Below are positions 1 to 64,000 of a stretch of DNA of 64,000 nt, in pieces. The notes beneath the pieces were generated by a model. It was not told the DNA's origin and made no database searches. It worked only from the letters and a program-made list of their open reading frames with translations. Source of the stretch: an uncultured Pelagibacteraceae bacterium (GTDB lineage Bacteria > Pseudomonadota > Alphaproteobacteria > Pelagibacterales > Pelagibacteraceae); contig CACDIC010000006.1 in the NCBI GenBank assembly GCA_902552805.1, positions 1-64,000 of the forward strand. Reading direction: 5' to 3'. Position numbers and translations under genes: made by a program. The first letter of the stretch is position 1, and every line of letters starts with the position of its first letter.

Positions 1-195
1 GAGCAAAGAGATCATGCTTTATATGTAGCCTTTGGGCCTTATAAAAATCCAAGATACGCATTAAGTGTCATTGTAGAACATGGAGGAAACGGAAGTACAA
101 CTGCTGCTCCAATGGCAACTAAATTATTTAAATTGATTATTGACCGACACAAGATCAGAGAGTCATTGAGAAACAAAAAGTATTTGGAGATATAG
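1..195 (+). CDS. mrdA: Penicillin-binding protein 2, C-terminal fragment
   Basis: The frame is open from base 1 to a TAG at 193-195 and gives the last 64 residues of a protein cut by the window edge. The segment RDHALYVAFGPYKNPRYALS followed by a VIVEHGG motif is typical of the end of the transpeptidase domain of PBP2/MrdA. PBP2 is an inner-membrane D,D-transpeptidase that cross-links peptidoglycan during lateral wall growth. The next gene, rodA, starts at base 196 with no gap, which is the standard mrdA-rodA order and supports the call. The active-site serine lies outside the window. Confidence 0.85.
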   Translation, partial: EQRDHALYVAFGPYKNPRYALSVIVEHGGNGSTTAAPMATKLFKLIIDRHKIRESLRNKKYLEI

Positions 196-1323
196 ATGTA
201 TCAACATACAAGATTAACAACAAATAGACTTGGTTTTTTTCAAAAATTTAGAAACTTTGATTATATATTGTTAATTTGTATATTGTTACTTGGCTTTATT
301 AGTTTAGCAACAATGTATTCTACTGATGGTGGTGAGATTAAATTTCATACCAAAAGCCATTTTACAAAATTAGCAGTATTTACTTTAATGATGCTAGTAA
401 TGTCATTTATCAATATCAAGTATTGGTTCTCAATAGGTTATTTAGCTTATGTAGCGGTAGTAGGTTTGTTAGTAGGGACCTATTTATTTGGAATTACCTC
501 ATCAGGCTCTCAAAGATGGATAAATTTATATTTCATAAATTTACAACCATCTGAATTGATGAAAATATTTATTATTGTTTGTTTGGCTAAATTTTTTCAT
601 CGAATGAAGTTAGAAAATGTCAATTCAATTTATACAATTTTAACTTCTTTAATAATAATTCTTTTACCAATGGGACTAGTCATTGTACAACCAGACCTTG
701 GAACAGCAGTTCTTATTGCAATCAGTGGAATAGCAGTACTATGGTTTGCAGGCATTAATTACAAATATTTTATTTATACTATTCTTGGATTTATAATCTC
801 TTTACCTTTCGTCATCGCTTTCTTGAAGCCCTATCAGAAATTAAGAGTGTTGACATTTCTAAATCCTGACAAGGATCCCCTAGGTGCTGGTTATCAAATT
901 ATTCAATCAAAAATAGCTGTCGGATCTGGTGGTATATTTGGTAAAGGTTTTTTAAAAGGCACTCAAAGTTATCTTGAGTTTTTACCTGAAAAACATACTG
1001 ATTTTATTTTTACACTTTTCTCAGAGGAATTTGGTTTTGTGGGCTCTGCGATACTTTTAGTAATTTATGCAATTATTATTTATAGAATTGTTGCAATTGG
1101 TGCTAGTTCCAGAAGTTATTTCGCAAAGATTTTTTGTTATAGTTTTGGTGCAGCTATTTTTGTATTTATTACTATAAATATGAGTATGGTTTTAGGTTTA
1201 CTACCTATAGTAGGTTCTCCTTTACCAATTATGTCTTATGGTGGATCATCTATGCTGGCAACTATGATTGGTTTTGGAATTGTCATGAGTGCTAGAGTTC
1301 ACAATCAACAATTGATTGCCTAA
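196..1323 (+). CDS. rodA: Rod shape-determining protein RodA (SEDS glycosyltransferase)
   Basis: This 375-residue protein has about ten hydrophobic segments and SEDS-family signatures: NLQPSELMK near residue 115, PDLGTA near residue 165, and the C-terminal GSPLPIMSYGGSS motif near residue 340. RodA polymerises lipid II into glycan strands in the inner membrane and pairs with PBP2, whose gene ends directly upstream. Length matches the family (about 370). The ATG directly abuts the mrdA stop, so the two are likely translationally coupled. RodA is preferred over its paralog FtsW because of the mrdA neighbour. Confidence 0.93.
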   Translation: MYQHTRLTTNRLGFFQKFRNFDYILLICILLLGFISLATMYSTDGGEIKFHTKSHFTKLAVFTLMMLVMSFINIKYWFSIGYLAYVAVVGLLVGTYLFGITSSGSQRWINLYFINLQPSELMKIFIIVCLAKFFHRMKLENVNSIYTILTSLIIILLPMGLVIVQPDLGTAVLIAISGIAVLWFAGINYKYFIYTILGFIISLPFVIAFLKPYQKLRVLTFLNPDKDPLGAGYQIIQSKIAVGSGGIFGKGFLKGTQSYLEFLPEKHTDFIFTLFSEEFGFVGSAILLVIYAIIIYRIVAIGASSRSYFAKIFCYSFGAAIFVFITINMSMVLGLLPIVGSPLPIMSYGGSSMLATMIGFGIVMSARVHNQQLIA

Positions 1324-1372
1324 GTATAATTTGTCGCTTAACTTATTTGACAGATAGATTGTATATTTTTTT

Positions 1373-2614
1373 ATGAGTAAAAATTTACATGTGGGGATTG
1401 TTGGCTCAGGAATTCAAGGAGTATCCAATGCTTTATTTCTTCAAAAAAAAGGTTTTAAAGTAACTATATTTGATAGAGATAACCCTGGCAGTCCAGCAGC
1501 ATCATATGGAAATGCAGGTCACTTCTCACCTTATGCCTCACTATCTTTAAATAGAACAGATGTTCTTGCTGATGTACCAGCAATGTTAATGAGTTCAACA
1601 GGTCCATTAGCACTAAAATGGAATTATGTGCCAAAAATGTTGCCTTGGTTTTTCAAGTTTATTTTAAATACAACGAAAAACAAAATGATGCATACCGCAA
1701 GAAATATGCATCAAATTTTAGATCTAGCTTTACCGGCTTATGATGAACTTTTTGATGAAATTAATTTAGATGGTCTAGTTGAAAATAAAGGAATACTCTA
1801 CATTTGGAATGACAAAGACTTAAAGAGTAGAGAGTTAGAAATTAAAGTAAGAGATGAACTTGGTGTAAAACAACAACTGGTCAATAAGTCTGAAATTCAT
1901 GATCTTGAACCTAATATAAAACCTTTTTATCATGCAGGAGTATACTATCCATATGCAAGACATGCGCGAAACCCTAAAAAAATCTTACTTAAATTATTTG
2001 AATTATTTTTAAAAAAAGGTGGAAAGTTTGAAAAGAAAAATATCAATGATATTGAGTTTGATACAGAAAAACCAGTTTTTGTAACTGATGGTGAAAGATA
2101 TACTTTTGATAAAATTGTGATTGCCTGTGGAGCTTTCTCAAAAAAATTAACAGATAATTTAGGAGAGCGAATTCCTCTTGATACTGAAAGAGGTTACCAT
2201 GTTCACTTTAAAGATTGTGATCACCTTTTAAGTAGACCAGTTATTTTTTCTAACAGAGGATTTGGTATAACTCCTATGGAACAGGGATTAAGAGTAGTTG
2301 GTACAGTTGAGTTTGGTGGATTAGATAATCCTCTCTCCAAATCAAGAATTAAAAATTTAATTAGTAATGCCAAGTATATGTTAGGAGATCTTCCAGAACA
2401 TGAGGATGAATGGTTAGGTTTTAGACCTACACTGCCAGATTTTTTACCTGTAATGGGACCCTCAAAAAATTATAAAAATGTATTTTATTGTTTTGGTCAT
2501 CATCATTTAGGATGGACATTAGGTCCAATTTCTGGAAAGATTGTCTCTGGAATGATAGCTAAAGAAAACACAAATCTAAATTTAAATCCTTATAGCTCAG
2601 TAAGATTTAGTTAA
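1373..2614 (+). CDS. FAD-dependent D-amino-acid dehydrogenase-like oxidoreductase (DAO family)
   Basis: The 413-residue protein starts with a Rossmann FAD-binding motif GSGIQG (residues 11-16) and an acidic residue at the end of beta-2 (FDRD). Near the C-terminus GFRPTLPDFLPVMGPS and the GHHHLGWTLGP segment match the DadA/DAO-family end that closes the flavin site. Such enzymes oxidise D-amino acids or N-alkyl amino acids to keto or deaminated products and pass electrons to the respiratory chain. Length agrees with DadA (about 430). It is followed by an exporter/importer of the EamA type and a 2-hydroxyacid dehydrogenase, consistent with amino/keto-acid metabolism; the substrate cannot be fixed from sequence. 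Confidence 0.8.
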   Translation: MSKNLHVGIVGSGIQGVSNALFLQKKGFKVTIFDRDNPGSPAASYGNAGHFSPYASLSLNRTDVLADVPAMLMSSTGPLALKWNYVPKMLPWFFKFILNTTKNKMMHTARNMHQILDLALPAYDELFDEINLDGLVENKGILYIWNDKDLKSRELEIKVRDELGVKQQLVNKSEIHDLEPNIKPFYHAGVYYPYARHARNPKKILLKLFELFLKKGGKFEKKNINDIEFDTEKPVFVTDGERYTFDKIVIACGAFSKKLTDNLGERIPLDTERGYHVHFKDCDHLLSRPVIFSNRGFGITPMEQGLRVVGTVEFGGLDNPLSKSRIKNLISNAKYMLGDLPEHEDEWLGFRPTLPDFLPVMGPSKNYKNVFYCFGHHHLGWTLGPISGKIVSGMIAKENTNLNLNPYSSVRFS

Positions 2615-2618
2615 TCAA

Positions 2619-3512
2619 ATGCAAAATACTAAGGCATACATAATGCTAGTATGTGCAACATTATTTTGGGCAGGAAACTTTACATTAGCAAAGCTTGCTT
2701 ATTTAGAAAATATACCTCCCAACTCACTCGCATTTTTAAGGTGGTGCCTAGTATGGATAATATTACTTCCCTTCACCTATAAAGAGATATTAAAATTAAA
2801 ATATCAAATTAAAGGAAATTTATCATTACTTCTTATTCTAGGTTCTACTAGTGTATGTATATTCACTTCTTTTACTTATAACGCTTTAAATTACACTCAA
2901 GTAATTAATGCATCACTTTTTAATACCGCAATACCTGTAACAATAATTTTAGTTTGTTTTTTATTAAAAATTGAAAAAACAAATATTTTTCAAATATCTG
3001 GATTAGTCATTTCAGTTTTAGGAATTTTAGCTATTATTACTAAACTTGATCTAAATATTTTACTTACTTTAAATTTTAACAAAGGCGATTTATTTATGGT
3101 CGGAGCAATTATTGCTTGGGGAATATATTCTGCATATTTGAGAAAAAGAACCTTTGAAGTATCTTTACTTGCTCTTGTCCATATAATTTGCACATTTGGA
3201 TTAATTTTTCTTTTACCTCTATTTATTTTAGATATGACACAAGGCAAAATTATTGAGATGAGTAGTAATTTTTTTTATATTTTAGCTTATGTTGCAATAT
3301 TTCCAAGTATTGGATCTTACTATTGTTGGGCTGGCGCTGTTTCAATCATTGGGGCAAATCGAGCTGGAATATTTTTATCTTTAATTCCGTTATTTAGCAC
3401 TTTAATGGCGATATTCTTTTATAATGAACAATTCCAATTTTTTCACTTGATTGGTGCAATTTTAATTATATTAGGTTTATTTTTATCAAATAAAGAAATT
3501 AAAAATGCTTAA
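2619..3512 (+). CDS. EamA/DMT-superfamily transporter
   Basis: The 297-residue protein is almost entirely hydrophobic with about ten predicted transmembrane segments forming two EamA repeats. The N-terminal AYIMLVCATLFWAGNFTLAK segment and the second-half GAIIAWGIYSAYLRKR are typical of drug/metabolite transporters such as RhaT/YdcZ relatives. It sits in the inner membrane and probably moves a small metabolite, often an amino acid or its analog. It starts 4 bases after the upstream oxidoreductase and overlaps the downstream dehydrogenase by 8 bases, so it belongs to the same transcript. The substrate is unknown. Confidence 0.85.
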   Translation: MQNTKAYIMLVCATLFWAGNFTLAKLAYLENIPPNSLAFLRWCLVWIILLPFTYKEILKLKYQIKGNLSLLLILGSTSVCIFTSFTYNALNYTQVINASLFNTAIPVTIILVCFLLKIEKTNIFQISGLVISVLGILAIITKLDLNILLTLNFNKGDLFMVGAIIAWGIYSAYLRKRTFEVSLLALVHIICTFGLIFLLPLFILDMTQGKIIEMSSNFFYILAYVAIFPSIGSYYCWAGAVSIIGANRAGIFLSLIPLFSTLMAIFFYNEQFQFFHLIGAILIILGLFLSNKEIKNA

Positions 3513-4455
3513 AGTTGCAATATTAGATGACTATCAAAATGTCTCTCAACAATTTGTAGATCTTGAAAAACTTGCAGGAAAATATGAAATCAAAATTTTT
3601 AGTGAGCCATTTGAGGATGAGGCTGATGTCATAGATAAGTTGGCTGATTTTGAGGCATTGTTAGTCATGAGAGAACGAACTCCCATTACTAAAAACATAA
3701 TAGAAAATTTGTCAAAACTTAAATTCATAATCACCAGTGGATTAAGAAACAAAGCAATAGACCTGGATACTGCAAAAAAAAGGAAGATCATAGTTAGTGG
3801 GACAGATAGCAATTTAAATCTAACTCCAGAATTAACCTGGGCTTTAATTCTTGGATTAGCTAGAAATATTAAAGAAGAAGTTGATAATATGTATCAGGGT
3901 TATTGGCAGACAACAGTTGGTGTTGAGCTCAAAGGAAAAATTCTAGGATTAATTGGACTTGGGAAAGTAGGTTCCCAAGTTGCAAAGATTGGTAAAGCTT
4001 TTGGTATGCAAGTAATGGCTTGGAGTGAAAACCTCAATCTGGATAAATGTAAAGAGCTAGATGTTTTACCTTGTACTAAAGAAGATTTAATCAAAAATTC
4101 TGATTTCTTATCTATTCATGTGCAAGGAGGTGAAAGATATAAGAATTGTATTACTTTAAAAGAATTAGATAAAATGAAAAAAACTGCTTTTTTGATAAAT
4201 ACTTCAAGAGGTTCAATAGTTAATGAGGACGATTTAATTATTGCTTTATCAACGAATGAAATTGCGGGGGCAGGACTTGATGTTTATGAAAAAGAACCCT
4301 TACCAGAGAATAATAAACTAAGATTTTTACCTAATGCTTTACTAACTCCTCATTTAGGATATGTGACTGCAGAAAATTATAATGTCTATTATAATCAAAT
4401 GATTGAGTCACTCGAAGCTTGTGCAAGTGGTAAGCCAATTCGTGTGATAGAGTAA
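3505..4455 (+). CDS. D-isomer-specific 2-hydroxyacid dehydrogenase
   Basis: The 316-residue protein has the NAD-binding motif G-L-I-G-L-G-K-V-G at residues 148-156 and the catalytic triad positions of the family: R235 in NTSRGS, E264 in YEKEP, and H283 in TPHLGY. It would interconvert a D-2-hydroxyacid and a 2-ketoacid using NAD(P)H in the cytosol. The start ATG overlaps the EamA stop by 8 bases, giving translational coupling. With the upstream FAD amino-acid oxidoreductase it could form a two-step amino acid to keto acid to hydroxyacid route, which is inference. It is phosphoglycerate-dehydrogenase-like but lacks an ACT domain, so it is not assigned to serA. Confidence 0.87.
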   Translation: MLKVAILDDYQNVSQQFVDLEKLAGKYEIKIFSEPFEDEADVIDKLADFEALLVMRERTPITKNIIENLSKLKFIITSGLRNKAIDLDTAKKRKIIVSGTDSNLNLTPELTWALILGLARNIKEEVDNMYQGYWQTTVGVELKGKILGLIGLGKVGSQVAKIGKAFGMQVMAWSENLNLDKCKELDVLPCTKEDLIKNSDFLSIHVQGGERYKNCITLKELDKMKKTAFLINTSRGSIVNEDDLIIALSTNEIAGAGLDVYEKEPLPENNKLRFLPNALLTPHLGYVTAENYNVYYNQMIESLEACASGKPIRVIE

Positions 4456-4457
4456 TT

Positions 4458-5354
4458 ATGGATTTATCAGTCGTCAATCATGAGGATTATTTTGCAAAAA
4501 TTGGTGATGACCATAAGTTTCCGATAAATAAATTTGGAGAACTTGCAAAATATTTAATTGATAAAAAAATAGTTAAAAAATTTTATCAACCATATGCATG
4601 TTCTGAAGAAACTTTAAAAAGAGCTCATTCAGAAAAATATATCAAGGATGTTAAAAATAAAACATTAGATCAAAATACAATTAAGAAAATTGGATTTCCG
4701 TTAGTTGATAGTGTTATTCAAAGGTCATTAGTTGCAACTGGTGGAACTGTATTGGCCACAAAGCTTGCAATAAAAAACGGTGTTGCATGTAATACTGCAG
4801 GTGGCAGTCACCACGCTAATTATGATGGCGGTGCAGGTTATTGTGTTTTCAATGACGTAGCAGTTGCGGCTCAATACTTATTGGATCGTGGTTTAGCTGG
4901 AAGAATTTTAATAGTTGATTTAGACGTTCACCAAGGCAATGGTAATGCTGATATTTTTGCTGATAACAAAAATGTTTTTACTTTTAGTATGCATTCAAAA
5001 TCAAATTATCCAGCTAAAAAATCTATCAGTGATCTTGATGTTGAGCTTGATGATAATATGGAGGATGCTCAATATATAAAGATACTTGATTTCTATTTAA
5101 ATCAATTAAACGATGAAAATTTTGATTTTGTCTTTTATATTGCTGGAGTTGATATTCATCATAATGACCGATTAGGAAAATTAAAAATTTCAGATAAAGG
5201 AATTAAAAAAAGGGACGAAATGGTTACTCAAAATTTCTTTTCACAAGGAGTACCTTTGTGTGGTGTACTTGGTGGTGGCTATAATAAAGATTTCAAAAAA
5301 CTTGTGGAATTACATTCTATTTTACATCAATCCTGTGCTAAATTAATTAAATGA
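4458..5354 (+). CDS. Histone-deacetylase-family amidohydrolase (AcuC/acetylpolyamine amidohydrolase type)
   Basis: The 298-residue protein carries the class I/II deacetylase active site: the tandem histidines H118-H119 in GSHHA, zinc ligands D156 and H158 in DLDVHQGNG, the third ligand D237 in HHNDRLG, and the catalytic tyrosine Y275 in GGGYNK. All key residues are present, so it should be active as a zinc-dependent deacetylase or amidohydrolase. Bacterial members act on acetylated proteins, acetylpolyamines or small amides. It begins 2 bases after the hydroxyacid dehydrogenase and overlaps msrB by 4 bases. The substrate is not determinable; a small amide linked to the neighbouring enzymes is possible. 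Confidence 0.88.
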   Translation: MDLSVVNHEDYFAKIGDDHKFPINKFGELAKYLIDKKIVKKFYQPYACSEETLKRAHSEKYIKDVKNKTLDQNTIKKIGFPLVDSVIQRSLVATGGTVLATKLAIKNGVACNTAGGSHHANYDGGAGYCVFNDVAVAAQYLLDRGLAGRILIVDLDVHQGNGNADIFADNKNVFTFSMHSKSNYPAKKSISDLDVELDDNMEDAQYIKILDFYLNQLNDENFDFVFYIAGVDIHHNDRLGKLKISDKGIKKRDEMVTQNFFSQGVPLCGVLGGGYNKDFKKLVELHSILHQSCAKLIK

Positions 5355-5728
5355 GTAAAAAAAATCCTAATCTTACTGCTGAACAAAAATTGATAATGTT
5401 TGAGGATGGTACAGAACGTGCTGGTAGTAGTGAGTTAAATGATGAAAAACGAGAAGGGAGTTATCATTGTGCCAATTGTGGTATCAAGCTATTTGAGTCA
5501 AAAGCAAAATATGAAAGTGGATCAGGCTGGCCTTCGTTTTTTCAATCCTTACCAGATGTGTTTGAGACTAAGACTGATCACTTAATCGGTTATGCTAGAA
5601 CAGAGTATCATTGTAAAAATTGTAATGCTCACCATGGCCATATTTTTGATGATGGTCCCCAACCTACGGGCAAAAGGTATTGCAACAATGGTGTTTGTTT
5701 AGTTTTTCATGAAAAAGAAAAACAATGA
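5351..5728 (+). CDS. msrB: Peptide methionine-(R)-S-oxide reductase
   Basis: The 125-residue protein has the MsrB fold signatures: zinc cysteines C40, C43, C88 and C91, the SGSGWPSF core at residues 56-63, and the catalytic cysteine C111 in KRYCNNG. The enzyme reduces the R-diastereomer of methionine sulfoxide in proteins using thioredoxin. The residues after the catalytic Cys read NNGVC rather than the common INSAS, a local divergence. It overlaps the upstream gene and the downstream gene by ATGA, so it is co-translated within this cluster; no msrA is visible nearby. Confidence 0.93.
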   Translation: MSKKNPNLTAEQKLIMFEDGTERAGSSELNDEKREGSYHCANCGIKLFESKAKYESGSGWPSFFQSLPDVFETKTDHLIGYARTEYHCKNCNAHHGHIFDDGPQPTGKRYCNNGVCLVFHEKEKQ

Positions 5729-6066
5729 TTTTAAAGTATATAAGTTTTTTAATTGGTCTTACATGGTCATATTCTTTAATTAAAACACAATCTATTTTTA
5801 GTAAAAAAACAGGATTAATTTTTAAACTATTTATTTCCAAAGTTTCTTGGTTGACTTTTTTAGTAGCAATTTACTTTGGATTTAAGAATTTTTCCTTACA
5901 ATCGACTTTAGTTGGTGTTGTGGTTTCGGTTATAATTGTGCATCTGGGATTTATATTTCTCACTAAATTTTTAAAGTCAAAATTTACTGACAAACAATTA
6001 ATTTTTTCTAAAAACTTTTTTGAATATTCCTTAATTGTGTGGATATTATATTACTTTATATACTAG
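5725..6066 (+). CDS. Small four-helix membrane protein of unknown function
   Basis: The 113-residue protein is rich in Ile, Leu, Phe and Lys and appears to span the membrane about four times. I do not recognise a family motif. It overlaps the msrB stop by 4 bases (ATGA), which supports its being a real last gene of the cluster. After it the strand stays plus but a 72-base gap separates it from pilT. A role in membrane redox or transport would be a guess. Confidence 0.6.
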   Translation: MILKYISFLIGLTWSYSLIKTQSIFSKKTGLIFKLFISKVSWLTFLVAIYFGFKNFSLQSTLVGVVVSVIIVHLGFIFLTKFLKSKFTDKQLIFSKNFFEYSLIVWILYYFIY

Positions 6067-6138
6067 ATAATTACCTATTTTGGTCGCTATCGGATAAGTA
6101 AATATTGTTTTTTTTAAAAATTATAGATAAAATTTAGT

Positions 6139-7152
6139 ATGTTTGAAAAATTAGAGGAATTAGCAAAAAATAATAAAAAAATATCAGATTTCCACATTAG
6201 GAGTGGTTGGCCGTTAGCATTTAGACAAACAGGAGAAATTCACAAAGTTCCAGAGGTTATGGTTAAAGCACAGGATCTCCAAGACCTAATATCGACCAAT
6301 TGTAATGAAGTAGAAATGAAAAGATTTAATGACACCCACGAACTTGACTCGTCAGTTACTCTTAGTGGTTTAAGATTTAGGGCAAATTTTTACAAAACTA
6401 TTAATGGACCGGCTGCCGTATTAAGAAGAGTTGAGAGTGTCATACCAGAAATGGGACAATTTGATTTACCACCAGTTCTTTATGATATTATTGATATGCA
6501 CAAAGGACTTGTGTTGGTCACAGGACCAACAGGATCAGGAAAATCAACTACGCTTGCTGCAATAGTCAACGAGATTAATAAGACCCGGACTGCAAATATT
6601 ATTACTGTAGAGGATCCAGTTGAATTTATTCACAAGGATGCAAAAAGCATTGTCTCACATCGAGAAGTTGGAAAACAAACACAAACTTTTGCGAGTGCTT
6701 TAAAAGCTGCACTGCGAGAAGATCCTGATGTTATTCTAGTTGGAGAGATGAGAGATTTAGAAACAGTTTCACTTGCATTGACAGCAGCGGAAACAGGTCA
6801 CTTAGTTTTCGGAACACTACATACCAGTGGAGCACCAAATACAATTAATAGAATTATCGATGTATTCCCGCCTGAGCAACAGGCGCAGATCAGAGCTCAA
6901 ATTTCGACATCTTTAAAAATGGTAGTCACTCAAAGACTTCTTAAAACTAAAGATGGTCAAGGCCGTTGTGGTGCTTTTGAAGTGATGAAGTGTACAGCCC
7001 CAATTCAAAACTTAATCAGAGAAGCGAAAATTCATCAAATCCCAAGCATCATGCAAACAGCAGTAAAAGATGGAATGATTACAATGGCTAAATCATTAGA
7101 AGAATTAGTTAAAGCTGGAAAGATAGATGCTGGGGCAGGTAAAGAACAATAA
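6139..7152 (+). CDS. pilT: Type IV pilus retraction ATPase PilT
   Basis: The 337-residue protein has Walker A GPTGSGKST at residues 129-137, Walker B ILVGEMRD, the SHREVG Asp/His-box region, and near residue 293 the segment PIQNLIREAK, which matches the PilT-specific AIRNLIRE motif needed for retraction. That motif favours PilT over PilU. PilT forms a cytoplasmic hexamer that depolymerises the pilus. Length matches (about 344). A possible promoter TTGTTT-N17-TAAAAT lies at 6105-6133, only five bases before the ATG. The stop lies 26 bases into the next gene. Confidence 0.93.
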   Translation: MFEKLEELAKNNKKISDFHIRSGWPLAFRQTGEIHKVPEVMVKAQDLQDLISTNCNEVEMKRFNDTHELDSSVTLSGLRFRANFYKTINGPAAVLRRVESVIPEMGQFDLPPVLYDIIDMHKGLVLVTGPTGSGKSTTLAAIVNEINKTRTANIITVEDPVEFIHKDAKSIVSHREVGKQTQTFASALKAALREDPDVILVGEMRDLETVSLALTAAETGHLVFGTLHTSGAPNTINRIIDVFPPEQQAQIRAQISTSLKMVVTQRLLKTKDGQGRCGAFEVMKCTAPIQNLIREAKIHQIPSIMQTAVKDGMITMAKSLEELVKAGKIDAGAGKEQ

Positions 7153-7936
7153 AGGATTTAATCTTTTAGAATTAGTTGTTGTTATTGCAATTGTTGGATT
7201 TATATCTGCAATTTCATATCCAAACTTCTCTGCATGGAACAAAGAAAGAAAAATCAGAGCTGCAGTTAAGGAGGTTGAAGCGATGGTAAGAAACGCAATA
7301 GTTCAAACAGAGAGAGGCACTTTTGCTTACGTGCAAATACTTTTTTCAAATAATGTCAACAATTTGAAAATAGAATCACGAGGGATGACTATGGCAAGTT
7401 TAGTAACCAGAATGAATGATGGCACAGATGCTTGGAATACTGCACCTAGTGAGAGATGTAATACGGCTGCAGGAAATACTGGTAGTGATGGAAATTATTG
7501 GGACACTGATAATGTGAGTACAAGTAATGAAATTAAAAATGCTGTTTATACAATTGAACTCAAAGATGTAACTACAAATTTTTCTGGGGAAAGAGCAGCA
7601 GCAGTTTGTTTTGCAAAAAACGGCAAATTTTATGAGGGATCTGAGGCTCTTGCTTTTGATACAGATACAGGCGTTCCTTTTAATTTTATAAATATTTGCA
7701 GACGATCTAATTTAACACCAGTTTGTGAGATTGGTTTTCCTGCAGCAGTTGAGGGGGATATTTGTCCAGATGCTCCTGCAAGACTAGATGAAAAGATAGC
7801 ATTGAGCAGAGTTCATTGGAATAGATTTGGAAATGTTGTCACGAGCCGGTATGTTAATAAATTTGCTATAGATCCAGGCACTGGTGAAAAGACATGGCAG
7901 TGCGATGAAAATAACTTGGAATATATTTATGATTAA
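7127..7936 (+). CDS. Minor pseudopilin, GspH/FimT-like prepilin
   Basis: The 269-residue protein has a type III prepilin signal: a short basic leader NNKG cut before F, then FNLLELVVVIAIVGFISAIS with Glu at mature position 5, as in all PilD substrates. The globular part has several cysteines, suggesting disulfides in the periplasm. It is longer than typical FimT (about 170). The start lies inside pilT (26-base overlap), so translation is probably coupled. With the following three genes it forms a minor-pilin set that primes pilus assembly and carries PilY1. Confidence 0.8.
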   Translation: MLGQVKNNKGFNLLELVVVIAIVGFISAISYPNFSAWNKERKIRAAVKEVEAMVRNAIVQTERGTFAYVQILFSNNVNNLKIESRGMTMASLVTRMNDGTDAWNTAPSERCNTAAGNTGSDGNYWDTDNVSTSNEIKNAVYTIELKDVTTNFSGERAAAVCFAKNGKFYEGSEALAFDTDTGVPFNFINICRRSNLTPVCEIGFPAAVEGDICPDAPARLDEKIALSRVHWNRFGNVVTSRYVNKFAIDPGTGEKTWQCDENNLEYIYD

Positions 7937-8558
7937 AAAAAAGACGAATAAAAAAATATCTGGATTATCTCTTTTAGAGGCTTTGATATCAACTGCTATT
8001 GTAGGAATTGGTTTCATTGCTATATTACAAATGACAAACTATTCAATTCAGTCTATTTTTATTTCAGGTGAAAGAACAAAAGCCAACTATTTAACAAATG
8101 TAATCGTAGAGGATGTCATTGGTCAGCAAGATATTAATGCTACTAGTGATAATTTCTCAAATTTATTATCTCAAAATGAATTTAATTCTAATTTTTGTCA
8201 AAGTAATACTGGAGGTACCAATAATAATGGTGAAATTTATTCTGAAGCAAATAATGCAAGTAATAATTTTCAAATAAAAACGAGTAAGTGGGATGCTCTA
8301 CTAAACAATAGAGATTATTTAAATTGTGCAGGCCGAAATGAAACAAGAAATTTTAGAGTTTTTAAAGTAATCAGTAGATGGAGTCAGGCAGATGGTTTAG
8401 TCAATACACAACAGACCGATATTGATAATAATGGCAGCGCAGATGAGCCTTACGTCATGGATGAAGTCATGTACATAGGAAGAGTACAATTTAATCTGAA
8501 TAACGGAAAAAAAAGAAAATTTTTATATTTTCAAAGTGATTTTGAGTTAAAGCAATGA
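7929..8558 (+). CDS. pilV: Minor pilin PilV-like prepilin
   Basis: I choose the ATG at 7929, which gives 209 residues and a normal leader MIKKKTNKKISG followed by LSLLEALISTAIVGIGFIAI. A longer reading from 7884 would put 15 atypical residues ahead of the prepilin signal. The cleavage site lies after ISG with the conserved Glu at +5, and SLLEALIS is typical of PilV/PilI-type minor pilins. It overlaps the upstream gene by 8 bases and the next gene by 4. It probably builds the pilus-tip complex with PilW, PilX and PilY1. Confidence 0.78.
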   Translation: MIKKKTNKKISGLSLLEALISTAIVGIGFIAILQMTNYSIQSIFISGERTKANYLTNVIVEDVIGQQDINATSDNFSNLLSQNEFNSNFCQSNTGGTNNNGEIYSEANNASNNFQIKTSKWDALLNNRDYLNCAGRNETRNFRVFKVISRWSQADGLVNTQQTDIDNNGSADEPYVMDEVMYIGRVQFNLNNGKKRKFLYFQSDFELKQ

Positions 8559-9736
8559 AAAATCGAATAAGTTACATAGCTGGACTAACTCTAATTGAGA
8601 TCATGATTGGAATCGTTATTACTACAATCATGATGGCTGCTGTATACACATCATATTCTGTTGTTAATCAAGCGTACTCACAAGTTAGTGATAAAGCTAA
8701 AATTAGCAGAGCAAGCAGAGATATAGTTACAATGTTAATGAGAGATGTGCGTATGGCAGGATTTAAATATTATGCCGGATCACATGAAATAGCTCAATAC
8801 GCATCTAGAACGCAAGAATGTTATAATGGTGCTGGAATTACTTTACCAAAAAATAGTTATTTATATTTTGATAATGGATTTGACAATCCACAAGAAAGTC
8901 ATAATGCATTAGTGATAAGAAAAAATACACTAGGATTTGGAATTGTCTCAGACGCGACTACATCATTATCAACCAACAATACTAATGCAACTGGATCTAC
9001 TGCAAGTACTGGGAGTAATTGCTGTGATCAAATTCAGATTGTATATGAGGATTTTAATCAAAATGACTTTGGTGATGGAGAACAACCTTATAAAAAATAT
9101 AGAATAACTTACTATGCTTTGCCTAATGACTCAGGTGGTTTTGCTGCATATAAAAGAGTTGAACATTATTCTCAACCAAGAAGCGGATGTAACTTATTCG
9201 AACAAGCAACTCCACCTTCACAAGATGATGGTGGAAATGATCCTCTTGGAGTTGGTAATTTGTTCAATTTAGAAAATCAATTTGGTCTTAGCAGAGATCC
9301 TAACGCCAGTGGTATAGTTGGAAGTGGAGTTAGTGATGACTCTGCTGACATAGATTTGATCAATAAAGGATTGTGGCTTACGAATTGCAATGAATGTACT
9401 CCAGGCGTGATGGTAAGAAACTACATCGACGATATGGAGTTCATACCTTTTGATCAAGATGGAAAGATAATACAAGATTCTGCTGGTAGGTTTCCAGCTC
9501 CAGAACATGTCGAAATTAGAGATAGGCTTCAAGATATTCGGGGTGTGGATATACGACTTACCTGGATATCAAAAGATGATTTTTATAAAGATGCAGCCAC
9601 AACAGATAAGCCTAGAACAATTTTAGGGTTGGGTGGTGAAAGTAGAAATAATTTAATTGAAGATGGCAAAGATAAAAAATTAAGAGACTCAGTTGTTGTA
9701 ACAGTCCATACTAGAAATATTGGAGAAACTTTTTAA
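8555..9736 (+). CDS. pilW: Minor pilin PilW-like prepilin
   Basis: The 393-residue protein begins with a leader ending in AG and the hydrophobic helix LTLIEIMIGIVITTIMMAA, with Glu at mature position 5. Its large size, third position in the minor-pilin run, and long globular domain rich in Asn, Gly and Asp match PilW/PilJ. Four cysteines near residues 149-280 could form disulfides. It overlaps pilV by 4 bases and pilX by 1 base. It is processed by PilD and likely forms part of the PilVWX-PilY1 tip. Confidence 0.78.
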   Translation: MKNRISYIAGLTLIEIMIGIVITTIMMAAVYTSYSVVNQAYSQVSDKAKISRASRDIVTMLMRDVRMAGFKYYAGSHEIAQYASRTQECYNGAGITLPKNSYLYFDNGFDNPQESHNALVIRKNTLGFGIVSDATTSLSTNNTNATGSTASTGSNCCDQIQIVYEDFNQNDFGDGEQPYKKYRITYYALPNDSGGFAAYKRVEHYSQPRSGCNLFEQATPPSQDDGGNDPLGVGNLFNLENQFGLSRDPNASGIVGSGVSDDSADIDLINKGLWLTNCNECTPGVMVRNYIDDMEFIPFDQDGKIIQDSAGRFPAPEHVEIRDRLQDIRGVDIRLTWISKDDFYKDAATTDKPRTILGLGGESRNNLIEDGKDKKLRDSVVVTVHTRNIGETF

Positions 9737-10431
9737 TGAAAAATAATACACAAAGAGGATTTGCATTAATTTTATCTTTAGTTTTATTATTAGCCATGTC
9801 ATTGATGGGAGGTGCTTTAATTGTGATCGCTTCATCTGATCATCAAAGTAATAATAGTAGTGATGAGTACCAGCAAACTTTCTATGTTGCCGAGACTGCT
9901 TTATTACAAGCCCAGAAAAGTTTAATTAATAAAATGCTAGGTCCAATCAATGTTGGCACTGGAAATAGAGATTATGATAGAAGAATATTTCCCACAAACC
10001 AGCCACTGAGCGAGGACAATCTTTTAGATGAAGATACTCCTTGTTATAAAAGTTTTAGAAACTTGAGTAGAGGTGATGATAGTTTTAGGGTAGTTGAGCA
10101 TGTAAAAGAGCAAAGCTTTTTGAATTTGATATTCCCAATTTTTAACGATGGTAGTGCGGGATTAGCTATAGACACTTTGATTGATAATCAGGACGCTCTC
10201 AGTCAAGAACAGGAAAATATTAGAAAATATTATTATGAATTTTTCTCGGTAAGCTCTGGCACCTCTGAGTATAAGGGTACTGGTGTAAGTTTGAAAAAGG
10301 GATCAGGTACTTCTCAAAGGAAAGGCACAGCCTACAAAATTTATGGATGTGGCATGATGGGAGATTTAAATGACCCTAGCAATCCAGAAATAATAGTTCC
10401 TCTTGAAACACTCGTAGTTTTATCTCATTAA
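9736..10431 (+). CDS. pilX: Minor pilin PilX-like protein
   Basis: The 231-residue protein has the PilX-type N-terminus: basic QRG then FALILSLVLLLAMSLMGGAL, which lacks Glu at position 5, as seen in PilX/GspK-like pseudopilins. The YVAETALLQAQKSL segment near residue 50 is also characteristic of PilX. It is the last of four overlapping minor-pilin genes. PilX-type proteins cap the pilus and connect to PilY1, encoded shortly downstream. No terminator is evident after it; a promoter for the next gene lies in the 71-base gap. Confidence 0.75.
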   Translation: MKNNTQRGFALILSLVLLLAMSLMGGALIVIASSDHQSNNSSDEYQQTFYVAETALLQAQKSLINKMLGPINVGTGNRDYDRRIFPTNQPLSEDNLLDEDTPCYKSFRNLSRGDDSFRVVEHVKEQSFLNLIFPIFNDGSAGLAIDTLIDNQDALSQEQENIRKYYYEFFSVSSGTSEYKGTGVSLKKGSGTSQRKGTAYKIYGCGMMGDLNDPSNPEIIVPLETLVVLSH

Positions 10432-10468
10432 CAATGAATTAAAGGCTTAAAATGACCAGGTAAGAATG

Positions 10469-10496
10469 TTGAAAAATATTTATATAAATTTATAAT
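10469..10496 (+). promoter_or_regulatory. Predicted promoter for the 170-aa secreted gene and pilY1
   Basis: TTGAAA at 10469-10474 and a perfect TATAAT at 10491-10496 are separated by 16 bases. Transcription would start near 10503, which is the GTG start of the next gene, so the message may be leaderless or nearly so. This is seen in sequence only. Confidence 0.45.
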
Positions 10497-10502
10497 TTTA
10501 AT

Positions 10503-11015
10503 GTGAAAAAACTTTTCTTAAAAATTTTATTTTTAATATCTTTTTCAAGCTCCTCTTTTGCTTGCCCCTTATTGTCAGTCGATATAGGCACACCAGTACG
10601 TGATGCACAAAATACATTTGAATTTTTGATGTTATATAAATCTGAGCTTTATGGAGAAGGTTATTCTGCAAAATATCATGCATATGCAGCAGATTATTGT
10701 GAAGGCTCAAATTTAGAAAACACTGATTTGGAAGTGATAATTTACGACTCTAAAGTTGCTGGTATAAATTTAATCTCAACAAATAGTGAAATTAAAAATG
10801 AAATTTATAATTTTGTAAAAAATAATATTGGTGATCCTGGCAGTGAAGCTGAAAAAGAAGGTTGGGAAGGCTATAAAGATTTAAGTTTAGGAAATCTCGT
10901 CATAATGTATAGCAAAATAAATATTAGAGATGAAATTTTCGAGGTTCTTGAAATTACTAATCCTCAAATGATAGACTATACCACTGGCGAGGAAGTAATT
11001 GAGGTATTAGGATAG
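10503..11015 (+). CDS. Small secreted protein between pilX and pilY1, unknown function
   Basis: The 170-residue protein starts with GTG and has a clear signal peptide (basic KK, hydrophobic stretch, cleavage near SFA-CP). I recognise no family. The mature part has an acidic C-terminus and few cysteines, one directly after the cleavage site, which could be a lipidation site (SSFAC is a poor lipobox). It lies six bases before pilY1 and downstream of a near-consensus promoter, so it is probably co-expressed with pilY1 and may act in pilus-tip assembly. That role is inferred from location only. Confidence 0.65.
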   Translation: MKKLFLKILFLISFSSSSFACPLLSVDIGTPVRDAQNTFEFLMLYKSELYGEGYSAKYHAYAADYCEGSNLENTDLEVIIYDSKVAGINLISTNSEIKNEIYNFVKNNIGDPGSEAEKEGWEGYKDLSLGNLVIMYSKINIRDEIFEVLEITNPQMIDYTTGEEVIEVLG

Positions 11016-11021
11016 GAAATT

Positions 11022-14000
11022 ATGAAAAATTTAAAAATTTTATTTTTTTTATTTTTGTTATCATTTAGTAACAATTTGAATGCAAAACCTGTGCCACCAG
11101 GTGCGGGCGGTGGTGATGTAGCTGCTAACATATTATTTTTAGTCGATAGTTCTGCCAGCATGGGAAAATGGATAGGAGGCGATGGTATTGGCCCAGTTGC
11201 TGGAGTTGCCTACGACTCACAAAATAGAATTTTATTTTCACAATATTCAAGACGAACCGCAGGAGCAATTATTAGATATACTGCTGCTGGAAATAGAGAT
11301 AGATCATTTAGACCTATCAGAGCAATTCCTAGAGTAGGATGTACACAATTCAATGATATGGGTATTCATACGAGGCGTAATTTTACAAGACAGAGAAAAG
11401 CTGCGCACATAGAGTTTGTAGAAAACCTCGACTCTGTCAGTTTCAATGAGAGTGTAATTTTTTTCCATAGTCAGGAGAGAAGTAGTGCAGGATATATATT
11501 CGGGTTTTCAGAGGACGGCAGAAGATGTTTAGTTGCCTTAAGGGCACCTGATAATATGAATTATAGGGGCTTTGACATTCAGGAAATTGGGGGTGTTCCT
11601 TACTTATTTGCAGCCGGAGGTGGTCGAAGAAATTTTGGTTTCTTTATGTCATGTAATCTTGAAACTTTTGTATGTAATGAACAAAGAATAACCGACACAA
11701 GAAGTGTTACACGTTGGTTTGCAAGACTAAGTGTTAATAATGAAGGTACCATGATTTATTTTTCTAATATGTTGGCAAATAATTTTGAAGGATATGCTCT
11801 CACTCAAAGCGGTAATGCATTTACTCTAGGATCTCGACAAAGACAATGTACTGCAACAAATGCTCCAAATTTAACTTCTGAATTAGCAATTCCTTTTGGC
11901 GTGGAAGTTTCACCAACAGACAGTAGCATAGTTTATACTACTTCCGTTTTTTCTCACGCAATACAAAAAATTCAAATATCAAACTCTACGACCAATTCTT
12001 GTACAATTATCACCGCAGTAGGTTCAGGTTCAAGAACAAATCTGTCAAATGAGGGAACTGAAAATGCTTTAGATGCTGAAAATGTGGGTTTTAATCAACC
12101 GCATGCTCTTGGCATAGGTTTTAATGCAGCTGATAATAGATACATGTTGTTAACAGGAACCGCAAGGGGTTACATAGACGAATTTCATGAAGACAAATTC
12201 ACTGCTGTTGCTCGAAATACAACTTGGGTTCAACAAATGGGGGGACCAAGAATTAGAAGATGGGATGGAGTTAAATCTGCAATTAATGCAATCGTTAATG
12301 ATACAACATTAACAACAGGTGCTTATTTTGGTTTTGGTCATTGGAACGCTGGTGAACATGGTCGTTCAAGAACTGCCGCTAGAGGAGGACGTTATTGCCA
12401 TAATAATAATGATTGTACTTATTATCAAGGCTGGAATGGTAACCATCCAGAAGGAACAAGTATACAATGTAATCGAGATTCATGTTTAAATGTAGCCATA
12501 AGCCCAAGGGGATCTGATCAAATTATGGATGTAATGGCTCCTTTGGGTATGGCCTGGGGTACAGATTCAAATGCTTTTGCTCAAATTGCTGAAGATTATT
12601 TTATGGATCAAAGTGCTGGAGGATCAATTCTAAATCCGGACGCTGATTGTCAGATTAATTATGTAATCGTAATTGGAGATGGCGCCATGAGAAACACTGG
12701 GCTGCTTGGTGATAATCAAAATGGTTTTGCTGCTGAAAGAATGGCACGATTAAGAGAATTAGGTGTAAAATCTCTTTATGTAGCTTATGGAGGTGGAATT
12801 AATGGTACAAGTTTAAATAGATTTCATGAACTTTCAAGAATAGGCACTAGTACGTTAGCAGCTGGAACAACTGCACAAGAATGTATTGATGATGAGGATT
12901 GTGAAAGAGCAATTATTGCTAGATCACCTGAGAGATTAAAAACTGCTTTAACAGCTAAGATACGACAAATTATTGCTGATAAACTAGCATTCACTGCACC
13001 ATCAATTACAGCAACTATTGAGGAGGGTGGTTCTTTATACCAAGCACAATTCGGTTATGAACAATTTGGTGAATGGCAAGGTAGAATTTTGCGGAAAAAA
13101 TTAATCAAACCAGCTGATTGCCCTGATACTAATGAAGATTGTGTTGAGCATAATACTGCACCAGGAAATCCACATAAAAACTGGGACTCATCTCTAATGA
13201 TTAAAAGACAATCAACACCAGGTGGAGGAGATGATAATAGAAATATTTGGACAGCTATGCCAGGAGCTCCTTATCTTGGAAACTGGGATAACTTTAGTCA
13301 AGACCAATCAACAGCAATAACAAATTTATTTAACTTACTAGGATATGAGATTGACGATTATCATTCTAGTACCTCAACGTGTTCTAGTGTTGGTAATGAT
13401 GCTACTGAGGGTGATGAAACAATAGGTTTGATAAATTTTATGAAAGGTAATGACTATTTTGATTATGATGGTGATTGTGATGTTACTGAGGTTAGAAACC
13501 ATGTAATGGCTGATGTGTATCATTCGCAACTCGTAGAAGTAGGAGCTCCAGATTCGAATATTGATTTTAAATCTTTTAATGAAGAAGCATATCATCGATC
13601 AACAAGAGGTTATGCACGCTTTAAAGTGGAACAAGCAAAAAGACAAAATGTAATTTATGCTGGTGCAAACTCAGGTGTACTCCATGCAATCGCAGCTAAA
13701 AGTGGAAATGGATACAAAGGTGGTGAGGAAATATGGGGCTTTATACCTCCGTTTGTTGCTGCAAAACTTCCACAAATAATAAATTCAGAGTATGATAAAT
13801 CTTCTGGTGGTGGGACTAACCCAATTTTTGGTGTTGATGGCTCTCCTGTGATACACGATGCTTTTATAAGGGGATATAATTTTAGAGGAGAGTTAGAGGG
13901 CAGTAGAACTTGGCGTACTTTATTGTTTGTTCCTTATGGAAGAGGTGGTGCTGGTTTCACTTTGCTTGATGTAACAGATCCGATACCATCAGGAAATAGA

Positions 14001-15869
14001 GGTCCAATTCATATGTTTTCAGTATTTAATGATAGAATAAATAATAGAGTGTTAGTTGCTGATGTACTTGGAAGAATATCTGCACTAGAATATAATTCTA
14101 CCTCATCCAGTTTAATGAATTCTGCCGAAGGAGAGGTAGCTACAGATAATTATAATGACGCTAGAGAAAAAACAGAATTACCTACTAACGATGCTAACTA
14201 TGATGCTAATGCGCTTACAGATATAGCAGTGTGTAGTACAGCAACTGATTTTAGGACTAATGGAACAGCTAGTTGTTATAGAGGTAACACTTTCTATTTC
14301 CCAGATCTTGTTTTAGATTATCCAGTTGGTGACGAAATTCCTAAAACTGTTTTAGGAGCAGTTAAATTAAATGATGGTGTCCCTGAACCTATTAGTATTT
14401 CAAGTGCACAAATGTCAGATGATGGTTCTGGAGGGGCCGTTTTAAAAGTTGTGTTTAAAAATGAACAAGTTTTTAATGCCAATCCATCTGATGAAGAGCC
14501 CACATTATCAGATGAAATAAGTGTTAGAGCATGCATTGGAGGATCAGGTATAGACCCTGCTTACGATTATTCGAGACTAGGAGAGACTTGGTCAACACCA
14601 AAAATTGTGAGAATGCCCTCAAGTTCTGGATCAACAAATATTGGATCTGATAGATATGTTGCAATCATGGGCGCTGGTATGTCCAAAGGAGATGCTTGTG
14701 CTGGATCAGCTTTATTTGTGATTGATTTAGAGGGTCATATGGATGGTATGCCAGGTAGAATATATGGTTCAGAAATTAATGGAGGCCCAATAAATATAGT
14801 AGATACAACACCTAATGGTATTTTATCAGGGGATGTATTGGTTGAAACTAATAATGGAAGTAATATTCCTAATGCTATACCTGCTGCGCCAGTGATAATT
14901 ACTCCTGATACTGCACCAGGAGTTCCGTGGAGAGGTGCATTAGTTTATGTAAATGATCTTGAGGGCAAAATAACAAAAATAAATCTGACCAATAATACAA
15001 AAGGACTAAATGATAATGGAAAATTAGTAAGTGGTGTAACAGAATTATATGATCAAACGACTCTTTTTAGATTGGATGCTACAAGAGAAAATGCAAGATA
15101 TTCATTTTTTTCAATGGAAGCTGGACTGGGAGTAACTGATAAATCTTTTTGGTTATTTGGATCAACTGGAAATTTTATCGACCTAGGGGGAAAAAATTCT
15201 GAATTAGATAACATTTTATATGGTGTCCAAGATAAACATTTTCCATATTGGAAGCATTTAAATGGAGTAACAGTTCCGAAAATTATAATGAACCCGGGAA
15301 GCGAACCAATGGAAATAAATCCTGATTTTTTACAATTGGCACATGAAGGAGCTGATAAAGCAAGTAGCGTTGGAAATGCATTTAATTGTATCAACGTCTC
15401 TGGAGATCAATCTGGTGATAATTGTCCGATACCAGAGTCAGCAGATGCTTGGGTAATACATTTAGAAAAAAATCAAAATGATGCTTTCTTATCTCCAAGA
15501 ACTTTCAGAAAAGCATCAGCACCACCTACTTTATTTAAAGGAATAGTTTATTATCCTGTATACCAGCCACCGCCAGGTTCTGCTCCGTGTGCTCAAGGAC
15601 ATGCATTTATTTGTGCTGCTGATGATGAATGTGGAACGAACAATTCATCAAGATTAAAACTTACAACACCAGGAGATGTAAACAATCCTGGTTTGAACGC
15701 GTGTGCATATGTAAGTGAAGGTGTGCTGTCTGAGCTGGTTGTGTTTGGTGATAAACTTTTTGCCAATGTTGCTGGTCCTTCTGAAGACAAAAGCACTTTG
15801 TTTTCTGTTTTCTCAGTGCCAGGAGAAATTTTATCGAACAAAGGTGGTTGGAGAGATAGTGGTTTTTAA
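11022..15869 (+). CDS. pilY1: PilY1-like pilus tip adhesin
   Basis: The 1615-residue protein has a signal peptide ending near NLNA and at residues 41-48 VDSSASMG, a DxSxS MIDAS motif of a von Willebrand A domain, whose remainder is interrupted by a long insert (about 60-400). Further VWA sequence (INYVIVIGDGAMR near 545) follows, and the C-terminal half (about 870-1500) has the PilY1 beta-propeller region including ILFVPYGRGG-type and LLDVTDP segments. An Asp-rich loop near residue 812 (DYDGDCD) could bind calcium. PilY1 sits at the pilus tip or cell surface and promotes adhesion and pilus extension. It is longer than Pseudomonas PilY1 (about 1160). Confidence 0.87.
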   Translation: MKNLKILFFLFLLSFSNNLNAKPVPPGAGGGDVAANILFLVDSSASMGKWIGGDGIGPVAGVAYDSQNRILFSQYSRRTAGAIIRYTAAGNRDRSFRPIRAIPRVGCTQFNDMGIHTRRNFTRQRKAAHIEFVENLDSVSFNESVIFFHSQERSSAGYIFGFSEDGRRCLVALRAPDNMNYRGFDIQEIGGVPYLFAAGGGRRNFGFFMSCNLETFVCNEQRITDTRSVTRWFARLSVNNEGTMIYFSNMLANNFEGYALTQSGNAFTLGSRQRQCTATNAPNLTSELAIPFGVEVSPTDSSIVYTTSVFSHAIQKIQISNSTTNSCTIITAVGSGSRTNLSNEGTENALDAENVGFNQPHALGIGFNAADNRYMLLTGTARGYIDEFHEDKFTAVARNTTWVQQMGGPRIRRWDGVKSAINAIVNDTTLTTGAYFGFGHWNAGEHGRSRTAARGGRYCHNNNDCTYYQGWNGNHPEGTSIQCNRDSCLNVAISPRGSDQIMDVMAPLGMAWGTDSNAFAQIAEDYFMDQSAGGSILNPDADCQINYVIVIGDGAMRNTGLLGDNQNGFAAERMARLRELGVKSLYVAYGGGINGTSLNRFHELSRIGTSTLAAGTTAQECIDDEDCERAIIARSPERLKTALTAKIRQIIADKLAFTAPSITATIEEGGSLYQAQFGYEQFGEWQGRILRKKLIKPADCPDTNEDCVEHNTAPGNPHKNWDSSLMIKRQSTPGGGDDNRNIWTAMPGAPYLGNWDNFSQDQSTAITNLFNLLGYEIDDYHSSTSTCSSVGNDATEGDETIGLINFMKGNDYFDYDGDCDVTEVRNHVMADVYHSQLVEVGAPDSNIDFKSFNEEAYHRSTRGYARFKVEQAKRQNVIYAGANSGVLHAIAAKSGNGYKGGEEIWGFIPPFVAAKLPQIINSEYDKSSGGGTNPIFGVDGSPVIHDAFIRGYNFRGELEGSRTWRTLLFVPYGRGGAGFTLLDVTDPIPSGNRGPIHMFSVFNDRINNRVLVADVLGRISALEYNSTSSSLMNSAEGEVATDNYNDAREKTELPTNDANYDANALTDIAVCSTATDFRTNGTASCYRGNTFYFPDLVLDYPVGDEIPKTVLGAVKLNDGVPEPISISSAQMSDDGSGGAVLKVVFKNEQVFNANPSDEEPTLSDEISVRACIGGSGIDPAYDYSRLGETWSTPKIVRMPSSSGSTNIGSDRYVAIMGAGMSKGDACAGSALFVIDLEGHMDGMPGRIYGSEINGGPINIVDTTPNGILSGDVLVETNNGSNIPNAIPAAPVIITPDTAPGVPWRGALVYVNDLEGKITKINLTNNTKGLNDNGKLVSGVTELYDQTTLFRLDATRENARYSFFSMEAGLGVTDKSFWLFGSTGNFIDLGGKNSELDNILYGVQDKHFPYWKHLNGVTVPKIIMNPGSEPMEINPDFLQLAHEGADKASSVGNAFNCINVSGDQSGDNCPIPESADAWVIHLEKNQNDAFLSPRTFRKASAPPTLFKGIVYYPVYQPPPGSAPCAQGHAFICAADDECGTNNSSRLKLTTPGDVNNPGLNACAYVSEGVLSELVVFGDKLFANVAGPSEDKSTLFSVFSVPGEILSNKGGWRDSGF

Positions 15870-15898
15870 AACAATTCCGAAGGTAAATAAATTATTAC

Positions 15899-16663
15899 TC
15901 AATTCAAGTATAAAATAATTTTTTCAAGCAATAATAAATATAATACACATCCTAATACAAGATAAGGTCCAAAAGGAATTTGTGATGACAAATTTTTGGA
16001 TTTATCTATCAGACTTGGTATTGCTAATGCTAATGCAACAAAGGATGAAAAAAATAATATGAAAGGAATCGATATCCACCCGAACCAAAAACCAATTGCT
16101 GATAAAAGTTTAGCATCTCCTAAACCCATACCCTCTTTGTTTCTTAATTTTTTATAAATAAAAATTATCATCCAAATAATAGAATAACCAGCAACACCAC
16201 CTATCACCGAATTAAAAAAATTTGGAAATAAATACTGATTTAAATTCGGATCAAAGGTTTTAACTAATCCTATAACCATTAATGGAAAAGTTAGCTCATT
16301 TGGAATTATAAAATGTTTGAGATCAATAAAAAATATGATGATGAAGAAAATAGTTAAAATAAAAAAAAGAAGGGTTGTAAGTGATAAACCAAATAAATAA
16401 AAAAACCATACGAAGCTCAATGCACAGATAAGTTCTACTAAAAGATATTTAATACTAATCTTGGCTGAGCAGTCTCTGCATTTAGCTTTTAAAATTACAT
16501 ACGAGAATATTGGAACATTATCATACCATCTAATTTGTTTTTTACAGTTTGGGCAATACGATCTACCTTTGGCAACACCCTCATTATAGGGCATTCTATG
16601 AATACATACGTTACTAAAACTCCCCCATATACTTCCAAGGATAAATACTATAATATAGGACAC
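15899..16663 (-). CDS. pilD: Prepilin peptidase / N-methyltransferase
   Basis: The 254-residue inner-membrane protein has the N-terminal methyltransferase domain with the zinc tetracysteine C37, C40, C62 and C65, the SFSNVCIHRMP motif near residue 15, and the aspartyl-protease residues in FIDLKH and GLGDAK. It cleaves the leader from pilins and methylates the new N-terminal Phe. Length matches PilD. It is on the minus strand, convergent with pilY1, so it is transcribed separately from the rest of the pilus locus. It should process all six prepilin-like proteins in this window. Confidence 0.95.
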   Translation of the reverse strand: MSYIIVFILGSIWGSFSNVCIHRMPYNEGVAKGRSYCPNCKKQIRWYDNVPIFSYVILKAKCRDCSAKISIKYLLVELICALSFVWFFYLFGLSLTTLLFFILTIFFIIIFFIDLKHFIIPNELTFPLMVIGLVKTFDPNLNQYLFPNFFNSVIGGVAGYSIIWMIIFIYKKLRNKEGMGLGDAKLLSAIGFWFGWISIPFILFFSSFVALALAIPSLIDKSKNLSSQIPFGPYLVLGCVLYLLLLEKIILYLN

Positions 16664-16694
16664 AATTTATAGTTTAATTTTGGAGGAAAATTCT

Positions 16695-16751
16695 ATGAGC
16701 CCATCGATGCAATATTGTATAAACAACATTGCATCAGCTATGTGTAAATAG
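16695..16751 (+). CDS. Possible 18-residue leader peptide or small protein
   Basis: An ATG at 16695 opens an 18-codon frame ending in TAG at 16749-16751, with a strong Shine-Dalgarno GGAGG at 16682-16686 eight bases upstream. The frame covers the inverted repeat at 16706-16735. The peptide contains two Cys and two additional Met residues. It ends 11 bases before the GAF-phosphatase gene. Good ribosome binding sites are rare in this genome segment, which makes the frame notable, but it may be a chance ORF. Confidence 0.35.
   Translation: MSPSMQYCINNIASAMCK
16706..16735. repeat. Imperfect inverted repeat upstream of the GAF phosphatase gene
   Basis: Arms GATGCAAT and ATTGCATC (8 bp) continue, after one mismatched pair, into TTGT/ACAA (4 bp) around a 4-base loop. 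No T-run follows, so it is not a terminator. It could be an operator or an RNA hairpin controlling the downstream gene. Confidence 0.5.
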
Positions 16752-16762
16752 AAATTTGGCGC

Positions 16763-18112
16763 ATGAATCATGATTTCCATCACTATCAAAATTATCAAAA
16801 AATTAATGAATATCAATTTATAAATAAGATGTTTTTTGGCGCAAAAAAAAAGGAAACAACTAAAGTAGATGATACTATCAGTAAAGATTTAGAATTAGTT
16901 ACAAAAATGAATCATGATCTAGCTAAATCGTTGGATCTTAAAGAAACTTTAAGTAATTCTTTAGAATTAATTATAAAAAGAATAAACGCACAAGCTGCAA
17001 ATATTTTTTTAATTGATGATAAGAACCAATCTTTTCAGTGTATTGCATCCAAACATCAAGCATATCTAGAGGATTTTGAAATTCCAATTACTCAAGGTGT
17101 AATGGGTAAAGCAGTAGTTTTAAAAAAATGTATAAGAGTAGGTGATGTAAGAAAAGATGTTAGAGAAATTGCTGAATTTTATTTTGACTTAGATAATAAA
17201 ACAAATTTTACAACATATTCTGTTTTATGTTCTCCTTTAATAGTATCTGATGAGTGTATAGGAGTTATTCATTGTTTAAATAAAAAAACAAACAATAAAT
17301 TGTTTGAGGAGAATGACAGAAAACTTTTAGAAACTTTATCTGGACCTGCTGCATTAGCAATTAGAAATGCAAGAATGGCAAAAGATCTTGTTGATAAGAA
17401 TAGAATGCAGAAAGAAATAGAAATTGTTGGTGAGATACAAAAAACTTTATTATCTCAAAATCAAAAAGAAAAATTTCCAATAGCAGGAATAAATATTCCA
17501 GCTAAAGTAGTTTCAGGAGATTTTTATAATTTTGCTGAGCTTACTGAGGGAGTTTATGGTTTTGGTGTTGCCGATGTATCTGGTAAAGGAATAAAATCTT
17601 CTCTGCTTATGTCAAAAGCATCAAGTCTTTATAGATGTTTAAGTAAAACAAATTTTTCTGCAGCAGAACTTTTAAATATTTTAAATTCAGAAATATGTGA
17701 GACTACTTCAAGAGGAATGTTTGTTACAATGCTCATAGGAATTTACGACAGCAATAAAAAAGAACTTACATTAGCTAATGCAGGACACGAACCGCCTTTA
17801 ATTTACGATAACGAAGGAAATTTTTCTAATTTTGAAGAAGCTGGTCCCCCCTTAGGTATTGCTCCAAAGTTTAAATTTAAAGAAACAAAAATTAATTTTT
17901 CAAATAGTTCAATGTATATTTTCACGGATGGTATTACCGAAATAAAAGATTCGAAAGGAAACATGTTAGAGTCTGATGGATTTAAAAATTATATTAAAAA
18001 ATATCAACCTATTCCTAATTATGAAAGATTAAATAAGATTGTCGAAGATATAATTAAATCTGGCCGAATACAAAAAGATGATTTAACTATTGTTGTAGTT
18101 GATGGGTTATAA
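16763..18112 (+). CDS. GAF-domain PP2C/SpoIIE-type serine phosphatase (RsbU/RsbP-like)
   Basis: The 449-residue cytosolic protein has a GAF domain at about 50-205 followed by a PP2C/SpoIIE catalytic domain at about 225-449. The metal-binding acidic residues are all present in VSGDF, VADVSGKG, TDGITE and KDDLTI. Such phosphatases dephosphorylate a STAS anti-sigma antagonist in response to ligand binding by the sensor. Two STAS genes and an RsbW-like kinase lie at 27116-28134. The ATG at 16829 is an alternative start that removes 22 residues of poor conservation; neither start has a clear ribosome site. It lies inside the pilus locus between pilD and pilMN. Confidence 0.87.
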   Translation: MNHDFHHYQNYQKINEYQFINKMFFGAKKKETTKVDDTISKDLELVTKMNHDLAKSLDLKETLSNSLELIIKRINAQAANIFLIDDKNQSFQCIASKHQAYLEDFEIPITQGVMGKAVVLKKCIRVGDVRKDVREIAEFYFDLDNKTNFTTYSVLCSPLIVSDECIGVIHCLNKKTNNKLFEENDRKLLETLSGPAALAIRNARMAKDLVDKNRMQKEIEIVGEIQKTLLSQNQKEKFPIAGINIPAKVVSGDFYNFAELTEGVYGFGVADVSGKGIKSSLLMSKASSLYRCLSKTNFSAAELLNILNSEICETTSRGMFVTMLIGIYDSNKKELTLANAGHEPPLIYDNEGNFSNFEEAGPPLGIAPKFKFKETKINFSNSSMYIFTDGITEIKDSKGNMLESDGFKNYIKKYQPIPNYERLNKIVEDIIKSGRIQKDDLTIVVVDGL

Positions 18113-18124
18113 ATGCATCAATAA

Positions 18125-18427
18125 ATGTTTAACATCGGAAAAATAATGATACTGGTCGGCATAGTTATTACTTCTGTGTTATATTGGGCTACAACTAACG
18201 TATGTAGATATAATTTTGTTATTGAAAAAAAAACAAACGAAATGAATATTATTGTTGCAGAAATAAAACCAGAAATTAAATTAGGTGAAATTTATTATTT
18301 TAAAGAATTAAATTGTAATAATATTGATCTATCATGGGATTATGAACGAGTTATAAGTAATTTAAATACAATCTCAGTTATGATCTATCAAGAATTGACA
18401 ACAGACATCAAAGGAAACCCTAACTAG
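18125..18427 (+). CDS. Small single-TM protein of unknown function
   Basis: The 100-residue protein has one N-terminal hydrophobic segment (about residues 5-24) and a soluble remainder with cysteines at about residues 27 and 63. I recognise no family. It begins 12 bases after the GAF-phosphatase stop and is the last gene before the long noncoding repeat region, so it may be co-transcribed with the phosphatase. It could be anchored at the inner membrane facing the periplasm. Confidence 0.5.
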   Translation: MFNIGKIMILVGIVITSVLYWATTNVCRYNFVIEKKTNEMNIIVAEIKPEIKLGEIYYFKELNCNNIDLSWDYERVISNLNTISVMIYQELTTDIKGNPN

Positions 18428-18956
18428 GATTAAATACAAAAAATTTTGGAAAAAAATTCATCTTTTTGAAAAATACAATCCAAAATAGAAAAAAAATAAA
18501 AAATTCTTATCAAAATAAATCAATTTTGAGTTGAAAGTATAAAAAAAACTGATTAATAATGATTTTTTATATAAATATTCGGATAACTTAGATTTAAATT
18601 AATGTTTATATCTTTTCTCTAACACAAAAATTTTAAACTCTAACACAAATTGCTTCAAATTTTCAAAATTCAATAATTGTTGATTTTATTAGCTTTTTTA
18701 AGTTTAAAAAAATAATTTTAACTCTAACACAATTATAAATTACTCTAACACAAATAATAAAATTTTATTGTGTTAGAGTCCATCTATTTTCTCAAATTAT
18801 AAAAAAAAAATTGATTATCTTAAAAGTATTGATTTTACTTACTTTTTCAAAAAAAACTCATTTTGAACATATAATATTTGATTTTGTGTTAGACTAAAAA
18901 TGATTTTTGTGTTAGAGATTCGTTAATTGTGTTAGAGAAAATATTTATTTATTAAT
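18428..18956. other. 529-bp noncoding region upstream of pilMN
   Basis: No gene or open frame with coding character is visible here. The region is extremely AT-rich, with A/T runs, and holds eight copies of the 11-bp motif CTCTAACACAA (seven exact, one with a mismatch) described separately. It is much the longest gene-free stretch in the window, where most gaps are under 100 bases. Two similar segments (TTGATTTTATTAG near 18680 and TTGATTTTACTTA near 18829) suggest an additional weak internal repeat. Confidence 0.75.
18617..18937. repeat. Array of eight 11-bp motifs, four in each orientation
   Basis: CTCTAACACAA occurs at 18617-18627, 18638-18648, 18722-18732 and 18743-18753. Its reverse complement TTGTGTTAGAG occurs at 18768-18778, 18907-18917 and 18927-18937, with a copy differing at the last base at 18884-18894. 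Start-to-start distances among the first four copies are 21, 84 and 21 bp, all multiples of two helical turns. The two inner copies (18743 and 18768) face each other and can form a hairpin or cruciform with a palindromic AATAAAATTTTATT core. I found no further copy in the rest of the window on reading. The last copy ends 19 bases before the pilMN ATG. Confidence 0.85.
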
Positions 18957-21347
18957 ATGGACGATCAAGAAGAAGATAAAAAAAATTTAGATAATGACCC
19001 AAATGAATCTGGATCTGAAAATCAATCTAAGGTTGAGGATAAAAATCAACCTGAAGATGTAGATAATCAAAATAATGAAACAATTCAGAATGAAAATGAA
19101 AATATTGATCAAAATACTGACGAAACTAAGATCTTTGATGCATCTGTTGAAAAAAAAGATGAGAATGAGGGATCCACTCACCAAGTTATTCATAAAAAGG
19201 ACGGGAGACTTCATATTTACGTTAGACAAGACAAATATAAGGGTGAATTAAAATCTAAAAATTGGGTTGGAAGACTTTATATTGATGGAAAACAAAAAAT
19301 TTCCTCTTCAGGAACAACAAATCTAGATGAGGCAATACCGATATTAGAAAAATGGTTTGACGATGTTCAAGCAGAAAGTGAAAGACTAAAAAAAATTGCT
19401 GAGACGGGAGAACAAGCGCCGGCTTCAGTGCAAAATCAACCTGAAACGAATACAAATGTAGAAGAAAAAATTATTCCTGATGAAACCTCTGATATTAAAA
19501 CTGAAGAGCAAAAAATTGTTCCTACTCAAGGTGAGCCTGTGGTTCAAAACAATATCACTTTTAACAATGAAGTCACTGCAAAAGTTGAGGACACAACAGA
19601 AGAAAAATCAAAAAATAAAGTTTCAAATATTTTTGGCAAATTAAAAAATTTAAAATTTAAAAAACCTTCATTAAAAGGAATTAAACTTCCCAAATCGCCT
19701 GAAAAGAAACGAGACAATCCTTTTAATAAAGCATTAGAATTTTTTAAATCAAAAATAAGTAAATCTTCTGTTCAAGGAGAGGAAGTTATTGGCGTTGAGT
19801 TAACTAATAAAGAGATAAGACTTGCACAAATAAATACAAATAAGTCAAATCAATGGGTCTTAGATAGATTCTATTCTCATCCAATAGAAATTCCTGATGA
19901 AAGTAGTGTTCTTGAAAATGCTGAAAAAGTTACAACAGAACTTAGTTTAGCGTTACAAAAGTCTAAAATAGATGTAAGTAATGTTGCAATCTCAATACCA
20001 GTAACTAGTGCAATCATAAGAGTGGTTACGTCTCCATTGATGAAAGATGAGGAATTACAAAAAGCAATTGAAACGAATTCATTGTGGGAAAATTTAGTTC
20101 AATTAACAGATAACTTAGACGATTATTCAATCTTCCATCAAGTGATTAATCGAAATGAAAAAGATAATACAATGGATATTCTTTTTGTTGCATCTAAATT
20201 AGCAGATATTAATAGCTATGTATCAATAGTGAAAAATAGTGGTTTAAACCCTGTTATTATTGATGTTAAATGTTTTGCCTTAAAATCTGCTGTCGACCAA
20301 ATTAATCAAATCTCCAACAAAACTGAGGACGCAAATTTAACTGCAGTGTTAGAATTTGGTTTAGATGAAAATTATTTAATGATTTTGTATGATAATAACC
20401 CAATAATTACAGATATTTTTTTAAGAGGGCAGGATAGAAAAATTTTATTAGAATCTGAGGATGTAGAGGAAAAAGAAGCACTAGTTAGAAGGTACGTCAC
20501 TCAAGTTAAACAAGCCGTTCAAGATTTTGAAACAAAATATGAAAAAAGAATTAGAAATATCAAAGTTGTTTCAGATCTTAAAAATGTTGAGGAATATTTA
20601 TCATTTTTTAGAAAAGTATTAATGAATGTTGGCTTCAACTTATTTGACCCGATTGAAGGTCTAAAAGTGCCACAACAATTTGAACAGCAAATTAATTTAG
20701 AAAATAGATCTTACTTAGCTACACCTGTAGGACTAGCGTTTAGAAAACTTGATGTGTTTGGATATTATAAATTTGTAACAGCTGCAAAAAATATAAATTT
20801 ACTTCCTAATAGAAAGAGCTTGTTTCAGCAAAAGAAAATGAAAGCAATTTCAAGTTTTGCATTTAAAGGGTTAGCTGGAGGTATCGCAGCATTATATTTA
20901 GTTTTATTTTCGTTATCTTTTTGGAATATTCATTCTTATAATAAAAAATTAAAAGATTATTCTAAAGTTGTAAAAGTTCACAAAGAAAAATCTGCAGAGT
21001 TAAAAAAAGTCTCAAAAGAATTAAAATTAATTGAAACTACATTACAATTAAGTTCAACTTTAAAATCTAACAAAGAATTAACTTATAGAATATTAGCTCA
21101 GATAGCATCAAGCGTCCCTTCAAGATTAAAATTTGATCAAGTTGATTATAATGGTGGACGTATGATTACTATACAGGGTGTCGCAGCTAGCGATCAAGAT
21201 ATTTTAAAGTTTATTGACAACTTGGGAAAACAACAATTAGTCGAGCAAGCATCTTTGTCTTCAATGAGACTTCCTCGAGCAACACAAAATGGAACTACAA
21301 TGAAAGGGTTTAGAGTTTTTGTAAAAATTAAGAAAGTAAAATTATGA
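18957..21347 (+). CDS. pilM: PilM-PilN fusion with acidic N-terminal extension
   Basis: The 796-residue protein joins three parts. Residues 1-78 are acidic and Asn/Gln-rich, followed at 79-139 by a compact domain (KKDGRLHIYV to EKWFDDVQ) and a Lys-rich linker. From about 277 (VIGVELTNKEIRLAQI) to 600 it resembles the actin-like PilM ATPase. From about 614 the PilN signature INLLPNRK, a transmembrane helix (about 640-657), a coiled coil and a PilN C-terminal domain follow. PilM and PilN are normally separate proteins that interact through INLLP; here that contact is fused. The ATG overlaps no gene and the stop overlaps pilO by 4 bases. It anchors the alignment complex to the inner membrane. 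Confidence 0.85.
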   Translation: MDDQEEDKKNLDNDPNESGSENQSKVEDKNQPEDVDNQNNETIQNENENIDQNTDETKIFDASVEKKDENEGSTHQVIHKKDGRLHIYVRQDKYKGELKSKNWVGRLYIDGKQKISSSGTTNLDEAIPILEKWFDDVQAESERLKKIAETGEQAPASVQNQPETNTNVEEKIIPDETSDIKTEEQKIVPTQGEPVVQNNITFNNEVTAKVEDTTEEKSKNKVSNIFGKLKNLKFKKPSLKGIKLPKSPEKKRDNPFNKALEFFKSKISKSSVQGEEVIGVELTNKEIRLAQINTNKSNQWVLDRFYSHPIEIPDESSVLENAEKVTTELSLALQKSKIDVSNVAISIPVTSAIIRVVTSPLMKDEELQKAIETNSLWENLVQLTDNLDDYSIFHQVINRNEKDNTMDILFVASKLADINSYVSIVKNSGLNPVIIDVKCFALKSAVDQINQISNKTEDANLTAVLEFGLDENYLMILYDNNPIITDIFLRGQDRKILLESEDVEEKEALVRRYVTQVKQAVQDFETKYEKRIRNIKVVSDLKNVEEYLSFFRKVLMNVGFNLFDPIEGLKVPQQFEQQINLENRSYLATPVGLAFRKLDVFGYYKFVTAAKNINLLPNRKSLFQQKKMKAISSFAFKGLAGGIAALYLVLFSLSFWNIHSYNKKLKDYSKVVKVHKEKSAELKKVSKELKLIETTLQLSSTLKSNKELTYRILAQIASSVPSRLKFDQVDYNGGRMITIQGVAASDQDILKFIDNLGKQQLVEQASLSSMRLPRATQNGTTMKGFRVFVKIKKVKL

Positions 21348-22048
21348 ACTTTAAAATTGATTTAAAAAATATTGATTTAAAAAATATATCGCTCCAAGAT
21401 ATCCAAGCAAAACTAAGAAATGTTGACAAAAAAACTTGGATTAAAATAGGAGTATCTGTAGGTGCAATAATTTTCTTTTTAGTTATTTTTTATGCAGTTT
21501 TAAACCCGATTGTTAACAAGAAAAAAGCTCAACTTGACGACATGAATAAAAAGAAAGAAGAAACTGCAAAATTTATAAGTGACATAAAATCAAAAAATAA
21601 AAAAATAAAGAAAAAGACACCACAATATAAGCAGTATTCAACTTTATTTCACACCAAAGCTGAGGTTGAGGGCTTGTATCAGACCTTAAGTGAATTTGCG
21701 GCAATGAATAATTTGATAATTTCTAAGATTGAAAAGAAAAAAATTGCTGAGGTCTCCAAATCTGATGCAATAGCCTCAGTAAGTAAAAAAAAGGGTAAAA
21801 AAAAGAAAAAGAAAAAGAGCGAAAAACGAGATGTTAAAAATATAGCTTATTACAAAATCCCAGTAGATTTTGAGATAACTGGAAATTTTTTAGGATATAT
21901 TAAGTTTAAAAGGCAATTATCTCTATCACAGAAGACGTTAAACTTTGACAATGAGTCTATCAAAGTGGTAAAACAGGGAGATTCAACTGGAGCGATAAAA
22001 GTGAATGGAACATTGACTATAGTAGGTTTGGCAGATGAATTTTTTTAA
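21344..22048 (+). CDS. pilO: Type IV pilus alignment protein PilO
   Basis: The 234-residue protein has a short cytoplasmic N-terminus, one transmembrane helix at about residues 37-58, a coiled coil, and a periplasmic ferredoxin-like domain with a PilO-type segment (LYQTLSEFAAMNNLIISKIE near 106-125). A lysine-rich insert around residues 147-160 interrupts the domain. PilO pairs with PilN to connect the inner-membrane platform to PilP and the secretin. It overlaps pilMN by 4 bases and pilP by 14, indicating an operon. Confidence 0.83.
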   Translation: MNFKIDLKNIDLKNISLQDIQAKLRNVDKKTWIKIGVSVGAIIFFLVIFYAVLNPIVNKKKAQLDDMNKKKEETAKFISDIKSKNKKIKKKTPQYKQYSTLFHTKAEVEGLYQTLSEFAAMNNLIISKIEKKKIAEVSKSDAIASVSKKKGKKKKKKKSEKRDVKNIAYYKIPVDFEITGNFLGYIKFKRQLSLSQKTLNFDNESIKVVKQGDSTGAIKVNGTLTIVGLADEFF

Positions 22049-22544
22049 GAAAATAATATATATTATATTTTTATTGCTTTTTGCATTCGCTGGTAATGCT
22101 GATAACCATGACAAAGAACAAAATATTGTTGAGCGAGCAAAAGAGGTAAACCAAAAAATAAAAGAAAAGCAAGCAAAACAAAAATCGAATATCAATTCAG
22201 AAATAAATAGTGAGGAGCCGCTTCCATTAAATGATCCTTTTGTAGGTGATGGTACTTTAGGAGGATCTAGCTCAGGTGTAAAACTTATTGCTGAAACTGA
22301 GGAAGAAAAGAAAAAATTGAGTGTGTTCAATTACAAATTAGTAGGGATAATCGAAGGTGAGCGTGTAGGATTTGCATCTTTGGTAGATGAAAATGGGGAT
22401 ATAATAAATGTAGCTTACAATGATGAGTTATCCCCAGGAGTGAGACTGATAGGCATTAGTAAAAAGGAAGTTATTTTTGAAAACGGCGAGGACTCTTTGG
22501 TCGTGATTAATTTTAAAAATCAAATTATAGAGAGAAACAACTAA
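22035..22544 (+). CDS. pilP: Type IV pilus alignment protein PilP-like
   Basis: The 169-residue protein has an N-terminal signal peptide (hydrophobic stretch to about residue 20, FAFAGNA) without a clear lipobox Cys. A disordered linker with the motif PLNDPF near 60 leads to a small beta domain (YKLVGIIEGERVGFASL, then RLIGISKKEVIF) typical of PilP/GspC homology regions. PilP bridges PilN-PilO to the secretin. Canonical PilP is a lipoprotein; the missing lipobox is a deviation. It starts within pilO and its stop shares a base with the pilQ start. Confidence 0.8.
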   Translation: MNFFKKIIYIIFLLLFAFAGNADNHDKEQNIVERAKEVNQKIKEKQAKQKSNINSEINSEEPLPLNDPFVGDGTLGGSSSGVKLIAETEEEKKKLSVFNYKLVGIIEGERVGFASLVDENGDIINVAYNDELSPGVRLIGISKKEVIFENGEDSLVVINFKNQIIERNN

Positions 22545-24097
22545 TGAAAAAATCTTATTTAAAAATATTTGCAAGTTTTATTATTGTAGGATTATTAGTT
22601 GCAGGTTGTACTGTCACAGGTAAAAAAAAATCTAACAAAACTTTTAAGCACAATACTCCACTTATTAAAACAGATGTTAAAGAAATAGGTAAAGCAGAAA
22701 TTGATAAAATGGCAGAGATGGGCCCAACTCCTGTAGAGGGAGATGTGGTAAAACTTAAAAAAAGGAAAAAATTATCTTCAGTAAAAGAAAAAAATTATCT
22801 ATTAATTCCAGAGGAATATGTGAGTTTAAAACAAAGGGTGACATTTAATTTCCAAAACATGGATTATGGTGAAACCATGCGATTAATGGGAGAAATAGGT
22901 GGTGTCAATATTCTTGTGGGCGAGGATGTAGCTGGATCAGTTACAGCTTCACTGACAGATGTACCTTGGGATAAAGCTTTTAATGCTTTATTAGATATGA
23001 AAAATTATGCAGCTGATATCGATGTTGCAAGCAATATTATAAGAGTAGCAACTCCAGCAACATTAACTTCTCAAGAAAGTTATAAATCCGCAAGAGCTCA
23101 AGCTGTTAAAAAGAAAGTTGAATTAGAGGATTCAGTTGAACCAATTATCTCAGAAATATTTAGATTATACTATATCTCCCCAGCAGAAGCCAAAGCTACA
23201 ATAACTGAACTTTTTACCTCTAGCACTGGTGCAGCTTCATTTATGCCTATACAAGTTACTGAGGAGACAACTACTCGTTCTATTATTGTTAGAGGTAAAG
23301 AAAAAGATTTGGATGTGGTCGATAAAGTTTTAAGAGAAATTGATGTAAGAACGAAACAAGTTCTAATGGAAGTATATATTGTAGAAGCCGAGTCTTCTTT
23401 TGAGCAAGAACTAGGTAAAAAATTAGGTGGAGTTTATAATAGAAATAGAGAAAGAGTTGGTGGTACACTTGGTGGAACGTCGATTGGTGCACCATCTGGA
23501 ACTGACTCTTCTATATCAGATGACACTGCAAACTTTGGTGATGGAAAGGATACATTAATGAATTTTCCAGCTGCTGGTGCAACATCAGGTATAGGAATAC
23601 TTAGAAGAACTGGTTCAGCAGTATTAAAAGTAGAGCTAGAAGCAATGGAGAAGAGAGGTATTTCAAAAATAATCTCTAATCCAAAAATATTTTCTTTAGA
23701 TAATCAAACTGCAACAATCAAACAAGGTGAACAGATTCCTGTAGCGGGAGGCGATGGTGCTGATACATTTACTGACGCAGCGTTGGTTATGACAGTGACA
23801 CCTAGTATCATAGGAGATGGAAATGTACTTCTAGACGTAAAAGTAAACAACGACTCTCCAAATAGACAAAACGCTGGTAGCGTTGGAATAAACACCATGG
23901 AAATTGCTACAAAATTACTTGTAGCTGATGGTGATATAGTCGTAATTGGTGGAATAAAGAAAAACACAGTTTCAGACAATGTAGGCCAAGTTCCAGGTGC
24001 AGCAAATCTTCCTATCGTTGGAAAAATGTTTAAAGGAACAAGTAAAGCTGATAAATTAACTGATTTGTTGGTGTTTATCGCTCCAAGAATTTTATAA
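22544..24097 (+). CDS. pilQ: Secretin PilQ/MshL-like, lipoprotein type
   Basis: The 517-residue protein has a lipoprotein signal with lipobox LVAGC at about residues 18-22, an N-terminal secretin/STN domain (VTFNFQNMDYGETM near 99), N1-type repeats, and the C-terminal secretin domain with VTPSIIGDGN and the VPGAANLPIVGKMF motif. It forms the outer-membrane pore for the pilus. It is shorter than Pseudomonas PilQ (about 710) and lacks AMIN domains; the lipobox is more like MshL of MSHA pili. The 1-base overlap with pilP and 4-base gap to pilB place it in the pilMNOPQBC run. Confidence 0.9.
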   Translation: MKKSYLKIFASFIIVGLLVAGCTVTGKKKSNKTFKHNTPLIKTDVKEIGKAEIDKMAEMGPTPVEGDVVKLKKRKKLSSVKEKNYLLIPEEYVSLKQRVTFNFQNMDYGETMRLMGEIGGVNILVGEDVAGSVTASLTDVPWDKAFNALLDMKNYAADIDVASNIIRVATPATLTSQESYKSARAQAVKKKVELEDSVEPIISEIFRLYYISPAEAKATITELFTSSTGAASFMPIQVTEETTTRSIIVRGKEKDLDVVDKVLREIDVRTKQVLMEVYIVEAESSFEQELGKKLGGVYNRNRERVGGTLGGTSIGAPSGTDSSISDDTANFGDGKDTLMNFPAAGATSGIGILRRTGSAVLKVELEAMEKRGISKIISNPKIFSLDNQTATIKQGEQIPVAGGDGADTFTDAALVMTVTPSIIGDGNVLLDVKVNNDSPNRQNAGSVGINTMEIATKLLVADGDIVVIGGIKKNTVSDNVGQVPGAANLPIVGKMFKGTSKADKLTDLLVFIAPRIL

Positions 24098-24101
24098 TAA
24101 T

Positions 24102-25853
24102 ATGTTAAAAATAAGTAGAGAAAGCGAAATTAACCTAATCAATGTTTTAATTGATAATGATGTAATTTCTGGAAAAGACTTAATAAATATTAAAAAGACT
24201 AGCACAGAGGGTAATAAATCGCAAATAGAAGCAGTATTTGATCTTAAATTAACTGATGAAAAAAGAATTTTAGATATTTTAGTTAAAGAACAAAATTTAG
24301 AAATTGTTGATCTTGCTAAACAAGAAGTTTCTGAAGAGATCAAAACTGTTCTTCCATCTAATTATATAAAAGTGAATTTTGTTGCCCCTTTTAAAATTGA
24401 CGGCAAAACTTTACACATAGCTATTCCCGATAGTTCTAAACTGAATTTAATGAGAAATTTAAAAGCAATTACAAAAAAAAATATTGAATTGCATGCAGCA
24501 CCTTTGACACAAATTTCACAATTCATTGAAAAAATTTCTAGTGAAAGTGGAGAAGTGACTGCTGCGACTATTAGAGAAGAAAATAAAGAAAAACAAAAAA
24601 CTTTTGATTCTGATTTAGGCGAGGCAGGAGAGGTATTAGAAAATACGCCAGAAGAGGATATTGAGGCAATAGAAAATGAGTCTGAGGTTATAAAATTCAG
24701 TACAGCTGTAGTTGCAGATGCAATTAAAAGTGGTGTTAGTGATATTCATATTGAACCTTACAGATTTTCATCAAGAGTTAGATATAGGCTTGATGGAATG
24801 CTTACTGAGCAAGAGCAGTATCGAAAATTTCTTCATGATAATTATGGTGCGGTAGTAACACGTTTTAAGATTATGGGTAAACTTGATATTGCAGAGAGAA
24901 GACTACCTCAAGATGGTGCGATAAACTTCAAAATTGAGGGTAAAGTAGTTGACCTCAGACTTTCAATTTTACCTACAGCAAATAATGAAAGAATTGTAAT
25001 GCGGGTTCTTAACAAGGATGCAGGAGATATAACTTTAGAGCAATTAAACTTTGAAGATCAAGATTTGAAAAGTTTAAGAAAAGCAATTCATAGTACTCAA
25101 GGTTTAATTCTTGTAACAGGCCCTACAGGTTCTGGAAAATCAACAACTTTATATAGTATATTAAAAGAGGTAAGTAAGCCTCATCTAAATATTTTAACTG
25201 CTGAAGATCCAGTTGAATATGAACTAGATGGTGTGGGGCAAGTTCAAATAAAAGATGATATAGGGTTATCTTTTGCTGCCGCTCTTAGATCTTTTTTGAG
25301 ACAAGATCCTGAAATTATTCTTGTCGGAGAAATGCGAGATAAAGAAACTGTTGATATTGGATTAAAAGCTGCTCTGACGGGTCACTTAGTATTTAGTACA
25401 CTTCACACTAATGATGCGCCAAGCACAATTACCAGATTACAGAATATGGGAACACCCGACTATTTAATTAGTGCTGCCTGTCAACTTGTTGTCGCTCAAA
25501 GACTTGCGAGAAGAAATTGTAAAGATTGTAAAGTTCCTGATGATGACGTTAATCCAAAGGTTTTGCAAGATTTAGGTTTCACTGCTGAAGTTGCATCAAG
25601 GGTTAAAGCTATCAAAGGTAAAGGATGTCCAAAGTGTAAAGACACAGGCTATAAAGGAAGACAAGGTATTTATGAAATACTATCGGTTTCTAAGCCCCTT
25701 AAAGAAGCAATTCTAAGAAAAGCTACTACTCCTGAATTAAGAGAAATTGCAGTGAAAGAAGGTTTTCAAACAATGCAGGATATGGGTAGAAGATTAATTG
25801 CATCAGGTGACCTGAATTTTAGAGAATATGAAAGAGTTTTGTCTGAGGGATAA
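24102..25853 (+). CDS. pilB: Type IV pilus extension ATPase PilB (GspE family)
   Basis: The 583-residue protein has an N-terminal MshEN/GspE-N domain (about 1-150), Walker A GPTGSGKST at about 340-348, Walker B ILVGEMRD, and a zinc tetracysteine C473, C476, C509 and C512 that is typical of extension ATPases. It powers pilus polymerisation as a cytoplasmic hexamer. Length fits PilB/MshE (about 570). It begins four bases after pilQ. In this locus the extension ATPase is near the platform gene while pilT lies 17 kb upstream. Confidence 0.94.
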   Translation: MLKISRESEINLINVLIDNDVISGKDLINIKKTSTEGNKSQIEAVFDLKLTDEKRILDILVKEQNLEIVDLAKQEVSEEIKTVLPSNYIKVNFVAPFKIDGKTLHIAIPDSSKLNLMRNLKAITKKNIELHAAPLTQISQFIEKISSESGEVTAATIREENKEKQKTFDSDLGEAGEVLENTPEEDIEAIENESEVIKFSTAVVADAIKSGVSDIHIEPYRFSSRVRYRLDGMLTEQEQYRKFLHDNYGAVVTRFKIMGKLDIAERRLPQDGAINFKIEGKVVDLRLSILPTANNERIVMRVLNKDAGDITLEQLNFEDQDLKSLRKAIHSTQGLILVTGPTGSGKSTTLYSILKEVSKPHLNILTAEDPVEYELDGVGQVQIKDDIGLSFAAALRSFLRQDPEIILVGEMRDKETVDIGLKAALTGHLVFSTLHTNDAPSTITRLQNMGTPDYLISAACQLVVAQRLARRNCKDCKVPDDDVNPKVLQDLGFTAEVASRVKAIKGKGCPKCKDTGYKGRQGIYEILSVSKPLKEAILRKATTPELREIAVKEGFQTMQDMGRRLIASGDLNFREYERVLSEG

Positions 25854-25867
25854 ATAATTGTTAATAT

Positions 25868-27109
25868 ATGGAAGCATTTACATACAAAGGAATTTCTGAA
25901 GGTAAATACGTTGACGGAGAAATTGAGGCGCTAAATTTAGATGAAGCATCTCATAAGCTTAAAGAGCAAAAAATTATAATAACCAATATTGCTCGTACAT
26001 CTAAAAAGAAAAAAACAGAAGATAAAGAAAAGAAAAAAGGTAAAGGCCTTAGTCTTTTTGGTAAAAAGAAAGCAAAAGTTGAAGATGTATTAATTTTTTC
26101 TAAGCAATTTGCAACGATGGTCAAAGCTGGACTTCCAATATTACAAGTTTTAGGGATGTTAAGAGACCAACTTGAAAGTCCTGCAATGAAGGATGTAGTG
26201 GAAGAAATAAGAAAAAGCCTCGAGGGCGGTGTTACTTTATCAAAATGTTTTGAAAAATACCCAGAGCTTTTTGATAATGTCTATGTAAATTTGATCAAAG
26301 CTGGTGAAGCTAGTGGAAAACTTGATGTTTTCCTTCTTAAGATCGTTGAAGCCCTTGAAAAAAAAGAGAAAATTAAAAAAAAGATTAAATCAGCTTTAAT
26401 GTATCCGAGCATAATGTTTACAGTTGCAATTACTGTCAGTGCCTTCATGTTGGTCAAAGTTGTTCCAGTTTTTGCCAAAATGTATGATGGAATGGGAATA
26501 GAATTACCAGCAGCAACTGCAACAATAATGGCAATGAGTGATTTTTTAAGAGGCACTGGTGGAAAAATATTGTTATTTGGTTCAATCGCTTTTGTCTTTG
26601 GATTTAGATATCTTACTCAAAAAAATGAAAAGGTTAGATATGCATGGCACAAACAAGTTCTAAAGTTGCCAATCTTTGGTGACATGATTTTAAAATCTAT
26701 GTTGGCTAGAGTATCTTTAATTATGGGTAATTTAAGTGCTGCAGGTGTAAATTTACTTGAAAGTTTAGAAATTTCAAAATCAGTTAGTAACAATGTATTA
26801 GTTCTAGAATCTTTAGAAAATGTAAAAAAAGGAGTTTTCTCTGGAGATACTTTAACAAAATTATTTTTAAAAGATCCTTTATTTCCACCTACCTTTGCAC
26901 AATTAATTTCTGTCGGAGAACAAACTGGACAATTAGATGAAATGTTTGGGTCAGTTGCAAAATATTATGAGGCAGAATTTGATACAACTGTTGATAATCT
27001 TTCAGCATTAATTGAACCAATCATGATTGTATTCATGGGTATTATGATTGGTGGATTAATGATCGCAATGTATTCTCCTATTTTCAATGTTGGAGCACTG
27101 ATCGGTTAG
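25868..27109 (+). CDS. pilC: Type IV pilus inner-membrane platform protein PilC
   Basis: The 413-residue protein has two T2SSF domains: the first around residues 75-200 with FSKQFATMVKAGLPILQVL, the second around 275-405 with ARVSLIMGNLSAAGVNLLESL, and about three transmembrane segments. An insert of Lys-rich sequence lies around residues 45-72. PilC couples PilB/PilT to pilin addition and removal. It ends the pilMNOPQBC operon; the next gene on the other strand ends six bases away. Confidence 0.94.
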   Translation: MEAFTYKGISEGKYVDGEIEALNLDEASHKLKEQKIIITNIARTSKKKKTEDKEKKKGKGLSLFGKKKAKVEDVLIFSKQFATMVKAGLPILQVLGMLRDQLESPAMKDVVEEIRKSLEGGVTLSKCFEKYPELFDNVYVNLIKAGEASGKLDVFLLKIVEALEKKEKIKKKIKSALMYPSIMFTVAITVSAFMLVKVVPVFAKMYDGMGIELPAATATIMAMSDFLRGTGGKILLFGSIAFVFGFRYLTQKNEKVRYAWHKQVLKLPIFGDMILKSMLARVSLIMGNLSAAGVNLLESLEISKSVSNNVLVLESLENVKKGVFSGDTLTKLFLKDPLFPPTFAQLISVGEQTGQLDEMFGSVAKYYEAEFDTTVDNLSALIEPIMIVFMGIMIGGLMIAMYSPIFNVGALIG

Positions 27110-27115
27110 ATAAAT

Positions 27116-27547
27116 TTATAATTGTTTAGTTAAAACTAAATGATTAATCCAAGGTTTTTTTCCGTCCTTAAACTCAACCGCATCCATTATTTGTTGAATA
27201 AAAAAGGTTCCTAGTCCACCTGGTTTGACATTATCGATTTCTCTATGTTTAACTTTTCCTGGATCAACAGGTGTACCCATATCATAAAAACCAATTTGCA
27301 ATTTGCTATCCTTACAACTAATTTGTACAACCATTTTATCTTCTGTATCTGGGGCGTCCTTGTATGCGTGTTTAACAATGTTTTGCGCTGCTTCAGCTAT
27401 TGCTAAAACTAATTCGTCTTTTAAATTTTGATCTATATGAAGTTTTTCAAAAACTTCTCTACAAAAACTTCGAACATCTTTTAAACTTGATGATCGCACC
27501 AAAAAATCTTTTTTTTCTGTATGATTTGTGTGAGCCAATTCACTCAT
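27116..27547 (-). CDS. RsbW-like anti-sigma factor serine kinase
   Basis: The 143-residue protein is a single GHKL ATPase domain with the N-box EAAQNIVKHAY near residue 53, G1 box YDMGTP and G2 box GGLGTFFIQ. These are features of RsbW/SpoIIAB kinases that phosphorylate a STAS protein and hold a sigma factor. It is downstream of two STAS genes on the same strand, spaced 6 bases and -4 bases, forming a three-gene unit. No sigma factor gene is visible in the window, so the sequestered target is unknown; it could be a sigma factor elsewhere or a non-sigma output. Confidence 0.86.
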   Translation of the reverse strand: MSELAHTNHTEKKDFLVRSSSLKDVRSFCREVFEKLHIDQNLKDELVLAIAEAAQNIVKHAYKDAPDTEDKMVVQISCKDSKLQIGFYDMGTPVDPGKVKHREIDNVKPGGLGTFFIQQIMDAVEFKDGKKPWINHLVLTKQL

Positions 27548-27553
27548 TAGTGA

Positions 27554-27853
27554 TTATTCCAAATTTAATATTTGTTCTAATTTTGCCATCATAATTACCT
27601 TTAAAACAGATTTACTAACTTCTTTGATAATTACTTTTGTATTTTTCTCTAAAGCTTTTTGGTGACTCTCAATTAAAACTGATATTCCAGAGGAGTCCAT
27701 ATATTGCACATTGCTTAAATTTAAATGAACTTCTTTACCAGTTTCAATGTGTGGAAAAATTACTTCTTTTGCTTTTTCAGTAACATCCATATCGATTTCA
27801 CCATCAAGATGAATCGTTGCTACATTTCCTTCTTCGGTTACTTTGTAACTCAT
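27554..27853 (-). CDS. STAS-domain anti-sigma factor antagonist (RsbV-like), copy 1
   Basis: The 99-residue protein is a lone STAS domain with the phosphoacceptor motif MDSSGISVLIES near residue 51. In RsbV/SpoIIAA this Ser is phosphorylated by the kinase and released by PP2C phosphatases. It overlaps the next STAS gene upstream by 4 bases, and the two paralogs share the DSSGISVLIES core. It probably carries the signal from the three phosphatases in this window. Confidence 0.88.
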   Translation of the reverse strand: MSYKVTEEGNVATIHLDGEIDMDVTEKAKEVIFPHIETGKEVHLNLSNVQYMDSSGISVLIESHQKALEKNTKVIIKEVSKSVLKVIMMAKLEQILNLE

Positions 27854-28134
27854 AAAAATTTCCTCGCCATTGCTAAAACTTTTTCAACTGGTTTACTTAC
27901 TTCTACTAACTCAAATTTTGTATTTTTTTTTTCTGACAACTTCTTACTTTCAATTAAAACTGATATTCCTGATGAATCCATATATTCAACTTTACTTAAA
28001 TTCAGGTGAACTTCATGGCCTGCTTCAATAAGAGGTAGTATTGTCTGTCTAGCTTTATCTGCTACATCCATATCTATTTCACCATTTAGGTGAACTACTC
28101 TTTTTGTATCAATTTCTTCTACTTTATATGTCAT
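27850..28134 (-). CDS. STAS-domain anti-sigma factor antagonist (RsbV-like), copy 2
   Basis: The 94-residue STAS protein has the same MDSSGISVLIES phosphoacceptor motif and an EIDMDV N-terminal strand as its neighbour. It is the first gene of the minus-strand unit STAS-STAS-RsbW. Tandem paralogs suggest either dosage or separate inputs from different phosphatases. A 15-bp palindrome sits 14 bases upstream of its ATG. The divergent pilA gene begins 149 bases away, so both share one intergenic regulatory region. Confidence 0.88.
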   Translation of the reverse strand: MTYKVEEIDTKRVVHLNGEIDMDVADKARQTILPLIEAGHEVHLNLSKVEYMDSSGISVLIESKKLSEKKNTKFELVEVSKPVEKVLAMARKFL

Positions 28135-28147
28135 AAATTATTAAATT

Positions 28148-28162
28148 TGCTCATTATGAGCA
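28148..28162. promoter_or_regulatory. 15-bp palindrome between the STAS unit and pilA
   Basis: TGCTCATTATGAGCA is a perfect inverted repeat with a single central base. It lies in the divergent intergenic region, close to the STAS start, and could be an operator. I see no second copy nearby. Confidence 0.35.
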
Positions 28163-28283
28163 GATATCTTTTATTTTCCACAAAAAAAAACACAAAAAAT
28201 GTGTGTTATATATATTTACATATCATTAAAAAATATTTAAAAATCGTATTATTAAATTAATTTAATTAATATAAAGAGGAGCC

Positions 28284-28811
28284 ATGAAAAATAACAAGGG
28301 TTTTACACTAATCGAATTACTAGTTGTAGTTGCGATTATAGGAATTTTAGCAGCTGTAGGAACTGTTGCATACCAAGGGTACACGGAGGGTGCAAAAAAA
28401 TCTACCTCTAAATCAAATCACGCTTCAGTGGTTAAATATATTGTAGCCGAAGATCAGAAATGTAGCGTTGGTGCAGATAAAGTTTTTGGAGTTGAAGTTG
28501 ATGATGAAAATGAGTCAGTCGTAGGAACTTCATTTAAATGTAAACAGAGAGATGCAGAAGATGTTATAGATGCTGCAATAGCTGCCTTAGTAGAGTTTAA
28601 AAATCCGTATGATAATGACTCAGTTGCAGTTATCGAAGGAACAGCACAAACTAAAGCGGCAGCAAAGACAGCGGCAAAGACAGATGATGAAGAGGGAAAA
28701 ACTTATGTATCAGCCGTTGATGACACAGTTTTTGTTTACACTTGTCATACGAAAGAGTGTTCAGCTTCTGATGACAATGTAGTTGTAAACGAATTGAATG
28801 TTGCAGAATAA
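28284..28811 (+). CDS. pilA: Major type IV pilin PilA
   Basis: The 175-residue prepilin has a short leader MKNNKG and the mature helix FTLIELLVVVAIIGILAAVG with Glu at position 5. The Shine-Dalgarno AGAGGAG, eight bases before the ATG, is one of the best in the window, consistent with high expression. Four cysteines (C59, C86, and two in the YTCHTKEC segment) can form disulfides. A 15/12-bp partial tandem repeat (28656-28682) encodes an Ala/Lys-rich stretch before the C-terminus. PilA is assembled into the pilus fibre. Confidence 0.92.
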   Translation: MKNNKGFTLIELLVVVAIIGILAAVGTVAYQGYTEGAKKSTSKSNHASVVKYIVAEDQKCSVGADKVFGVEVDDENESVVGTSFKCKQRDAEDVIDAAIAALVEFKNPYDNDSVAVIEGTAQTKAAAKTAAKTDDEEGKTYVSAVDDTVFVYTCHTKECSASDDNVVVNELNVAE

Positions 28812-28831
28812 TTTGTTTTAAATTTTATAAT

Positions 28832-29284
28832 ATGATCACCAAAAGCTCAGGATTTAGTTTGCTTGAGCTTGTGGTGGTTGTAGCTATTATAGGAATTCTT
28901 TCAGCAACATCGATAGCTCTTTATTCAGGTTACATAACAAGTGCTAAAAGAAGTGCAGCCAAAAACCTCATAGCACAGGTAGCTTTAGCTCAATCCGAAC
29001 AATATGCTAATTCTGGAACTTACTTTAAAACAGGTTCTGATGAAGTATGTACTCCCGCTGATCCTGGTGGCACTGATGGCGAAAGTGAAATTGTTGATAT
29101 TGAAGTAGCCTTATTTGATGGCGAAAGAACAATACCTAGAGACGGCAATTTTGGATATTGTATTGGAGGAACTGACTCAGCTAATTTTCTTGCAGTTGCT
29201 CAAGAGTTTAAAGGTGGAAATTCAACTGGGTGTAGTTTTGCGATTAGGAAAAGAGGTGGTGTCCAACCATCTGAAGATTGTTAA
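28832..29284 (+). CDS. Second type IV pilin, PilE/PilA-like
   Basis: The 150-residue prepilin has leader MITKSSG and mature FSLLELVVVVAIIGILSATS with Glu at position 5, closely related to PilA in its N-terminus. The C-terminal half has a GYCIGG...GCSF...EDC cysteine pattern resembling PilE-type minor pilins. It begins 20 bases after pilA, so the two are probably co-expressed. It may be a minor pilin, an alternative major subunit, or a DNA-binding pilin; sequence alone does not decide. Confidence 0.88.
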   Translation: MITKSSGFSLLELVVVVAIIGILSATSIALYSGYITSAKRSAAKNLIAQVALAQSEQYANSGTYFKTGSDEVCTPADPGGTDGESEIVDIEVALFDGERTIPRDGNFGYCIGGTDSANFLAVAQEFKGGNSTGCSFAIRKRGGVQPSEDC

Positions 29285-29370
29285 TAAAATAACAATAAAT
29301 TATCAAAAAAAATCATTTTGAGCAGTTTACTAATTGCTAGTTGAAATTGTTTTGTTAGGTAATTAAAATC

Positions 29371-31533
29371 ATGAATAATGATATGGCTCAAGAAGTAATA
29401 GATATTTTAACAAGTAATATCGACACCTTATGGGTGATTGATTGTGCGATTTTAGTTTTCATCATGCAAGCAGGTTTTATGTGTATGGAAACAGGTTTAT
29501 CCAGACACAAAAATAGCATTAACGTTGCATTAAAGAATGCGGCAGACTTTGGTGTTTCGGTTGTTATCTTTTGGATTTTTGGTTTTGGTTTGATGTTTGG
29601 CACTTCTTACAATGGATTTTTTGGTACCGATTTATTTTTCTTTAAAACAGATAAGGCGGAGTACATGACTTACTTTGTCTTTCAAGCAATGTTTGTTGCA
29701 ACAGCGGCAACAATTATTTCGGGCGCAGTAGCAGAGAGAATGAAATTTAATGGTTATTTAATCATGACAGTTTTGGCGACTGGAATAATTTATCCAATTG
29801 TTGGTCATTGGGCTTGGTCTTCAAGTTATCTTTCAAAGTATGATCCTGTTGATCAACTCTTAGCAATAACAGGCACAGTTAAAACGACTGGTTGGTTATC
29901 TGATTTAGGTTTTGTTGATTTTGCTGGAAGCACTATTGTTCACTCCGTGGGTGGTTGGATTGCTTTAGCAGCAGTCATTATTTTAGGTCCAAGAATTGGT
30001 AAGTATTCAGATGCTAATAAAGGAAAGTTTACTGGCTCAAGTTTTCCTTTAGCAGTGTTAGGAACACTTATACTGTGGTTTGGTTGGTTTGGTTTTAATG
30101 GCGGAAGCAATGGTGCTATGGATGAGTCTGTTCCATTAATTTTAATCAATACCTTTTTAGCGGCAGCTTTTGGTTTGTTAACTGGATTAGGCGCTTCCTA
30201 CTTAAGATTTAAGAAACCAGATCCATTTTATATTATTTTAGGCCCACTAGCGGGTTTAGTTGCAATTACCGCTGGATGTAATTCAATGACTTCAGTTACT
30301 TCAATTTTTGTTGGAATTGCCGGTGCGATTATTGCAATTATAGTTAACGAAGTATTAAATAAATTTGAAATTGATGATGTTGTTGGAGCGGTACCTGTTC
30401 ACTTGGCTGCGGGAGTTTGGGGGACACTAGCAGTTGGTTTATTTAGTGATCTAAGTATTTTAGATACTGGCCTTGATAGATTTTCTCAAATTAAAATTCA
30501 ATTAATTGGTATCATTTCGATTGGTGCATTTACATTTATATTTTCATTTATAATTTTAAGTCTTTTTAACAAATTTTATCCATTAAGAGTAAGCCCCGTT
30601 CAAGAAGAATTAGGTTTAAATATTGCAGAACATAATGCTGTCTCTATTGAGCATGATTTAATTTCTATTTTAGATAAACAATCAGAGTCTGGTGATCTTA
30701 AAATTAGAGGTCCTCAAGATCCTTTTACAGCAGGGGGCGTGATTGGTCTTTATTATAATAAACTTATGAGCAAACTTGAGACTAGTGAAGATGAAAAGAA
30801 TAAATGGCGTGAGAGAATTTCAAAAGAAGTTAAACTTGCAGTTAAAGTTCAAGAAAACTTTTTACCAAAAAGAAATTTAAAAAATTATCCTGTTCATGGA
30901 ATTAATATTGCAGCAAGAGAAGTATCAGGTGATTTTTTCAGTTTTTATCCTCACAACGATAGCATTTATTTTATAATTGCAGATGTCGCTGGTAAGGGAA
31001 TTCATGCAGGTATGGTAATGGCTAAGGCATCGACTTTGTTTGAAGTTTTAGCTCAATCAAAAGTAGATCCAGATGAAATGGTTTTTCATATGAACAATGA
31101 TTTAAATAATACTAAAACTGCTGGTATGTTTGTAACCTCAATCGTTGGTGAGTATAATTTAATTACAGATGAAATCAGATGGGTGAATGCTGGTCATCAA
31201 CCTGCAATTTTAAGAAACGGACAAGGTAAATACGATCAGTTTGAAAGTTCAGCTCCTCCATTAGGTGTGATTAAACAAAAAGATAAAAGTATTTATAATA
31301 TTCATAAAACAAAATTAAATGGTTCAAGGTTTTATGCTTTTACGGATGGTTTATCAGAAAGTTTAAATGACAATGGAGAAGAAATTGGAATTGAGGGTTC
31401 TATTGGTATCATCGAGCAAAATTATAATAAAGATACGATTAAACAATTAGATAGTATTACTCAATCTGTAATAGGGACGAGCCAAAATAAAAAATTATCT
31501 GATGACTTAACTTTAATAAGTATTGGAAAATAA
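29371..31533 (+). CDS. Ammonium transporter fused to a PP2C/SpoIIE phosphatase
   Basis: The 720-residue protein has a full Amt channel at about 1-410, with eleven or so transmembrane helices and the pore histidines H191 (STIVHSVGG) and H344 (VPVHLAAG). A linker of about 80 residues containing predicted coiled coil leads to a PP2C/SpoIIE domain at about 495-720 with all metal-binding acidic residues: VSGDF, IADVAGKG, TDGLSE and SDDLTL. Amt transports or senses ammonium; the attached phosphatase should dephosphorylate a STAS protein. This makes it a candidate ammonium sensor of the partner switch encoded by 27116-28134. There is no glnK nearby. Confidence 0.92.
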   Translation: MNNDMAQEVIDILTSNIDTLWVIDCAILVFIMQAGFMCMETGLSRHKNSINVALKNAADFGVSVVIFWIFGFGLMFGTSYNGFFGTDLFFFKTDKAEYMTYFVFQAMFVATAATIISGAVAERMKFNGYLIMTVLATGIIYPIVGHWAWSSSYLSKYDPVDQLLAITGTVKTTGWLSDLGFVDFAGSTIVHSVGGWIALAAVIILGPRIGKYSDANKGKFTGSSFPLAVLGTLILWFGWFGFNGGSNGAMDESVPLILINTFLAAAFGLLTGLGASYLRFKKPDPFYIILGPLAGLVAITAGCNSMTSVTSIFVGIAGAIIAIIVNEVLNKFEIDDVVGAVPVHLAAGVWGTLAVGLFSDLSILDTGLDRFSQIKIQLIGIISIGAFTFIFSFIILSLFNKFYPLRVSPVQEELGLNIAEHNAVSIEHDLISILDKQSESGDLKIRGPQDPFTAGGVIGLYYNKLMSKLETSEDEKNKWRERISKEVKLAVKVQENFLPKRNLKNYPVHGINIAAREVSGDFFSFYPHNDSIYFIIADVAGKGIHAGMVMAKASTLFEVLAQSKVDPDEMVFHMNNDLNNTKTAGMFVTSIVGEYNLITDEIRWVNAGHQPAILRNGQGKYDQFESSAPPLGVIKQKDKSIYNIHKTKLNGSRFYAFTDGLSESLNDNGEEIGIEGSIGIIEQNYNKDTIKQLDSITQSVIGTSQNKKLSDDLTLISIGK

Positions 31534-31593
31534 GAGTAATTTTAAAAATTAATTAATTGAAAAAAATAATAGACTTAATATCTTTTCATTTTT

Positions 31594-32898
31594 ATGTTTT
31601 TGTATTTCGTAAGATTTAAATTATTTTTGATATCAATAATTTTATTGATTTCAACATCCGCTTTTTCGTCAGAAAAAAATATTACTTATATGCAAATCTT
31701 ACAGGATCCTAATAACTTAGATTTAAATTTGAAGTATGCACAACAACAAGGAAAAGTTGGTAACTTTAAACAAACAATCTCAACACTTGAGAGATTGAAT
31801 ATGCTTTATCCAGATAATGTTGAAATAAAATTATATTTGTTATCTGTTTTAGTTCAAGTTGACTCACCGGAAAAAGCTAACACTATTATTGAAGACATGA
31901 AATTAAGAAGAGATCTATCAGCGGAGGATTTAGAAACTTTACAAGAAATTGAAGAAGAATTAAAAGATCGTGAACCAAGCTTGTGGAATTTAACAGCAGA
32001 TGTTGGTTTTGGTGCAACGTTTTCTAATAACGTAAATAGTGTTTCTAAAACTAGATTGAAATATGATGAAGGTTCGATTTCAGCTTTTACATCACCAAAA
32101 CATGATAGAACTGAAAGTGCCTCTATTGGTATTACAGCGACAAGACCTATAGGTGAAGAGTCGTCATTACTATTAAATTTTGGACATACAACATCAAATC
32201 AATATCAAGAGGCAGATGATGATTTCCAAAGTTATGGTTTAACCATAGGATTGGATACTACTTTGGGTAATCAAAGTTTAAGTCCCTATATAATTATGAG
32301 TAAAACTGATGCACAACATGATGCAGATAGTTTTTCATTGATGCTTGGAATAGGAGGTTTTTTTACAGCAGGTGAAAGACATTCCTTCAGTTATGGTTAT
32401 TCATACACAGACTCAAAAGCAAATGAAAATATGTCAGACTTAACAGCGGAAGATACCAATGCAATTGGACATAGTTATACTTTTGGTTATGATTTAATTC
32501 TCACTCCAATAATTTCGAGCTCACTTAGTTTAGGTTATAGCGATAGTGATGCAAAAGTTGATGCTGGGAATGATTATGAAACTTATGAATTTGGTATTGG
32601 ATTAAACTTTGCATTCCCATGGGCTTATATTGCATGGAGTGCATCAACTAGTTTCAACGATTATAAAGTTGTAGACTCTTCTGTAGACTCTACCAAGTTG
32701 AGATCCGATCATGCAACAACAACAGACTTAATGATTACAAAAGCGATAGGAGATATTTTTCCAATAATTGATCCAAACAGATCGTTGTTTATCAACCTGT
32801 CTTACGAAAAAACTTTCTCTGAGGCTAATATAATGAACTATGATTATTTAGCTGATTCCTTCGCATTAAGTTTTTCTAAAGGTTTGAAGCTCAATTAA
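31594..32898 (+). CDS. TPR-containing outer-membrane beta-barrel protein
   Basis: The 434-residue protein has an N-terminal signal sequence (to about residue 25), an alpha-helical TPR-like region at about 30-125 (DLNLKYAQQQGKVGNFKQTI), and a C-terminal region of alternating short hydrophobic/aromatic strands (about 135-434) like an outer-membrane barrel. The organisation resembles surface-lipoprotein assembly modifiers and related TPR-barrel proteins. The following two genes encode FecR and CHASE2 proteins, suggesting a shared envelope unit. Function is not certain. Confidence 0.65.
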   Translation: MFLYFVRFKLFLISIILLISTSAFSSEKNITYMQILQDPNNLDLNLKYAQQQGKVGNFKQTISTLERLNMLYPDNVEIKLYLLSVLVQVDSPEKANTIIEDMKLRRDLSAEDLETLQEIEEELKDREPSLWNLTADVGFGATFSNNVNSVSKTRLKYDEGSISAFTSPKHDRTESASIGITATRPIGEESSLLLNFGHTTSNQYQEADDDFQSYGLTIGLDTTLGNQSLSPYIIMSKTDAQHDADSFSLMLGIGGFFTAGERHSFSYGYSYTDSKANENMSDLTAEDTNAIGHSYTFGYDLILTPIISSSLSLGYSDSDAKVDAGNDYETYEFGIGLNFAFPWAYIAWSASTSFNDYKVVDSSVDSTKLRSDHATTTDLMITKAIGDIFPIIDPNRSLFINLSYEKTFSEANIMNYDYLADSFALSFSKGLKLN

Positions 32899-32997
32899 TT
32901 AAATTTTTTTAAAAATTCCCTTATAAATTGCTTTTTTTGACGTTCAATTTGAGCTTTTAAAGTTTATTTTTTTTTTATTTTTGTTAGTTTTACGTAG

Positions 32998-34251
32998 ATG
33001 AAAAAATTATTGTCAGTTGTTACAGGTCTAATTTTCATGATCAGCACAAGTGTTTTTGCTGAGGAGAAATTAACCATTGAAAAACAATTAGTAGGGATTG
33101 TTGGTGCAATTTCGGGAACTGTTAAAACTGAAACAAGAGAATTAAAAGCTGGTGACAAAATTTATTTAAATGAAACAATAGTTGCTGGTGAAGGATCCGG
33201 AACACAAATTTTACTATTAGACCAATCAACATTTACAATAGGTGAAGACTCTGAAGTTGTGATGGATACATTTATATTTGATCCTGCAACAAATGATGGA
33301 AAAATAGTTGCAAGTGTTAAACAAGGAAGTTTAAAAGTTATTTCTGGTTTAATTAGTAAAAAAAATCCTGATAGTTTAACTGTAGAAGTTCCAGAAGGAA
33401 CACTTGGATCACGAGGAACAGAATTTCAAACTATTGTATCAAAAGGTAAAACTGACACTTTATTAATTGGTCCAGGAAAAAATAATACTTTAGGAATGAG
33501 ACCAGGGGCAGTTCTAGTTGGAAATAACTTAGGTTCAACTTTACTTGATAATCCATACAGCATGGCGTCAATGACGAAAGGTAAAGCACCTGGACAAGCC
33601 AAAAAAATTACTAAAAACCAGTTAAAGAAATTTAATAAAAAGATGAAAGCTTTAAGAGTTGCTAAGCTCTCACCTGAGGAAAAGAAGGGCAAGAGAAAAC
33701 AAATGAAAAAGCAACTAAGAAAAGAGCTTAAGTCTATGGGTTTTGAAAAAGAAGAAATTAAATCAATCATTAAAGAAAATATTCAAAAAGATAAAGAGAA
33801 GAAAGTAGCTATCAAAAAAGAGAGAGCTGAGAAGAAAAAAGCCAAAAAGAAAAAAGCTAAAGCAGAAAAGAAAAAGAATAAAAAGAAAAAAGCTAAAAAA
33901 GTAGATAAGAAAAAAGGTAAAAAGAAAAAAGCTACTAAAAAAGGTTCTAAAAAGAAAAAAGCAGTTAAGAAAAAAGAGGGTAAAAAGAAAAAAGCTACTA
34001 AGAAAAAAGCTACTAAGAAAAAAGCTGTGAAGAAAAAACCTGCTAAAAAGAAAAAAGCAGTGAAGAAAAAACCTGCTAAAAAGAAAAAGAAAGCAGTTAA
34101 GAAAAAAGTTAAGAAGAAAAAGAAAGTAGTTAAAAAGAAAAAACCTAAAAAGAAGATTAAGAAAAAAGTAGCGAAAAAAAGAAAAATCGTTAAAAAGAAA
34201 AGAGCAGCTAAAAAGAAAAAAGCTAAGAAGAAAAGAAGAAAAAAGAAGTAA
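32998..34251 (+). CDS. Exported FecR-domain protein with long lysine-rich tail
   Basis: The 417-residue protein has a signal peptide (MKKLLSVV to about residue 22), a FecR domain at about 30-170 with GTVKTETRELKAGDKIYLNE and PEGTLGSRGTEFQT motifs, then from about 195 a tail that is mostly Lys, Ala and Glu. From about residue 270 the tail is dominated by KKK and AKK repeats, resembling histone H1-like tails. FecR domains outside iron regulation often accompany CHASE2 proteins; a CHASE2 phosphatase is the next gene. The tail at the DNA level contains near-repeats of about 33 bases (around 34020-34090), so it may vary in length. Confidence 0.82.
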   Translation: MKKLLSVVTGLIFMISTSVFAEEKLTIEKQLVGIVGAISGTVKTETRELKAGDKIYLNETIVAGEGSGTQILLLDQSTFTIGEDSEVVMDTFIFDPATNDGKIVASVKQGSLKVISGLISKKNPDSLTVEVPEGTLGSRGTEFQTIVSKGKTDTLLIGPGKNNTLGMRPGAVLVGNNLGSTLLDNPYSMASMTKGKAPGQAKKITKNQLKKFNKKMKALRVAKLSPEEKKGKRKQMKKQLRKELKSMGFEKEEIKSIIKENIQKDKEKKVAIKKERAEKKKAKKKKAKAEKKKNKKKKAKKVDKKKGKKKKATKKGSKKKKAVKKKEGKKKKATKKKATKKKAVKKKPAKKKKAVKKKPAKKKKKAVKKKVKKKKKVVKKKKPKKKIKKKVAKKRKIVKKKRAAKKKKAKKKRRKKK

Positions 34252-34310
34252 TTAAGTAGTTCTTAATAAGTTTCATTTACATTGCTTAAATTAGATATAA
34301 ATTTCACTTT

Positions 34311-36362
34311 GTGGAAGCTTTTGTACAAAAAAATCTAAATTATTTTGTCTTCTTAATTGTACTTACCTTATTAATTTTTCTAAAAATTTTAAATCCAGCA
34401 TTTATTAAGTCAGTTTCTTATTTAAGTTTTGACTTGTATCAAAAGATATTTGCTGAAGAAAAAGATAGTGAAGTAGTTATCATTGATATTGATGAACAAA
34501 GCCTTGGTAAGTTTGGGCAATTTCCGTGGAACAGAACAGTGTTTGCAAAAATTTTAGATCAACTAAATACTTCAAATCCAAAAGCAATTGGGTTTGATAT
34601 ATTTTTCACTGAAAAAGATAAACAGTCACCTGATGAAATTATTAAATCATATAACTTAATTCCTTCAGATGTTTCTGAATTACAAAATCTAAAAGGTCCA
34701 GATGATTTATTTGCTGAAAAACTAAAAGAGTCAAAATCAATTATTGCGGTGTTAGGTAGTAATGTACCTTCACATACTAACTATAATCGAAAAGCAAAAG
34801 CACGATTTCTTTCTAAAGGAGGAAAGCCAGAGGAATTTACTTATGCCTATCCTTATTCAATAGGTTCATTAGAAAAATTAGAAAAAAATGTTCAAGGTTT
34901 AGGATCCATTTCATTTTTAGATCAGCTCGATGGTATTATTAGATCTCTTCCTTTAATTGTTCAGTTTAATAAAAAGATATATCCAACAATGGGCTTAGAA
35001 ATGGTTCGAGTTGGATCAAAACAAAAAAATATTTACGTCGAATTAAATGAGGTGGGTGTTCAAAGAATAAGTGCAAGACCTTATAAAGTAGAGTCTGATC
35101 CTAACGGTATTATTTGGATTAAATATAAAAAATCACAAAAGAAACAATATATCTCAGCTGGCGATGTTTACGATGGCAATTTTGAAAAAAGTTTTTTTGA
35201 AAATAAGTATGTTTTAATTGGTGCATCGGCACAAGGTTTATTCGATTTAGTTAAAACACCACTCGGTGTTACCATTCCCGGAGTAGAGGTTCATGCAAAT
35301 GTTATTGAAAATATTTTAGATCAATCATATTTAATTAGAAATCCAAACACTTACATCTTTGAATTGATATTTTCTATTATCATTGCTCTTTTAACTTTTA
35401 TTTTATCGCAAAAAATTAAACCGAAATATAGTTTATCAATCTTCTTTGGTAACATTTTAGCAATTATTATTATTGGTTTTTCTATTTATAAATTTAGATC
35501 AGAGTTAGTAGATTTTAGTTATCCAATTTTCATTGTCACAATAACATTTTTAACAGGGCTTTATTTTAGGTTTATTGAGGAAAATAAAATGGCTTTAGCT
35601 AACTTACAAAAAGAGGCTAAACTTTTAAAAGAACGTGAACTAGCAGCGGGAGTTCAAAAAAGCTTATTTCCTGATATTTCAAAGTTTGAAAACTTTATTT
35701 TTGCCAAAAACGTTCCAGCTAGAGATGTCTCAGGAGATTATTTTGATGTTGTTAGATCAACACCTGAAGAATATTTCTTCACCTTAGCTGATGTATCTGG
35801 CAAAGGGGTTAAAGCTGGAATGTATATGGCAAAAGCATCCTCAATTTTTAGAACACTTACTAATTTAAAATTTCCTTTAGAAAAAGTTGTCTTTGGTGTC
35901 AACAATGAATTGGTAGAAGCAAAGTTTAAAGGAATGTTTGTTACTGCTGTTTTTGGTAAATTAAATATCAAAACAGGGGAGCTGGTTTTCATTAATGCAG
36001 GTCACGAAAGTATTCTTACTTTTGATGAAAATAAAAATTATGAATATATCAAATCCGAAATGCCACCCATTGGCATTGTAAAATATTTCACCGAGTCGAT
36101 GGTAAAATCAAATACTATTAATCTTAAAGATAAAACTTTTGTAGTTTATACGGATGGAGTAACCGAAGGGTATATGAAAAATGGTGAAGAGCTAGGAGCT
36201 GAAGGGGTACAAAAAATTATAAACGAAATGTCACAGGTCACACCAAAGTCTATCGTTGAAGCTATCGAAAAAGAGCTTAACTGGGGTGCAGAAAAGTTAA
36301 GGGATGACATCACTTGTATGGCAATAAACATTAATAATACAGAGCTGATAAAGAAGAAATAA
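34311..36362 (+). CDS. CHASE2-domain PP2C/SpoIIE-type phosphatase
   Basis: The 683-residue protein begins with GTG, has one transmembrane helix (about 11-28), a periplasmic CHASE2 domain (about 45-345, with VVIIDIDEQSLGKFGQFPWNR), three transmembrane segments (about 345-415), a coiled coil, and a PP2C/SpoIIE domain at about 445-683. All acidic catalytic residues are present in VSGDYF, LADVSGKG, TDGVTE and RDDIT. CHASE2 senses extracytoplasmic signals; the phosphatase should act on STAS antagonists. It follows the FecR gene by 59 bases. Confidence 0.9.
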   Translation: MEAFVQKNLNYFVFLIVLTLLIFLKILNPAFIKSVSYLSFDLYQKIFAEEKDSEVVIIDIDEQSLGKFGQFPWNRTVFAKILDQLNTSNPKAIGFDIFFTEKDKQSPDEIIKSYNLIPSDVSELQNLKGPDDLFAEKLKESKSIIAVLGSNVPSHTNYNRKAKARFLSKGGKPEEFTYAYPYSIGSLEKLEKNVQGLGSISFLDQLDGIIRSLPLIVQFNKKIYPTMGLEMVRVGSKQKNIYVELNEVGVQRISARPYKVESDPNGIIWIKYKKSQKKQYISAGDVYDGNFEKSFFENKYVLIGASAQGLFDLVKTPLGVTIPGVEVHANVIENILDQSYLIRNPNTYIFELIFSIIIALLTFILSQKIKPKYSLSIFFGNILAIIIIGFSIYKFRSELVDFSYPIFIVTITFLTGLYFRFIEENKMALANLQKEAKLLKERELAAGVQKSLFPDISKFENFIFAKNVPARDVSGDYFDVVRSTPEEYFFTLADVSGKGVKAGMYMAKASSIFRTLTNLKFPLEKVVFGVNNELVEAKFKGMFVTAVFGKLNIKTGELVFINAGHESILTFDENKNYEYIKSEMPPIGIVKYFTESMVKSNTINLKDKTFVVYTDGVTEGYMKNGEELGAEGVQKIINEMSQVTPKSIVEAIEKELNWGAEKLRDDITCMAININNTELIKKK

Positions 36363-36425
36363 TTTGAAACCCAAATTGAATAAATTGGTTGTTTAATATT
36401 TTTCAATTTTATGTAGATTGCAGCT

Positions 36426-36719
36426 GTGAAACGAATCTTTTTTTTATTGTTACTATTACCGATATTGAGTAATTGTACTCAATACACTGCTGTAATAGGT
36501 CCAAGTCTAACATTGGCTCAAACAGGAAGTTTTGCTCAAGCCTCTACCGCGTTATCAAAGTCAATAGCAATCAATGAAGTTAAAAAAGAATATGTTGCTA
36601 ATAGTTTAACTGCTGAAAGAATTTGTCCAACTGCTCATTCTGCAGAAATCAATAAGATATTTTTTGAAACGATAGAAGAAATGGATTGTTATTATGATCC
36701 ACTCAGTGTTCTTAGATAA
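36426..36719 (+). CDS. Small lipoprotein
   Basis: The 97-residue protein starts with GTG and has a lipoprotein signal with lipobox LSNC at about residues 14-17. The mature part has about 80 residues with two Cys (CPTA and DCYY) near the end. No family is recognised. It stands between the CHASE2 phosphatase and the first large barrel protein and may be an envelope component of that group. Confidence 0.65.
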   Translation: MKRIFFLLLLLPILSNCTQYTAVIGPSLTLAQTGSFAQASTALSKSIAINEVKKEYVANSLTAERICPTAHSAEINKIFFETIEEMDCYYDPLSVLR

Positions 36720-36758
36720 AATCCTAGTTTTATTACTTTTTTACACCAAATTTTTTTT

Positions 36759-36786
36759 TTGACTCGTCTGTTAATCAAAATATAAA
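36759..36786 (+). promoter_or_regulatory. Predicted promoter for the 797-aa surface protein
   Basis: TTGACT at 36759-36764 and TATAAA at 36781-36786 with 16-base spacing. The ATG at 36795 lies only eight bases after the -10 box, so the mRNA would be nearly leaderless. Confidence 0.45.
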
Positions 36787-36794
36787 TTTGTCCT

Positions 36795-39188
36795 ATGAAA
36801 GTTTTGAGAGAATTAAAATCAAAAAAAATCTTAAAAGCTGTATTAAAAGGTTCTCTTAAAACAAATGTATTCCTAATCCTTTTAGGAATTTTTTTTTCTA
36901 CACTCGCTTTTGCAGCAGCTTTAACAGTTACTTGGGAAACAGCTATAATTCCAGGTGGAAACAATAATTTTCATGCAAGCAATCCAGGCAGGCCATTCAG
37001 TTGTAAATCAAGCCAAAATGGAGTTGCGCTGACCATAGATAGAACTGAGGAGCCATCAGATATTGCTTTTAGTGATGATGGGTTCACTGTTTTTACGACC
37101 AACAAAAGAGATGCAATGGCTGGTGTATTATTTTCTCAAAATAGACTCACAATACCTTTTGATATTGCTACAGACAAAGTTAAAACAAATCCATCTGCTA
37201 CTTGTGACGATCTAGATGGATTAAATGTAAATACTTTGTCGAATGGAGCTCTAAATAAGCAATTAGAAGATATTGATTTTGCAAAAGACGGAATGGTTTT
37301 TTTTATTATGGCTACTGCTGGTCAATTAGCAAAGTTTAATGCTACTACACCTTTCGATGTTGATGGCTTAACTTATAGTGGAAACAGAATTGTCTTTGAT
37401 AGTACTGTGGATAGTACAGAATTTAGTAGAGATGGCACAAAACTTTTTACATTGCACTCAAATGCTAATTCGCCTTTGCTTACAACTTATTCTGTACCAG
37501 GTGATTACGACATTGCATCATCAACCCAAATTCAACAAGTCGATTTAATGGATTATGGTGTTATAGATGAAGATGGAAATGAAATAGGACAAGATTTTGA
37601 ATTTAATTCTGATGGTAGTGCGTTATTTGTAATGATTAGAAGTAGCACTGTCACTAATTCATTTATCTATCAATTCAGCTTATCAAAGAATTATGACATT
37701 TCTACAGCAACAAAAGTAGGAAGGTTCTCATTAACAGATATTTTTTTAAAACGAACTGCCAATCTAAGTGGTCTTCCATATGGATTTGGTTTTTCTGGGG
37801 ATGGTATGAAATTGTATATTTTAGATATTAGAGATCAAAATAATGCTCCAGACCATATTAATCAATTTCAATTAGAATGTCCTTTTGGTGTTGTTGCTTG
37901 TGTATCAGATCCAACTGCGAGTATTAGTTCACAAGTTGAATTAGCAAAACAAAATATTACTTTAAATATCTCTTCAATTTTTTACAGATTTGAATGGATC
38001 AAAAGAAATAGGGACGAAGAAAACTTTACCAGTCATAACATCAACATAAATTATCCAAATCCTTTATTGAAGAGTTTAGCAATGAGTTTGGAGCCAGCTG
38101 CTAAAAAAAAGATAGCTACTCTTGTAAGTACCAAAAAAAAGGATCAGGAAAAGTCTAAATGGTCTTCATGGAGTTTGGCAGACTTATCGTTAAGTCATTT
38201 TGATAAACTAGGGTTTGAAAACGCAAAAAATATCAGAAACGAGGGAATAACATTTGGTGCTGATAGAAAATTTAGTGATAATAAATTTTTTGGTTGGGCA
38301 ATAAGATATGGCAATGGCAGATCCAACATTGTCAATACAAAACAAAATATCCATATGGACTCATTAACTTTAAATTTATATGGCATCATGCCAAAGGATA
38401 AAGAAAATTATTTAAATGCAGTTTTAGGCTTAAGTGCGCTCAAAATAGATAGTCTTTATTTAGGAAAAAAATCAGGACAAAGATACGGTAAACAATTGTT
38501 CACTGCTATAGATTTTAGAACCAAAAATTCCTATGGTAAAATTAACCTTACTCCCACAACAAAATTTACTTTTGGAATTACAAGATTAGGTGAATATACA
38601 GATTTTTTAAGTGATGTAATCGACTCACCTACACAAAACATAAAATACGATAAAGATACATTTGTAACTGGACAATTTTCGAGCGGATTTTTATTTGAGG
38701 CAGATCAGATAACAATAAATGATAAAACTTTCCAACCAATGGGTGGAATGGAATTTTATTATGATTTATCTCGTGATATTGACTACAATTATTCTCTAGT
38801 AGGCTCTAATCAAGTCAACACTGATACAATTGAAGGAGCATATCATAGACCAAATCTAAGAACTAGCTTAGGTTTTGAACTGATTTATCCTGATGGTCTA
38901 ACTCTATCGCCGTTATATGAAAAAACATTTGCACTCAAAGGATCGACTTTAAATGATGTTCTGTTAAGCAAAGGTATCACAGAACGATTTATAATTAAAA
39001 TTAGCCGCTCAAAAGAAATGGATGGAAATAATTTTGCCCTAGATTTTGATCCTCTCAATCAAAATTATGCCAATATCAGCTTCAATAAAAATCTTGGTAA
39101 TTTAAATCTTAAATTAAATTCTAATTATAGTTTATTTAGTAAAATCCCTGATTATGGTGCAAATTTAGAGATTTCTGGTACTTTTTAA
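36795..39188 (+). CDS. Large surface protein with beta-propeller-like N-terminus and outer-membrane-barrel-like C-terminus, copy 1
   Basis: The 797-residue protein has a signal-anchor-like N-terminus (hydrophobic from about 22 to 45) and repeated beta-rich segments with F-S-x-D-G-x-x-x-F motifs (SDIAFSDDGFTVFTT, FEFNSDGSALFVM, GFGFSGDGMKLYI) as in beta-propellers, to about residue 365. A conserved Cys pair (CPFGVVAC) marks the junction. The C-terminal ~330 residues are amphipathic strands ending in Phe, as for outer-membrane barrels. It is paralogous to the next gene. It might act as a surface autotransporter-like adhesin; that is inference. Confidence 0.75.
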   Translation: MKVLRELKSKKILKAVLKGSLKTNVFLILLGIFFSTLAFAAALTVTWETAIIPGGNNNFHASNPGRPFSCKSSQNGVALTIDRTEEPSDIAFSDDGFTVFTTNKRDAMAGVLFSQNRLTIPFDIATDKVKTNPSATCDDLDGLNVNTLSNGALNKQLEDIDFAKDGMVFFIMATAGQLAKFNATTPFDVDGLTYSGNRIVFDSTVDSTEFSRDGTKLFTLHSNANSPLLTTYSVPGDYDIASSTQIQQVDLMDYGVIDEDGNEIGQDFEFNSDGSALFVMIRSSTVTNSFIYQFSLSKNYDISTATKVGRFSLTDIFLKRTANLSGLPYGFGFSGDGMKLYILDIRDQNNAPDHINQFQLECPFGVVACVSDPTASISSQVELAKQNITLNISSIFYRFEWIKRNRDEENFTSHNININYPNPLLKSLAMSLEPAAKKKIATLVSTKKKDQEKSKWSSWSLADLSLSHFDKLGFENAKNIRNEGITFGADRKFSDNKFFGWAIRYGNGRSNIVNTKQNIHMDSLTLNLYGIMPKDKENYLNAVLGLSALKIDSLYLGKKSGQRYGKQLFTAIDFRTKNSYGKINLTPTTKFTFGITRLGEYTDFLSDVIDSPTQNIKYDKDTFVTGQFSSGFLFEADQITINDKTFQPMGGMEFYYDLSRDIDYNYSLVGSNQVNTDTIEGAYHRPNLRTSLGFELIYPDGLTLSPLYEKTFALKGSTLNDVLLSKGITERFIIKISRSKEMDGNNFALDFDPLNQNYANISFNKNLGNLNLKLNSNYSLFSKIPDYGANLEISGTF

Positions 39189-39226
39189 TATTTTCAAATT
39201 CCAAATATATTTTTTATAAAGTGATT

Positions 39227-41404
39227 ATGAAAAAAAATAAAATCTACATATTTTTATTTAATTTTTTGACTCTAATAACTTATTTTTTTTCTCAAAACGC
39301 GTATGCGAATTTTATATCATCCGGCGATAATCTTACTACCTCCAATTATGTAATACGAAAATTTGATGTTAATGCTCAATTAACTGATCCTAGAGAAATT
39401 ACATTTAATAATGATGGAACAAAAATGTTTACAGTTGATACTAATGCAGACGACGTATTTGAATATACTCTATCAACACCATACGACATTTCGACAGCTG
39501 TTTTTGTCCATAACTTTTCACTGAATGAAGATAGTAGTAGTAGACCATTTGGTGTTAGGTTTAACAATGATGGATCAAAAATGTTTATTGCTGGAAGATC
39601 AGAACAAAGAGTATTTGAATATTCACTCTCTAGAAAATTTGATATATCATCAGCAACGTATACTGGAAATTTTATTGATGTTTCGGCGCAAGTTGACAAG
39701 GGTAAATTATTTGGTCTAGTTTTTAGTCCTGATGGTACAATGATGTTTGTTACTGAGAATGGATTTGGTTTGCATCAATATTCATTAAACAAAAGTTTTG
39801 ATCTTTCGGGTGGAGCTAATTTTATAAGATCTGCTGAAGTGTCAACTGTTTCGGGTGGAAAACAATATACTGGTATAACGTTCAATCAAAGTGGTACAAG
39901 AATGTTTGTGGTAGACTCAGCATTTAATGAGATTAATCAATATACTTTATCTGAGGGTTTTAATATTTCGACAGCATCTTTTGATGGTGGTGCAACAGCA
40001 AAACAATTTTCACACCCAAATCCCACAGATAATGGTGACCCCCAAGGTATAGACTTTAGTCCCTCTGGGTTAAAAATGTATGTTTCACATCTTGCTGTTT
40101 CTGGTACTGAGACGAATGCAATGATTATAGAATATCACTTGCCTTGTCCGTTCAATCTTTTTGCTGGAAAATGTACAGAGATTACAGAAGGAGATAGAAG
40201 AGGAGTAGCTGAAGCTCAGATTAATATTGCAAATAGAACAATTGAACACTCAACAGACACAGCGCTCAATCGTTTAAAATGGATTAGACGAAATAAAGAT
40301 CTTCAAGATTTAAGCTTTAGGAATATTAAACTTAATTTTTCTAATCAAATGTTAGCTTCTCTTGCTGAGGCTATTCAAGTTTCAACATCTCCTAAAGAAA
40401 AAAGTAAAAATAGAGATATCTTTTATTGGGCTGAGGGAAGTTTAGCCTTTGGTAAAGTTAGAGAAACAGATATTTCATCTAAGAAAAAAATCTATACTGA
40501 TGGTATTACTATTGGTGCTGATAAGTTTACTGATGATCGAGAAATAAAAGGCCTAGCGTTTAGATATAGTCAAAATGATTTGAAAGTTGGTATCGATGGA
40601 AGTAGGCTAGATACAGATACTTACAATTTAACCTATTATTCAACCACTCCAGTAAAAGATGACAATAGATTTTTAGATGCGGTTGTTGGTATTGGTGCAC
40701 TTTATTCAGATATCTCAAGTGTTTTAGATGGAAATAAATTAACTGGAAATAGAAATGGTAAACAAATTTATGGAACTTTAAAATTGAAAGAGGAAATTAA
40801 AAAAGATGAGCTTACCTTAATTCCTGCTGCTCAAATTGATTTAGGTTATACATTGTTGAGTAGCTATTCAGAAAGTGGAAAAACTGCAATGAGATTTGAT
40901 AAACAAAGTATTCAGTCAAGAAATTTAAGATTATCTCTAGCCTCAGTTGAAGAATTAAACAATAAAAGATATAAAATGAAAAGACATGGTAAAATTGAAT
41001 ATCAAGCTAATTTACATCGCTCATCTAACATAAAATACTCTTACATAAGTGATAGCTCAACTAAATATGATACCGAATTAAATTCTGGAGCATTACATAA
41101 TATTAATGGTGAATTAGGTGTTGATATTATTTATGATAATAACTTTAGTTTATTTTTTATTGTTGAACACAATTATAAACATAGAGTTGGTTATACGAAT
41201 AAAATTCATATAGCTATTGGTTATCTACCACAAAAAAATACAAATTTTGCTTTTAAAATTGAAGGAGATGACATTTTAAAATCAAAATATATTTATACCA
41301 AAAATGTTAATGGGTTGGATATTGATTTTTATTTACTAAATAATGATGCGATGAGACCTGAAACATTTGATGAAATCGCTTTAAATTTAAGGAAAGTTTT
41401 TTAA
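39227..41404 (+). CDS. Large surface protein with beta-propeller-like N-terminus and outer-membrane-barrel-like C-terminus, copy 2
   Basis: I choose the ATG at 39227 (725 residues) over a GTG two codons upstream. After a signal peptide ending near NAYA, about five repeats of 50-60 residues follow, each with an F-N/S-x-D/S-G-x-x-M-F core (ITFNNDGTKMFTV, RFNNDGSKMFIAG, LVFSPDGTMMFVT, GITFNQSGTRMFV, IDFSPSGLKMYVS). After a Cys pair (CPFNLFAGKC) the C-terminal ~390 residues look like an outer-membrane barrel ending in Phe. The domain order is shared with the upstream gene, showing a tandem duplication. Confidence 0.77.
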   Translation: MKKNKIYIFLFNFLTLITYFFSQNAYANFISSGDNLTTSNYVIRKFDVNAQLTDPREITFNNDGTKMFTVDTNADDVFEYTLSTPYDISTAVFVHNFSLNEDSSSRPFGVRFNNDGSKMFIAGRSEQRVFEYSLSRKFDISSATYTGNFIDVSAQVDKGKLFGLVFSPDGTMMFVTENGFGLHQYSLNKSFDLSGGANFIRSAEVSTVSGGKQYTGITFNQSGTRMFVVDSAFNEINQYTLSEGFNISTASFDGGATAKQFSHPNPTDNGDPQGIDFSPSGLKMYVSHLAVSGTETNAMIIEYHLPCPFNLFAGKCTEITEGDRRGVAEAQINIANRTIEHSTDTALNRLKWIRRNKDLQDLSFRNIKLNFSNQMLASLAEAIQVSTSPKEKSKNRDIFYWAEGSLAFGKVRETDISSKKKIYTDGITIGADKFTDDREIKGLAFRYSQNDLKVGIDGSRLDTDTYNLTYYSTTPVKDDNRFLDAVVGIGALYSDISSVLDGNKLTGNRNGKQIYGTLKLKEEIKKDELTLIPAAQIDLGYTLLSSYSESGKTAMRFDKQSIQSRNLRLSLASVEELNNKRYKMKRHGKIEYQANLHRSSNIKYSYISDSSTKYDTELNSGALHNINGELGVDIIYDNNFSLFFIVEHNYKHRVGYTNKIHIAIGYLPQKNTNFAFKIEGDDILKSKYIYTKNVNGLDIDFYLLNNDAMRPETFDEIALNLRKVF

Positions 41405-41409
41405 AAATA

Positions 41410-41664
41410 TTATTTTAAAAGCTCTTGAAGTTTATTTTCTTTCTCTAGTGCTCTTATCTCATCGTAACCACCAATGTGTTGGTCATCAAAAAATATTTGA
41501 GGAATAGTTCTTTTACCATTTGCTTTTTCAATCATCTCATCTTTTGCACCGTCAACCTTTGCAACATCAATTTCTTCATAAGGTGCATTGTTTCTTGTAA
41601 GCAATCTTTTGGCAGCTTCACAAAAATTACACATGGGACCTGTATAAATTGTAATTTTTTTCAT
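41410..41664 (-). CDS. grxC: Glutaredoxin 3-like
   Basis: The 84-residue protein is a single glutaredoxin domain with the redox motif C12-N-F-C15 instead of the common CPYC, the cis-Pro segment RTIPQIFF, and the GGYDEI glutathione-binding loop. It reduces disulfides with glutathione in the cytosol. Length matches GrxC. It is preceded on the same strand by a TIGR03643 gene that ends 3 bases away. Confidence 0.92.
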   Translation of the reverse strand: MKKITIYTGPMCNFCEAAKRLLTRNNAPYEEIDVAKVDGAKDEMIEKANGKRTIPQIFFDDQHIGGYDEIRALEKENKLQELLK

Positions 41665-41667
41665 AAC

Positions 41668-41964
41668 TTATAGATAATCACCTTTTTTTATTTTACTAGT
41701 AATTTGTTTTCTTGAATATTCAAATTTTTTTCTGTGTTTGATACTTTTTTGACGAACTCTTTTTCTCCATAATCTAAATGAGGATGGCTTGAGAGATTTT
41801 CTCATTATTCTAATGACATCCGATTCTCGGTGGCCAGTTTTTTTTTCGATATCTTCAAAAGTGATCCTATCAGCCCAGGCTGCCCAGATGACCCAATCTG
41901 GATCTTCATGATTTGGCTCTGGATTTTTGACGCGGGTAATTGGCCTGTGACCTTTTTTTTTCAT
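41668..41964 (-). CDS. TIGR03643 / DUF2805 family protein
   Basis: The 98-residue basic protein contains WAAWADRITFEDIEKKTGHRESDVIRIMRK and SSFRLWRKRVRQKS, typical of the TIGR03643/DUF2805 family of small proteins found in marine bacteria; I quote these only in part. The helix-turn-helix-like segment (FEDIEKKTGHRESDVIRI) suggests nucleic-acid binding. Its function is not established. It is divergent from the LysE gene, with the hairpin leader between them. Confidence 0.75.
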   Translation of the reverse strand: MKKKGHRPITRVKNPEPNHEDPDWVIWAAWADRITFEDIEKKTGHRESDVIRIMRKSLKPSSFRLWRKRVRQKSIKHRKKFEYSRKQITSKIKKGDYL

Positions 41965-42015
41965 AAATCCTTTATATTTGAAAAAAATCGATAATGCATT
42001 TTTTTTAGGATCTGT

Positions 42016-42021
42016 TATAGT
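42016..42021 (+). promoter_or_regulatory. Possible extended -10 element for the LysE leader
   Basis: TGTTATAGT (42013-42021) fits an extended -10 (TGn followed by TATAGT). Transcription would start near 42028, just at the start of the hairpin described next. No good -35 is seen. Confidence 0.35.
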
Positions 42022-42028
42022 GTGATTT

Positions 42029-42084
42029 GATAGTCCTACTTAGCCATCTTTAGCTCCCGGTTTTTTAGGACTATCTTTTTTTTT
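42029..42084 (+). terminator. Hairpin with T-run directly before the LysE start codon
   Basis: GATAGTCCTA (42029-42038) pairs perfectly with TAGGACTATC (42066-42075), followed by nine T residues (42076-42084) and then the ATG at 42085. The loop is 27 bases and includes the pyrimidine-rich CTCCCGG segment. This has the form of an intrinsic terminator ending a roughly 57-base RNA. It may be an attenuator or riboswitch-like leader of the LysE gene, or a small RNA terminator. No known riboswitch class is recognised. Confidence 0.6.
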
Positions 42085-42699
42085 ATGCTCCCCCTGGATT
42101 TTATCCTTTTTTTACAGATCATAATTTTTCTATTCATTACACCAGGAACCCCTCGGATAGTTATTATTACTTATTCGATGAATTATGGAGTTAAAAATTG
42201 TATTTGGACAGCTTTAGGCGATGTTACCGCAAATTTATTTCAAGCAACTTTAGTAATTTTTGTTATAGGAACTTTTTTGTCGGATAATTCATACTTTTTA
42301 AACTTTTTTAAGTGGCTTGGGGTAATTTATTTAATGTATTTAGCTTATGATGTGTACAAATCTTCTCCAAAAGATGTAAATTCAAAAATAATTAGCACCA
42401 AAAGTGTTTTTTCTTTTTATAAAGATGGTTTTTTAGTTGCTGGAACAAGTCCTAAAGCTTGGTTGTTCTTTCCTTTAATATTTCCCCAGTTTATTGACTT
42501 TAATACGAATTATATTGTTCAATTCTTTATTTTAATAACAACTTATGTTGTTTTAGATTTTATTTCTTTGATTGGTTATGCTTTGTTAGCACAAAAATTA
42601 ATTACATGGATTAAAGCAAATCCAAAAACAATTAATACAATCTCAGCGAGTGTTTTAGTAATCATTGCATTAATTATTATTGTTACACAACAATATTAG
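42085..42699 (+). CDS. LysE/RhtB-family amino-acid exporter
   Basis: The 204-residue protein has about six transmembrane helices and the N-terminal LysE signature FITPGTPRIVIITYSMNYG (the usual form is TPGPN). It sits in the inner membrane and exports an amino acid or related metabolite. The PGTP in place of PGPN is a local deviation. No Shine-Dalgarno is present; instead the T-run of a hairpin abuts the start codon, so expression may depend on readthrough. Confidence 0.82.
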   Translation: MLPLDFILFLQIIIFLFITPGTPRIVIITYSMNYGVKNCIWTALGDVTANLFQATLVIFVIGTFLSDNSYFLNFFKWLGVIYLMYLAYDVYKSSPKDVNSKIISTKSVFSFYKDGFLVAGTSPKAWLFFPLIFPQFIDFNTNYIVQFFILITTYVVLDFISLIGYALLAQKLITWIKANPKTINTISASVLVIIALIIIVTQQY

Positions 42700-42725
42700 A
42701 ATACATCCAAAGTTGTTTTTGCCCC

Positions 42726-42764
42726 TTGCAATAATTGAAAAATATTTATTTAATTAAGTATTAA
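42726..42764 (+). promoter_or_regulatory. Promoter region of the first livK
   Basis: Two overlapping -35/-10 pairs are visible: TTGCAA-N17-TTTAAT (42726-42754) and TTGAAA-N18-TATTAA (42735-42764). A Shine-Dalgarno-like AGAAGGA precedes the ATG at 42790. Confidence 0.35.
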
Positions 42765-42789
42765 TTAATTAATAACAGAAGGAAATAAA

Positions 42790-44028
42790 ATGAAAATAAA
42801 CAAGATAATCTTGAGTTTTATTTCTGCAGTAGCAATTTTACTTTCAACTTCGGTTGTTTCATTTGCAAAAGTAGTTGGTGATAAAATTGTTTTAGGTGCT
42901 GCTATTTCATTGACTGGAAAATATTCATCTAATGGTGTTCATACTCAAAACGGTTATAACATGGCTGTTGATAGAATTAATAGCATGGGTGGTGTTAAAG
43001 TTGGTGGAAAAACTTATAAGTTTGAAATCATTTATTATGATGATGAATCAAACCCAAAAAGAGCAGCTCAATTAGCAGAAAGATTAATCTCACAAGATGG
43101 TGTTGAGTTTATGCTTGGGCCTTATAGTTCAGGTTTAACAAAAGCAATTGCACCTGTTACAGAAAAATATGGTGTACCAATGGTGGAAGCAAATGGTGCG
43201 TCTAGATCTTTGTTTACTAAAGGTTACAAATATCTATTTGCAGTTTTAGCTCCAGCTAACTTATATCTTGATGTAGCTATTAGAACAGCAGTTGAGTTAA
43301 ATGGTGGAAAAGGTGTAAGAATTGCACAAGCATTTGAACAAGACGCTTTCTCACAAGACGTAAGATTAGGTATTTTAGATGCAGCGAAAGAAACTGGATC
43401 TGAGATTATAATTGACGATAAGCTTCCAAAAGAGCTTAACGATATGGCTGCAACATTAGTTAAAGTAAAACAAATGAAGCCAGATGTTCTTGTGGTATCA
43501 GGTCACACAAAAGGTGCATTAACTGCAATTAGACAAATTGCTGAAATGAAAGTTGATGTTCCAATGTTAGCAATGACACATTGTGATGCTGCGAAATTAT
43601 CAAAACAACATGGTAAAAATTCTCAGTATGCATTGTGTGCTTCTCAATGGCATAAAACACTAACTTATAAAGACAACTTCTTTAAAGATGGTATGACGTA
43701 TGCGGCAGACTTTCAAAAAGAGTTTGGATATGATCCGCCATATCAATCAGCAGAATCTTCTGCAGCATTGTTAGTGTTCAAGGATGCTTTTGAAAGAGCG
43801 AATTCTTTCGATCAAAAGAAAGTAAGAGATGCTCTTGCAGCAACTAACATGCAAACATTCTATGGAAATATTAAGTTCGCACCGGGTGGTCAAAATGTTG
43901 ATAAACCGATGGTACTTTTCCAAGTAATGTGTGATGGCGCTGGAAAATGTGAAAACAAAGTTGTTGCTCCGCTTAAATGGGCTTCGGCAGAGTTAATTCA
44001 CCCAATTCCAAAGTGGTCTAAAAGATAA
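42790..44028 (+). CDS. livK: Liv-type ABC transporter substrate-binding protein
   Basis: The 412-residue protein has a signal peptide ending near SFAK and the periplasmic-binding-protein type 1 pattern of Liv receptors: IVLGAAISLTGKYSSNG near residue 35, YDDESNPKRAAQLAERLI, GPYSSGLTKAIAPVTEKYGVP. It captures an amino acid or amide in the periplasm. A strong terminator (44041-44075) follows it, so it is probably made in excess of the permease genes that come next. Substrate cannot be fixed from sequence. Confidence 0.9.
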   Translation: MKINKIILSFISAVAILLSTSVVSFAKVVGDKIVLGAAISLTGKYSSNGVHTQNGYNMAVDRINSMGGVKVGGKTYKFEIIYYDDESNPKRAAQLAERLISQDGVEFMLGPYSSGLTKAIAPVTEKYGVPMVEANGASRSLFTKGYKYLFAVLAPANLYLDVAIRTAVELNGGKGVRIAQAFEQDAFSQDVRLGILDAAKETGSEIIIDDKLPKELNDMAATLVKVKQMKPDVLVVSGHTKGALTAIRQIAEMKVDVPMLAMTHCDAAKLSKQHGKNSQYALCASQWHKTLTYKDNFFKDGMTYAADFQKEFGYDPPYQSAESSAALLVFKDAFERANSFDQKKVRDALAATNMQTFYGNIKFAPGGQNVDKPMVLFQVMCDGAGKCENKVVAPLKWASAELIHPIPKWSKR

Positions 44029-44040
44029 AAACTAACCTAT

Positions 44041-44075
44041 AAATACCCCCTAAACTCTAGGGGGTATTTCTTTTT
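44041..44075 (+). terminator. Intrinsic terminator between livK and livH
   Basis: AAATACCCCCT (44041-44051) pairs with AGGGGGTATTT (44059-44069) around a 7-base loop, followed by a T-rich tail (CTTTTT). It is among the most GC-rich and stable hairpins in the window and lies 12 bases before the livH ATG. Partial readthrough would set a high ratio of binding protein to permease. Confidence 0.85.
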
Positions 44076-44086
44076 AAAGGCTGATT

Positions 44087-44980
44087 ATGGATTTCATGGT
44101 TTTTCAATATCCAATGATAAGTGTTCAAGCTTGCTTGGATGGAATACTTCTTGGAATTTTATTTGCCTTGGTCGCATATGGCATGGCTTTGCAATGGGGA
44201 GTCATGAATATCATAAACATTGCACAAGGTGATTTAGTTATTCTTGGTGGTTATATTGCATACTTCATGTATCTTTATGGAATTCATCCTGCCTGGGGTG
44301 TAATTATAGCTCCGATCATAATGTTTTTTGTGGGTGTAGGACTTTATAAATTAGTAATTAATAAAGTTGTTGATAGAGATTTATTTATCTCAATTCTTGC
44401 AACATTTGGAATAAGTATTCTATTTATGCAATTAATGAATTTTGCATTTGGTGCAGACGTTGTTCTTGCTAATTCAGGTTATGGAACTACTTTTTTATTT
44501 GATAGTGCTGTAGTTTTACCGAACTCAAAAATATTTTCTGCTTTTATAAGCATTCTATTTGCAATTTGTTTAGTTGTTTATATGAAAAAATCTAAACTTG
44601 GTCGTGCGATCAGAGCAACAGCACAAAACTCAAGAGCAGCAAAGATTTTAGGAGTGGATACAGAAAAAGTTTATGCTGCTACATTCGGCATAAATGCAGC
44701 CCTTTGTGGTGTTGCTGGTGCTTTAATCTCCATAACATTTACCATTCATCCTTACATGGGATTACCCTATACAATCAGATCTTTTATGATTGTTATTGTT
44801 GCTGGATTAGGAAATTTACCTGGAGTAGCATTATCAGGTATGGGATTAGGAGTTTTTGAGGAATTCGCGGACTATATTTTAGGCACTGAATTTAGAATAG
44901 GTGCAGTATTTTTATTATTAGTTTTAATTTTAGTCTATAGAAGATTTAAATTATCAAGAAAAAGAGAGTACTTAAAATGA
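44087..44980 (+). CDS. livH: Liv-type ABC transporter permease, LivH
   Basis: The 297-residue inner-membrane protein has about eight hydrophobic segments and LivH-type motifs: IINIAQGDLVILGGYIAY near residue 40, and a conserved cytoplasmic EAA-like loop (RAIRATAQNSRAAKILGVD, about 179-197). With LivM, LivG and LivF it imports a hydrophobic or small amino acid or amide. It starts 12 bases after the terminator and overlaps the next gene by 4 bases. Confidence 0.92.
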   Translation: MDFMVFQYPMISVQACLDGILLGILFALVAYGMALQWGVMNIINIAQGDLVILGGYIAYFMYLYGIHPAWGVIIAPIIMFFVGVGLYKLVINKVVDRDLFISILATFGISILFMQLMNFAFGADVVLANSGYGTTFLFDSAVVLPNSKIFSAFISILFAICLVVYMKKSKLGRAIRATAQNSRAAKILGVDTEKVYAATFGINAALCGVAGALISITFTIHPYMGLPYTIRSFMIVIVAGLGNLPGVALSGMGLGVFEEFADYILGTEFRIGAVFLLLVLILVYRRFKLSRKREYLK

Positions 44981-45597
44981 AGAAAATATTACTAATGATA
45001 TTATTGTTAACATTTCCAAATTTATCTTTTGGAAATGAAAGATTTATACCAATTGAATTATGGCTGGGGATACCATCGACTGGTTCAAGTGAATTGAAAT
45101 TTTATGAGGTGAATAATAAGCAACATAATGGAAAATTAAAAGTCTCAGGTCCTATTGACTGGAAAAATGAGATAACAGGAAAGACAATTAAAGTTTATGA
45201 GAGAAAAAGAGGTTCAAAAATACAGCTCTTTACAATAACTAATAATGGTCAATGCTTGGGAAGAGTGTGGGATAGTAGGAAAAGAAAAAGAGGAGTTGTT
45301 GTTGCAATAGATAATGGCTGTAAATTTCCACTAGGAACTTGGAAAGAGGGAGAAACTCGTGATTTCTTTTCAGCTTATAACTGGCCAAAAAAAAAATCAG
45401 GTGGTAGCTCTACTAGCAAAAGAACTGGGATGAAAAAGACACTGACTATTAAAAAATTAGGTAATGAAAAAAAATGTCTTACTTTCAGGTGGCAGCTTAC
45501 TGTTATGGGTGGAAAAAGATCAGGAAAAGTAATAGATGATAACGACTATACTTATTGTCCTAATAAAGGTTTTACAAAATTAGTATCAAGGAAATAA
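44977..45597 (+). CDS. Secreted protein of unknown function inside the liv operon
   Basis: The 206-residue protein has a signal peptide (MKKILLMILLLTFPNLSFG) and no family I recognise. It is rich in Gly, Lys and Arg, with four cysteines in the mature part (C90, C107, C161, C196 by approximate count). Overlap of 4 bases with livH and 1 base with livM shows that it is translated with the transport genes. Standard Liv systems have no such gene between livH and livM; it may help the binding protein or the permease, which is inference. Confidence 0.7.
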   Translation: MKKILLMILLLTFPNLSFGNERFIPIELWLGIPSTGSSELKFYEVNNKQHNGKLKVSGPIDWKNEITGKTIKVYERKRGSKIQLFTITNNGQCLGRVWDSRKRKRGVVVAIDNGCKFPLGTWKEGETRDFFSAYNWPKKKSGGSSTSKRTGMKKTLTIKKLGNEKKCLTFRWQLTVMGGKRSGKVIDDNDYTYCPNKGFTKLVSRK

Positions 45598-46646
45598 TGA
45601 GTAAAAATATTATTTTATACGCAGCAATATTAGTTTTTGGAATAACAGCACCATTTATTTTTCCTGCATTTAAAGTTCAATTATCAATACTTTGTGTTTT
45701 AATTGTATTAGCTCTTACTTGGAATATTCAAGGTGGAGAAATGGGCTATAACACATTTGGGAACATATTGTTCTATGGATTGGGAATGTATCTATGTGCT
45801 TCGGTTCAAGTGGGGATGTTTTTTCCTTTAGCAGAATGGACTGAAAGTGGTGGAGAAAAAACTTTTGTTCATACGCCAGCTCAATTTTTCCAAGGAATGG
45901 CAGTTGGATTAGTAGTAGCAGCAGTAGTTCCAACAATAGTTGCAGGATTAATTGGTTATGCAATTCTAGGATTAAGAGGTCATTATTTTGCGATTTGTAC
46001 TTTAGGTTTAGGAGTAGCTGCAGGAGAAATTTCTGGAGGCATAGAAATTATTGGAGCTGGACAAGGTTTTACAACACCGCCATTTCCTGACGTAGGTGGC
46101 TTAGAAGCAAGAGGAGAATTTTTCTACTTATTAAGTTTTGTAGCTCTTGTACTAACATTTATTACTGTAAGAGCAATTTACTCTACAAGATTTAAATTAA
46201 TTTTAAATGCAATCAGAGATAACGAAGATAAAGCTGAAGCTATGGGAATTCAAACTATGAAATATAAAATTATTGGTTGGATGATATCAGCATTTTTCTG
46301 TGGTCTAGCAGGAGGAATTATGGGAGGACTAGTTGGTTATATAGACTCAACTGATGTCGCATTTGATGGTAGAGAAATGGGAGTGTTTATGGTCTTAATG
46401 GCTATCTTAGGCGGAAAAGGTACTTTGTGGGGACCAGTCATTGGCGCAACAGTATTTCATATTTTTAAAGAAGGATTTTGGACATTCTTTTTGGGTTGGC
46501 AGTATGTTGCACTTGGTGTTCTTATTGTTGTAATTGTAATTTATTTCCCTGAGGGAATTATGGGATGGCTAAGAGAAAAATATCCTGAAAGATTCGGAGA
46601 AGTGGTCGATGAAGCCGATAGAAAAGCACAGGTAGAATTAAAATGA
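45597..46646 (+). CDS. livM: Liv-type ABC transporter permease, LivM
   Basis: The 349-residue protein has about nine hydrophobic segments and the LivM loop RLKLILNAIRDNEDKAEAMGI-type sequence near residue 203-220 (FKLILNAIRDNEDKAEAMGI, 20 residues). It is the second transmembrane subunit. The 1-base overlap with the preceding gene and 4-base overlap with livG indicate tight coupling. Confidence 0.92.
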   Translation: MSKNIILYAAILVFGITAPFIFPAFKVQLSILCVLIVLALTWNIQGGEMGYNTFGNILFYGLGMYLCASVQVGMFFPLAEWTESGGEKTFVHTPAQFFQGMAVGLVVAAVVPTIVAGLIGYAILGLRGHYFAICTLGLGVAAGEISGGIEIIGAGQGFTTPPFPDVGGLEARGEFFYLLSFVALVLTFITVRAIYSTRFKLILNAIRDNEDKAEAMGIQTMKYKIIGWMISAFFCGLAGGIMGGLVGYIDSTDVAFDGREMGVFMVLMAILGGKGTLWGPVIGATVFHIFKEGFWTFFLGWQYVALGVLIVVIVIYFPEGIMGWLREKYPERFGEVVDEADRKAQVELK

Positions 46647-47383
46647 GCATCTTGGAAGTTAACAACGTAAGTAAATCATTTGGTGGTGTTAAAGCAAATG
46701 TTGATATATCGATGAATGTTGAGAAAGGAAAAATAGTTGGTTTAATAGGACCAAATGGTTCTGGCAAGACAACTTTATTCAATTCTATTGTTGGTACTTA
46801 TCCAATAGACAATGGTTCTATTAAGTTTAATGGTAAAGAGGTTTCAGAATTACCAGTTCCAGTTATTGCAAAACTTGGTTTATTAAGAACTTTTCAGCAA
46901 ACACGAATTTATGGAAAATTAAATTGTGTAGAAAATATGTTAATTAGTCATAAAGGGAGTGATGCAAGTATATTTACAATATTTTCTAAAATACCAAAAG
47001 ATCTTACAGAAAAGGCTGAAAATTTACTAAATTTTGTTGGTTTATATCAAAAGAGAAATCTACGTGCAGGGGATTTATCTTTTGGTCAACAGAAGCTGTT
47101 AGAATTAGCAATGGCATTAATGAATGAACCAGAAATGTTATTATTAGATGAACCCACAGCTGGAATCAATCCAACTTTAATTAATGGCATTATTGATAGA
47201 CTAATAAAAGTAAATCAAGATTTTGGTATCACATTATTAGTAATTGAACATAATATGAAAGTAATTATGCAATTGGCTGAGGATATTTTTTGCTTAGCAC
47301 ATGGGAAAATGCTTGCAAATGGTTCACCAAATGAAATTAAAAATGATAAGCGTGTTGTAGATGCTTATCTGGGAGCTCAATAA
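46643..47383 (+). CDS. livG: Liv-type ABC transporter ATPase, LivG
   Basis: The 246-residue ABC ATPase has Walker A GPNGSGKTT near residue 36-44, signature LSFGQQKLLELA near 144, Walker B LLLDEPTAGINP near 166, and the H-loop EHNM. GPNGSGKTTLFNSI and the late E-H-N-M motif are typical of LivG. It energises import together with LivF. Overlaps livM by 4 bases and the next gene by 1. Confidence 0.95.
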   Translation: MSILEVNNVSKSFGGVKANVDISMNVEKGKIVGLIGPNGSGKTTLFNSIVGTYPIDNGSIKFNGKEVSELPVPVIAKLGLLRTFQQTRIYGKLNCVENMLISHKGSDASIFTIFSKIPKDLTEKAENLLNFVGLYQKRNLRAGDLSFGQQKLLELAMALMNEPEMLLLDEPTAGINPTLINGIIDRLIKVNQDFGITLLVIEHNMKVIMQLAEDIFCLAHGKMLANGSPNEIKNDKRVVDAYLGAQ

Positions 47384-48168
47384 TGTCTAATCAGTACGAA
47401 GTTTTAGGTAAAGCTCCTGGTGTTAAAGATTTACAAAATTTATCTCCAAGTAATGTTCATCTGACAATAAAAAATCTCAATGCTGGTTATGGGAAAATGG
47501 AAATTCTCCACAATTTCGATCTTTGTGTTAGCAAGGCCCAATCACTTTGTTTAATAGGACCAAATGGTGCTGGTAAATCAACTATTCTTCATTCAATTTA
47601 TGGATTTACTAATATTTTTTCTGGCAAAATAGAAATTGATGGAAAAGAGATAACCAATTTATCCCCAGCTGAAAAATTAAAATCAGTTGGTATTGCATAT
47701 ATTTTACAAGATAATTCTGTTTTCCCTGATATGACTGTAGAAGAAAACCTTTTAATGGGTGGATTTATCAAAGATAAAACTGAGGATTCATTTCAAGAAG
47801 CTGAGAGAATTCTTGAGAAGTATGAAAGATTAAGAAATAGAAGAAATCAACCTGCGAAAGTTTTGTCTGGTGGTGAAAGAAGATTATTAGAAATTTCAAG
47901 AGCGCTGGTTATGAAACCATCAGTTTTACTTGTCGATGAACCCTCAATAGGACTAGAGCCAAGATATATTGAAATGGTATTTGAAATTTTAAGAGACCTT
48001 CAACAAAATGAAAAAAAAACAATTATCCTTGTTGAACAAAATGCAAAAAAAGGCTTAGAGTTTGCTGACATTGGTTATGTTTTAGTATCAGGACAAACTG
48101 CAATAGCAGGTAAAGGAGATGAACTTTTAAATAATCCTGATGTGGGACGCCTATTCCTAGGCGGTTAA
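47383..48168 (+). CDS. livF: Liv-type ABC transporter ATPase, LivF
   Basis: The 261-residue ABC ATPase has Walker A GPNGAGKST near residue 63-71, signature LSGGERRLLEIS near 161, Walker B LLVDEPSIGLEP and the EQNAKKGL H-loop region typical of LivF. Compared with canonical LivF (about 235) it has a ~25-residue N-terminal extension (SNQYEVLGKAPG). It overlaps livG and azlC by one base each. Confidence 0.94.
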   Translation: MSNQYEVLGKAPGVKDLQNLSPSNVHLTIKNLNAGYGKMEILHNFDLCVSKAQSLCLIGPNGAGKSTILHSIYGFTNIFSGKIEIDGKEITNLSPAEKLKSVGIAYILQDNSVFPDMTVEENLLMGGFIKDKTEDSFQEAERILEKYERLRNRRNQPAKVLSGGERRLLEISRALVMKPSVLLVDEPSIGLEPRYIEMVFEILRDLQQNEKKTIILVEQNAKKGLEFADIGYVLVSGQTAIAGKGDELLNNPDVGRLFLGG

Positions 48169-48872
48169 TGATTGACTCAAAATATTTTTTGAAAGGTTTC
48201 GCATCTATCAAAGGTGTTGGCAGTCCAGCTATAGCCTTGGGAGCTAGCTTTATAGCAATTGGAGCTCTTTTAAAAAATATTGGTTTTACAATTCAAGAAA
48301 GTCTTTTTTCAACTTTTTTGACTTACGCCTTACCTGGTTCATTAGTGATGGCAGAGTCACTTATAATTGGGTCATCATTAATAAATATCTTCATTGCTGT
48401 TTGGTTAGTAAATGCAAGGCTTTATCCAATGACTGTCTCCTTAATGCCTTTGTTGATGCACCATAAACAACCTAAATGGAAATATTATTTATCATGTCAC
48501 TTTATTGCCGTTTCATCGTGGCTAATAATGAAAGATAATTATGAACAAATAAAAAAAGAAGCAAGGATAGATTTTTGGATTGGTATTGGCACAGCAACCT
48601 GGTCTGTAGCAATTTTCTCTACATTTATCGGCTACATTGCATCAGACTTTTTAAATAGAGATATGTTAATTGGGTTAGCAATAATTAATCCAATTTATTT
48701 TACTTGTATGATGGTGGGGGCGATGAAAACTATTAAAATTAGTTTATCAATCATCCTTGGTACAATTTTAGGTCCGGCTTTTTATTTTATATCTCCAGAG
48801 TGGTGTATTTTATTTGGTGGTTTTGTGGCTGGAACAATTGCATTTTTTATTGGAGAAATTAATGACAGGTAA
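48168..48872 (+). CDS. azlC: AzlC-family branched-chain amino acid exporter subunit
   Basis: The 234-residue membrane protein has about six helices with AzlC features: GASFIAIGALLKNIGFTIQE near residue 26 and a LPMTVSLMPLL-like segment (LYPMTVSLMPLLMHH near 85). AzlC with AzlD exports branched-chain amino acids (a YgaZ/YgaH type system). It starts with a one-base overlap with livF, so an exporter and importer of amino acids lie on the same transcript. Confidence 0.85.
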   Translation: MIDSKYFLKGFASIKGVGSPAIALGASFIAIGALLKNIGFTIQESLFSTFLTYALPGSLVMAESLIIGSSLINIFIAVWLVNARLYPMTVSLMPLLMHHKQPKWKYYLSCHFIAVSSWLIMKDNYEQIKKEARIDFWIGIGTATWSVAIFSTFIGYIASDFLNRDMLIGLAIINPIYFTCMMVGAMKTIKISLSIILGTILGPAFYFISPEWCILFGGFVAGTIAFFIGEINDR

Positions 48873-49185
48873 TATTTTTTTAGTAATCTTAATTACTTCA
48901 TTAGCGACATTTTTGTCTAGATTTTTAGGTGTTGTAAGTTCAGAAAATATTAAAGAAACTTCCAAAATATTTAGATGGTTTAATTGCTTGGCATACTCGA
49001 CGTTAGCAGCATTAATAGCTAGGATTGTAATTTTTCCATCAGGATTACTATCTGAGATAGATTACTTAGTAAGACTAATTGTAATGATTTTATCAATTGG
49101 GCTTTTTTTTATCACTAAAAAAAATTTAGTTTACCCAACAATTTTCTCTGCTATCATACTTACACTTTTTAGCAGTTATTTATGA
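48862..49185 (+). CDS. azlD: AzlD-family small membrane protein
   Basis: I start it at ATG 48862 (107 residues), overlapping azlC by 11 bases. A longer reading from 48814 would add 16 residues in another frame of azlC with no support. The protein has four hydrophobic segments, with ATFLSRFLGV and the C-terminal LTLFSSYL typical of AzlD/YgaH. It is the small partner of AzlC. Its stop overlaps the next gene by 4 bases. Confidence 0.85.
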   Translation: MTGNIFLVILITSLATFLSRFLGVVSSENIKETSKIFRWFNCLAYSTLAALIARIVIFPSGLLSEIDYLVRLIVMILSIGLFFITKKNLVYPTIFSAIILTLFSSYL

Positions 49186-50096
49186 TTGAAAAAATTGACG
49201 GATTTGAAATTTATGAAAATAAGCAATCTCAAAGAATAATTAACATAGATATAGGAGATGATATTTTAAATAAACTTATTTTTCCTTTTAATAAGTTTGA
49301 TATCACTGCATTAGAATATAAACCATTTACCAGATTTACTATCGCAAAAAGTTTAGATGATTTAAGTAATAATAAATTATCTAAATTAATTAATAAAATT
49401 ATTAGAGATCGAAATACTGGTTGTTTTATTATTAAACCTAAAAATTTAATTTCTAAAATTGATGATAGTTTTTTAGTAAAACTTTCCACTGCAGTTGCAC
49501 ATCTTATTGGAAACCCTAATCATGATGCAATGGCTGGTAAATACTATGCTAGATTTCATGTTAAGCATGAGGATAGAAGTGACTCTTATTTAAGAAAGGC
49601 TTATAAAAATATGGATCTACATACTGATGGAACCTATGTAAAAGAAAAAACTGACTGGTTGTTAATGTCAAAAATAGAGGAAAAAAATGTTGAGGGTGGA
49701 GAAACTGCTATGCTTCATCTCGATGATTGGGAACATTGTGATGAATTATTTAATGATCCTGTTGGAAAAGAAGATTTTCTTTGGGGTTCTCCGAAAAGTA
49801 AAAATATTGATTATAAAGTTGAACATCCAGTATTTTCATCTGATAAAGATGGAAGAGCTCAAATTTCATATATTGATCAATTTCCTGAACCTAAAAATAT
49901 GAAACAAGGTACTTTTTTACAAAAATTATCTGATAGTTTAGAAGAAAGTAATAAGAAGATTATAACTAAACTTCCGGTAGGATCATCTGTGGTAGCAAAT
50001 AATTATTTTTGGCTTCATGGCAGAAAAGCCTTTAAAGAACACAAAGATTTAAGTAGAGAGTTGTTGCGAATTAGAGGTTCTTTTTTTATTAATTAA
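49182..50096 (+). CDS. glaH: Glutarate 2-hydroxylase (GlaH/CsiD family)
   Basis: The 304-residue protein aligns by eye with E. coli CsiD/GlaH over its length: TAVAHLIGNPNHDAMAGKYY, SDSYLRKAYKNMDLHTDGTY and LLMSKIEEKNVEGGETAMLH segments. The iron ligands are H147 and D149 (LHTDG) and H279 (WLHGR), with RELLRIRG as the 2-oxoglutarate-binding Arg. The enzyme converts glutarate with 2-oxoglutarate and O2 to L-2-hydroxyglutarate in lysine catabolism. The usual partner lhgO is not seen in the window. It overlaps azlD by 4 bases, tying glutarate use to amino-acid transport. Confidence 0.9.
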   Translation: MIEKIDGFEIYENKQSQRIINIDIGDDILNKLIFPFNKFDITALEYKPFTRFTIAKSLDDLSNNKLSKLINKIIRDRNTGCFIIKPKNLISKIDDSFLVKLSTAVAHLIGNPNHDAMAGKYYARFHVKHEDRSDSYLRKAYKNMDLHTDGTYVKEKTDWLLMSKIEEKNVEGGETAMLHLDDWEHCDELFNDPVGKEDFLWGSPKSKNIDYKVEHPVFSSDKDGRAQISYIDQFPEPKNMKQGTFLQKLSDSLEESNKKIITKLPVGSSVVANNYFWLHGRKAFKEHKDLSRELLRIRGSFFIN

Positions 50097-50122
50097 TATA
50101 AATTAATCACTATAAGATATTT

Positions 50123-50890
50123 ATGAAATTAGGTTTTATAGGAACTGGAAAAATAACATCTTCAGTTATATCTGGAATATGTTCTTCAAAGCTTAATTAT
50201 AAAAGGATATTTATTTCATCACGAAATAGTCTTATTGCAAAAGGATTAAAAAAAAAGTTTAAAAAAATATTTATTGAAAAGGATAATCAAAAAATTGTTG
50301 ATAATTGTGATTGGATCTTTTTAGCAGTCACACCAACTGTTGGTGAAAAAATTATTAAAAATTTAAGATTTAGATCTAGTCAAACAATAATAAGTTTTAT
50401 CTCAACTATAAATCTTTCAGAACTTCGAAAAATGATAAAAGTAAAAGCTGACTTAGTAAGGGCCATTCCACTTCCGCCAATTTCTCTTAAAAAAGGACCA
50501 GTACCTATCTGCCCACCAAATAGAAAGGTTAAAAATTTTTTTAATAAAATTGGATCCACTATTGAAATTAAAAATGAAAAATTATCAATTAATTTCTGGT
50601 CAACGTCAGGGATGATGGCATCTTATTATGAAATATTAAATGTGATGAGTACTTGGTTGATAAAAAAAGGTATTAAAAGATCTGATGCACAGAAATATAT
50701 AACTACTTTATTTTTGGCTTTATCCGAAGATGCAGTTGTAAATTCAAAAAAAGATTTAAGACATTTAGTCAAAGAGTCTCAAACTTCAAAAGGTTTAAAC
50801 GAACAAGGTTTAAAAGAAATGAGTAAGAGCGGGGCTTATAAATCTGTAGTAAATGCATTAAATAGAATTTACAAAAGACTTAACAAATAA
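50123..50890 (+). CDS. Pyrroline-5-carboxylate reductase-like oxidoreductase
   Basis: The 255-residue protein has an NADP-binding GFIGTGKITSS motif at residues 4-14 and the P5CR segment VRAIPLPP near 113 (canonical VRAMPNTP). It is shorter than ProC (about 270) and the active-site region is divergent, so it may act on another cyclic imine or be an F420/NADP-type reductase paralog. It sits 26 bases after glaH and 3 bases before livG, within the amino-acid transport operon. Proline synthesis is not assured. Confidence 0.7.
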   Translation: MKLGFIGTGKITSSVISGICSSKLNYKRIFISSRNSLIAKGLKKKFKKIFIEKDNQKIVDNCDWIFLAVTPTVGEKIIKNLRFRSSQTIISFISTINLSELRKMIKVKADLVRAIPLPPISLKKGPVPICPPNRKVKNFFNKIGSTIEIKNEKLSINFWSTSGMMASYYEILNVMSTWLIKKGIKRSDAQKYITTLFLALSEDAVVNSKKDLRHLVKESQTSKGLNEQGLKEMSKSGAYKSVVNALNRIYKRLNK

Positions 50891-50893
50891 TTA

Positions 50894-51679
50894 ATGTCAG
50901 AAAATATTTTAGAAATAAATAATCTATCAAAATATTTTGGTGGATTAGCAGCGGTATCAGATTGTTCACTCAAGGTTAAGAAGGGAACTATAACTGGGAT
51001 AATTGGCCCTAATGGATCGGGAAAAACTACCTTATTTAATTTGATTGCTGGAAATCTAAAATGTTCAGCTGGAAGTGTCATGTTTAACAACGAAAATATA
51101 ACTGATGTGCCTGCGTATGAATTATTTTCAAAAGGTTTGCTAAGAACTTTTCAAATTGCACATGAATTTACGAATTTATCAGTTTTAGAAAATTTAATGA
51201 TGGTTCCTGGTAATCAGTCAGGCGAACAATTGATAAATGCTATATTTAAACCTTCATTAATCATGAAAGAAGAAAATGTCATTAAGCAAAAAGCTATTGA
51301 AGTTATAGAGTTTTTAAATTTAGGGCATTTAAGAAATGAACTAGCAGGAAATTTATCTGGTGGTCAAAAAAAACTATTGGAGCTTGGTCGAACAATGATG
51401 GTAGATGCAAAGTTAGTTCTATTAGATGAAGTGGGTGCAGGTGTGAATAGAACACTACTGAAAGACCTTGGCACAGCTATTGAAAAACTAAATAAAGAAA
51501 AGGGATATACATTTTGTATGATTGAACATGACATGGATTTCATAGGAAGATTATGTGATCCTGTGATTGTAATGGCTGAAGGATCAGTATTATTTGAAGG
51601 TTCAGTGGAGGATGCAAAAAAAGACGAAAAAGTAATTGAAAGTTATTTGGGCAGGGGATCAAAAATTAAGGATAATTGA
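50894..51679 (+). CDS. livG: Second Liv-type ABC ATPase, LivG
   Basis: The 261-residue ABC ATPase has Walker A GPNGSGKTT near residue 38-46, signature LSGGQKKLLELG near 154, Walker B VLLDEVGAGVNR near 177, and EHDMDFIG H-loop. The Walker B region has EVGAGV in place of the usual EPxAG, keeping the catalytic Glu. This is the second LivG in the window and is 50-odd per cent diverged by eye from the first. It starts 3 bases after the P5CR-like gene. Confidence 0.92.
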   Translation: MSENILEINNLSKYFGGLAAVSDCSLKVKKGTITGIIGPNGSGKTTLFNLIAGNLKCSAGSVMFNNENITDVPAYELFSKGLLRTFQIAHEFTNLSVLENLMMVPGNQSGEQLINAIFKPSLIMKEENVIKQKAIEVIEFLNLGHLRNELAGNLSGGQKKLLELGRTMMVDAKLVLLDEVGAGVNRTLLKDLGTAIEKLNKEKGYTFCMIEHDMDFIGRLCDPVIVMAEGSVLFEGSVEDAKKDEKVIESYLGRGSKIKDN

Positions 51680-51681
51680 TA

Positions 51682-52389
51682 ATGGCATTTTTTGAGGGAA
51701 ATAAGATGACTGGTGGATATGGAAATGGTCCAGACATTATTAATTCGTGCTCAGTGAATGTCGACAAAGGAGAAATTGTTTCAATCTTAGGTCCTAATGG
51801 TGCGGGAAAATCGACTGCAATGAAAGCAATGTTAGGTTTATTAAATTTAAAATCTGGCTCAGTAATAATTGACGGTAAAGATATTACACAATTGTCTCCA
51901 CAAGATAGAGTTAAGTCAGGAATTTCATTTGTACCTCAAACGAAAAACGTTTTTGCAGGAATGACTGTTGAGGAAAATTTAGAAATGGGAGCCTTCTTAA
52001 TTGATGAGAGTTATAATTCAGTAATCAATGAGATCTACGAATTGTTTCCAATATTAAGTGAAAAAAGAAATCAATTAGTTGGTGAATTATCAGGAGGGCA
52101 AAGACAACAGGTTGCACTAGGTAGGGCACTAATGATCAAACCATCAGTTTTAATGTTAGATGAACCCACCGCAGGAGTTTCACCAATTGTAATGGATGAA
52201 TTGTTTGATCATATTGTAAAAGTTAAACGCACAAATGTTGCAATACTTATGGTGGAACAAAATGCCAAACAAGCACTAAGTATTTCAGACAGAGGTTATG
52301 TGTTAGTCACAGGAGAAAATCGTTATTCAGGATCAGGAAAAGAATTACTAAATGATCCAAGAGTAAGGAGTTCATTTTTAGGCGGTTGA
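51682..52389 (+). CDS. livF: Second Liv-type ABC ATPase, LivF
   Basis: I choose ATG 51682 (235 residues) over a TTG two codons upstream. It has Walker A GPNGAGKST near residue 37-45, signature LSGGQRQQVALGR near 136, Walker B LMLDEPTAGVSP and EQNAKQAL. It pairs with the preceding LivG. Its start lies two bases after the livG stop and its stop is one base before the next ATG. Confidence 0.93.
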   Translation: MAFFEGNKMTGGYGNGPDIINSCSVNVDKGEIVSILGPNGAGKSTAMKAMLGLLNLKSGSVIIDGKDITQLSPQDRVKSGISFVPQTKNVFAGMTVEENLEMGAFLIDESYNSVINEIYELFPILSEKRNQLVGELSGGQRQQVALGRALMIKPSVLMLDEPTAGVSPIVMDELFDHIVKVKRTNVAILMVEQNAKQALSISDRGYVLVTGENRYSGSGKELLNDPRVRSSFLGG

Positions 52390-52390
52390 T

Positions 52391-53401
52391 ATGGATTATA
52401 TAAACGCGATTGTACTTTTATTAAATTATATTTTTGTACCAGCATTAGCCTATGGATCTCAATTAGCTTTGGGTGCAATTTTTGTAACATTGATATATGG
52501 GATCTTAAGGTTCGCAAACTTTGCTACAGGAGATATGATGTCTTTTGGAACCATGGTTACAATTTTGTTTACATGGTATTTTCAATCTTTAGGAATAAAC
52601 TTAGGCATTTTACCAACTGCTCTCATCGCGATTCCTTTTGCTATTATATTTATGGTTGGTTATATGCTTGTGATAGATAAATTTGTTTTTAAATATTATA
52701 GAGTTAGTAAAAGCCCCCCTGTTCAATTAGCAATGGTGAGTATTGGAGTAATGTTCGTTACCCAAGCCGTTGTTCGAATAATCATTGGCCCATCTGATAG
52801 AAGATTTTTTGATGGTGAAAAATTTTTAATTAAAGCCGGTGAGTTTAAAGAAATGACAGGACTTAATGAAGGCCTCGCAATCAAATCAACCCAGGTAATT
52901 ACAATTGTTGTAACATTAATTTTAGTTTCAACTCTTTTTTGGTTTTTAAATAAAACAAAAACAGGAAAAAGTATGAGGGCTTATTCTGATAATGAAGATC
53001 TTGCATTGTTGTCTGGAATAGATCCAAAAAAGATTGTTATGATTACATGGATAATAGCGGGAGTTTTAGCTACAATTGGTGGAGCTTTATATGGTTTAGA
53101 TAAAAGTTTTAAACCATTTACTTATTTCAATAATATGCTCCCAATTTTTGCTGCAGCTATTGTTGGTGGTATAGGAAATCCTTTTGGTGCATTTTTAGGT
53201 GGATATGTAATCGCATTTTCTGAAATTCTTTTAACTTATGCTTATAAAAAATTTTTCATTTATCTATTGCCTGAAAGTTTAGAGCCAAATACTTTAGTAC
53301 AATTACTATCAACAGATTATAAATTTGCGGTATCATTTTCAATTCTTGTCATTGTACTGCTTTACCGACCATCTGGAATTTTCAAAGGAAAAATATTGTG
53401 A
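52391..53401 (+). CDS. livH: Second Liv-type ABC permease, LivH-like
   Basis: The 336-residue inner-membrane protein has about eight to nine hydrophobic segments, an LRFANFATGDMMSFGTMVTI LivH-type segment near residue 40, and the cytoplasmic KSMRAYSDNEDLALLSGID loop near 195. It forms a permease pair with the following gene. Gap to livF is 1 base, and the stop overlaps the GTG start of the next gene by 4 bases. Confidence 0.91.
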   Translation: MDYINAIVLLLNYIFVPALAYGSQLALGAIFVTLIYGILRFANFATGDMMSFGTMVTILFTWYFQSLGINLGILPTALIAIPFAIIFMVGYMLVIDKFVFKYYRVSKSPPVQLAMVSIGVMFVTQAVVRIIIGPSDRRFFDGEKFLIKAGEFKEMTGLNEGLAIKSTQVITIVVTLILVSTLFWFLNKTKTGKSMRAYSDNEDLALLSGIDPKKIVMITWIIAGVLATIGGALYGLDKSFKPFTYFNNMLPIFAAAIVGGIGNPFGAFLGGYVIAFSEILLTYAYKKFFIYLLPESLEPNTLVQLLSTDYKFAVSFSILVIVLLYRPSGIFKGKIL

Positions 53402-54768
53402 GAAAAAATTTAAATGTAATTGCAGCTTATACTATAATGATGGGATTAATTATTCTTGTTGGAATTTTTCAATCTTGGAATATAGCTTTATCAATCTTCA
53501 ACCTTTGTTTGATTTCAGCAGTCATGACAATGGGAGCTAATATTCAATGGGGTTATGCTGGTCTAATTAACTTTGGTATAATGGGCTATACTGCCCTTGG
53601 TGGTTTAGCTGCAGTTTTAATCTCTGTTGATCCCGTTCAAGAAGCATGGAGCGCAGGTGGATCTAATATTTTATTAAGTCTTTTACTAATAATAGGAATG
53701 GCATTAGCCGTTAGATACGTACTAAAAAAATATGAAAAATCAAAAGTTAGAACCTATATTATTGCAACTATTATAATTGCAGGAATAATAATCATTAGAT
53801 TTGTATCTGAACCTGGGATTGAGGCAATAGAGGAAGTAGATCCTGCAAAAACAGGATTTCTCGGCGGATTTGGTCTTCCAATTATTTTTTCTTGGATCGT
53901 TGGCGCTCTATTTGCAGGTGGGTTAGCATTTGTAATTGGTAAAGTTGCCTTAGGTTTAAGGGCAGATTATCTGGCAATAGCCACTTTATTAATATCAGAA
54001 ATTGTTATAGCAATTATTAAACATGAAGATTGGCTAACCAGGGGTGTAAAAAATGTTATTGGTTTGAAGCGCCCTGCACCTTATGAGGTTAATTTACAAC
54101 AAACAGATTGGTTTATAAATTTAGTAGAAAAATTTAATTTAAGTAAATTAAATTTAATAACAGATTTAACTGAAAGACAATCTGCTCTAAATCAATTTGT
54201 CATTGAAGGATCATCAATTTTTGTAAAACTTTGTTATTCAGGTTTGTTTTTAATTGTTGTTATCATTCTATTAATTTTAACTCAAAAAGCTCTTTATTCT
54301 CCGTGGGGTAGAATGATGAGAGCTATTAGAGATAATGAAGAAGCAGCGAATGCAATGGGTAAAAATGTGGTGAAACAACATTTACTAATTTTTGTTTTAG
54401 GTTCAGCTATAGTTGGAATTGCTGGTGCTATGTTGGTAACCCAAGATGGATTATTTACTCCAGGCAGCTACAGACCTATGCGATATACTTTTTTAATTTG
54501 GGTGATGGTCATAGTGGGTGGTAGTGGTAATAATTTTGGTGCAATTCTAGGAGGCTTTGTGGTTTGGTTTCTATGGATTGAGTCAGCACCTATTGGATTA
54601 TATTTAGTTAATTTAACAACAGCTGGTTTAGCTGATACTCACTTTTTAAAAGTTCATTTAATTGAAAGTGTTCCATATTTTAGATTTTTAATGATGGGAA
54701 TAGGCCTGTTATTGATTATGAGATATAGACCAAAAGGTATACTTCCAGAAAAAATAGAAATAAAATAA
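53398..54768 (+). CDS. livM: Second Liv-type ABC permease, LivM-like
   Basis: The 456-residue protein starts with GTG and has about ten hydrophobic segments. The LivM loop RMMRAIRDNEEAANAMGK lies near residue 305. It is about 100 residues longer than typical LivM, mostly in a loop region about 95-145 and 220-280 around a tract with NLVEKFNLSKLNLITDLTE. It completes the LivGFHM set; the binding protein is encoded separately on the minus strand just downstream. Confidence 0.9.
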   Translation: MRKNLNVIAAYTIMMGLIILVGIFQSWNIALSIFNLCLISAVMTMGANIQWGYAGLINFGIMGYTALGGLAAVLISVDPVQEAWSAGGSNILLSLLLIIGMALAVRYVLKKYEKSKVRTYIIATIIIAGIIIIRFVSEPGIEAIEEVDPAKTGFLGGFGLPIIFSWIVGALFAGGLAFVIGKVALGLRADYLAIATLLISEIVIAIIKHEDWLTRGVKNVIGLKRPAPYEVNLQQTDWFINLVEKFNLSKLNLITDLTERQSALNQFVIEGSSIFVKLCYSGLFLIVVIILLILTQKALYSPWGRMMRAIRDNEEAANAMGKNVVKQHLLIFVLGSAIVGIAGAMLVTQDGLFTPGSYRPMRYTFLIWVMVIVGGSGNNFGAILGGFVVWFLWIESAPIGLYLVNLTTAGLADTHFLKVHLIESVPYFRFLMMGIGLLLIMRYRPKGILPEKIEIK

Positions 54769-54772
54769 AAAG

Positions 54773-54844
54773 ATGAAATATATAATTTTAGGTGCAGCCT
54801 TTGCTTGGGCTTTATATATGGCTGATAAATATTTATTTTTTTAA
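54773..54844 (+). CDS. Possible 23-residue hydrophobic peptide
   Basis: An ATG four bases after the livM stop opens a frame of 23 codons ending in TAA just before the terminator hairpin. The peptide begins MKYIILGAAFAWALY and is hydrophobic with a single transmembrane-like stretch. Position directly after an operon and before its terminator is like that of small membrane proteins, but the ribosome site is weak and the frame may be chance. Confidence 0.3.
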   Translation: MKYIILGAAFAWALYMADKYLFF

Positions 54845-54846
54845 AA

Positions 54847-54885
54847 AAAACCCCCAACATAGAAATGTCAGGGGTTTTAATTTTA
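54847..54885. terminator. Bidirectional intrinsic terminator between livM and livK
   Basis: AAAACCCC (54847-54854) pairs with GGGGTTTT (54871-54878), with inner ACAT/ATGT pairing. A runs upstream and T runs downstream let it work on both strands, ending the plus-strand liv operon and the minus-strand livK that converge here. Confidence 0.8.
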
Positions 54886-54892
54886 AGATAAA

Positions 54893-56074
54893 TTATCTTT
54901 GTTTTTTAGTTTTGAATTTTCCGCCTTTAACTTCTTGTTCTAAGAAAGAACCTTCAGCTTCACCGACGCTAGTAAAAGTAACACCTGTTGCACCTTCGTA
55001 GTCAACTTTTTTACCTTTAGCTAATAAATCTAAACCTTTTTTAAGTTCACCCGGATAAATTTTTGTTCCGGGGCCGTTTGCAACATCCATCACATTTTTT
55101 GCAATTGATGCTCTGTCAGCTGAATTACCTGCTTGCATTGCTAAAATAATTAAAGCAGCTGCATCATATGACTCACCAGTGTATGGACCAGAACTGTCAA
55201 TACCAGCGGCTTTTGCTACGTCAGCAAAAACTCCAGCACCTTTTCCAGTTGAACCTGGCATTGAACCAAAAGACTTTCTTAAATCTTTTCCAAATGCATC
55301 AACTAATGATTGACCAATCATACCATCTGACAAAATAAATCTGTCAAATGCACCAGAGTCTAAAGAAGCTTGAATAATACCTTTTCCACCTTGGTCAAGA
55401 TATCCAATAACAGCTACTGCATCACCACCTGCTGAAGCTAGTGTTGCAACCTCAGAAGAATAATCTGCTTTTCCATCTTCATGAGCATTTACTGTAGTTA
55501 CTTTTATTCCGTGAGCTTCTACTGCTGCTTTATAAACATCAGCTAAACCTTTACCATAATCGTTGTTTGTATAAGTAATAGCTACACTTTTTACTTTTCT
55601 ATCCTTAGTAATATCTGCAAGAATTTGTCCACCTCTAGCATCTGATGGAGCAGTTCTAAAGAAATACCCTTTATCATCTAAAGTTGTTAATCCTGGAGAT
55701 GTTGCAGAAGGTGAAATCATTACTACACCATTTGGTACAGCAACATTTGATGCAATAGCACCTGTTACACCTGAACAATCAGCACCCATGATTGCAGCTA
55801 CACCTTGTGCAATAACACCCTCAGCTGCCGCTGTTGCCGCTGCTGAATCAACACAAGTTGAGTCTGCTCTTACTACTGAAATTTTTTCTCCACCTAATAG
55901 TGAACCTGAGTCAGATGCTTCTTTAAAAGCAAGTTCTGCAGATGCAGCCATAGCAGGTGTAAGAGATTCTATAGGACCAGTGAATCCTAAAATTATTCCC
56001 ATTTTTACTTCTGCAAAAACATTTGTTGTAAAACTTGATACAAATATAAACGCAGCAATAATTAATTTTCTCAT
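54893..56074 (-). CDS. livK: Second Liv-type ABC substrate-binding protein
   Basis: The 393-residue protein has a signal peptide ending near VFAE and the PBP type 1 Liv pattern: KMGIILGFTGPIESLTP, then GVAAIMGADCSGVTGAIA and SPGLTTLDDKGYFFRTAPSD. The Cys pair near residues 73 and 100 could form a disulfide. It is the probable receptor for the second Liv set, although it lies on the opposite strand. It has a Shine-Dalgarno AGAGGA and seems less AT-biased than its neighbours, consistent with high expression. Confidence 0.91.
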   Translation of the reverse strand: MRKLIIAAFIFVSSFTTNVFAEVKMGIILGFTGPIESLTPAMAASAELAFKEASDSGSLLGGEKISVVRADSTCVDSAAATAAAEGVIAQGVAAIMGADCSGVTGAIASNVAVPNGVVMISPSATSPGLTTLDDKGYFFRTAPSDARGGQILADITKDRKVKSVAITYTNNDYGKGLADVYKAAVEAHGIKVTTVNAHEDGKADYSSEVATLASAGGDAVAVIGYLDQGGKGIIQASLDSGAFDRFILSDGMIGQSLVDAFGKDLRKSFGSMPGSTGKGAGVFADVAKAAGIDSSGPYTGESYDAAALIILAMQAGNSADRASIAKNVMDVANGPGTKIYPGELKKGLDLLAKGKKVDYEGATGVTFTSVGEAEGSFLEQEVKGGKFKTKKQR

Positions 56075-56211
56075 TATATTCCTCTATTTGTTAACAATTT
56101 ATAAAGACTAAATTAAATCTTATTTAAATAGATTTTCAACCGCCAAATTATCTTATTTTATAATGTCTTTATTTAAACTAGACTAATAAACAAAGATTTT
56201 TAAGGATTTTA

Positions 56212-56961
56212 ATGAAGTCTAATAAAATTCAACCACAATTTATCCAGAAATATAATCCCAGAATAGGATTAATTGCCTTAGCTACTGATTTTATAATTGA
56301 AAAAGATTTTATCAAAATAATTAAAGATAAAGATATAGATTTTTTCGTAAATAGAATTGAATGTTACAATCCATTATCAAAAGAAAATTTAATTAAAATG
56401 TCTGAAAAAGTTACAGATGTTACTAAAAATATTTTACCAGATGAAAACATAGATTGCGTTGTTTACGGATGTACTTCTGGAACTATAGCTGTTGGACATG
56501 ATACTATAGAGAGAAAAGTTAAAGAGGCGAAACCAAAAGCAAAAATTACAACACCAAGCACTGCAGCTATTAAAGCATTAAAAAAGTTAAATATAAAAAA
56601 ACTCGCAATATTTACTCCTTATAGTAAAAAATTAAATGATGAGATTATAGATTATTTTTCAAGTCAAGGTTTTGATATTGTTACTAATACTTATCTAGAT
56701 ATCGCAGCTGACTATGATATCGGAAAAGTAGATCAAAATTTTTTATTGGAAACTTTATCGCAAATAGAAATTAAAAATTCTGATGCCTTATTTATTTCGT
56801 GTACAGCTTTACCAGTCTTAAATATAATCGAAAGATTAGAGAAAAAATTAGGTAAACCTGTCATTACAAGTAATCAATCATTAATTTGGGATACTTTAGA
56901 AAGCATTGGAATGAATAAAGATATTCAAGGCTTTGGAAAATTATTTAGTTTAGATCAATGA
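56212..56961 (+). CDS. Asp/Glu racemase-superfamily protein, EutA/maleate-isomerase-like
   Basis: The 249-residue protein has the two-cysteine pattern of the maleate isomerase/arylmalonate decarboxylase group: YGCTSGTIAVG near residue 84 and FISCTALPVLNII near 197. Catalysis in the family uses both Cys. EutA of ectoine gene clusters belongs to this group, and the next gene resembles ectoine hydrolase, so ectoine breakdown is the best context call. The next gene starts inside its stop (4-base overlap). A Shine-Dalgarno AAGGA precedes the ATG. Confidence 0.72.
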   Translation: MKSNKIQPQFIQKYNPRIGLIALATDFIIEKDFIKIIKDKDIDFFVNRIECYNPLSKENLIKMSEKVTDVTKNILPDENIDCVVYGCTSGTIAVGHDTIERKVKEAKPKAKITTPSTAAIKALKKLNIKKLAIFTPYSKKLNDEIIDYFSSQGFDIVTNTYLDIAADYDIGKVDQNFLLETLSQIEIKNSDALFISCTALPVLNIIERLEKKLGKPVITSNQSLIWDTLESIGMNKDIQGFGKLFSLDQ

Positions 56962-58130
56962 GTCTTTTTACAAAAGAAGAATATAACAATAGATTAAAAA
57001 AAGTTCAAAAAATGATGCAAGATAAAGGCATCGAATTATTAATTTCTCACGATACAAATAACATAAATTACTTAACAGGTTATGATGCTTGGTCTTTTTA
57101 TTATGCTCAATGTGCAATAGTTCATGTCAATGCTGATGAACCCTTATGTTTCGTTAGAGATCAAGATGCCGGGGGAGCTTATTTAAAAACATATTTAAAT
57201 AAGGAGAATATAATCGTATATGATGAGCACTACATTCATACCTGGCCTAAGCATCCTCATGATTATTTAGTGGAGATAATTAAGAATAAAAAATGGGATA
57301 AGCTTTCTATTGGTTTAGAGATGGATGCACATTATTTTACCGCATTCTGTTATCAGAAAATTAGGGATGGTTTACCCGATGCCAAGATCAAAGACTCTGA
57401 AAGATTAGTTAATTGGGCTCGTCTAGTAAAATCAAATACTGAAATAAATTTTATGAAATCTGCTGCAAAAATTTCAGAGGTTGGAATGAAAAAAGCTTAC
57501 GAAGTTATAAGTCCTGGGGTTAGACAATGTGATGCTGTTGGAGAAATTCAAAAAGCTTTGTTTTATGGAACCCCTGAATTTGGCGGAGAATACGCCAGTA
57601 TTGCAACATTGCTTCCTACCGGAAAAGGAACATCTGCTTCACATCTAACCGCAACACAAGATAAATTTATTGATGGTGAGGCTACAATTGTTGAACTTTC
57701 TGGAGTGTACAAGCGTTATCATGCACCGATGGCCAGAACTATTTTGCTTGGAAAACCTGATCAACTTAAAATTGATACGATGAAAAAAACAATTGAGGCG
57801 CTTCAAGCTGGAATTGATGCAACCAAACCCGGAAATACTGTAGATCACGTTGCCCAAGCATTTTGGAAAATATTAGATAAATATGGAATAGAAAAAAAAT
57901 CTAGGACCGGTTATTCGATTGGAATTGGTTATCCACCAGATTGGGGAGAACATACATTAAATATTTATAAAGGTGACATGACAATTTTGGAACCTAATAT
58001 TTGTTTTCACATGATAGCGGTTATGCAATTTGGTGAATGGGGTGTTGAAGCATCAGAAGCAATAAGAGTTACAGATCAAGGAGCAGAATTATTTTGTAAT
58101 ATGTCTAAAGAACTTCACGTTAAAAGCTAG
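56958..58130 (+). CDS. doeA: M24-family metallopeptidase-like hydrolase, probable ectoine hydrolase (DoeA/EutD-like)
   Basis: The 390-residue protein has an N-terminal creatinase-like domain (LTGYDAWSFYYAQCAIVHV near 35-53) and a C-terminal pita-bread domain with an M24 layout (GTPEFGGEYASIATLLPTG, LSGVYKRYHAPMARTI). Some M24 metal ligands are replaced, as in non-peptidase members such as DoeA. The NINYLTGYDAWSFY pattern and the VRQCDAVGEIQ segment resemble DoeA. It would open the ectoine ring to N-acetyl-diaminobutyrate. Xaa-Pro peptidase or DddP-type lyase are alternatives. It overlaps the EutA-like gene by 4 bases. Confidence 0.72.
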   Translation: MSLFTKEEYNNRLKKVQKMMQDKGIELLISHDTNNINYLTGYDAWSFYYAQCAIVHVNADEPLCFVRDQDAGGAYLKTYLNKENIIVYDEHYIHTWPKHPHDYLVEIIKNKKWDKLSIGLEMDAHYFTAFCYQKIRDGLPDAKIKDSERLVNWARLVKSNTEINFMKSAAKISEVGMKKAYEVISPGVRQCDAVGEIQKALFYGTPEFGGEYASIATLLPTGKGTSASHLTATQDKFIDGEATIVELSGVYKRYHAPMARTILLGKPDQLKIDTMKKTIEALQAGIDATKPGNTVDHVAQAFWKILDKYGIEKKSRTGYSIGIGYPPDWGEHTLNIYKGDMTILEPNICFHMIAVMQFGEWGVEASEAIRVTDQGAELFCNMSKELHVKS

Positions 58131-58182
58131 TTATTAAAGGTTGAAATTTATTCTTACAAATGTTTAAAAGTTGATTAAAATT

Positions 58183-59268
58183 ATGGCTCTTAAAAAAGAT
58201 TTCGTCAAATTCGATAAAGTAGATAAAAGCTATGACGGCAAAGTTTTAGTCGTTAAGGATCTTCAATTAGATATTGAAGAAGGTGAGTTTGTAACTATGT
58301 TAGGACCCTCTGGTTCAGGAAAAACAACTTGCTTAATGATGCTGGCAGGATTTGAGACACCAACAAATGGTGAAATATATTTAGATGGTAAGGCTATCTC
58401 AAGTATACCTCCGCATAAAAGAGGTATTGGAATGGTGTTTCAGAATTATGCGCTATTTCCTCATATGACAGTTTATGAGAACCTTGCCTTTCCGTTAAGA
58501 GTTAGAAAAATTCCAAAAGACGAGGCAGATAAAAAAATTGATAAGGCTTTATCAATGGTTTCACTTCAAGGTTTCGCATCAAGAATGCCAGGGCAGTTAT
58601 CAGGTGGTCAACAACAAAGAGTTGCTGTAGCGAGATCATTAGTATTTGATCCTCAACTAGTTTTAATGGACGAACCTCTGGGAGCTTTAGATAAAAATTT
58701 GAGAGAGAGTATGCAATATGAAATTAAACATATACATGAAAACATTGGTGTAACTGTTGTTTACGTAACTCATGATCAAAGTGAAGCATTAACCATGTCT
58801 AATCGTATTGCTGTTTTTAATGATGGAAAAGTTCAGCAGCTTTCAAGTCCGGATGAGCTTTATGAAAAACCTGTAAATTCTTTTGTTGCTGAATTTATTG
58901 GAGAAAATAATACTTTTGTGGGTGAGGTTTCAGATATTTCAGGAGGTAAGTGTAAGGTTAAAATAGCTAACACGGATATACTTGCAAATCCTATTTCTGT
59001 AAAAGGTAAAGGTGAGAAAACTAAGATTTCTTTAAGACCTGAAAGAGCGTTAATTAATCCAAGTGATCAAATGGACAATATACATACTGGAAAGATTGAA
59101 GAAGTAATATATCACGGAGATCATACAAGAGTTAGAATAAATCTTTTAGGCAATAATCAATTTATCTTAAAGGTCCCTAATAGTTCAGCCAATTTGGATA
59201 TTAAGCTTGGCAAAGATATCAAGATAGGTTGGAACAGTGAAGATGCTAGAGCGTTAGATCCTTCTTAG
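58183..59268 (+). CDS. potA: Pot-type ABC transporter ATPase
   Basis: I choose ATG 58183 (361 residues); an in-frame TTG four codons earlier is possible. The protein has Walker A GPSGSGKTT near residue 42-50, the Q-loop QNYALFPHMTV, signature LSGGQQQRVAVARSL near 136, Walker B VLMDEPLGALD, and a C-terminal TOBE domain (about 275-355, ISLRPERALI). This matches PotA, which energises import of polyamines or related solutes. It lies 52 bases after the probable ectoine hydrolase. Confidence 0.93.
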   Translation: MALKKDFVKFDKVDKSYDGKVLVVKDLQLDIEEGEFVTMLGPSGSGKTTCLMMLAGFETPTNGEIYLDGKAISSIPPHKRGIGMVFQNYALFPHMTVYENLAFPLRVRKIPKDEADKKIDKALSMVSLQGFASRMPGQLSGGQQQRVAVARSLVFDPQLVLMDEPLGALDKNLRESMQYEIKHIHENIGVTVVYVTHDQSEALTMSNRIAVFNDGKVQQLSSPDELYEKPVNSFVAEFIGENNTFVGEVSDISGGKCKVKIANTDILANPISVKGKGEKTKISLRPERALINPSDQMDNIHTGKIEEVIYHGDHTRVRINLLGNNQFILKVPNSSANLDIKLGKDIKIGWNSEDARALDPS

Positions 59269-59305
59269 ACCACCAATATATTGCTAAATTAACTAAAATG
59301 GGCTG

Positions 59306-59334
59306 TTGACTCTCATTATCGATCTTGTTGTAAT
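59306..59334 (+). promoter_or_regulatory. Predicted promoter for potD
   Basis: TTGACT at 59306-59311 and TGTAAT at 59329-59334 with 17-base spacing. Transcription would start near 59341, giving a leader of about 28 bases with a GGAGG ribosome site before the ATG at 59369. This supports the shorter start of potD. Confidence 0.5.
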
Positions 59335-59368
59335 TCATTTTTATAAAAAACGTTTAAACGGAGGAAAA

Positions 59369-60496
59369 ATGAAAAAACTAAGTAAAGTATTACTAGCTAT
59401 TTCTTTTGTACTTTCACTAACTACTTCAGCATTTGCAACAACAGTAACTGCAGTGTCATGGGGTGGGGCTTATACTGAGTCTCAAAAGTTAGGTTATGGT
59501 GATCCTACAGCTAAAAAACTTGGCATAAATATTGCCTGGGTTGACTATTCTGGTGGATTATCTGAGATTAAAGCACAAAAAGAAGCTGGTAAAATCACGT
59601 GGGATATAATCGACGTGTTTGCAATGGATACTATTACTGGATGTGATGAAGGATTATTTGTTGAATTTGATTTCGATAAAGACTTCCCACCAGCTCCAGA
59701 TGGAACTCCAGCAAGTAAAGATTTCTTTACTGCAATGCCTAGTAAGTGTGCTGTAGGAAATATTTTATATTCTTGGAATTATGCTTATAACACTAATAAT
59801 GTTAAAGGTACTCCAAAGACTATCAAAGATTTCTTTAACACTAAAAAATTCCCTGGAAAAAGAGCTATCTACAAAAGCGCTTTAACTAATTTAGAGATCG
59901 CTTTAGCTGCAGATGGTATTAAACCAGGAAAAGGTGGAGCAAAAATCTATGAAGCTTTAGAAACAGAAAAAGGTGTTGAAAGAGCAATGAACAAGATCAA
60001 AGAATTATGTACAGATCCAAAAGGTGGATGTGTATTTTGGTCTGCAGGTGCTCAACCACCAGAACTGTTAGTATCAGGTGAAGTAGTGATGGCTACTGGT
60101 TGGAATGGTAGATTCTTCAATGCTGAAATTGGAGAAGGTGCACCAATCAAACAAGTTTGGGATGCCCAAGGTCTTGACTACGAATATTTTGTACAAGTTA
60201 AAGGTGGACCAAACGATGCTAATGGTATGGCTAAAAAAGCTTTAGCTATGATGACTAGCACAGAGATGTTAGCAGGAAGTGCTAAATATATTGCATATGC
60301 CCCGTGGAGAAAATCTTCATTGGACATTATGGCAAAAGGAGAGCCTTGGTATAAAGATGGTAAGACTAACATGGTACCACAAATGCCAACTGCTAAAGGT
60401 AACACTAAAAACTACTTCCTAGTAGATCCAATTTTCTGGGCTGATAACGGAACAGAGCTTGGTGAAAAATGGGAAGCTATGAAAGCTGGTCTATAA
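59369..60496 (+). CDS. potD: Pot-type ABC transporter substrate-binding protein
   Basis: I start it at ATG 59369 (375 residues) because GGAGG lies five bases upstream and a signal peptide (MKKLSKVLLA to SAFAT) follows; an upstream in-frame extension covers the promoter. The mature part is a type 2 periplasmic binding protein like PotD/PotF, with VTAVSWGGAYTESQK at the start and WNYAYNTNN near 135. It binds a polyamine-like solute. A terminator hairpin follows at 60534. Substrate may be ectoine-related from context, which is inference. Confidence 0.9.
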   Translation: MKKLSKVLLAISFVLSLTTSAFATTVTAVSWGGAYTESQKLGYGDPTAKKLGINIAWVDYSGGLSEIKAQKEAGKITWDIIDVFAMDTITGCDEGLFVEFDFDKDFPPAPDGTPASKDFFTAMPSKCAVGNILYSWNYAYNTNNVKGTPKTIKDFFNTKKFPGKRAIYKSALTNLEIALAADGIKPGKGGAKIYEALETEKGVERAMNKIKELCTDPKGGCVFWSAGAQPPELLVSGEVVMATGWNGRFFNAEIGEGAPIKQVWDAQGLDYEYFVQVKGGPNDANGMAKKALAMMTSTEMLAGSAKYIAYAPWRKSSLDIMAKGEPWYKDGKTNMVPQMPTAKGNTKNYFLVDPIFWADNGTELGEKWEAMKAGL

Positions 60497-60533
60497 TTTA
60501 AGTTTTAAACAACTTAATTATATATTATAATTT

Positions 60534-60563
60534 AAGGGCGGTTATTATTAACCGCCCTTTTTA
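60534..60563 (+). terminator. Intrinsic terminator between potD and potB
   Basis: AAGGGCGGTTA (60534-60544) pairs with TAACCGCCCTT (60549-60559) around a 4-base loop and is followed by a short T-rich tail. The potB ATG is at 60567, three bases after the tail, so the hairpin also covers its ribosome-binding region. Confidence 0.82.
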
Positions 60564-60566
60564 TTT

Positions 60567-61820
60567 ATGAGCTCTGAAACAAAACAAATTTTAACAACAG
60601 ATGGGATACCTTTAGAGGTAAGTCTTAAAAAGGCAGAGAGAAAGAATAAGATCAAAGCTTTCTTACTTGTTGCTCCTTTATTGTTATTTTTAGTAATTAC
60701 TTATGTTTTTCCAATAGGTGATATGTTATTCCGAAGTGTTGACGATAAAATGGTAACACAAATGCTTCCAAAAACTTTTAAGGCAATGGAAACCTGGGAT
60801 GGTCAAGAGTTACCTGATGAGGAAGTTTTTGCTGCTTTCCATGAGGATTTCATAAAATTAGTTGAGGATAAACGTGAGGGTAAGTTATCTACCCAGTTAA
60901 ACTATACAAAAAATGGATTTAAAAGTATTATTAAAAAACTAAGACGAAAATCAAAATCATTTGAAGAGGGAAACTACAAGGAACAAATAATGTCAGTTCA
61001 CAAAAGATGGGCTAATGTCGAGTACTGGAGGGCAATTAAAAGAAGAGCCCCTGAGTTTACAAGTCAAAAGTACCTTAAAGGAATGGATATGTATGTGAAT
61101 GAAGATGGAAAAATAGTAAGTGTTGAGGAAGACAGACGAATTCACAGGGTGTTATGGCTAAGAACTCTTGAGATTGCATTCTTTGTGACAGTCTTTTGTT
61201 TTTTAATGGCCTATCCAATAGCGCACTTACTTGCTACTTTACCTATGAAGTACAGCAACTTATTAATGATCTGTGTATTGTTGCCGTTCTGGACTTCATT
61301 ACTTGTAAGAACTGCAAGCTGGATGATTTTGTTGCAGCAACAAGGAATAGTAAATGATTTCTTTGTCGGAATAGGATTGGTAGCTGACGATAATAGACCT
61401 GAGATGATGTACAACAAAACAGGAAGTTACGTTGCGATGACACAAATATTGCTACCATTCATGGTTTTACCACTTTATAGTGTCATGAAAACTATCTCAC
61501 CTAGCTTAATGAGGGCAGGAAAATCATTAGGTGGAACTCCATTTGTGGCATTTTGGAAAGTTTATTTTCCATTAACAATCCCAGGAATAGGTGCGGGCTG
61601 TTTATTAGTATTTATTTTAGCGATAGGTTATTACATCACCCCAGCCTTAGTTGGTGGTGCATCTGGAACTTTAATAAGTAACCAAATTGCTTTCCACATG
61701 AAAAGCACTCTTGATTGGAGCTTTGCATCAGCCATGGGATTAATGTTGTTAAGTGGAGTATTGGTAATTTATTGGCTTTATAACAAACTAGTTGGAATTG
61801 ATAATATTAAATTAGGATAA
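60567..61820 (+). CDS. potB: Pot-type ABC transporter permease, PotB-like
   Basis: The 417-residue protein has TM1 near residues 29-51, a soluble insert of about 140 residues (about 52-195; LPKTFKAMETWDGQELPDEE), then the usual five-helix permease core with the EAA loop SLMRAGKSLGGTPFVAFWKVYF near 313, quoted in part. The insert is probably periplasmic and makes this longer than E. coli PotB (about 275). It follows a terminator and precedes potC by 4 bases. Confidence 0.87.
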   Translation: MSSETKQILTTDGIPLEVSLKKAERKNKIKAFLLVAPLLLFLVITYVFPIGDMLFRSVDDKMVTQMLPKTFKAMETWDGQELPDEEVFAAFHEDFIKLVEDKREGKLSTQLNYTKNGFKSIIKKLRRKSKSFEEGNYKEQIMSVHKRWANVEYWRAIKRRAPEFTSQKYLKGMDMYVNEDGKIVSVEEDRRIHRVLWLRTLEIAFFVTVFCFLMAYPIAHLLATLPMKYSNLLMICVLLPFWTSLLVRTASWMILLQQQGIVNDFFVGIGLVADDNRPEMMYNKTGSYVAMTQILLPFMVLPLYSVMKTISPSLMRAGKSLGGTPFVAFWKVYFPLTIPGIGAGCLLVFILAIGYYITPALVGGASGTLISNQIAFHMKSTLDWSFASAMGLMLLSGVLVIYWLYNKLVGIDNIKLG

Positions 61821-61824
61821 TCAA

Positions 61825-62679
61825 ATGGCTTTACCAAAATATACTGAACCACATTATAGAATTTGGCATTATATTTATCTTACAATTTGTGGTGCTGTTT
61901 TCTTTTTTCTAATCGCACCTTTGTTTGTAATATTTCCATTATCATTTAACGCAGAAGAATTTTTGAGTTTTTCTGATGGAATGAAGCGTCTTGATCCAGA
62001 TGCATTTTCTCTAAGATGGTATAAGGATATGATTTACGGAACAAAAAATCCATGGGGATTAGCAGCTAAGAATAGTTTTATCATTGCGATTTTTGCAACA
62101 ATTGGATCAGTGATACTTGGAACAGTTGCGGCTTTAGGATTGAGCAGCAGACATATGCCATATAAAGGATTAATAATGGCTGTGTTAATTTCACCAATGA
62201 TTGTTCCACTAATTATTTCTGGTGTTGCAATATTTTTCTTTATGGCAAAAGCGGGTTTAGCAGCAACTCATACAGGAATAGTATTAGCTCATATTATATT
62301 AGGAACACCTTTTGTGGTAATTACAGTCACAGCTACTTTGTCGGGGTTTGATCATAGTGTAACACGAGCAGCTGCAAGCTTAGGAAGTGATCCAGTAAAT
62401 ACTTTTATGAAAATTACCTTACCTTTAATTTTACCTGGAGTAATTTCAGGTGGTTTATTTGCATTTGTAACTTCATTTGATGAAGTTGTGGTTGTTTTAT
62501 TTTTAGCAGGATTAGAAAATACGACAATCCCAATTCAAATGTGGACAGGTTTACGGGAGCAATTAAGTCCAACAATACTAGCTGTTGCGACTTGTCTAAT
62601 TATACTATCAACATTAATATTAGTGACTGCTGAGCTTTTACGAAGAAGATCTGAAAGACTCAGAGGTATTAATCGTTAG
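61825..62679 (+). CDS. potC: Pot-type ABC transporter permease, PotC-like
   Basis: The 284-residue protein has six hydrophobic segments and the EAA loop RAAASLGSDPVNTFMKITLP near residue 182. It pairs with PotB in the inner membrane. Length matches PotC (about 265). It ends 12 bases before the 3-hydroxyacyl-CoA dehydrogenase, which is probably on the same transcript. Confidence 0.92.
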   Translation: MALPKYTEPHYRIWHYIYLTICGAVFFFLIAPLFVIFPLSFNAEEFLSFSDGMKRLDPDAFSLRWYKDMIYGTKNPWGLAAKNSFIIAIFATIGSVILGTVAALGLSSRHMPYKGLIMAVLISPMIVPLIISGVAIFFFMAKAGLAATHTGIVLAHIILGTPFVVITVTATLSGFDHSVTRAAASLGSDPVNTFMKITLPLILPGVISGGLFAFVTSFDEVVVVLFLAGLENTTIPIQMWTGLREQLSPTILAVATCLIILSTLILVTAELLRRRSERLRGINR

Positions 62680-62691
62680 AAAAATAATTTC

Positions 62692-64000
62692 ATGAAGATA
62701 AAGAATGTAGTAGTGATAGGGTCTGGAACAATGGGCAGTGGCATAGCAGCTCATTTGTGTAATGCAAATATACCTGTAACTCTTTTAGATTTAAAAACTG
62801 AAATAAGTGAAAATGCCAGAGAAAGAATTCATAAATCTAGACCACCTTTATTAATTGATAAATCTAAAATTAAAAATATTAAAGTTGGTAATATTGAAGA
62901 TGACTTCTCTGTAGTTGAACAAGCTGATTGGGTTGTTGAGGCAGTTGTGGAGAGAATTGATATCAAACATCAAATTTATAAAAAAATTTTTAACAGCCGA
63001 AAAGATGGTGCGATTGTTTCATCAAATACTTCTTCAATACCTATTAAAATTTTATCTCAAAATTTAAATAAAGAACAAAAAAAAGATTTTTGTATAACTC
63101 ATTTTTTTAATCCTGTCAGATATATGGGTCTTTTGGAAATTGTTAAAAATGAAGACAATGACTTAAATAAGATAAATCAATTAAAAGAATTTTGTGAACT
63201 TGAGCTTGGAAAAGGAGCCATCGTTTGTAATGACACTCCAGGTTTTTTAGGCAACAGAGTTGGTGTTTACGCTATGCAAATTGCAATGACTGAAGCATTT
63301 AAAATGAAACTTTCTGTAGAGGAGGCAGATGCAATATTTGGGAGACCAATGGGTATTCCAAAAACAGGTGTTTTTGGGCTTTATGATTTAATTGGCATTG
63401 ATCTTATGGCTGATGTTTTAAAAAGTTTTATCAAAGAGTTACCTGAAACTGATGAATTTCATGAGGTCGCAAAAGAAATTCCTTTAGTAAAAAAATTAAT
63501 CGAAACTGGATATACAGGTAGAAAGGGCAAAGGTGGTTTCTATAGAATAAAGAAAACTGATAGTGGCAAAGTAATGGAAGCTATCGATCTACAAACTGGA
63601 GATTATTCTCTAAGCAAAAAAATTGACATAAAATCTGACAAAGTTGACCTTAAAGGTCTAATTAATAGGAATGATAAATATGGAGAATATGCTTGGTCAG
63701 TATTAGAAAAAATTATTAAATATGCTTCATCATTAGTTCCTGAGATAACAAAAGAATTTAATGATATTGATGAGGCTATGAGATTAGGGTTTAACTGGGC
63801 TAAAGGACCCTTTGAAATGCTAGAGGAAATTGGTGTTAAAAACTTTTTCGAAAAAGTTGAAAATTTTAAGGGCAATAATTTTTTAGAAAATTTAAGCAAA
63901 ACAAAAAATCAAAACTTTTATGGTGAGAGGCAAAAATATACATCAATAGAAACTCTGGGTAAGGTTAAGAAAACAGCAACGAATGTTGATGGAAATAGTT
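62692..64000 (+). CDS. 3-hydroxyacyl-CoA dehydrogenase, N-terminal part (cut by window end)
   Basis: The frame from ATG 62692 stays open to base 64000 (436 codons). The N-terminal NAD-binding motif VVIGSGTMGSGIAAHLCNAN at residues 6-25 and the THFFNPVRYM segment (about 141) with conserved His match the 3HCDH family. A second HAD C-terminal region appears from about 340. It oxidises 3-hydroxyacyl-CoA with NAD+. Whether an enoyl-CoA hydratase domain follows, as in FadB/FadJ-like or alphaproteobacterial fusions, cannot be seen. It begins 12 bases after potC. Confidence 0.88.
   Translation, partial: MKIKNVVVIGSGTMGSGIAAHLCNANIPVTLLDLKTEISENARERIHKSRPPLLIDKSKIKNIKVGNIEDDFSVVEQADWVVEAVVERIDIKHQIYKKIFNSRKDGAIVSSNTSSIPIKILSQNLNKEQKKDFCITHFFNPVRYMGLLEIVKNEDNDLNKINQLKEFCELELGKGAIVCNDTPGFLGNRVGVYAMQIAMTEAFKMKLSVEEADAIFGRPMGIPKTGVFGLYDLIGIDLMADVLKSFIKELPETDEFHEVAKEIPLVKKLIETGYTGRKGKGGFYRIKKTDSGKVMEAIDLQTGDYSLSKKIDIKSDKVDLKGLINRNDKYGEYAWSVLEKIIKYASSLVPEITKEFNDIDEAMRLGFNWAKGPFEMLEEIGVKNFFEKVENFKGNNFLENLSKTKNQNFYGERQKYTSIETLGKVKKTATNVDGNS

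What the first reader, a model, noticed from the sequence alone, without database searches (positions are those of the whole stretch)
36795..41404. Tandem paralogs combining beta-propeller-like repeats with an outer-membrane-type barrel
Both proteins have repeated F-x-x-D/S-G-x-x-M/L-F segments in the N-terminal half, a conserved Cys pair at the junction and a C-terminal barrel-like half ending in Phe. I do not recognise a family for this arrangement. The passenger-like propeller could be exposed at the surface, giving a new autotransporter-like adhesin or receptor.
Basis: partly seen in the sequence, partly recalled or inferred. Interest (0 to 1): 0.6.

Follow-up and report, generated by a model that had tools for sequence, protein, structure and literature searches.

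The report
Autotransporters with swappable beta-propeller heads
These two neighbouring genes of an ocean bacterium (SAR11) encode classical autotransporters that are predicted to display a five-bladed propeller on the cell surface; the barrel is of a known type, but the propeller is exchanged between strains as a cassette, its outward face is hypervariable, and marine phages carry the same propeller family in their tail-gene regions, which points to a recognition or adhesion role.

Summary
Confirmed: 36795-39188 (P1) and 39221-41404 (P2) are tandem paralogs (26% identity) with five FxxDGxxMF-type repeats each, a Cys pair at the junction and a C-terminal barrel ending in Phe. The barrel is a known family, Pfam Autotransporter PF03797 (E 1.6e-14 and 1.2e-28), so "no recognised family" is wrong for that half; "autotransporter-like" is right. 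An alignment-based AlphaFold2 model of P2 (pLDDT 79) gives a five-bladed propeller, a 34-residue helix and a barrel; Foldseek matches EstA, NalP and EspP, and YncE-type propellers. The window is Pelagibacteraceae (SAR11), in a neighbourhood resembling hypervariable region 1 of HTCC1062, where tandem type V autotransporters were noted in 2007. Found here: (1) the propeller is swapped as a cassette between conserved flanks (neighbour gene 99%, barrel 94%, passenger 33-41% identical; mirror cases exist; AU p<1e-67); (2) variation concentrates in the BC/DA loops of one face, with dN/dS 1.9 in close P2 orthologs but 0.66 family-wide; connectivity puts that face away from the cell; (3) homologous propellers lie in tail-gene regions of marine phages; (4) the genes follow a conserved TPR-OMP/FecR/CHASE2-SpoIIE cluster. 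Most likely a diversifying surface receptor or adhesin; ligand unknown. New variant of a known kind.

The parts
36795..39188 (+). P1: autotransporter, 797 aa: signal peptide about 1-41, five-repeat propeller passenger about 43-360, Cys362/Cys369, helix with W401, PF03797 barrel 476-705, C-terminal F797
36921..37874 (+). P1 passenger cassette (about residues 43-360), the segment exchanged between strains
39221..41404 (+). P2: autotransporter, 727 aa: signal peptide about 1-30, five-bladed propeller 45-306, Cys309/Cys318, helix 324-357, barrel strands from 400, Pfam barrel 403-646, extra ~58 residues to F727
39353..40138 (+). P2 propeller (residues 45-306); BC and DA loops (predicted distal face) are hypervariable
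40145..40417 (+). P2 junction (residues 309-399): Cys pair, long helix with invariant R351, W354, R357; strong purifying selection (dN/dS 0.04 in close orthologs)
40418..41401 (+). P2 translocator barrel (residues 400-727)
34311..36362 (+). CHASE2-SpoIIE (PP2C-type) phosphatase, conserved gene directly upstream of P1
32998..34251 (+). FecR-domain protein with signal peptide and lysine-rich tail, conserved neighbour
31594..32898 (+). TPR-like N-terminal part plus outer-membrane-barrel-like protein (weak Pfam matches only), conserved neighbour
29371..31533 (+). Ammonium transporter fused to a SpoIIE phosphatase domain, conserved neighbour

Best explanation
P1 and P2 are classical (type Va-like) autotransporters of a SAR11 bacterium. 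The Sec signal peptide sends them to the periplasm, the C-terminal barrel inserts in the outer membrane, and the passenger, a five-bladed propeller, is carried to the surface and probably stays tethered through the helix in the barrel pore (inferred; no known cleavage motif was seen by eye). Blade 5 ends at the face made of AB/CD loops, so that conserved face points to the membrane and the BC/DA-loop face points out. The outward face varies most in sequence and length, and the whole propeller is exchanged between strains as a cassette bounded by the signal peptide and the Cys pair. The most likely function is a diversifying surface recognition protein (adhesin or receptor). Steps: autotransporter with propeller passenger 0.95; surface display 0.85; cassette exchange 0.95; diversified ligand recognition 0.6. 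The ligand is unknown.
For: Barrel: PF03797 over cut-off; Foldseek top hits EstA, AaaA, NalP, EspP, BrkA. Propeller: AF2 with 83 sequences, pLDDT 79, pTM 0.71, five four-stranded blades closed by an N-terminal strand; YncE and 6-phosphogluconolactonase folds; profile match to the surface-layer propeller 1l0q, E 8.8e-10. Cassette exchange: P1 vs L033, L035, L082: CHASE2 neighbour 0.99, barrel 0.94, passenger 0.33-0.41 identical; P1 vs L034: passenger 0.88, barrel 0.54, signal peptide 0.62; identity changes at about residues 41 and 361; dS differs in step, 0.21 against 1.14; AU tests reject both congruent trees, p 2e-77 and 3e-68. Distal variability: entropy 3.16/3.07 for BC/DA against 1.57/1.65 for AB/CD; inserted residues per sequence 16.5/22.8 against 0/0.1. 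Selection: dN/dS 1.92 for distal loops (bootstrap P(dN<=dS) 0.0015), 0.28 proximal, 0.13 barrel, in three P2-ortholog pairs. Homologs in phage tail-gene regions. The same barrel module carries Ig-like and F5/8C discoidin passengers.
Against: dN/dS over 1 holds only in the closest P2 orthologs; over 27 disjoint pairs the distal loops average 0.66 (0.59-0.73), which relaxed constraint could give. No localisation or binding data exist. Face assignment rests on predicted connectivity. The last ~58 residues of the barrel are modelled poorly (pLDDT 39-48). Co-conservation with the cluster was counted on loci found through the autotransporter.
Confidence: 0.68

Rival explanations
1. The variable face is driven by escape: the propeller is itself bound by phages or grazers, or acts as a decoy, and diversity is selected to avoid recognition rather than to bind new ligands.
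For: Cassette exchange and distal-loop diversification are what escape would also give; the neighbourhood resembles SAR11 hypervariable region 1.
Against: Escape alone does not explain keeping several ordered paralogs, or the use of the same propeller family in phage tail-gene regions and beside adhesin-type passengers.
Confidence: 0.2
2. The passenger is a surface enzyme (lactonase/phosphogluconolactonase-like hydrolase).
For: Weak SGL match in P2 (E 1e-4, below cut-off); Foldseek includes 6-phosphogluconolactonases.
Against: Propeller enzymes usually keep catalytic residues on the top face (general knowledge), which here is the most variable part; conserved passenger positions look structural.
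Confidence: 0.08
3. The propeller is the outer-membrane input of a signalling chain that passes through the TPR-OMP, FecR and CHASE2-SpoIIE proteins to the STAS/HATPase partner-switching pair.
For: CHASE2-SpoIIE is directly followed by an autotransporter in 34/34 loci, with FecR 23/23 and TPR-OMP 22/22 upstream where the flank allows; two STAS genes, the only ones found in the genome, and a HATPase lie in the same region.
Against: Some relatives have the autotransporters without this cluster nearby (L090-L110); classical autotransporters have no known inward signalling; regulation of the autotransporter by the cluster is simpler.
Confidence: 0.08
4. The N-terminal propeller stays in the periplasm (BamB-like) and the barrel is a porin-like channel.
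For: Propellers are common in the periplasm; no experiment excludes it.
Against: PF03797 barrel with a preceding long helix, EstA as best fold match, and hypervariability restricted to one face.
Confidence: 0.04

Closest known systems
Classical type Va autotransporters (EstA, NalP, EspP, BrkA, AIDA-I)
   Same: Signal peptide, N-terminal passenger, helix before a PF03797 barrel, terminal Phe; EstA is the top fold match
   Different: Passenger is a five-bladed propeller, not a beta-helix or GDSL enzyme; ~58 more C-terminal residues than other alphaproteobacterial barrels matched here, with extra predicted strands
Type V autotransporters of SAR11 hypervariable region 1 (HTCC1062 SAR11_0042/0044/0046; PMC2217521)
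   Same: Tandem homologous autotransporters beside ammonium transporters and pilin genes in SAR11
   Different: Sequences not compared here; that paper, in the passages read, does not describe passenger fold or cassette exchange
Coastal SAR11 autotransporter adhesin (PMC12636525)
   Same: SAR11 autotransporter beside type IV pilus genes
   Different: 5-9.5 kb genes there, 2.2-2.4 kb here; sequences not compared
XatA of Xylella fastidiosa (PMC3426408)
   Same: Autotransporter with passenger repeats predicted to form a propeller
   Different: Six LGxL repeats; no cassette exchange or variable face reported in the passages read
SPATE autotransporters (PMC3153244)
   Same: Near-identical barrels (>95%) with divergent passengers (<35%), and recombination
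   Different: SPATE passengers are proteases; no peptidase match here
Propellers in tail-gene regions of marine phages (Lentibacter phage ICBM2 gp51, Roseobacter phage CRP-13 gp43)
   Same: About 31-33% identical over the passenger, same repeat with a period of 52 in gp51, same predicted fold
   Different: No autotransporter barrel aligned; role in the virion not annotated

Membership tests
Classical (type Va) autotransporter | C-terminal PF03797 beta-domain over the curated cut-off | tested here: met
   54.7 and 101 bits against 26; Foldseek EstA/NalP/EspP/BrkA
Classical (type Va) autotransporter | Sec signal peptide followed by an N-terminal passenger in the same chain | tested here: met
   Hydrophobic N-terminal helix with AxA-type ends seen in the sequence and model; no dedicated signal-peptide predictor was available
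Classical (type Va) autotransporter | Alpha-helix between passenger and barrel, placed in the pore | tested here: inconclusive
   Helix 324-357 is predicted between passenger and barrel; that it lies in the pore was not examined
Classical (type Va) autotransporter | Twelve-stranded barrel | tested here: inconclusive
   About 16-17 strands assigned, the last at pLDDT 39-48; ~58 residues longer than related alphaproteobacterial barrels
Classical (type Va) autotransporter | Passenger translocated to the cell surface | not testable with these tools
   Needs localisation in cells
SPATE serine protease autotransporters | S6 peptidase passenger | tested here: not met
   No peptidase match in Pfam
EstA-type GDSL autotransporters | GDSL/SGNH esterase passenger | tested here: not met
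   No GDSL match; passenger modelled as propeller
PATR/beta-helix autotransporters | PATR repeats or beta-helical passenger | tested here: not met
   No PATR match; present in a 2005-aa SAR11 protein of another genome
XatA family | LGxL repeats in the passenger | not tested
   XatA sequence was not compared
SAR11 HVR1 autotransporters of HTCC1062 | Same genomic neighbourhood and homologous sequence | tested here: inconclusive
   Neighbourhood similar by gene names; sequences not compared

The most novel reading that the evidence does not exclude
SAR11 populations keep a pool of interchangeable, surface-displayed propeller heads under diversifying selection on the outward face, served by conserved barrels and exchanged by recombination, and the same propeller family is used by marine phages for recognition; the set is controlled through FecR/CHASE2-SpoIIE and an ammonium-transporter phosphatase acting on a STAS/HATPase switch.
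Probability: 0.3. Interest if true: 0.78.

Novelty: new variant of a known kind. Interest (0 to 1): 0.6.

Why it matters
[quoted passage not shown] A family of displayed propellers whose outward face varies most, and which are swapped between otherwise near-identical loci, would be a concrete candidate for what these cells use to recognise particles, neighbours or phages. It also makes part of the hypervariable region testable: one defined domain, with a defined variable face, that can be produced alone.

Tried and rejected
Single-sequence AF2 of P2 gave a useless model (pLDDT 33) and was dropped for the alignment-based one. Direct PDB sequence searches with the single proteins found nothing convincing. 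NCBIfam gave no over-cut-off match. I first read the median pairwise dN/dS (0.66 passenger, 0.15 barrel) as general positive selection; disjoint pairs limit dN/dS over 1 to the close P2 orthologs. A chimera artefact of single-cell amplification was considered: it would not repeatedly place two boundaries at the same residues with matching flanks in several genomes, plus mirror cases, so it is thought unlikely. Promoter and terminator scans showed no excess. A single viral-contig match (L148) has the propeller repeats but no barrel match. A search for papers joining propeller, tail fibre and marine phage returned none.

Full report
Identity of the window. Named relatives of the two proteins found in the species-level genome collection are all Pelagibacteraceae/Pelagibacterales, mostly single-cell genomes. 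The window is contig C6 of a 1.07-Mb, 22-contig assembly, 87% complete. So this is SAR11.

Observation. P1 (36795-39188) and P2 (39221-41404) are intact tandem ORFs 32 bases apart, 26% identical. Each has five FxxDGxxMF-type repeats in its N-terminal half, far more than shuffles give. The Cys pair and the R..W..RN helix motif are almost invariant in 83 relatives. A third paralog lies at G000:C4:42284-44365.

Anatomy. The C-terminal halves match Pfam Autotransporter over the cut-off. The alignment-based AF2 model of P2 (pLDDT 78.9, pTM 0.71) shows an N-terminal hydrophobic helix, five four-stranded blades (strands 45-306, the last blade closed by the N-terminal strand 45-49), a 34-residue helix (324-357), a poorly modelled linker (362-398) and barrel strands from 400. 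Which strands form which blade is my reading of the strand list, not of coordinates. Foldseek puts full-length EstA first, then AaaA, NalP, EspP and BrkA, with YncE and 6-phosphogluconolactonase for the propeller. Other alphaproteobacterial autotransporter barrels that match reach only profile position about 246-270 of 328 and mostly end within 2-24 residues of it; a few match over shorter stretches and are uninformative; this family continues ~58 residues. Those extra strands are at low confidence, so the strand count is open.

Cassette exchange. In 31 loci (window included) where CHASE2-SpoIIE is followed by an autotransporter, identity was measured by segment. Against the window, L033, L035 and L082 share the CHASE2 neighbour at 0.99 and the barrel at 0.94 but the passenger at only 0.33-0.41. 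L034 is the mirror image: passenger 0.88, barrel 0.54, signal peptide 0.62. Three further mirror pairs exist (L043/L045, L078/L080, and L036/L086, where the barrel could not be measured). The identity profile changes at about residues 41 and 361 of P1, i.e. at the signal-peptide end and the Cys pair. Synonymous distance changes in step (P1 vs L034: 0.21 passenger, 1.14 barrel; P1 vs L033: 1.28 and 0.29), so rate differences alone do not explain it. Trees disagree: the barrel data reject window+L034 (p 2e-77) and the passenger data reject the six-row barrel clade (p 3e-68). These groups were chosen after seeing the identities, and the trees were quick ones; the likelihood differences (184 and 731 units) are large.

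Variable face. Using the model's strands, the BC and DA loops have mean entropy 3.16 and 3.07 against 1.57 and 1.65 for AB and CD, permutation p 1e-4; nearly all inserted residues fall in BC, DA and strand D. In propellers BC/DA lie on one face and AB/CD on the other (general knowledge). Blade 5 leaves after its third strand, at the AB/CD face, towards the helix and barrel; hence BC/DA would face outwards. This is inference from connectivity. In three disjoint P2-ortholog pairs dN/dS is 1.92 for the BC/DA loops, 0.88 strands, 0.28 AB/CD, 0.04 junction, 0.13 barrel. Over 27 disjoint pairs it is 0.66, 0.32, 0.20, 0.24 and 0.24. So the outward loops are the fastest throughout, but dN/dS over 1 is shown only for the close P2 orthologs. 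Counting-method estimates were used; no codon-model site test was run.

Surroundings. Directly upstream are CHASE2-SpoIIE (34311), FecR (32998), a TPR/OMP-like protein (31594) and an ammonium transporter fused to SpoIIE (29371), then two pilin-like genes and a type IV pilus cluster. In 78 loci found through the autotransporter, 34 hold CHASE2-SpoIIE and all 34 are directly followed by an autotransporter; FecR is upstream in 23/23 and TPR-OMP in 22/22 where the flank is long enough. These loci were picked by the autotransporter, so the count shows a conserved order, not independence. In the reverse direction, all ten genomes (the window's own included) with full-length CHASE2-SpoIIE at 71% identity or more have the family somewhere. 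G036 shows the full order from pilus genes to three autotransporters. In G012, where CHASE2-SpoIIE is 42% identical, a 2005-aa PATR protein, TPR-OMP and FecR relatives lie nearby. Other relatives (L090-L110) have the autotransporters without this cluster in view. A HATPase and the only two STAS matches in the genome lie at 27116-28125, so partner switching fed by the SpoIIE phosphatases is plausible; not shown.

Relatives elsewhere. Outside SAR11, matches reaching into the passenger were seen in two other alphaproteobacterial genomes of 289 searched (G303, G212); the rest match in the barrel. The same helix-barrel module carries Ig-like (Big_5) and F5/8C discoidin passengers in other SAR11 proteins. 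Marine phage genomes encode propellers related to the P2 passenger: Lentibacter phage ICBM2 gp51 (33%, five repeats of period 52) lies between tail-assembly genes, and CRP-13 gp43 beside putative tail and fibre genes. A viral contig (L148) encodes a collagen-like protein with the repeats after terminase-like and portal-like genes, my reading of the translations. That these are receptor-binding parts is inference.

Known work. Tandem type V autotransporters beside ammonium transporters and pilins are listed for hypervariable region 1 of HTCC1062 (PMC2217521); a coastal SAR11 adhesin beside pilus genes was described in 2025 (PMC12636525). Passenger divergence on near-identical barrels is known in SPATEs (PMC3153244), and a propeller passenger was predicted for XatA (PMC3426408). 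High recombination in SAR11 is reported (PMC7542561). I searched an open-access library only, so priority claims are limited.

Verdict. The barrel is ordinary; the head is not. A surface-displayed, cassette-exchanged propeller with a hypervariable outward face is best read as a recognition protein. Ligand, localisation and regulation are untested.

Noticed in passing
29371-31533: Ammonium transporter (AmtB family) fused to a SpoIIE-type phosphatase domain; no paper joining these terms was found in the library.
   Followed up: partly
27116-28125, - strand: HATPase_c_2 gene and two STAS matches, the only STAS matches in the genome; a likely partner-switching module near two SpoIIE-domain proteins.
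   Followed up: partly
32998-34251: FecR-domain protein with a long lysine-rich C-terminal tail.
   Followed up: no
18957-29284: Type IV pilus/type II secretion-like cluster: PilM/PilN fusion, PilO, secretin, ATPase, PilC-like, two pilin-like genes.
   Followed up: no
42011-42093: Rfam rhtB sRNA (RF01814) just upstream of and overlapping the start of a LysE-family gene at 42085.
   Followed up: no
L060:8487-11393 and L018:1-2736: The same autotransporter barrel module carries Big_5 Ig-like passengers, with an F5/8C discoidin domain in L060.
   Followed up: partly
L149, L150, L148: Marine phage and viral contigs encode related propellers in or near tail genes; L148 joins collagen-like repeats to the propeller.
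   Followed up: partly
39221-41404 (P2 residues about 669-727): C-terminal extension of ~58 residues beyond the barrel end of other alphaproteobacterial autotransporters, predicted as extra strands at low confidence.
   Followed up: partly
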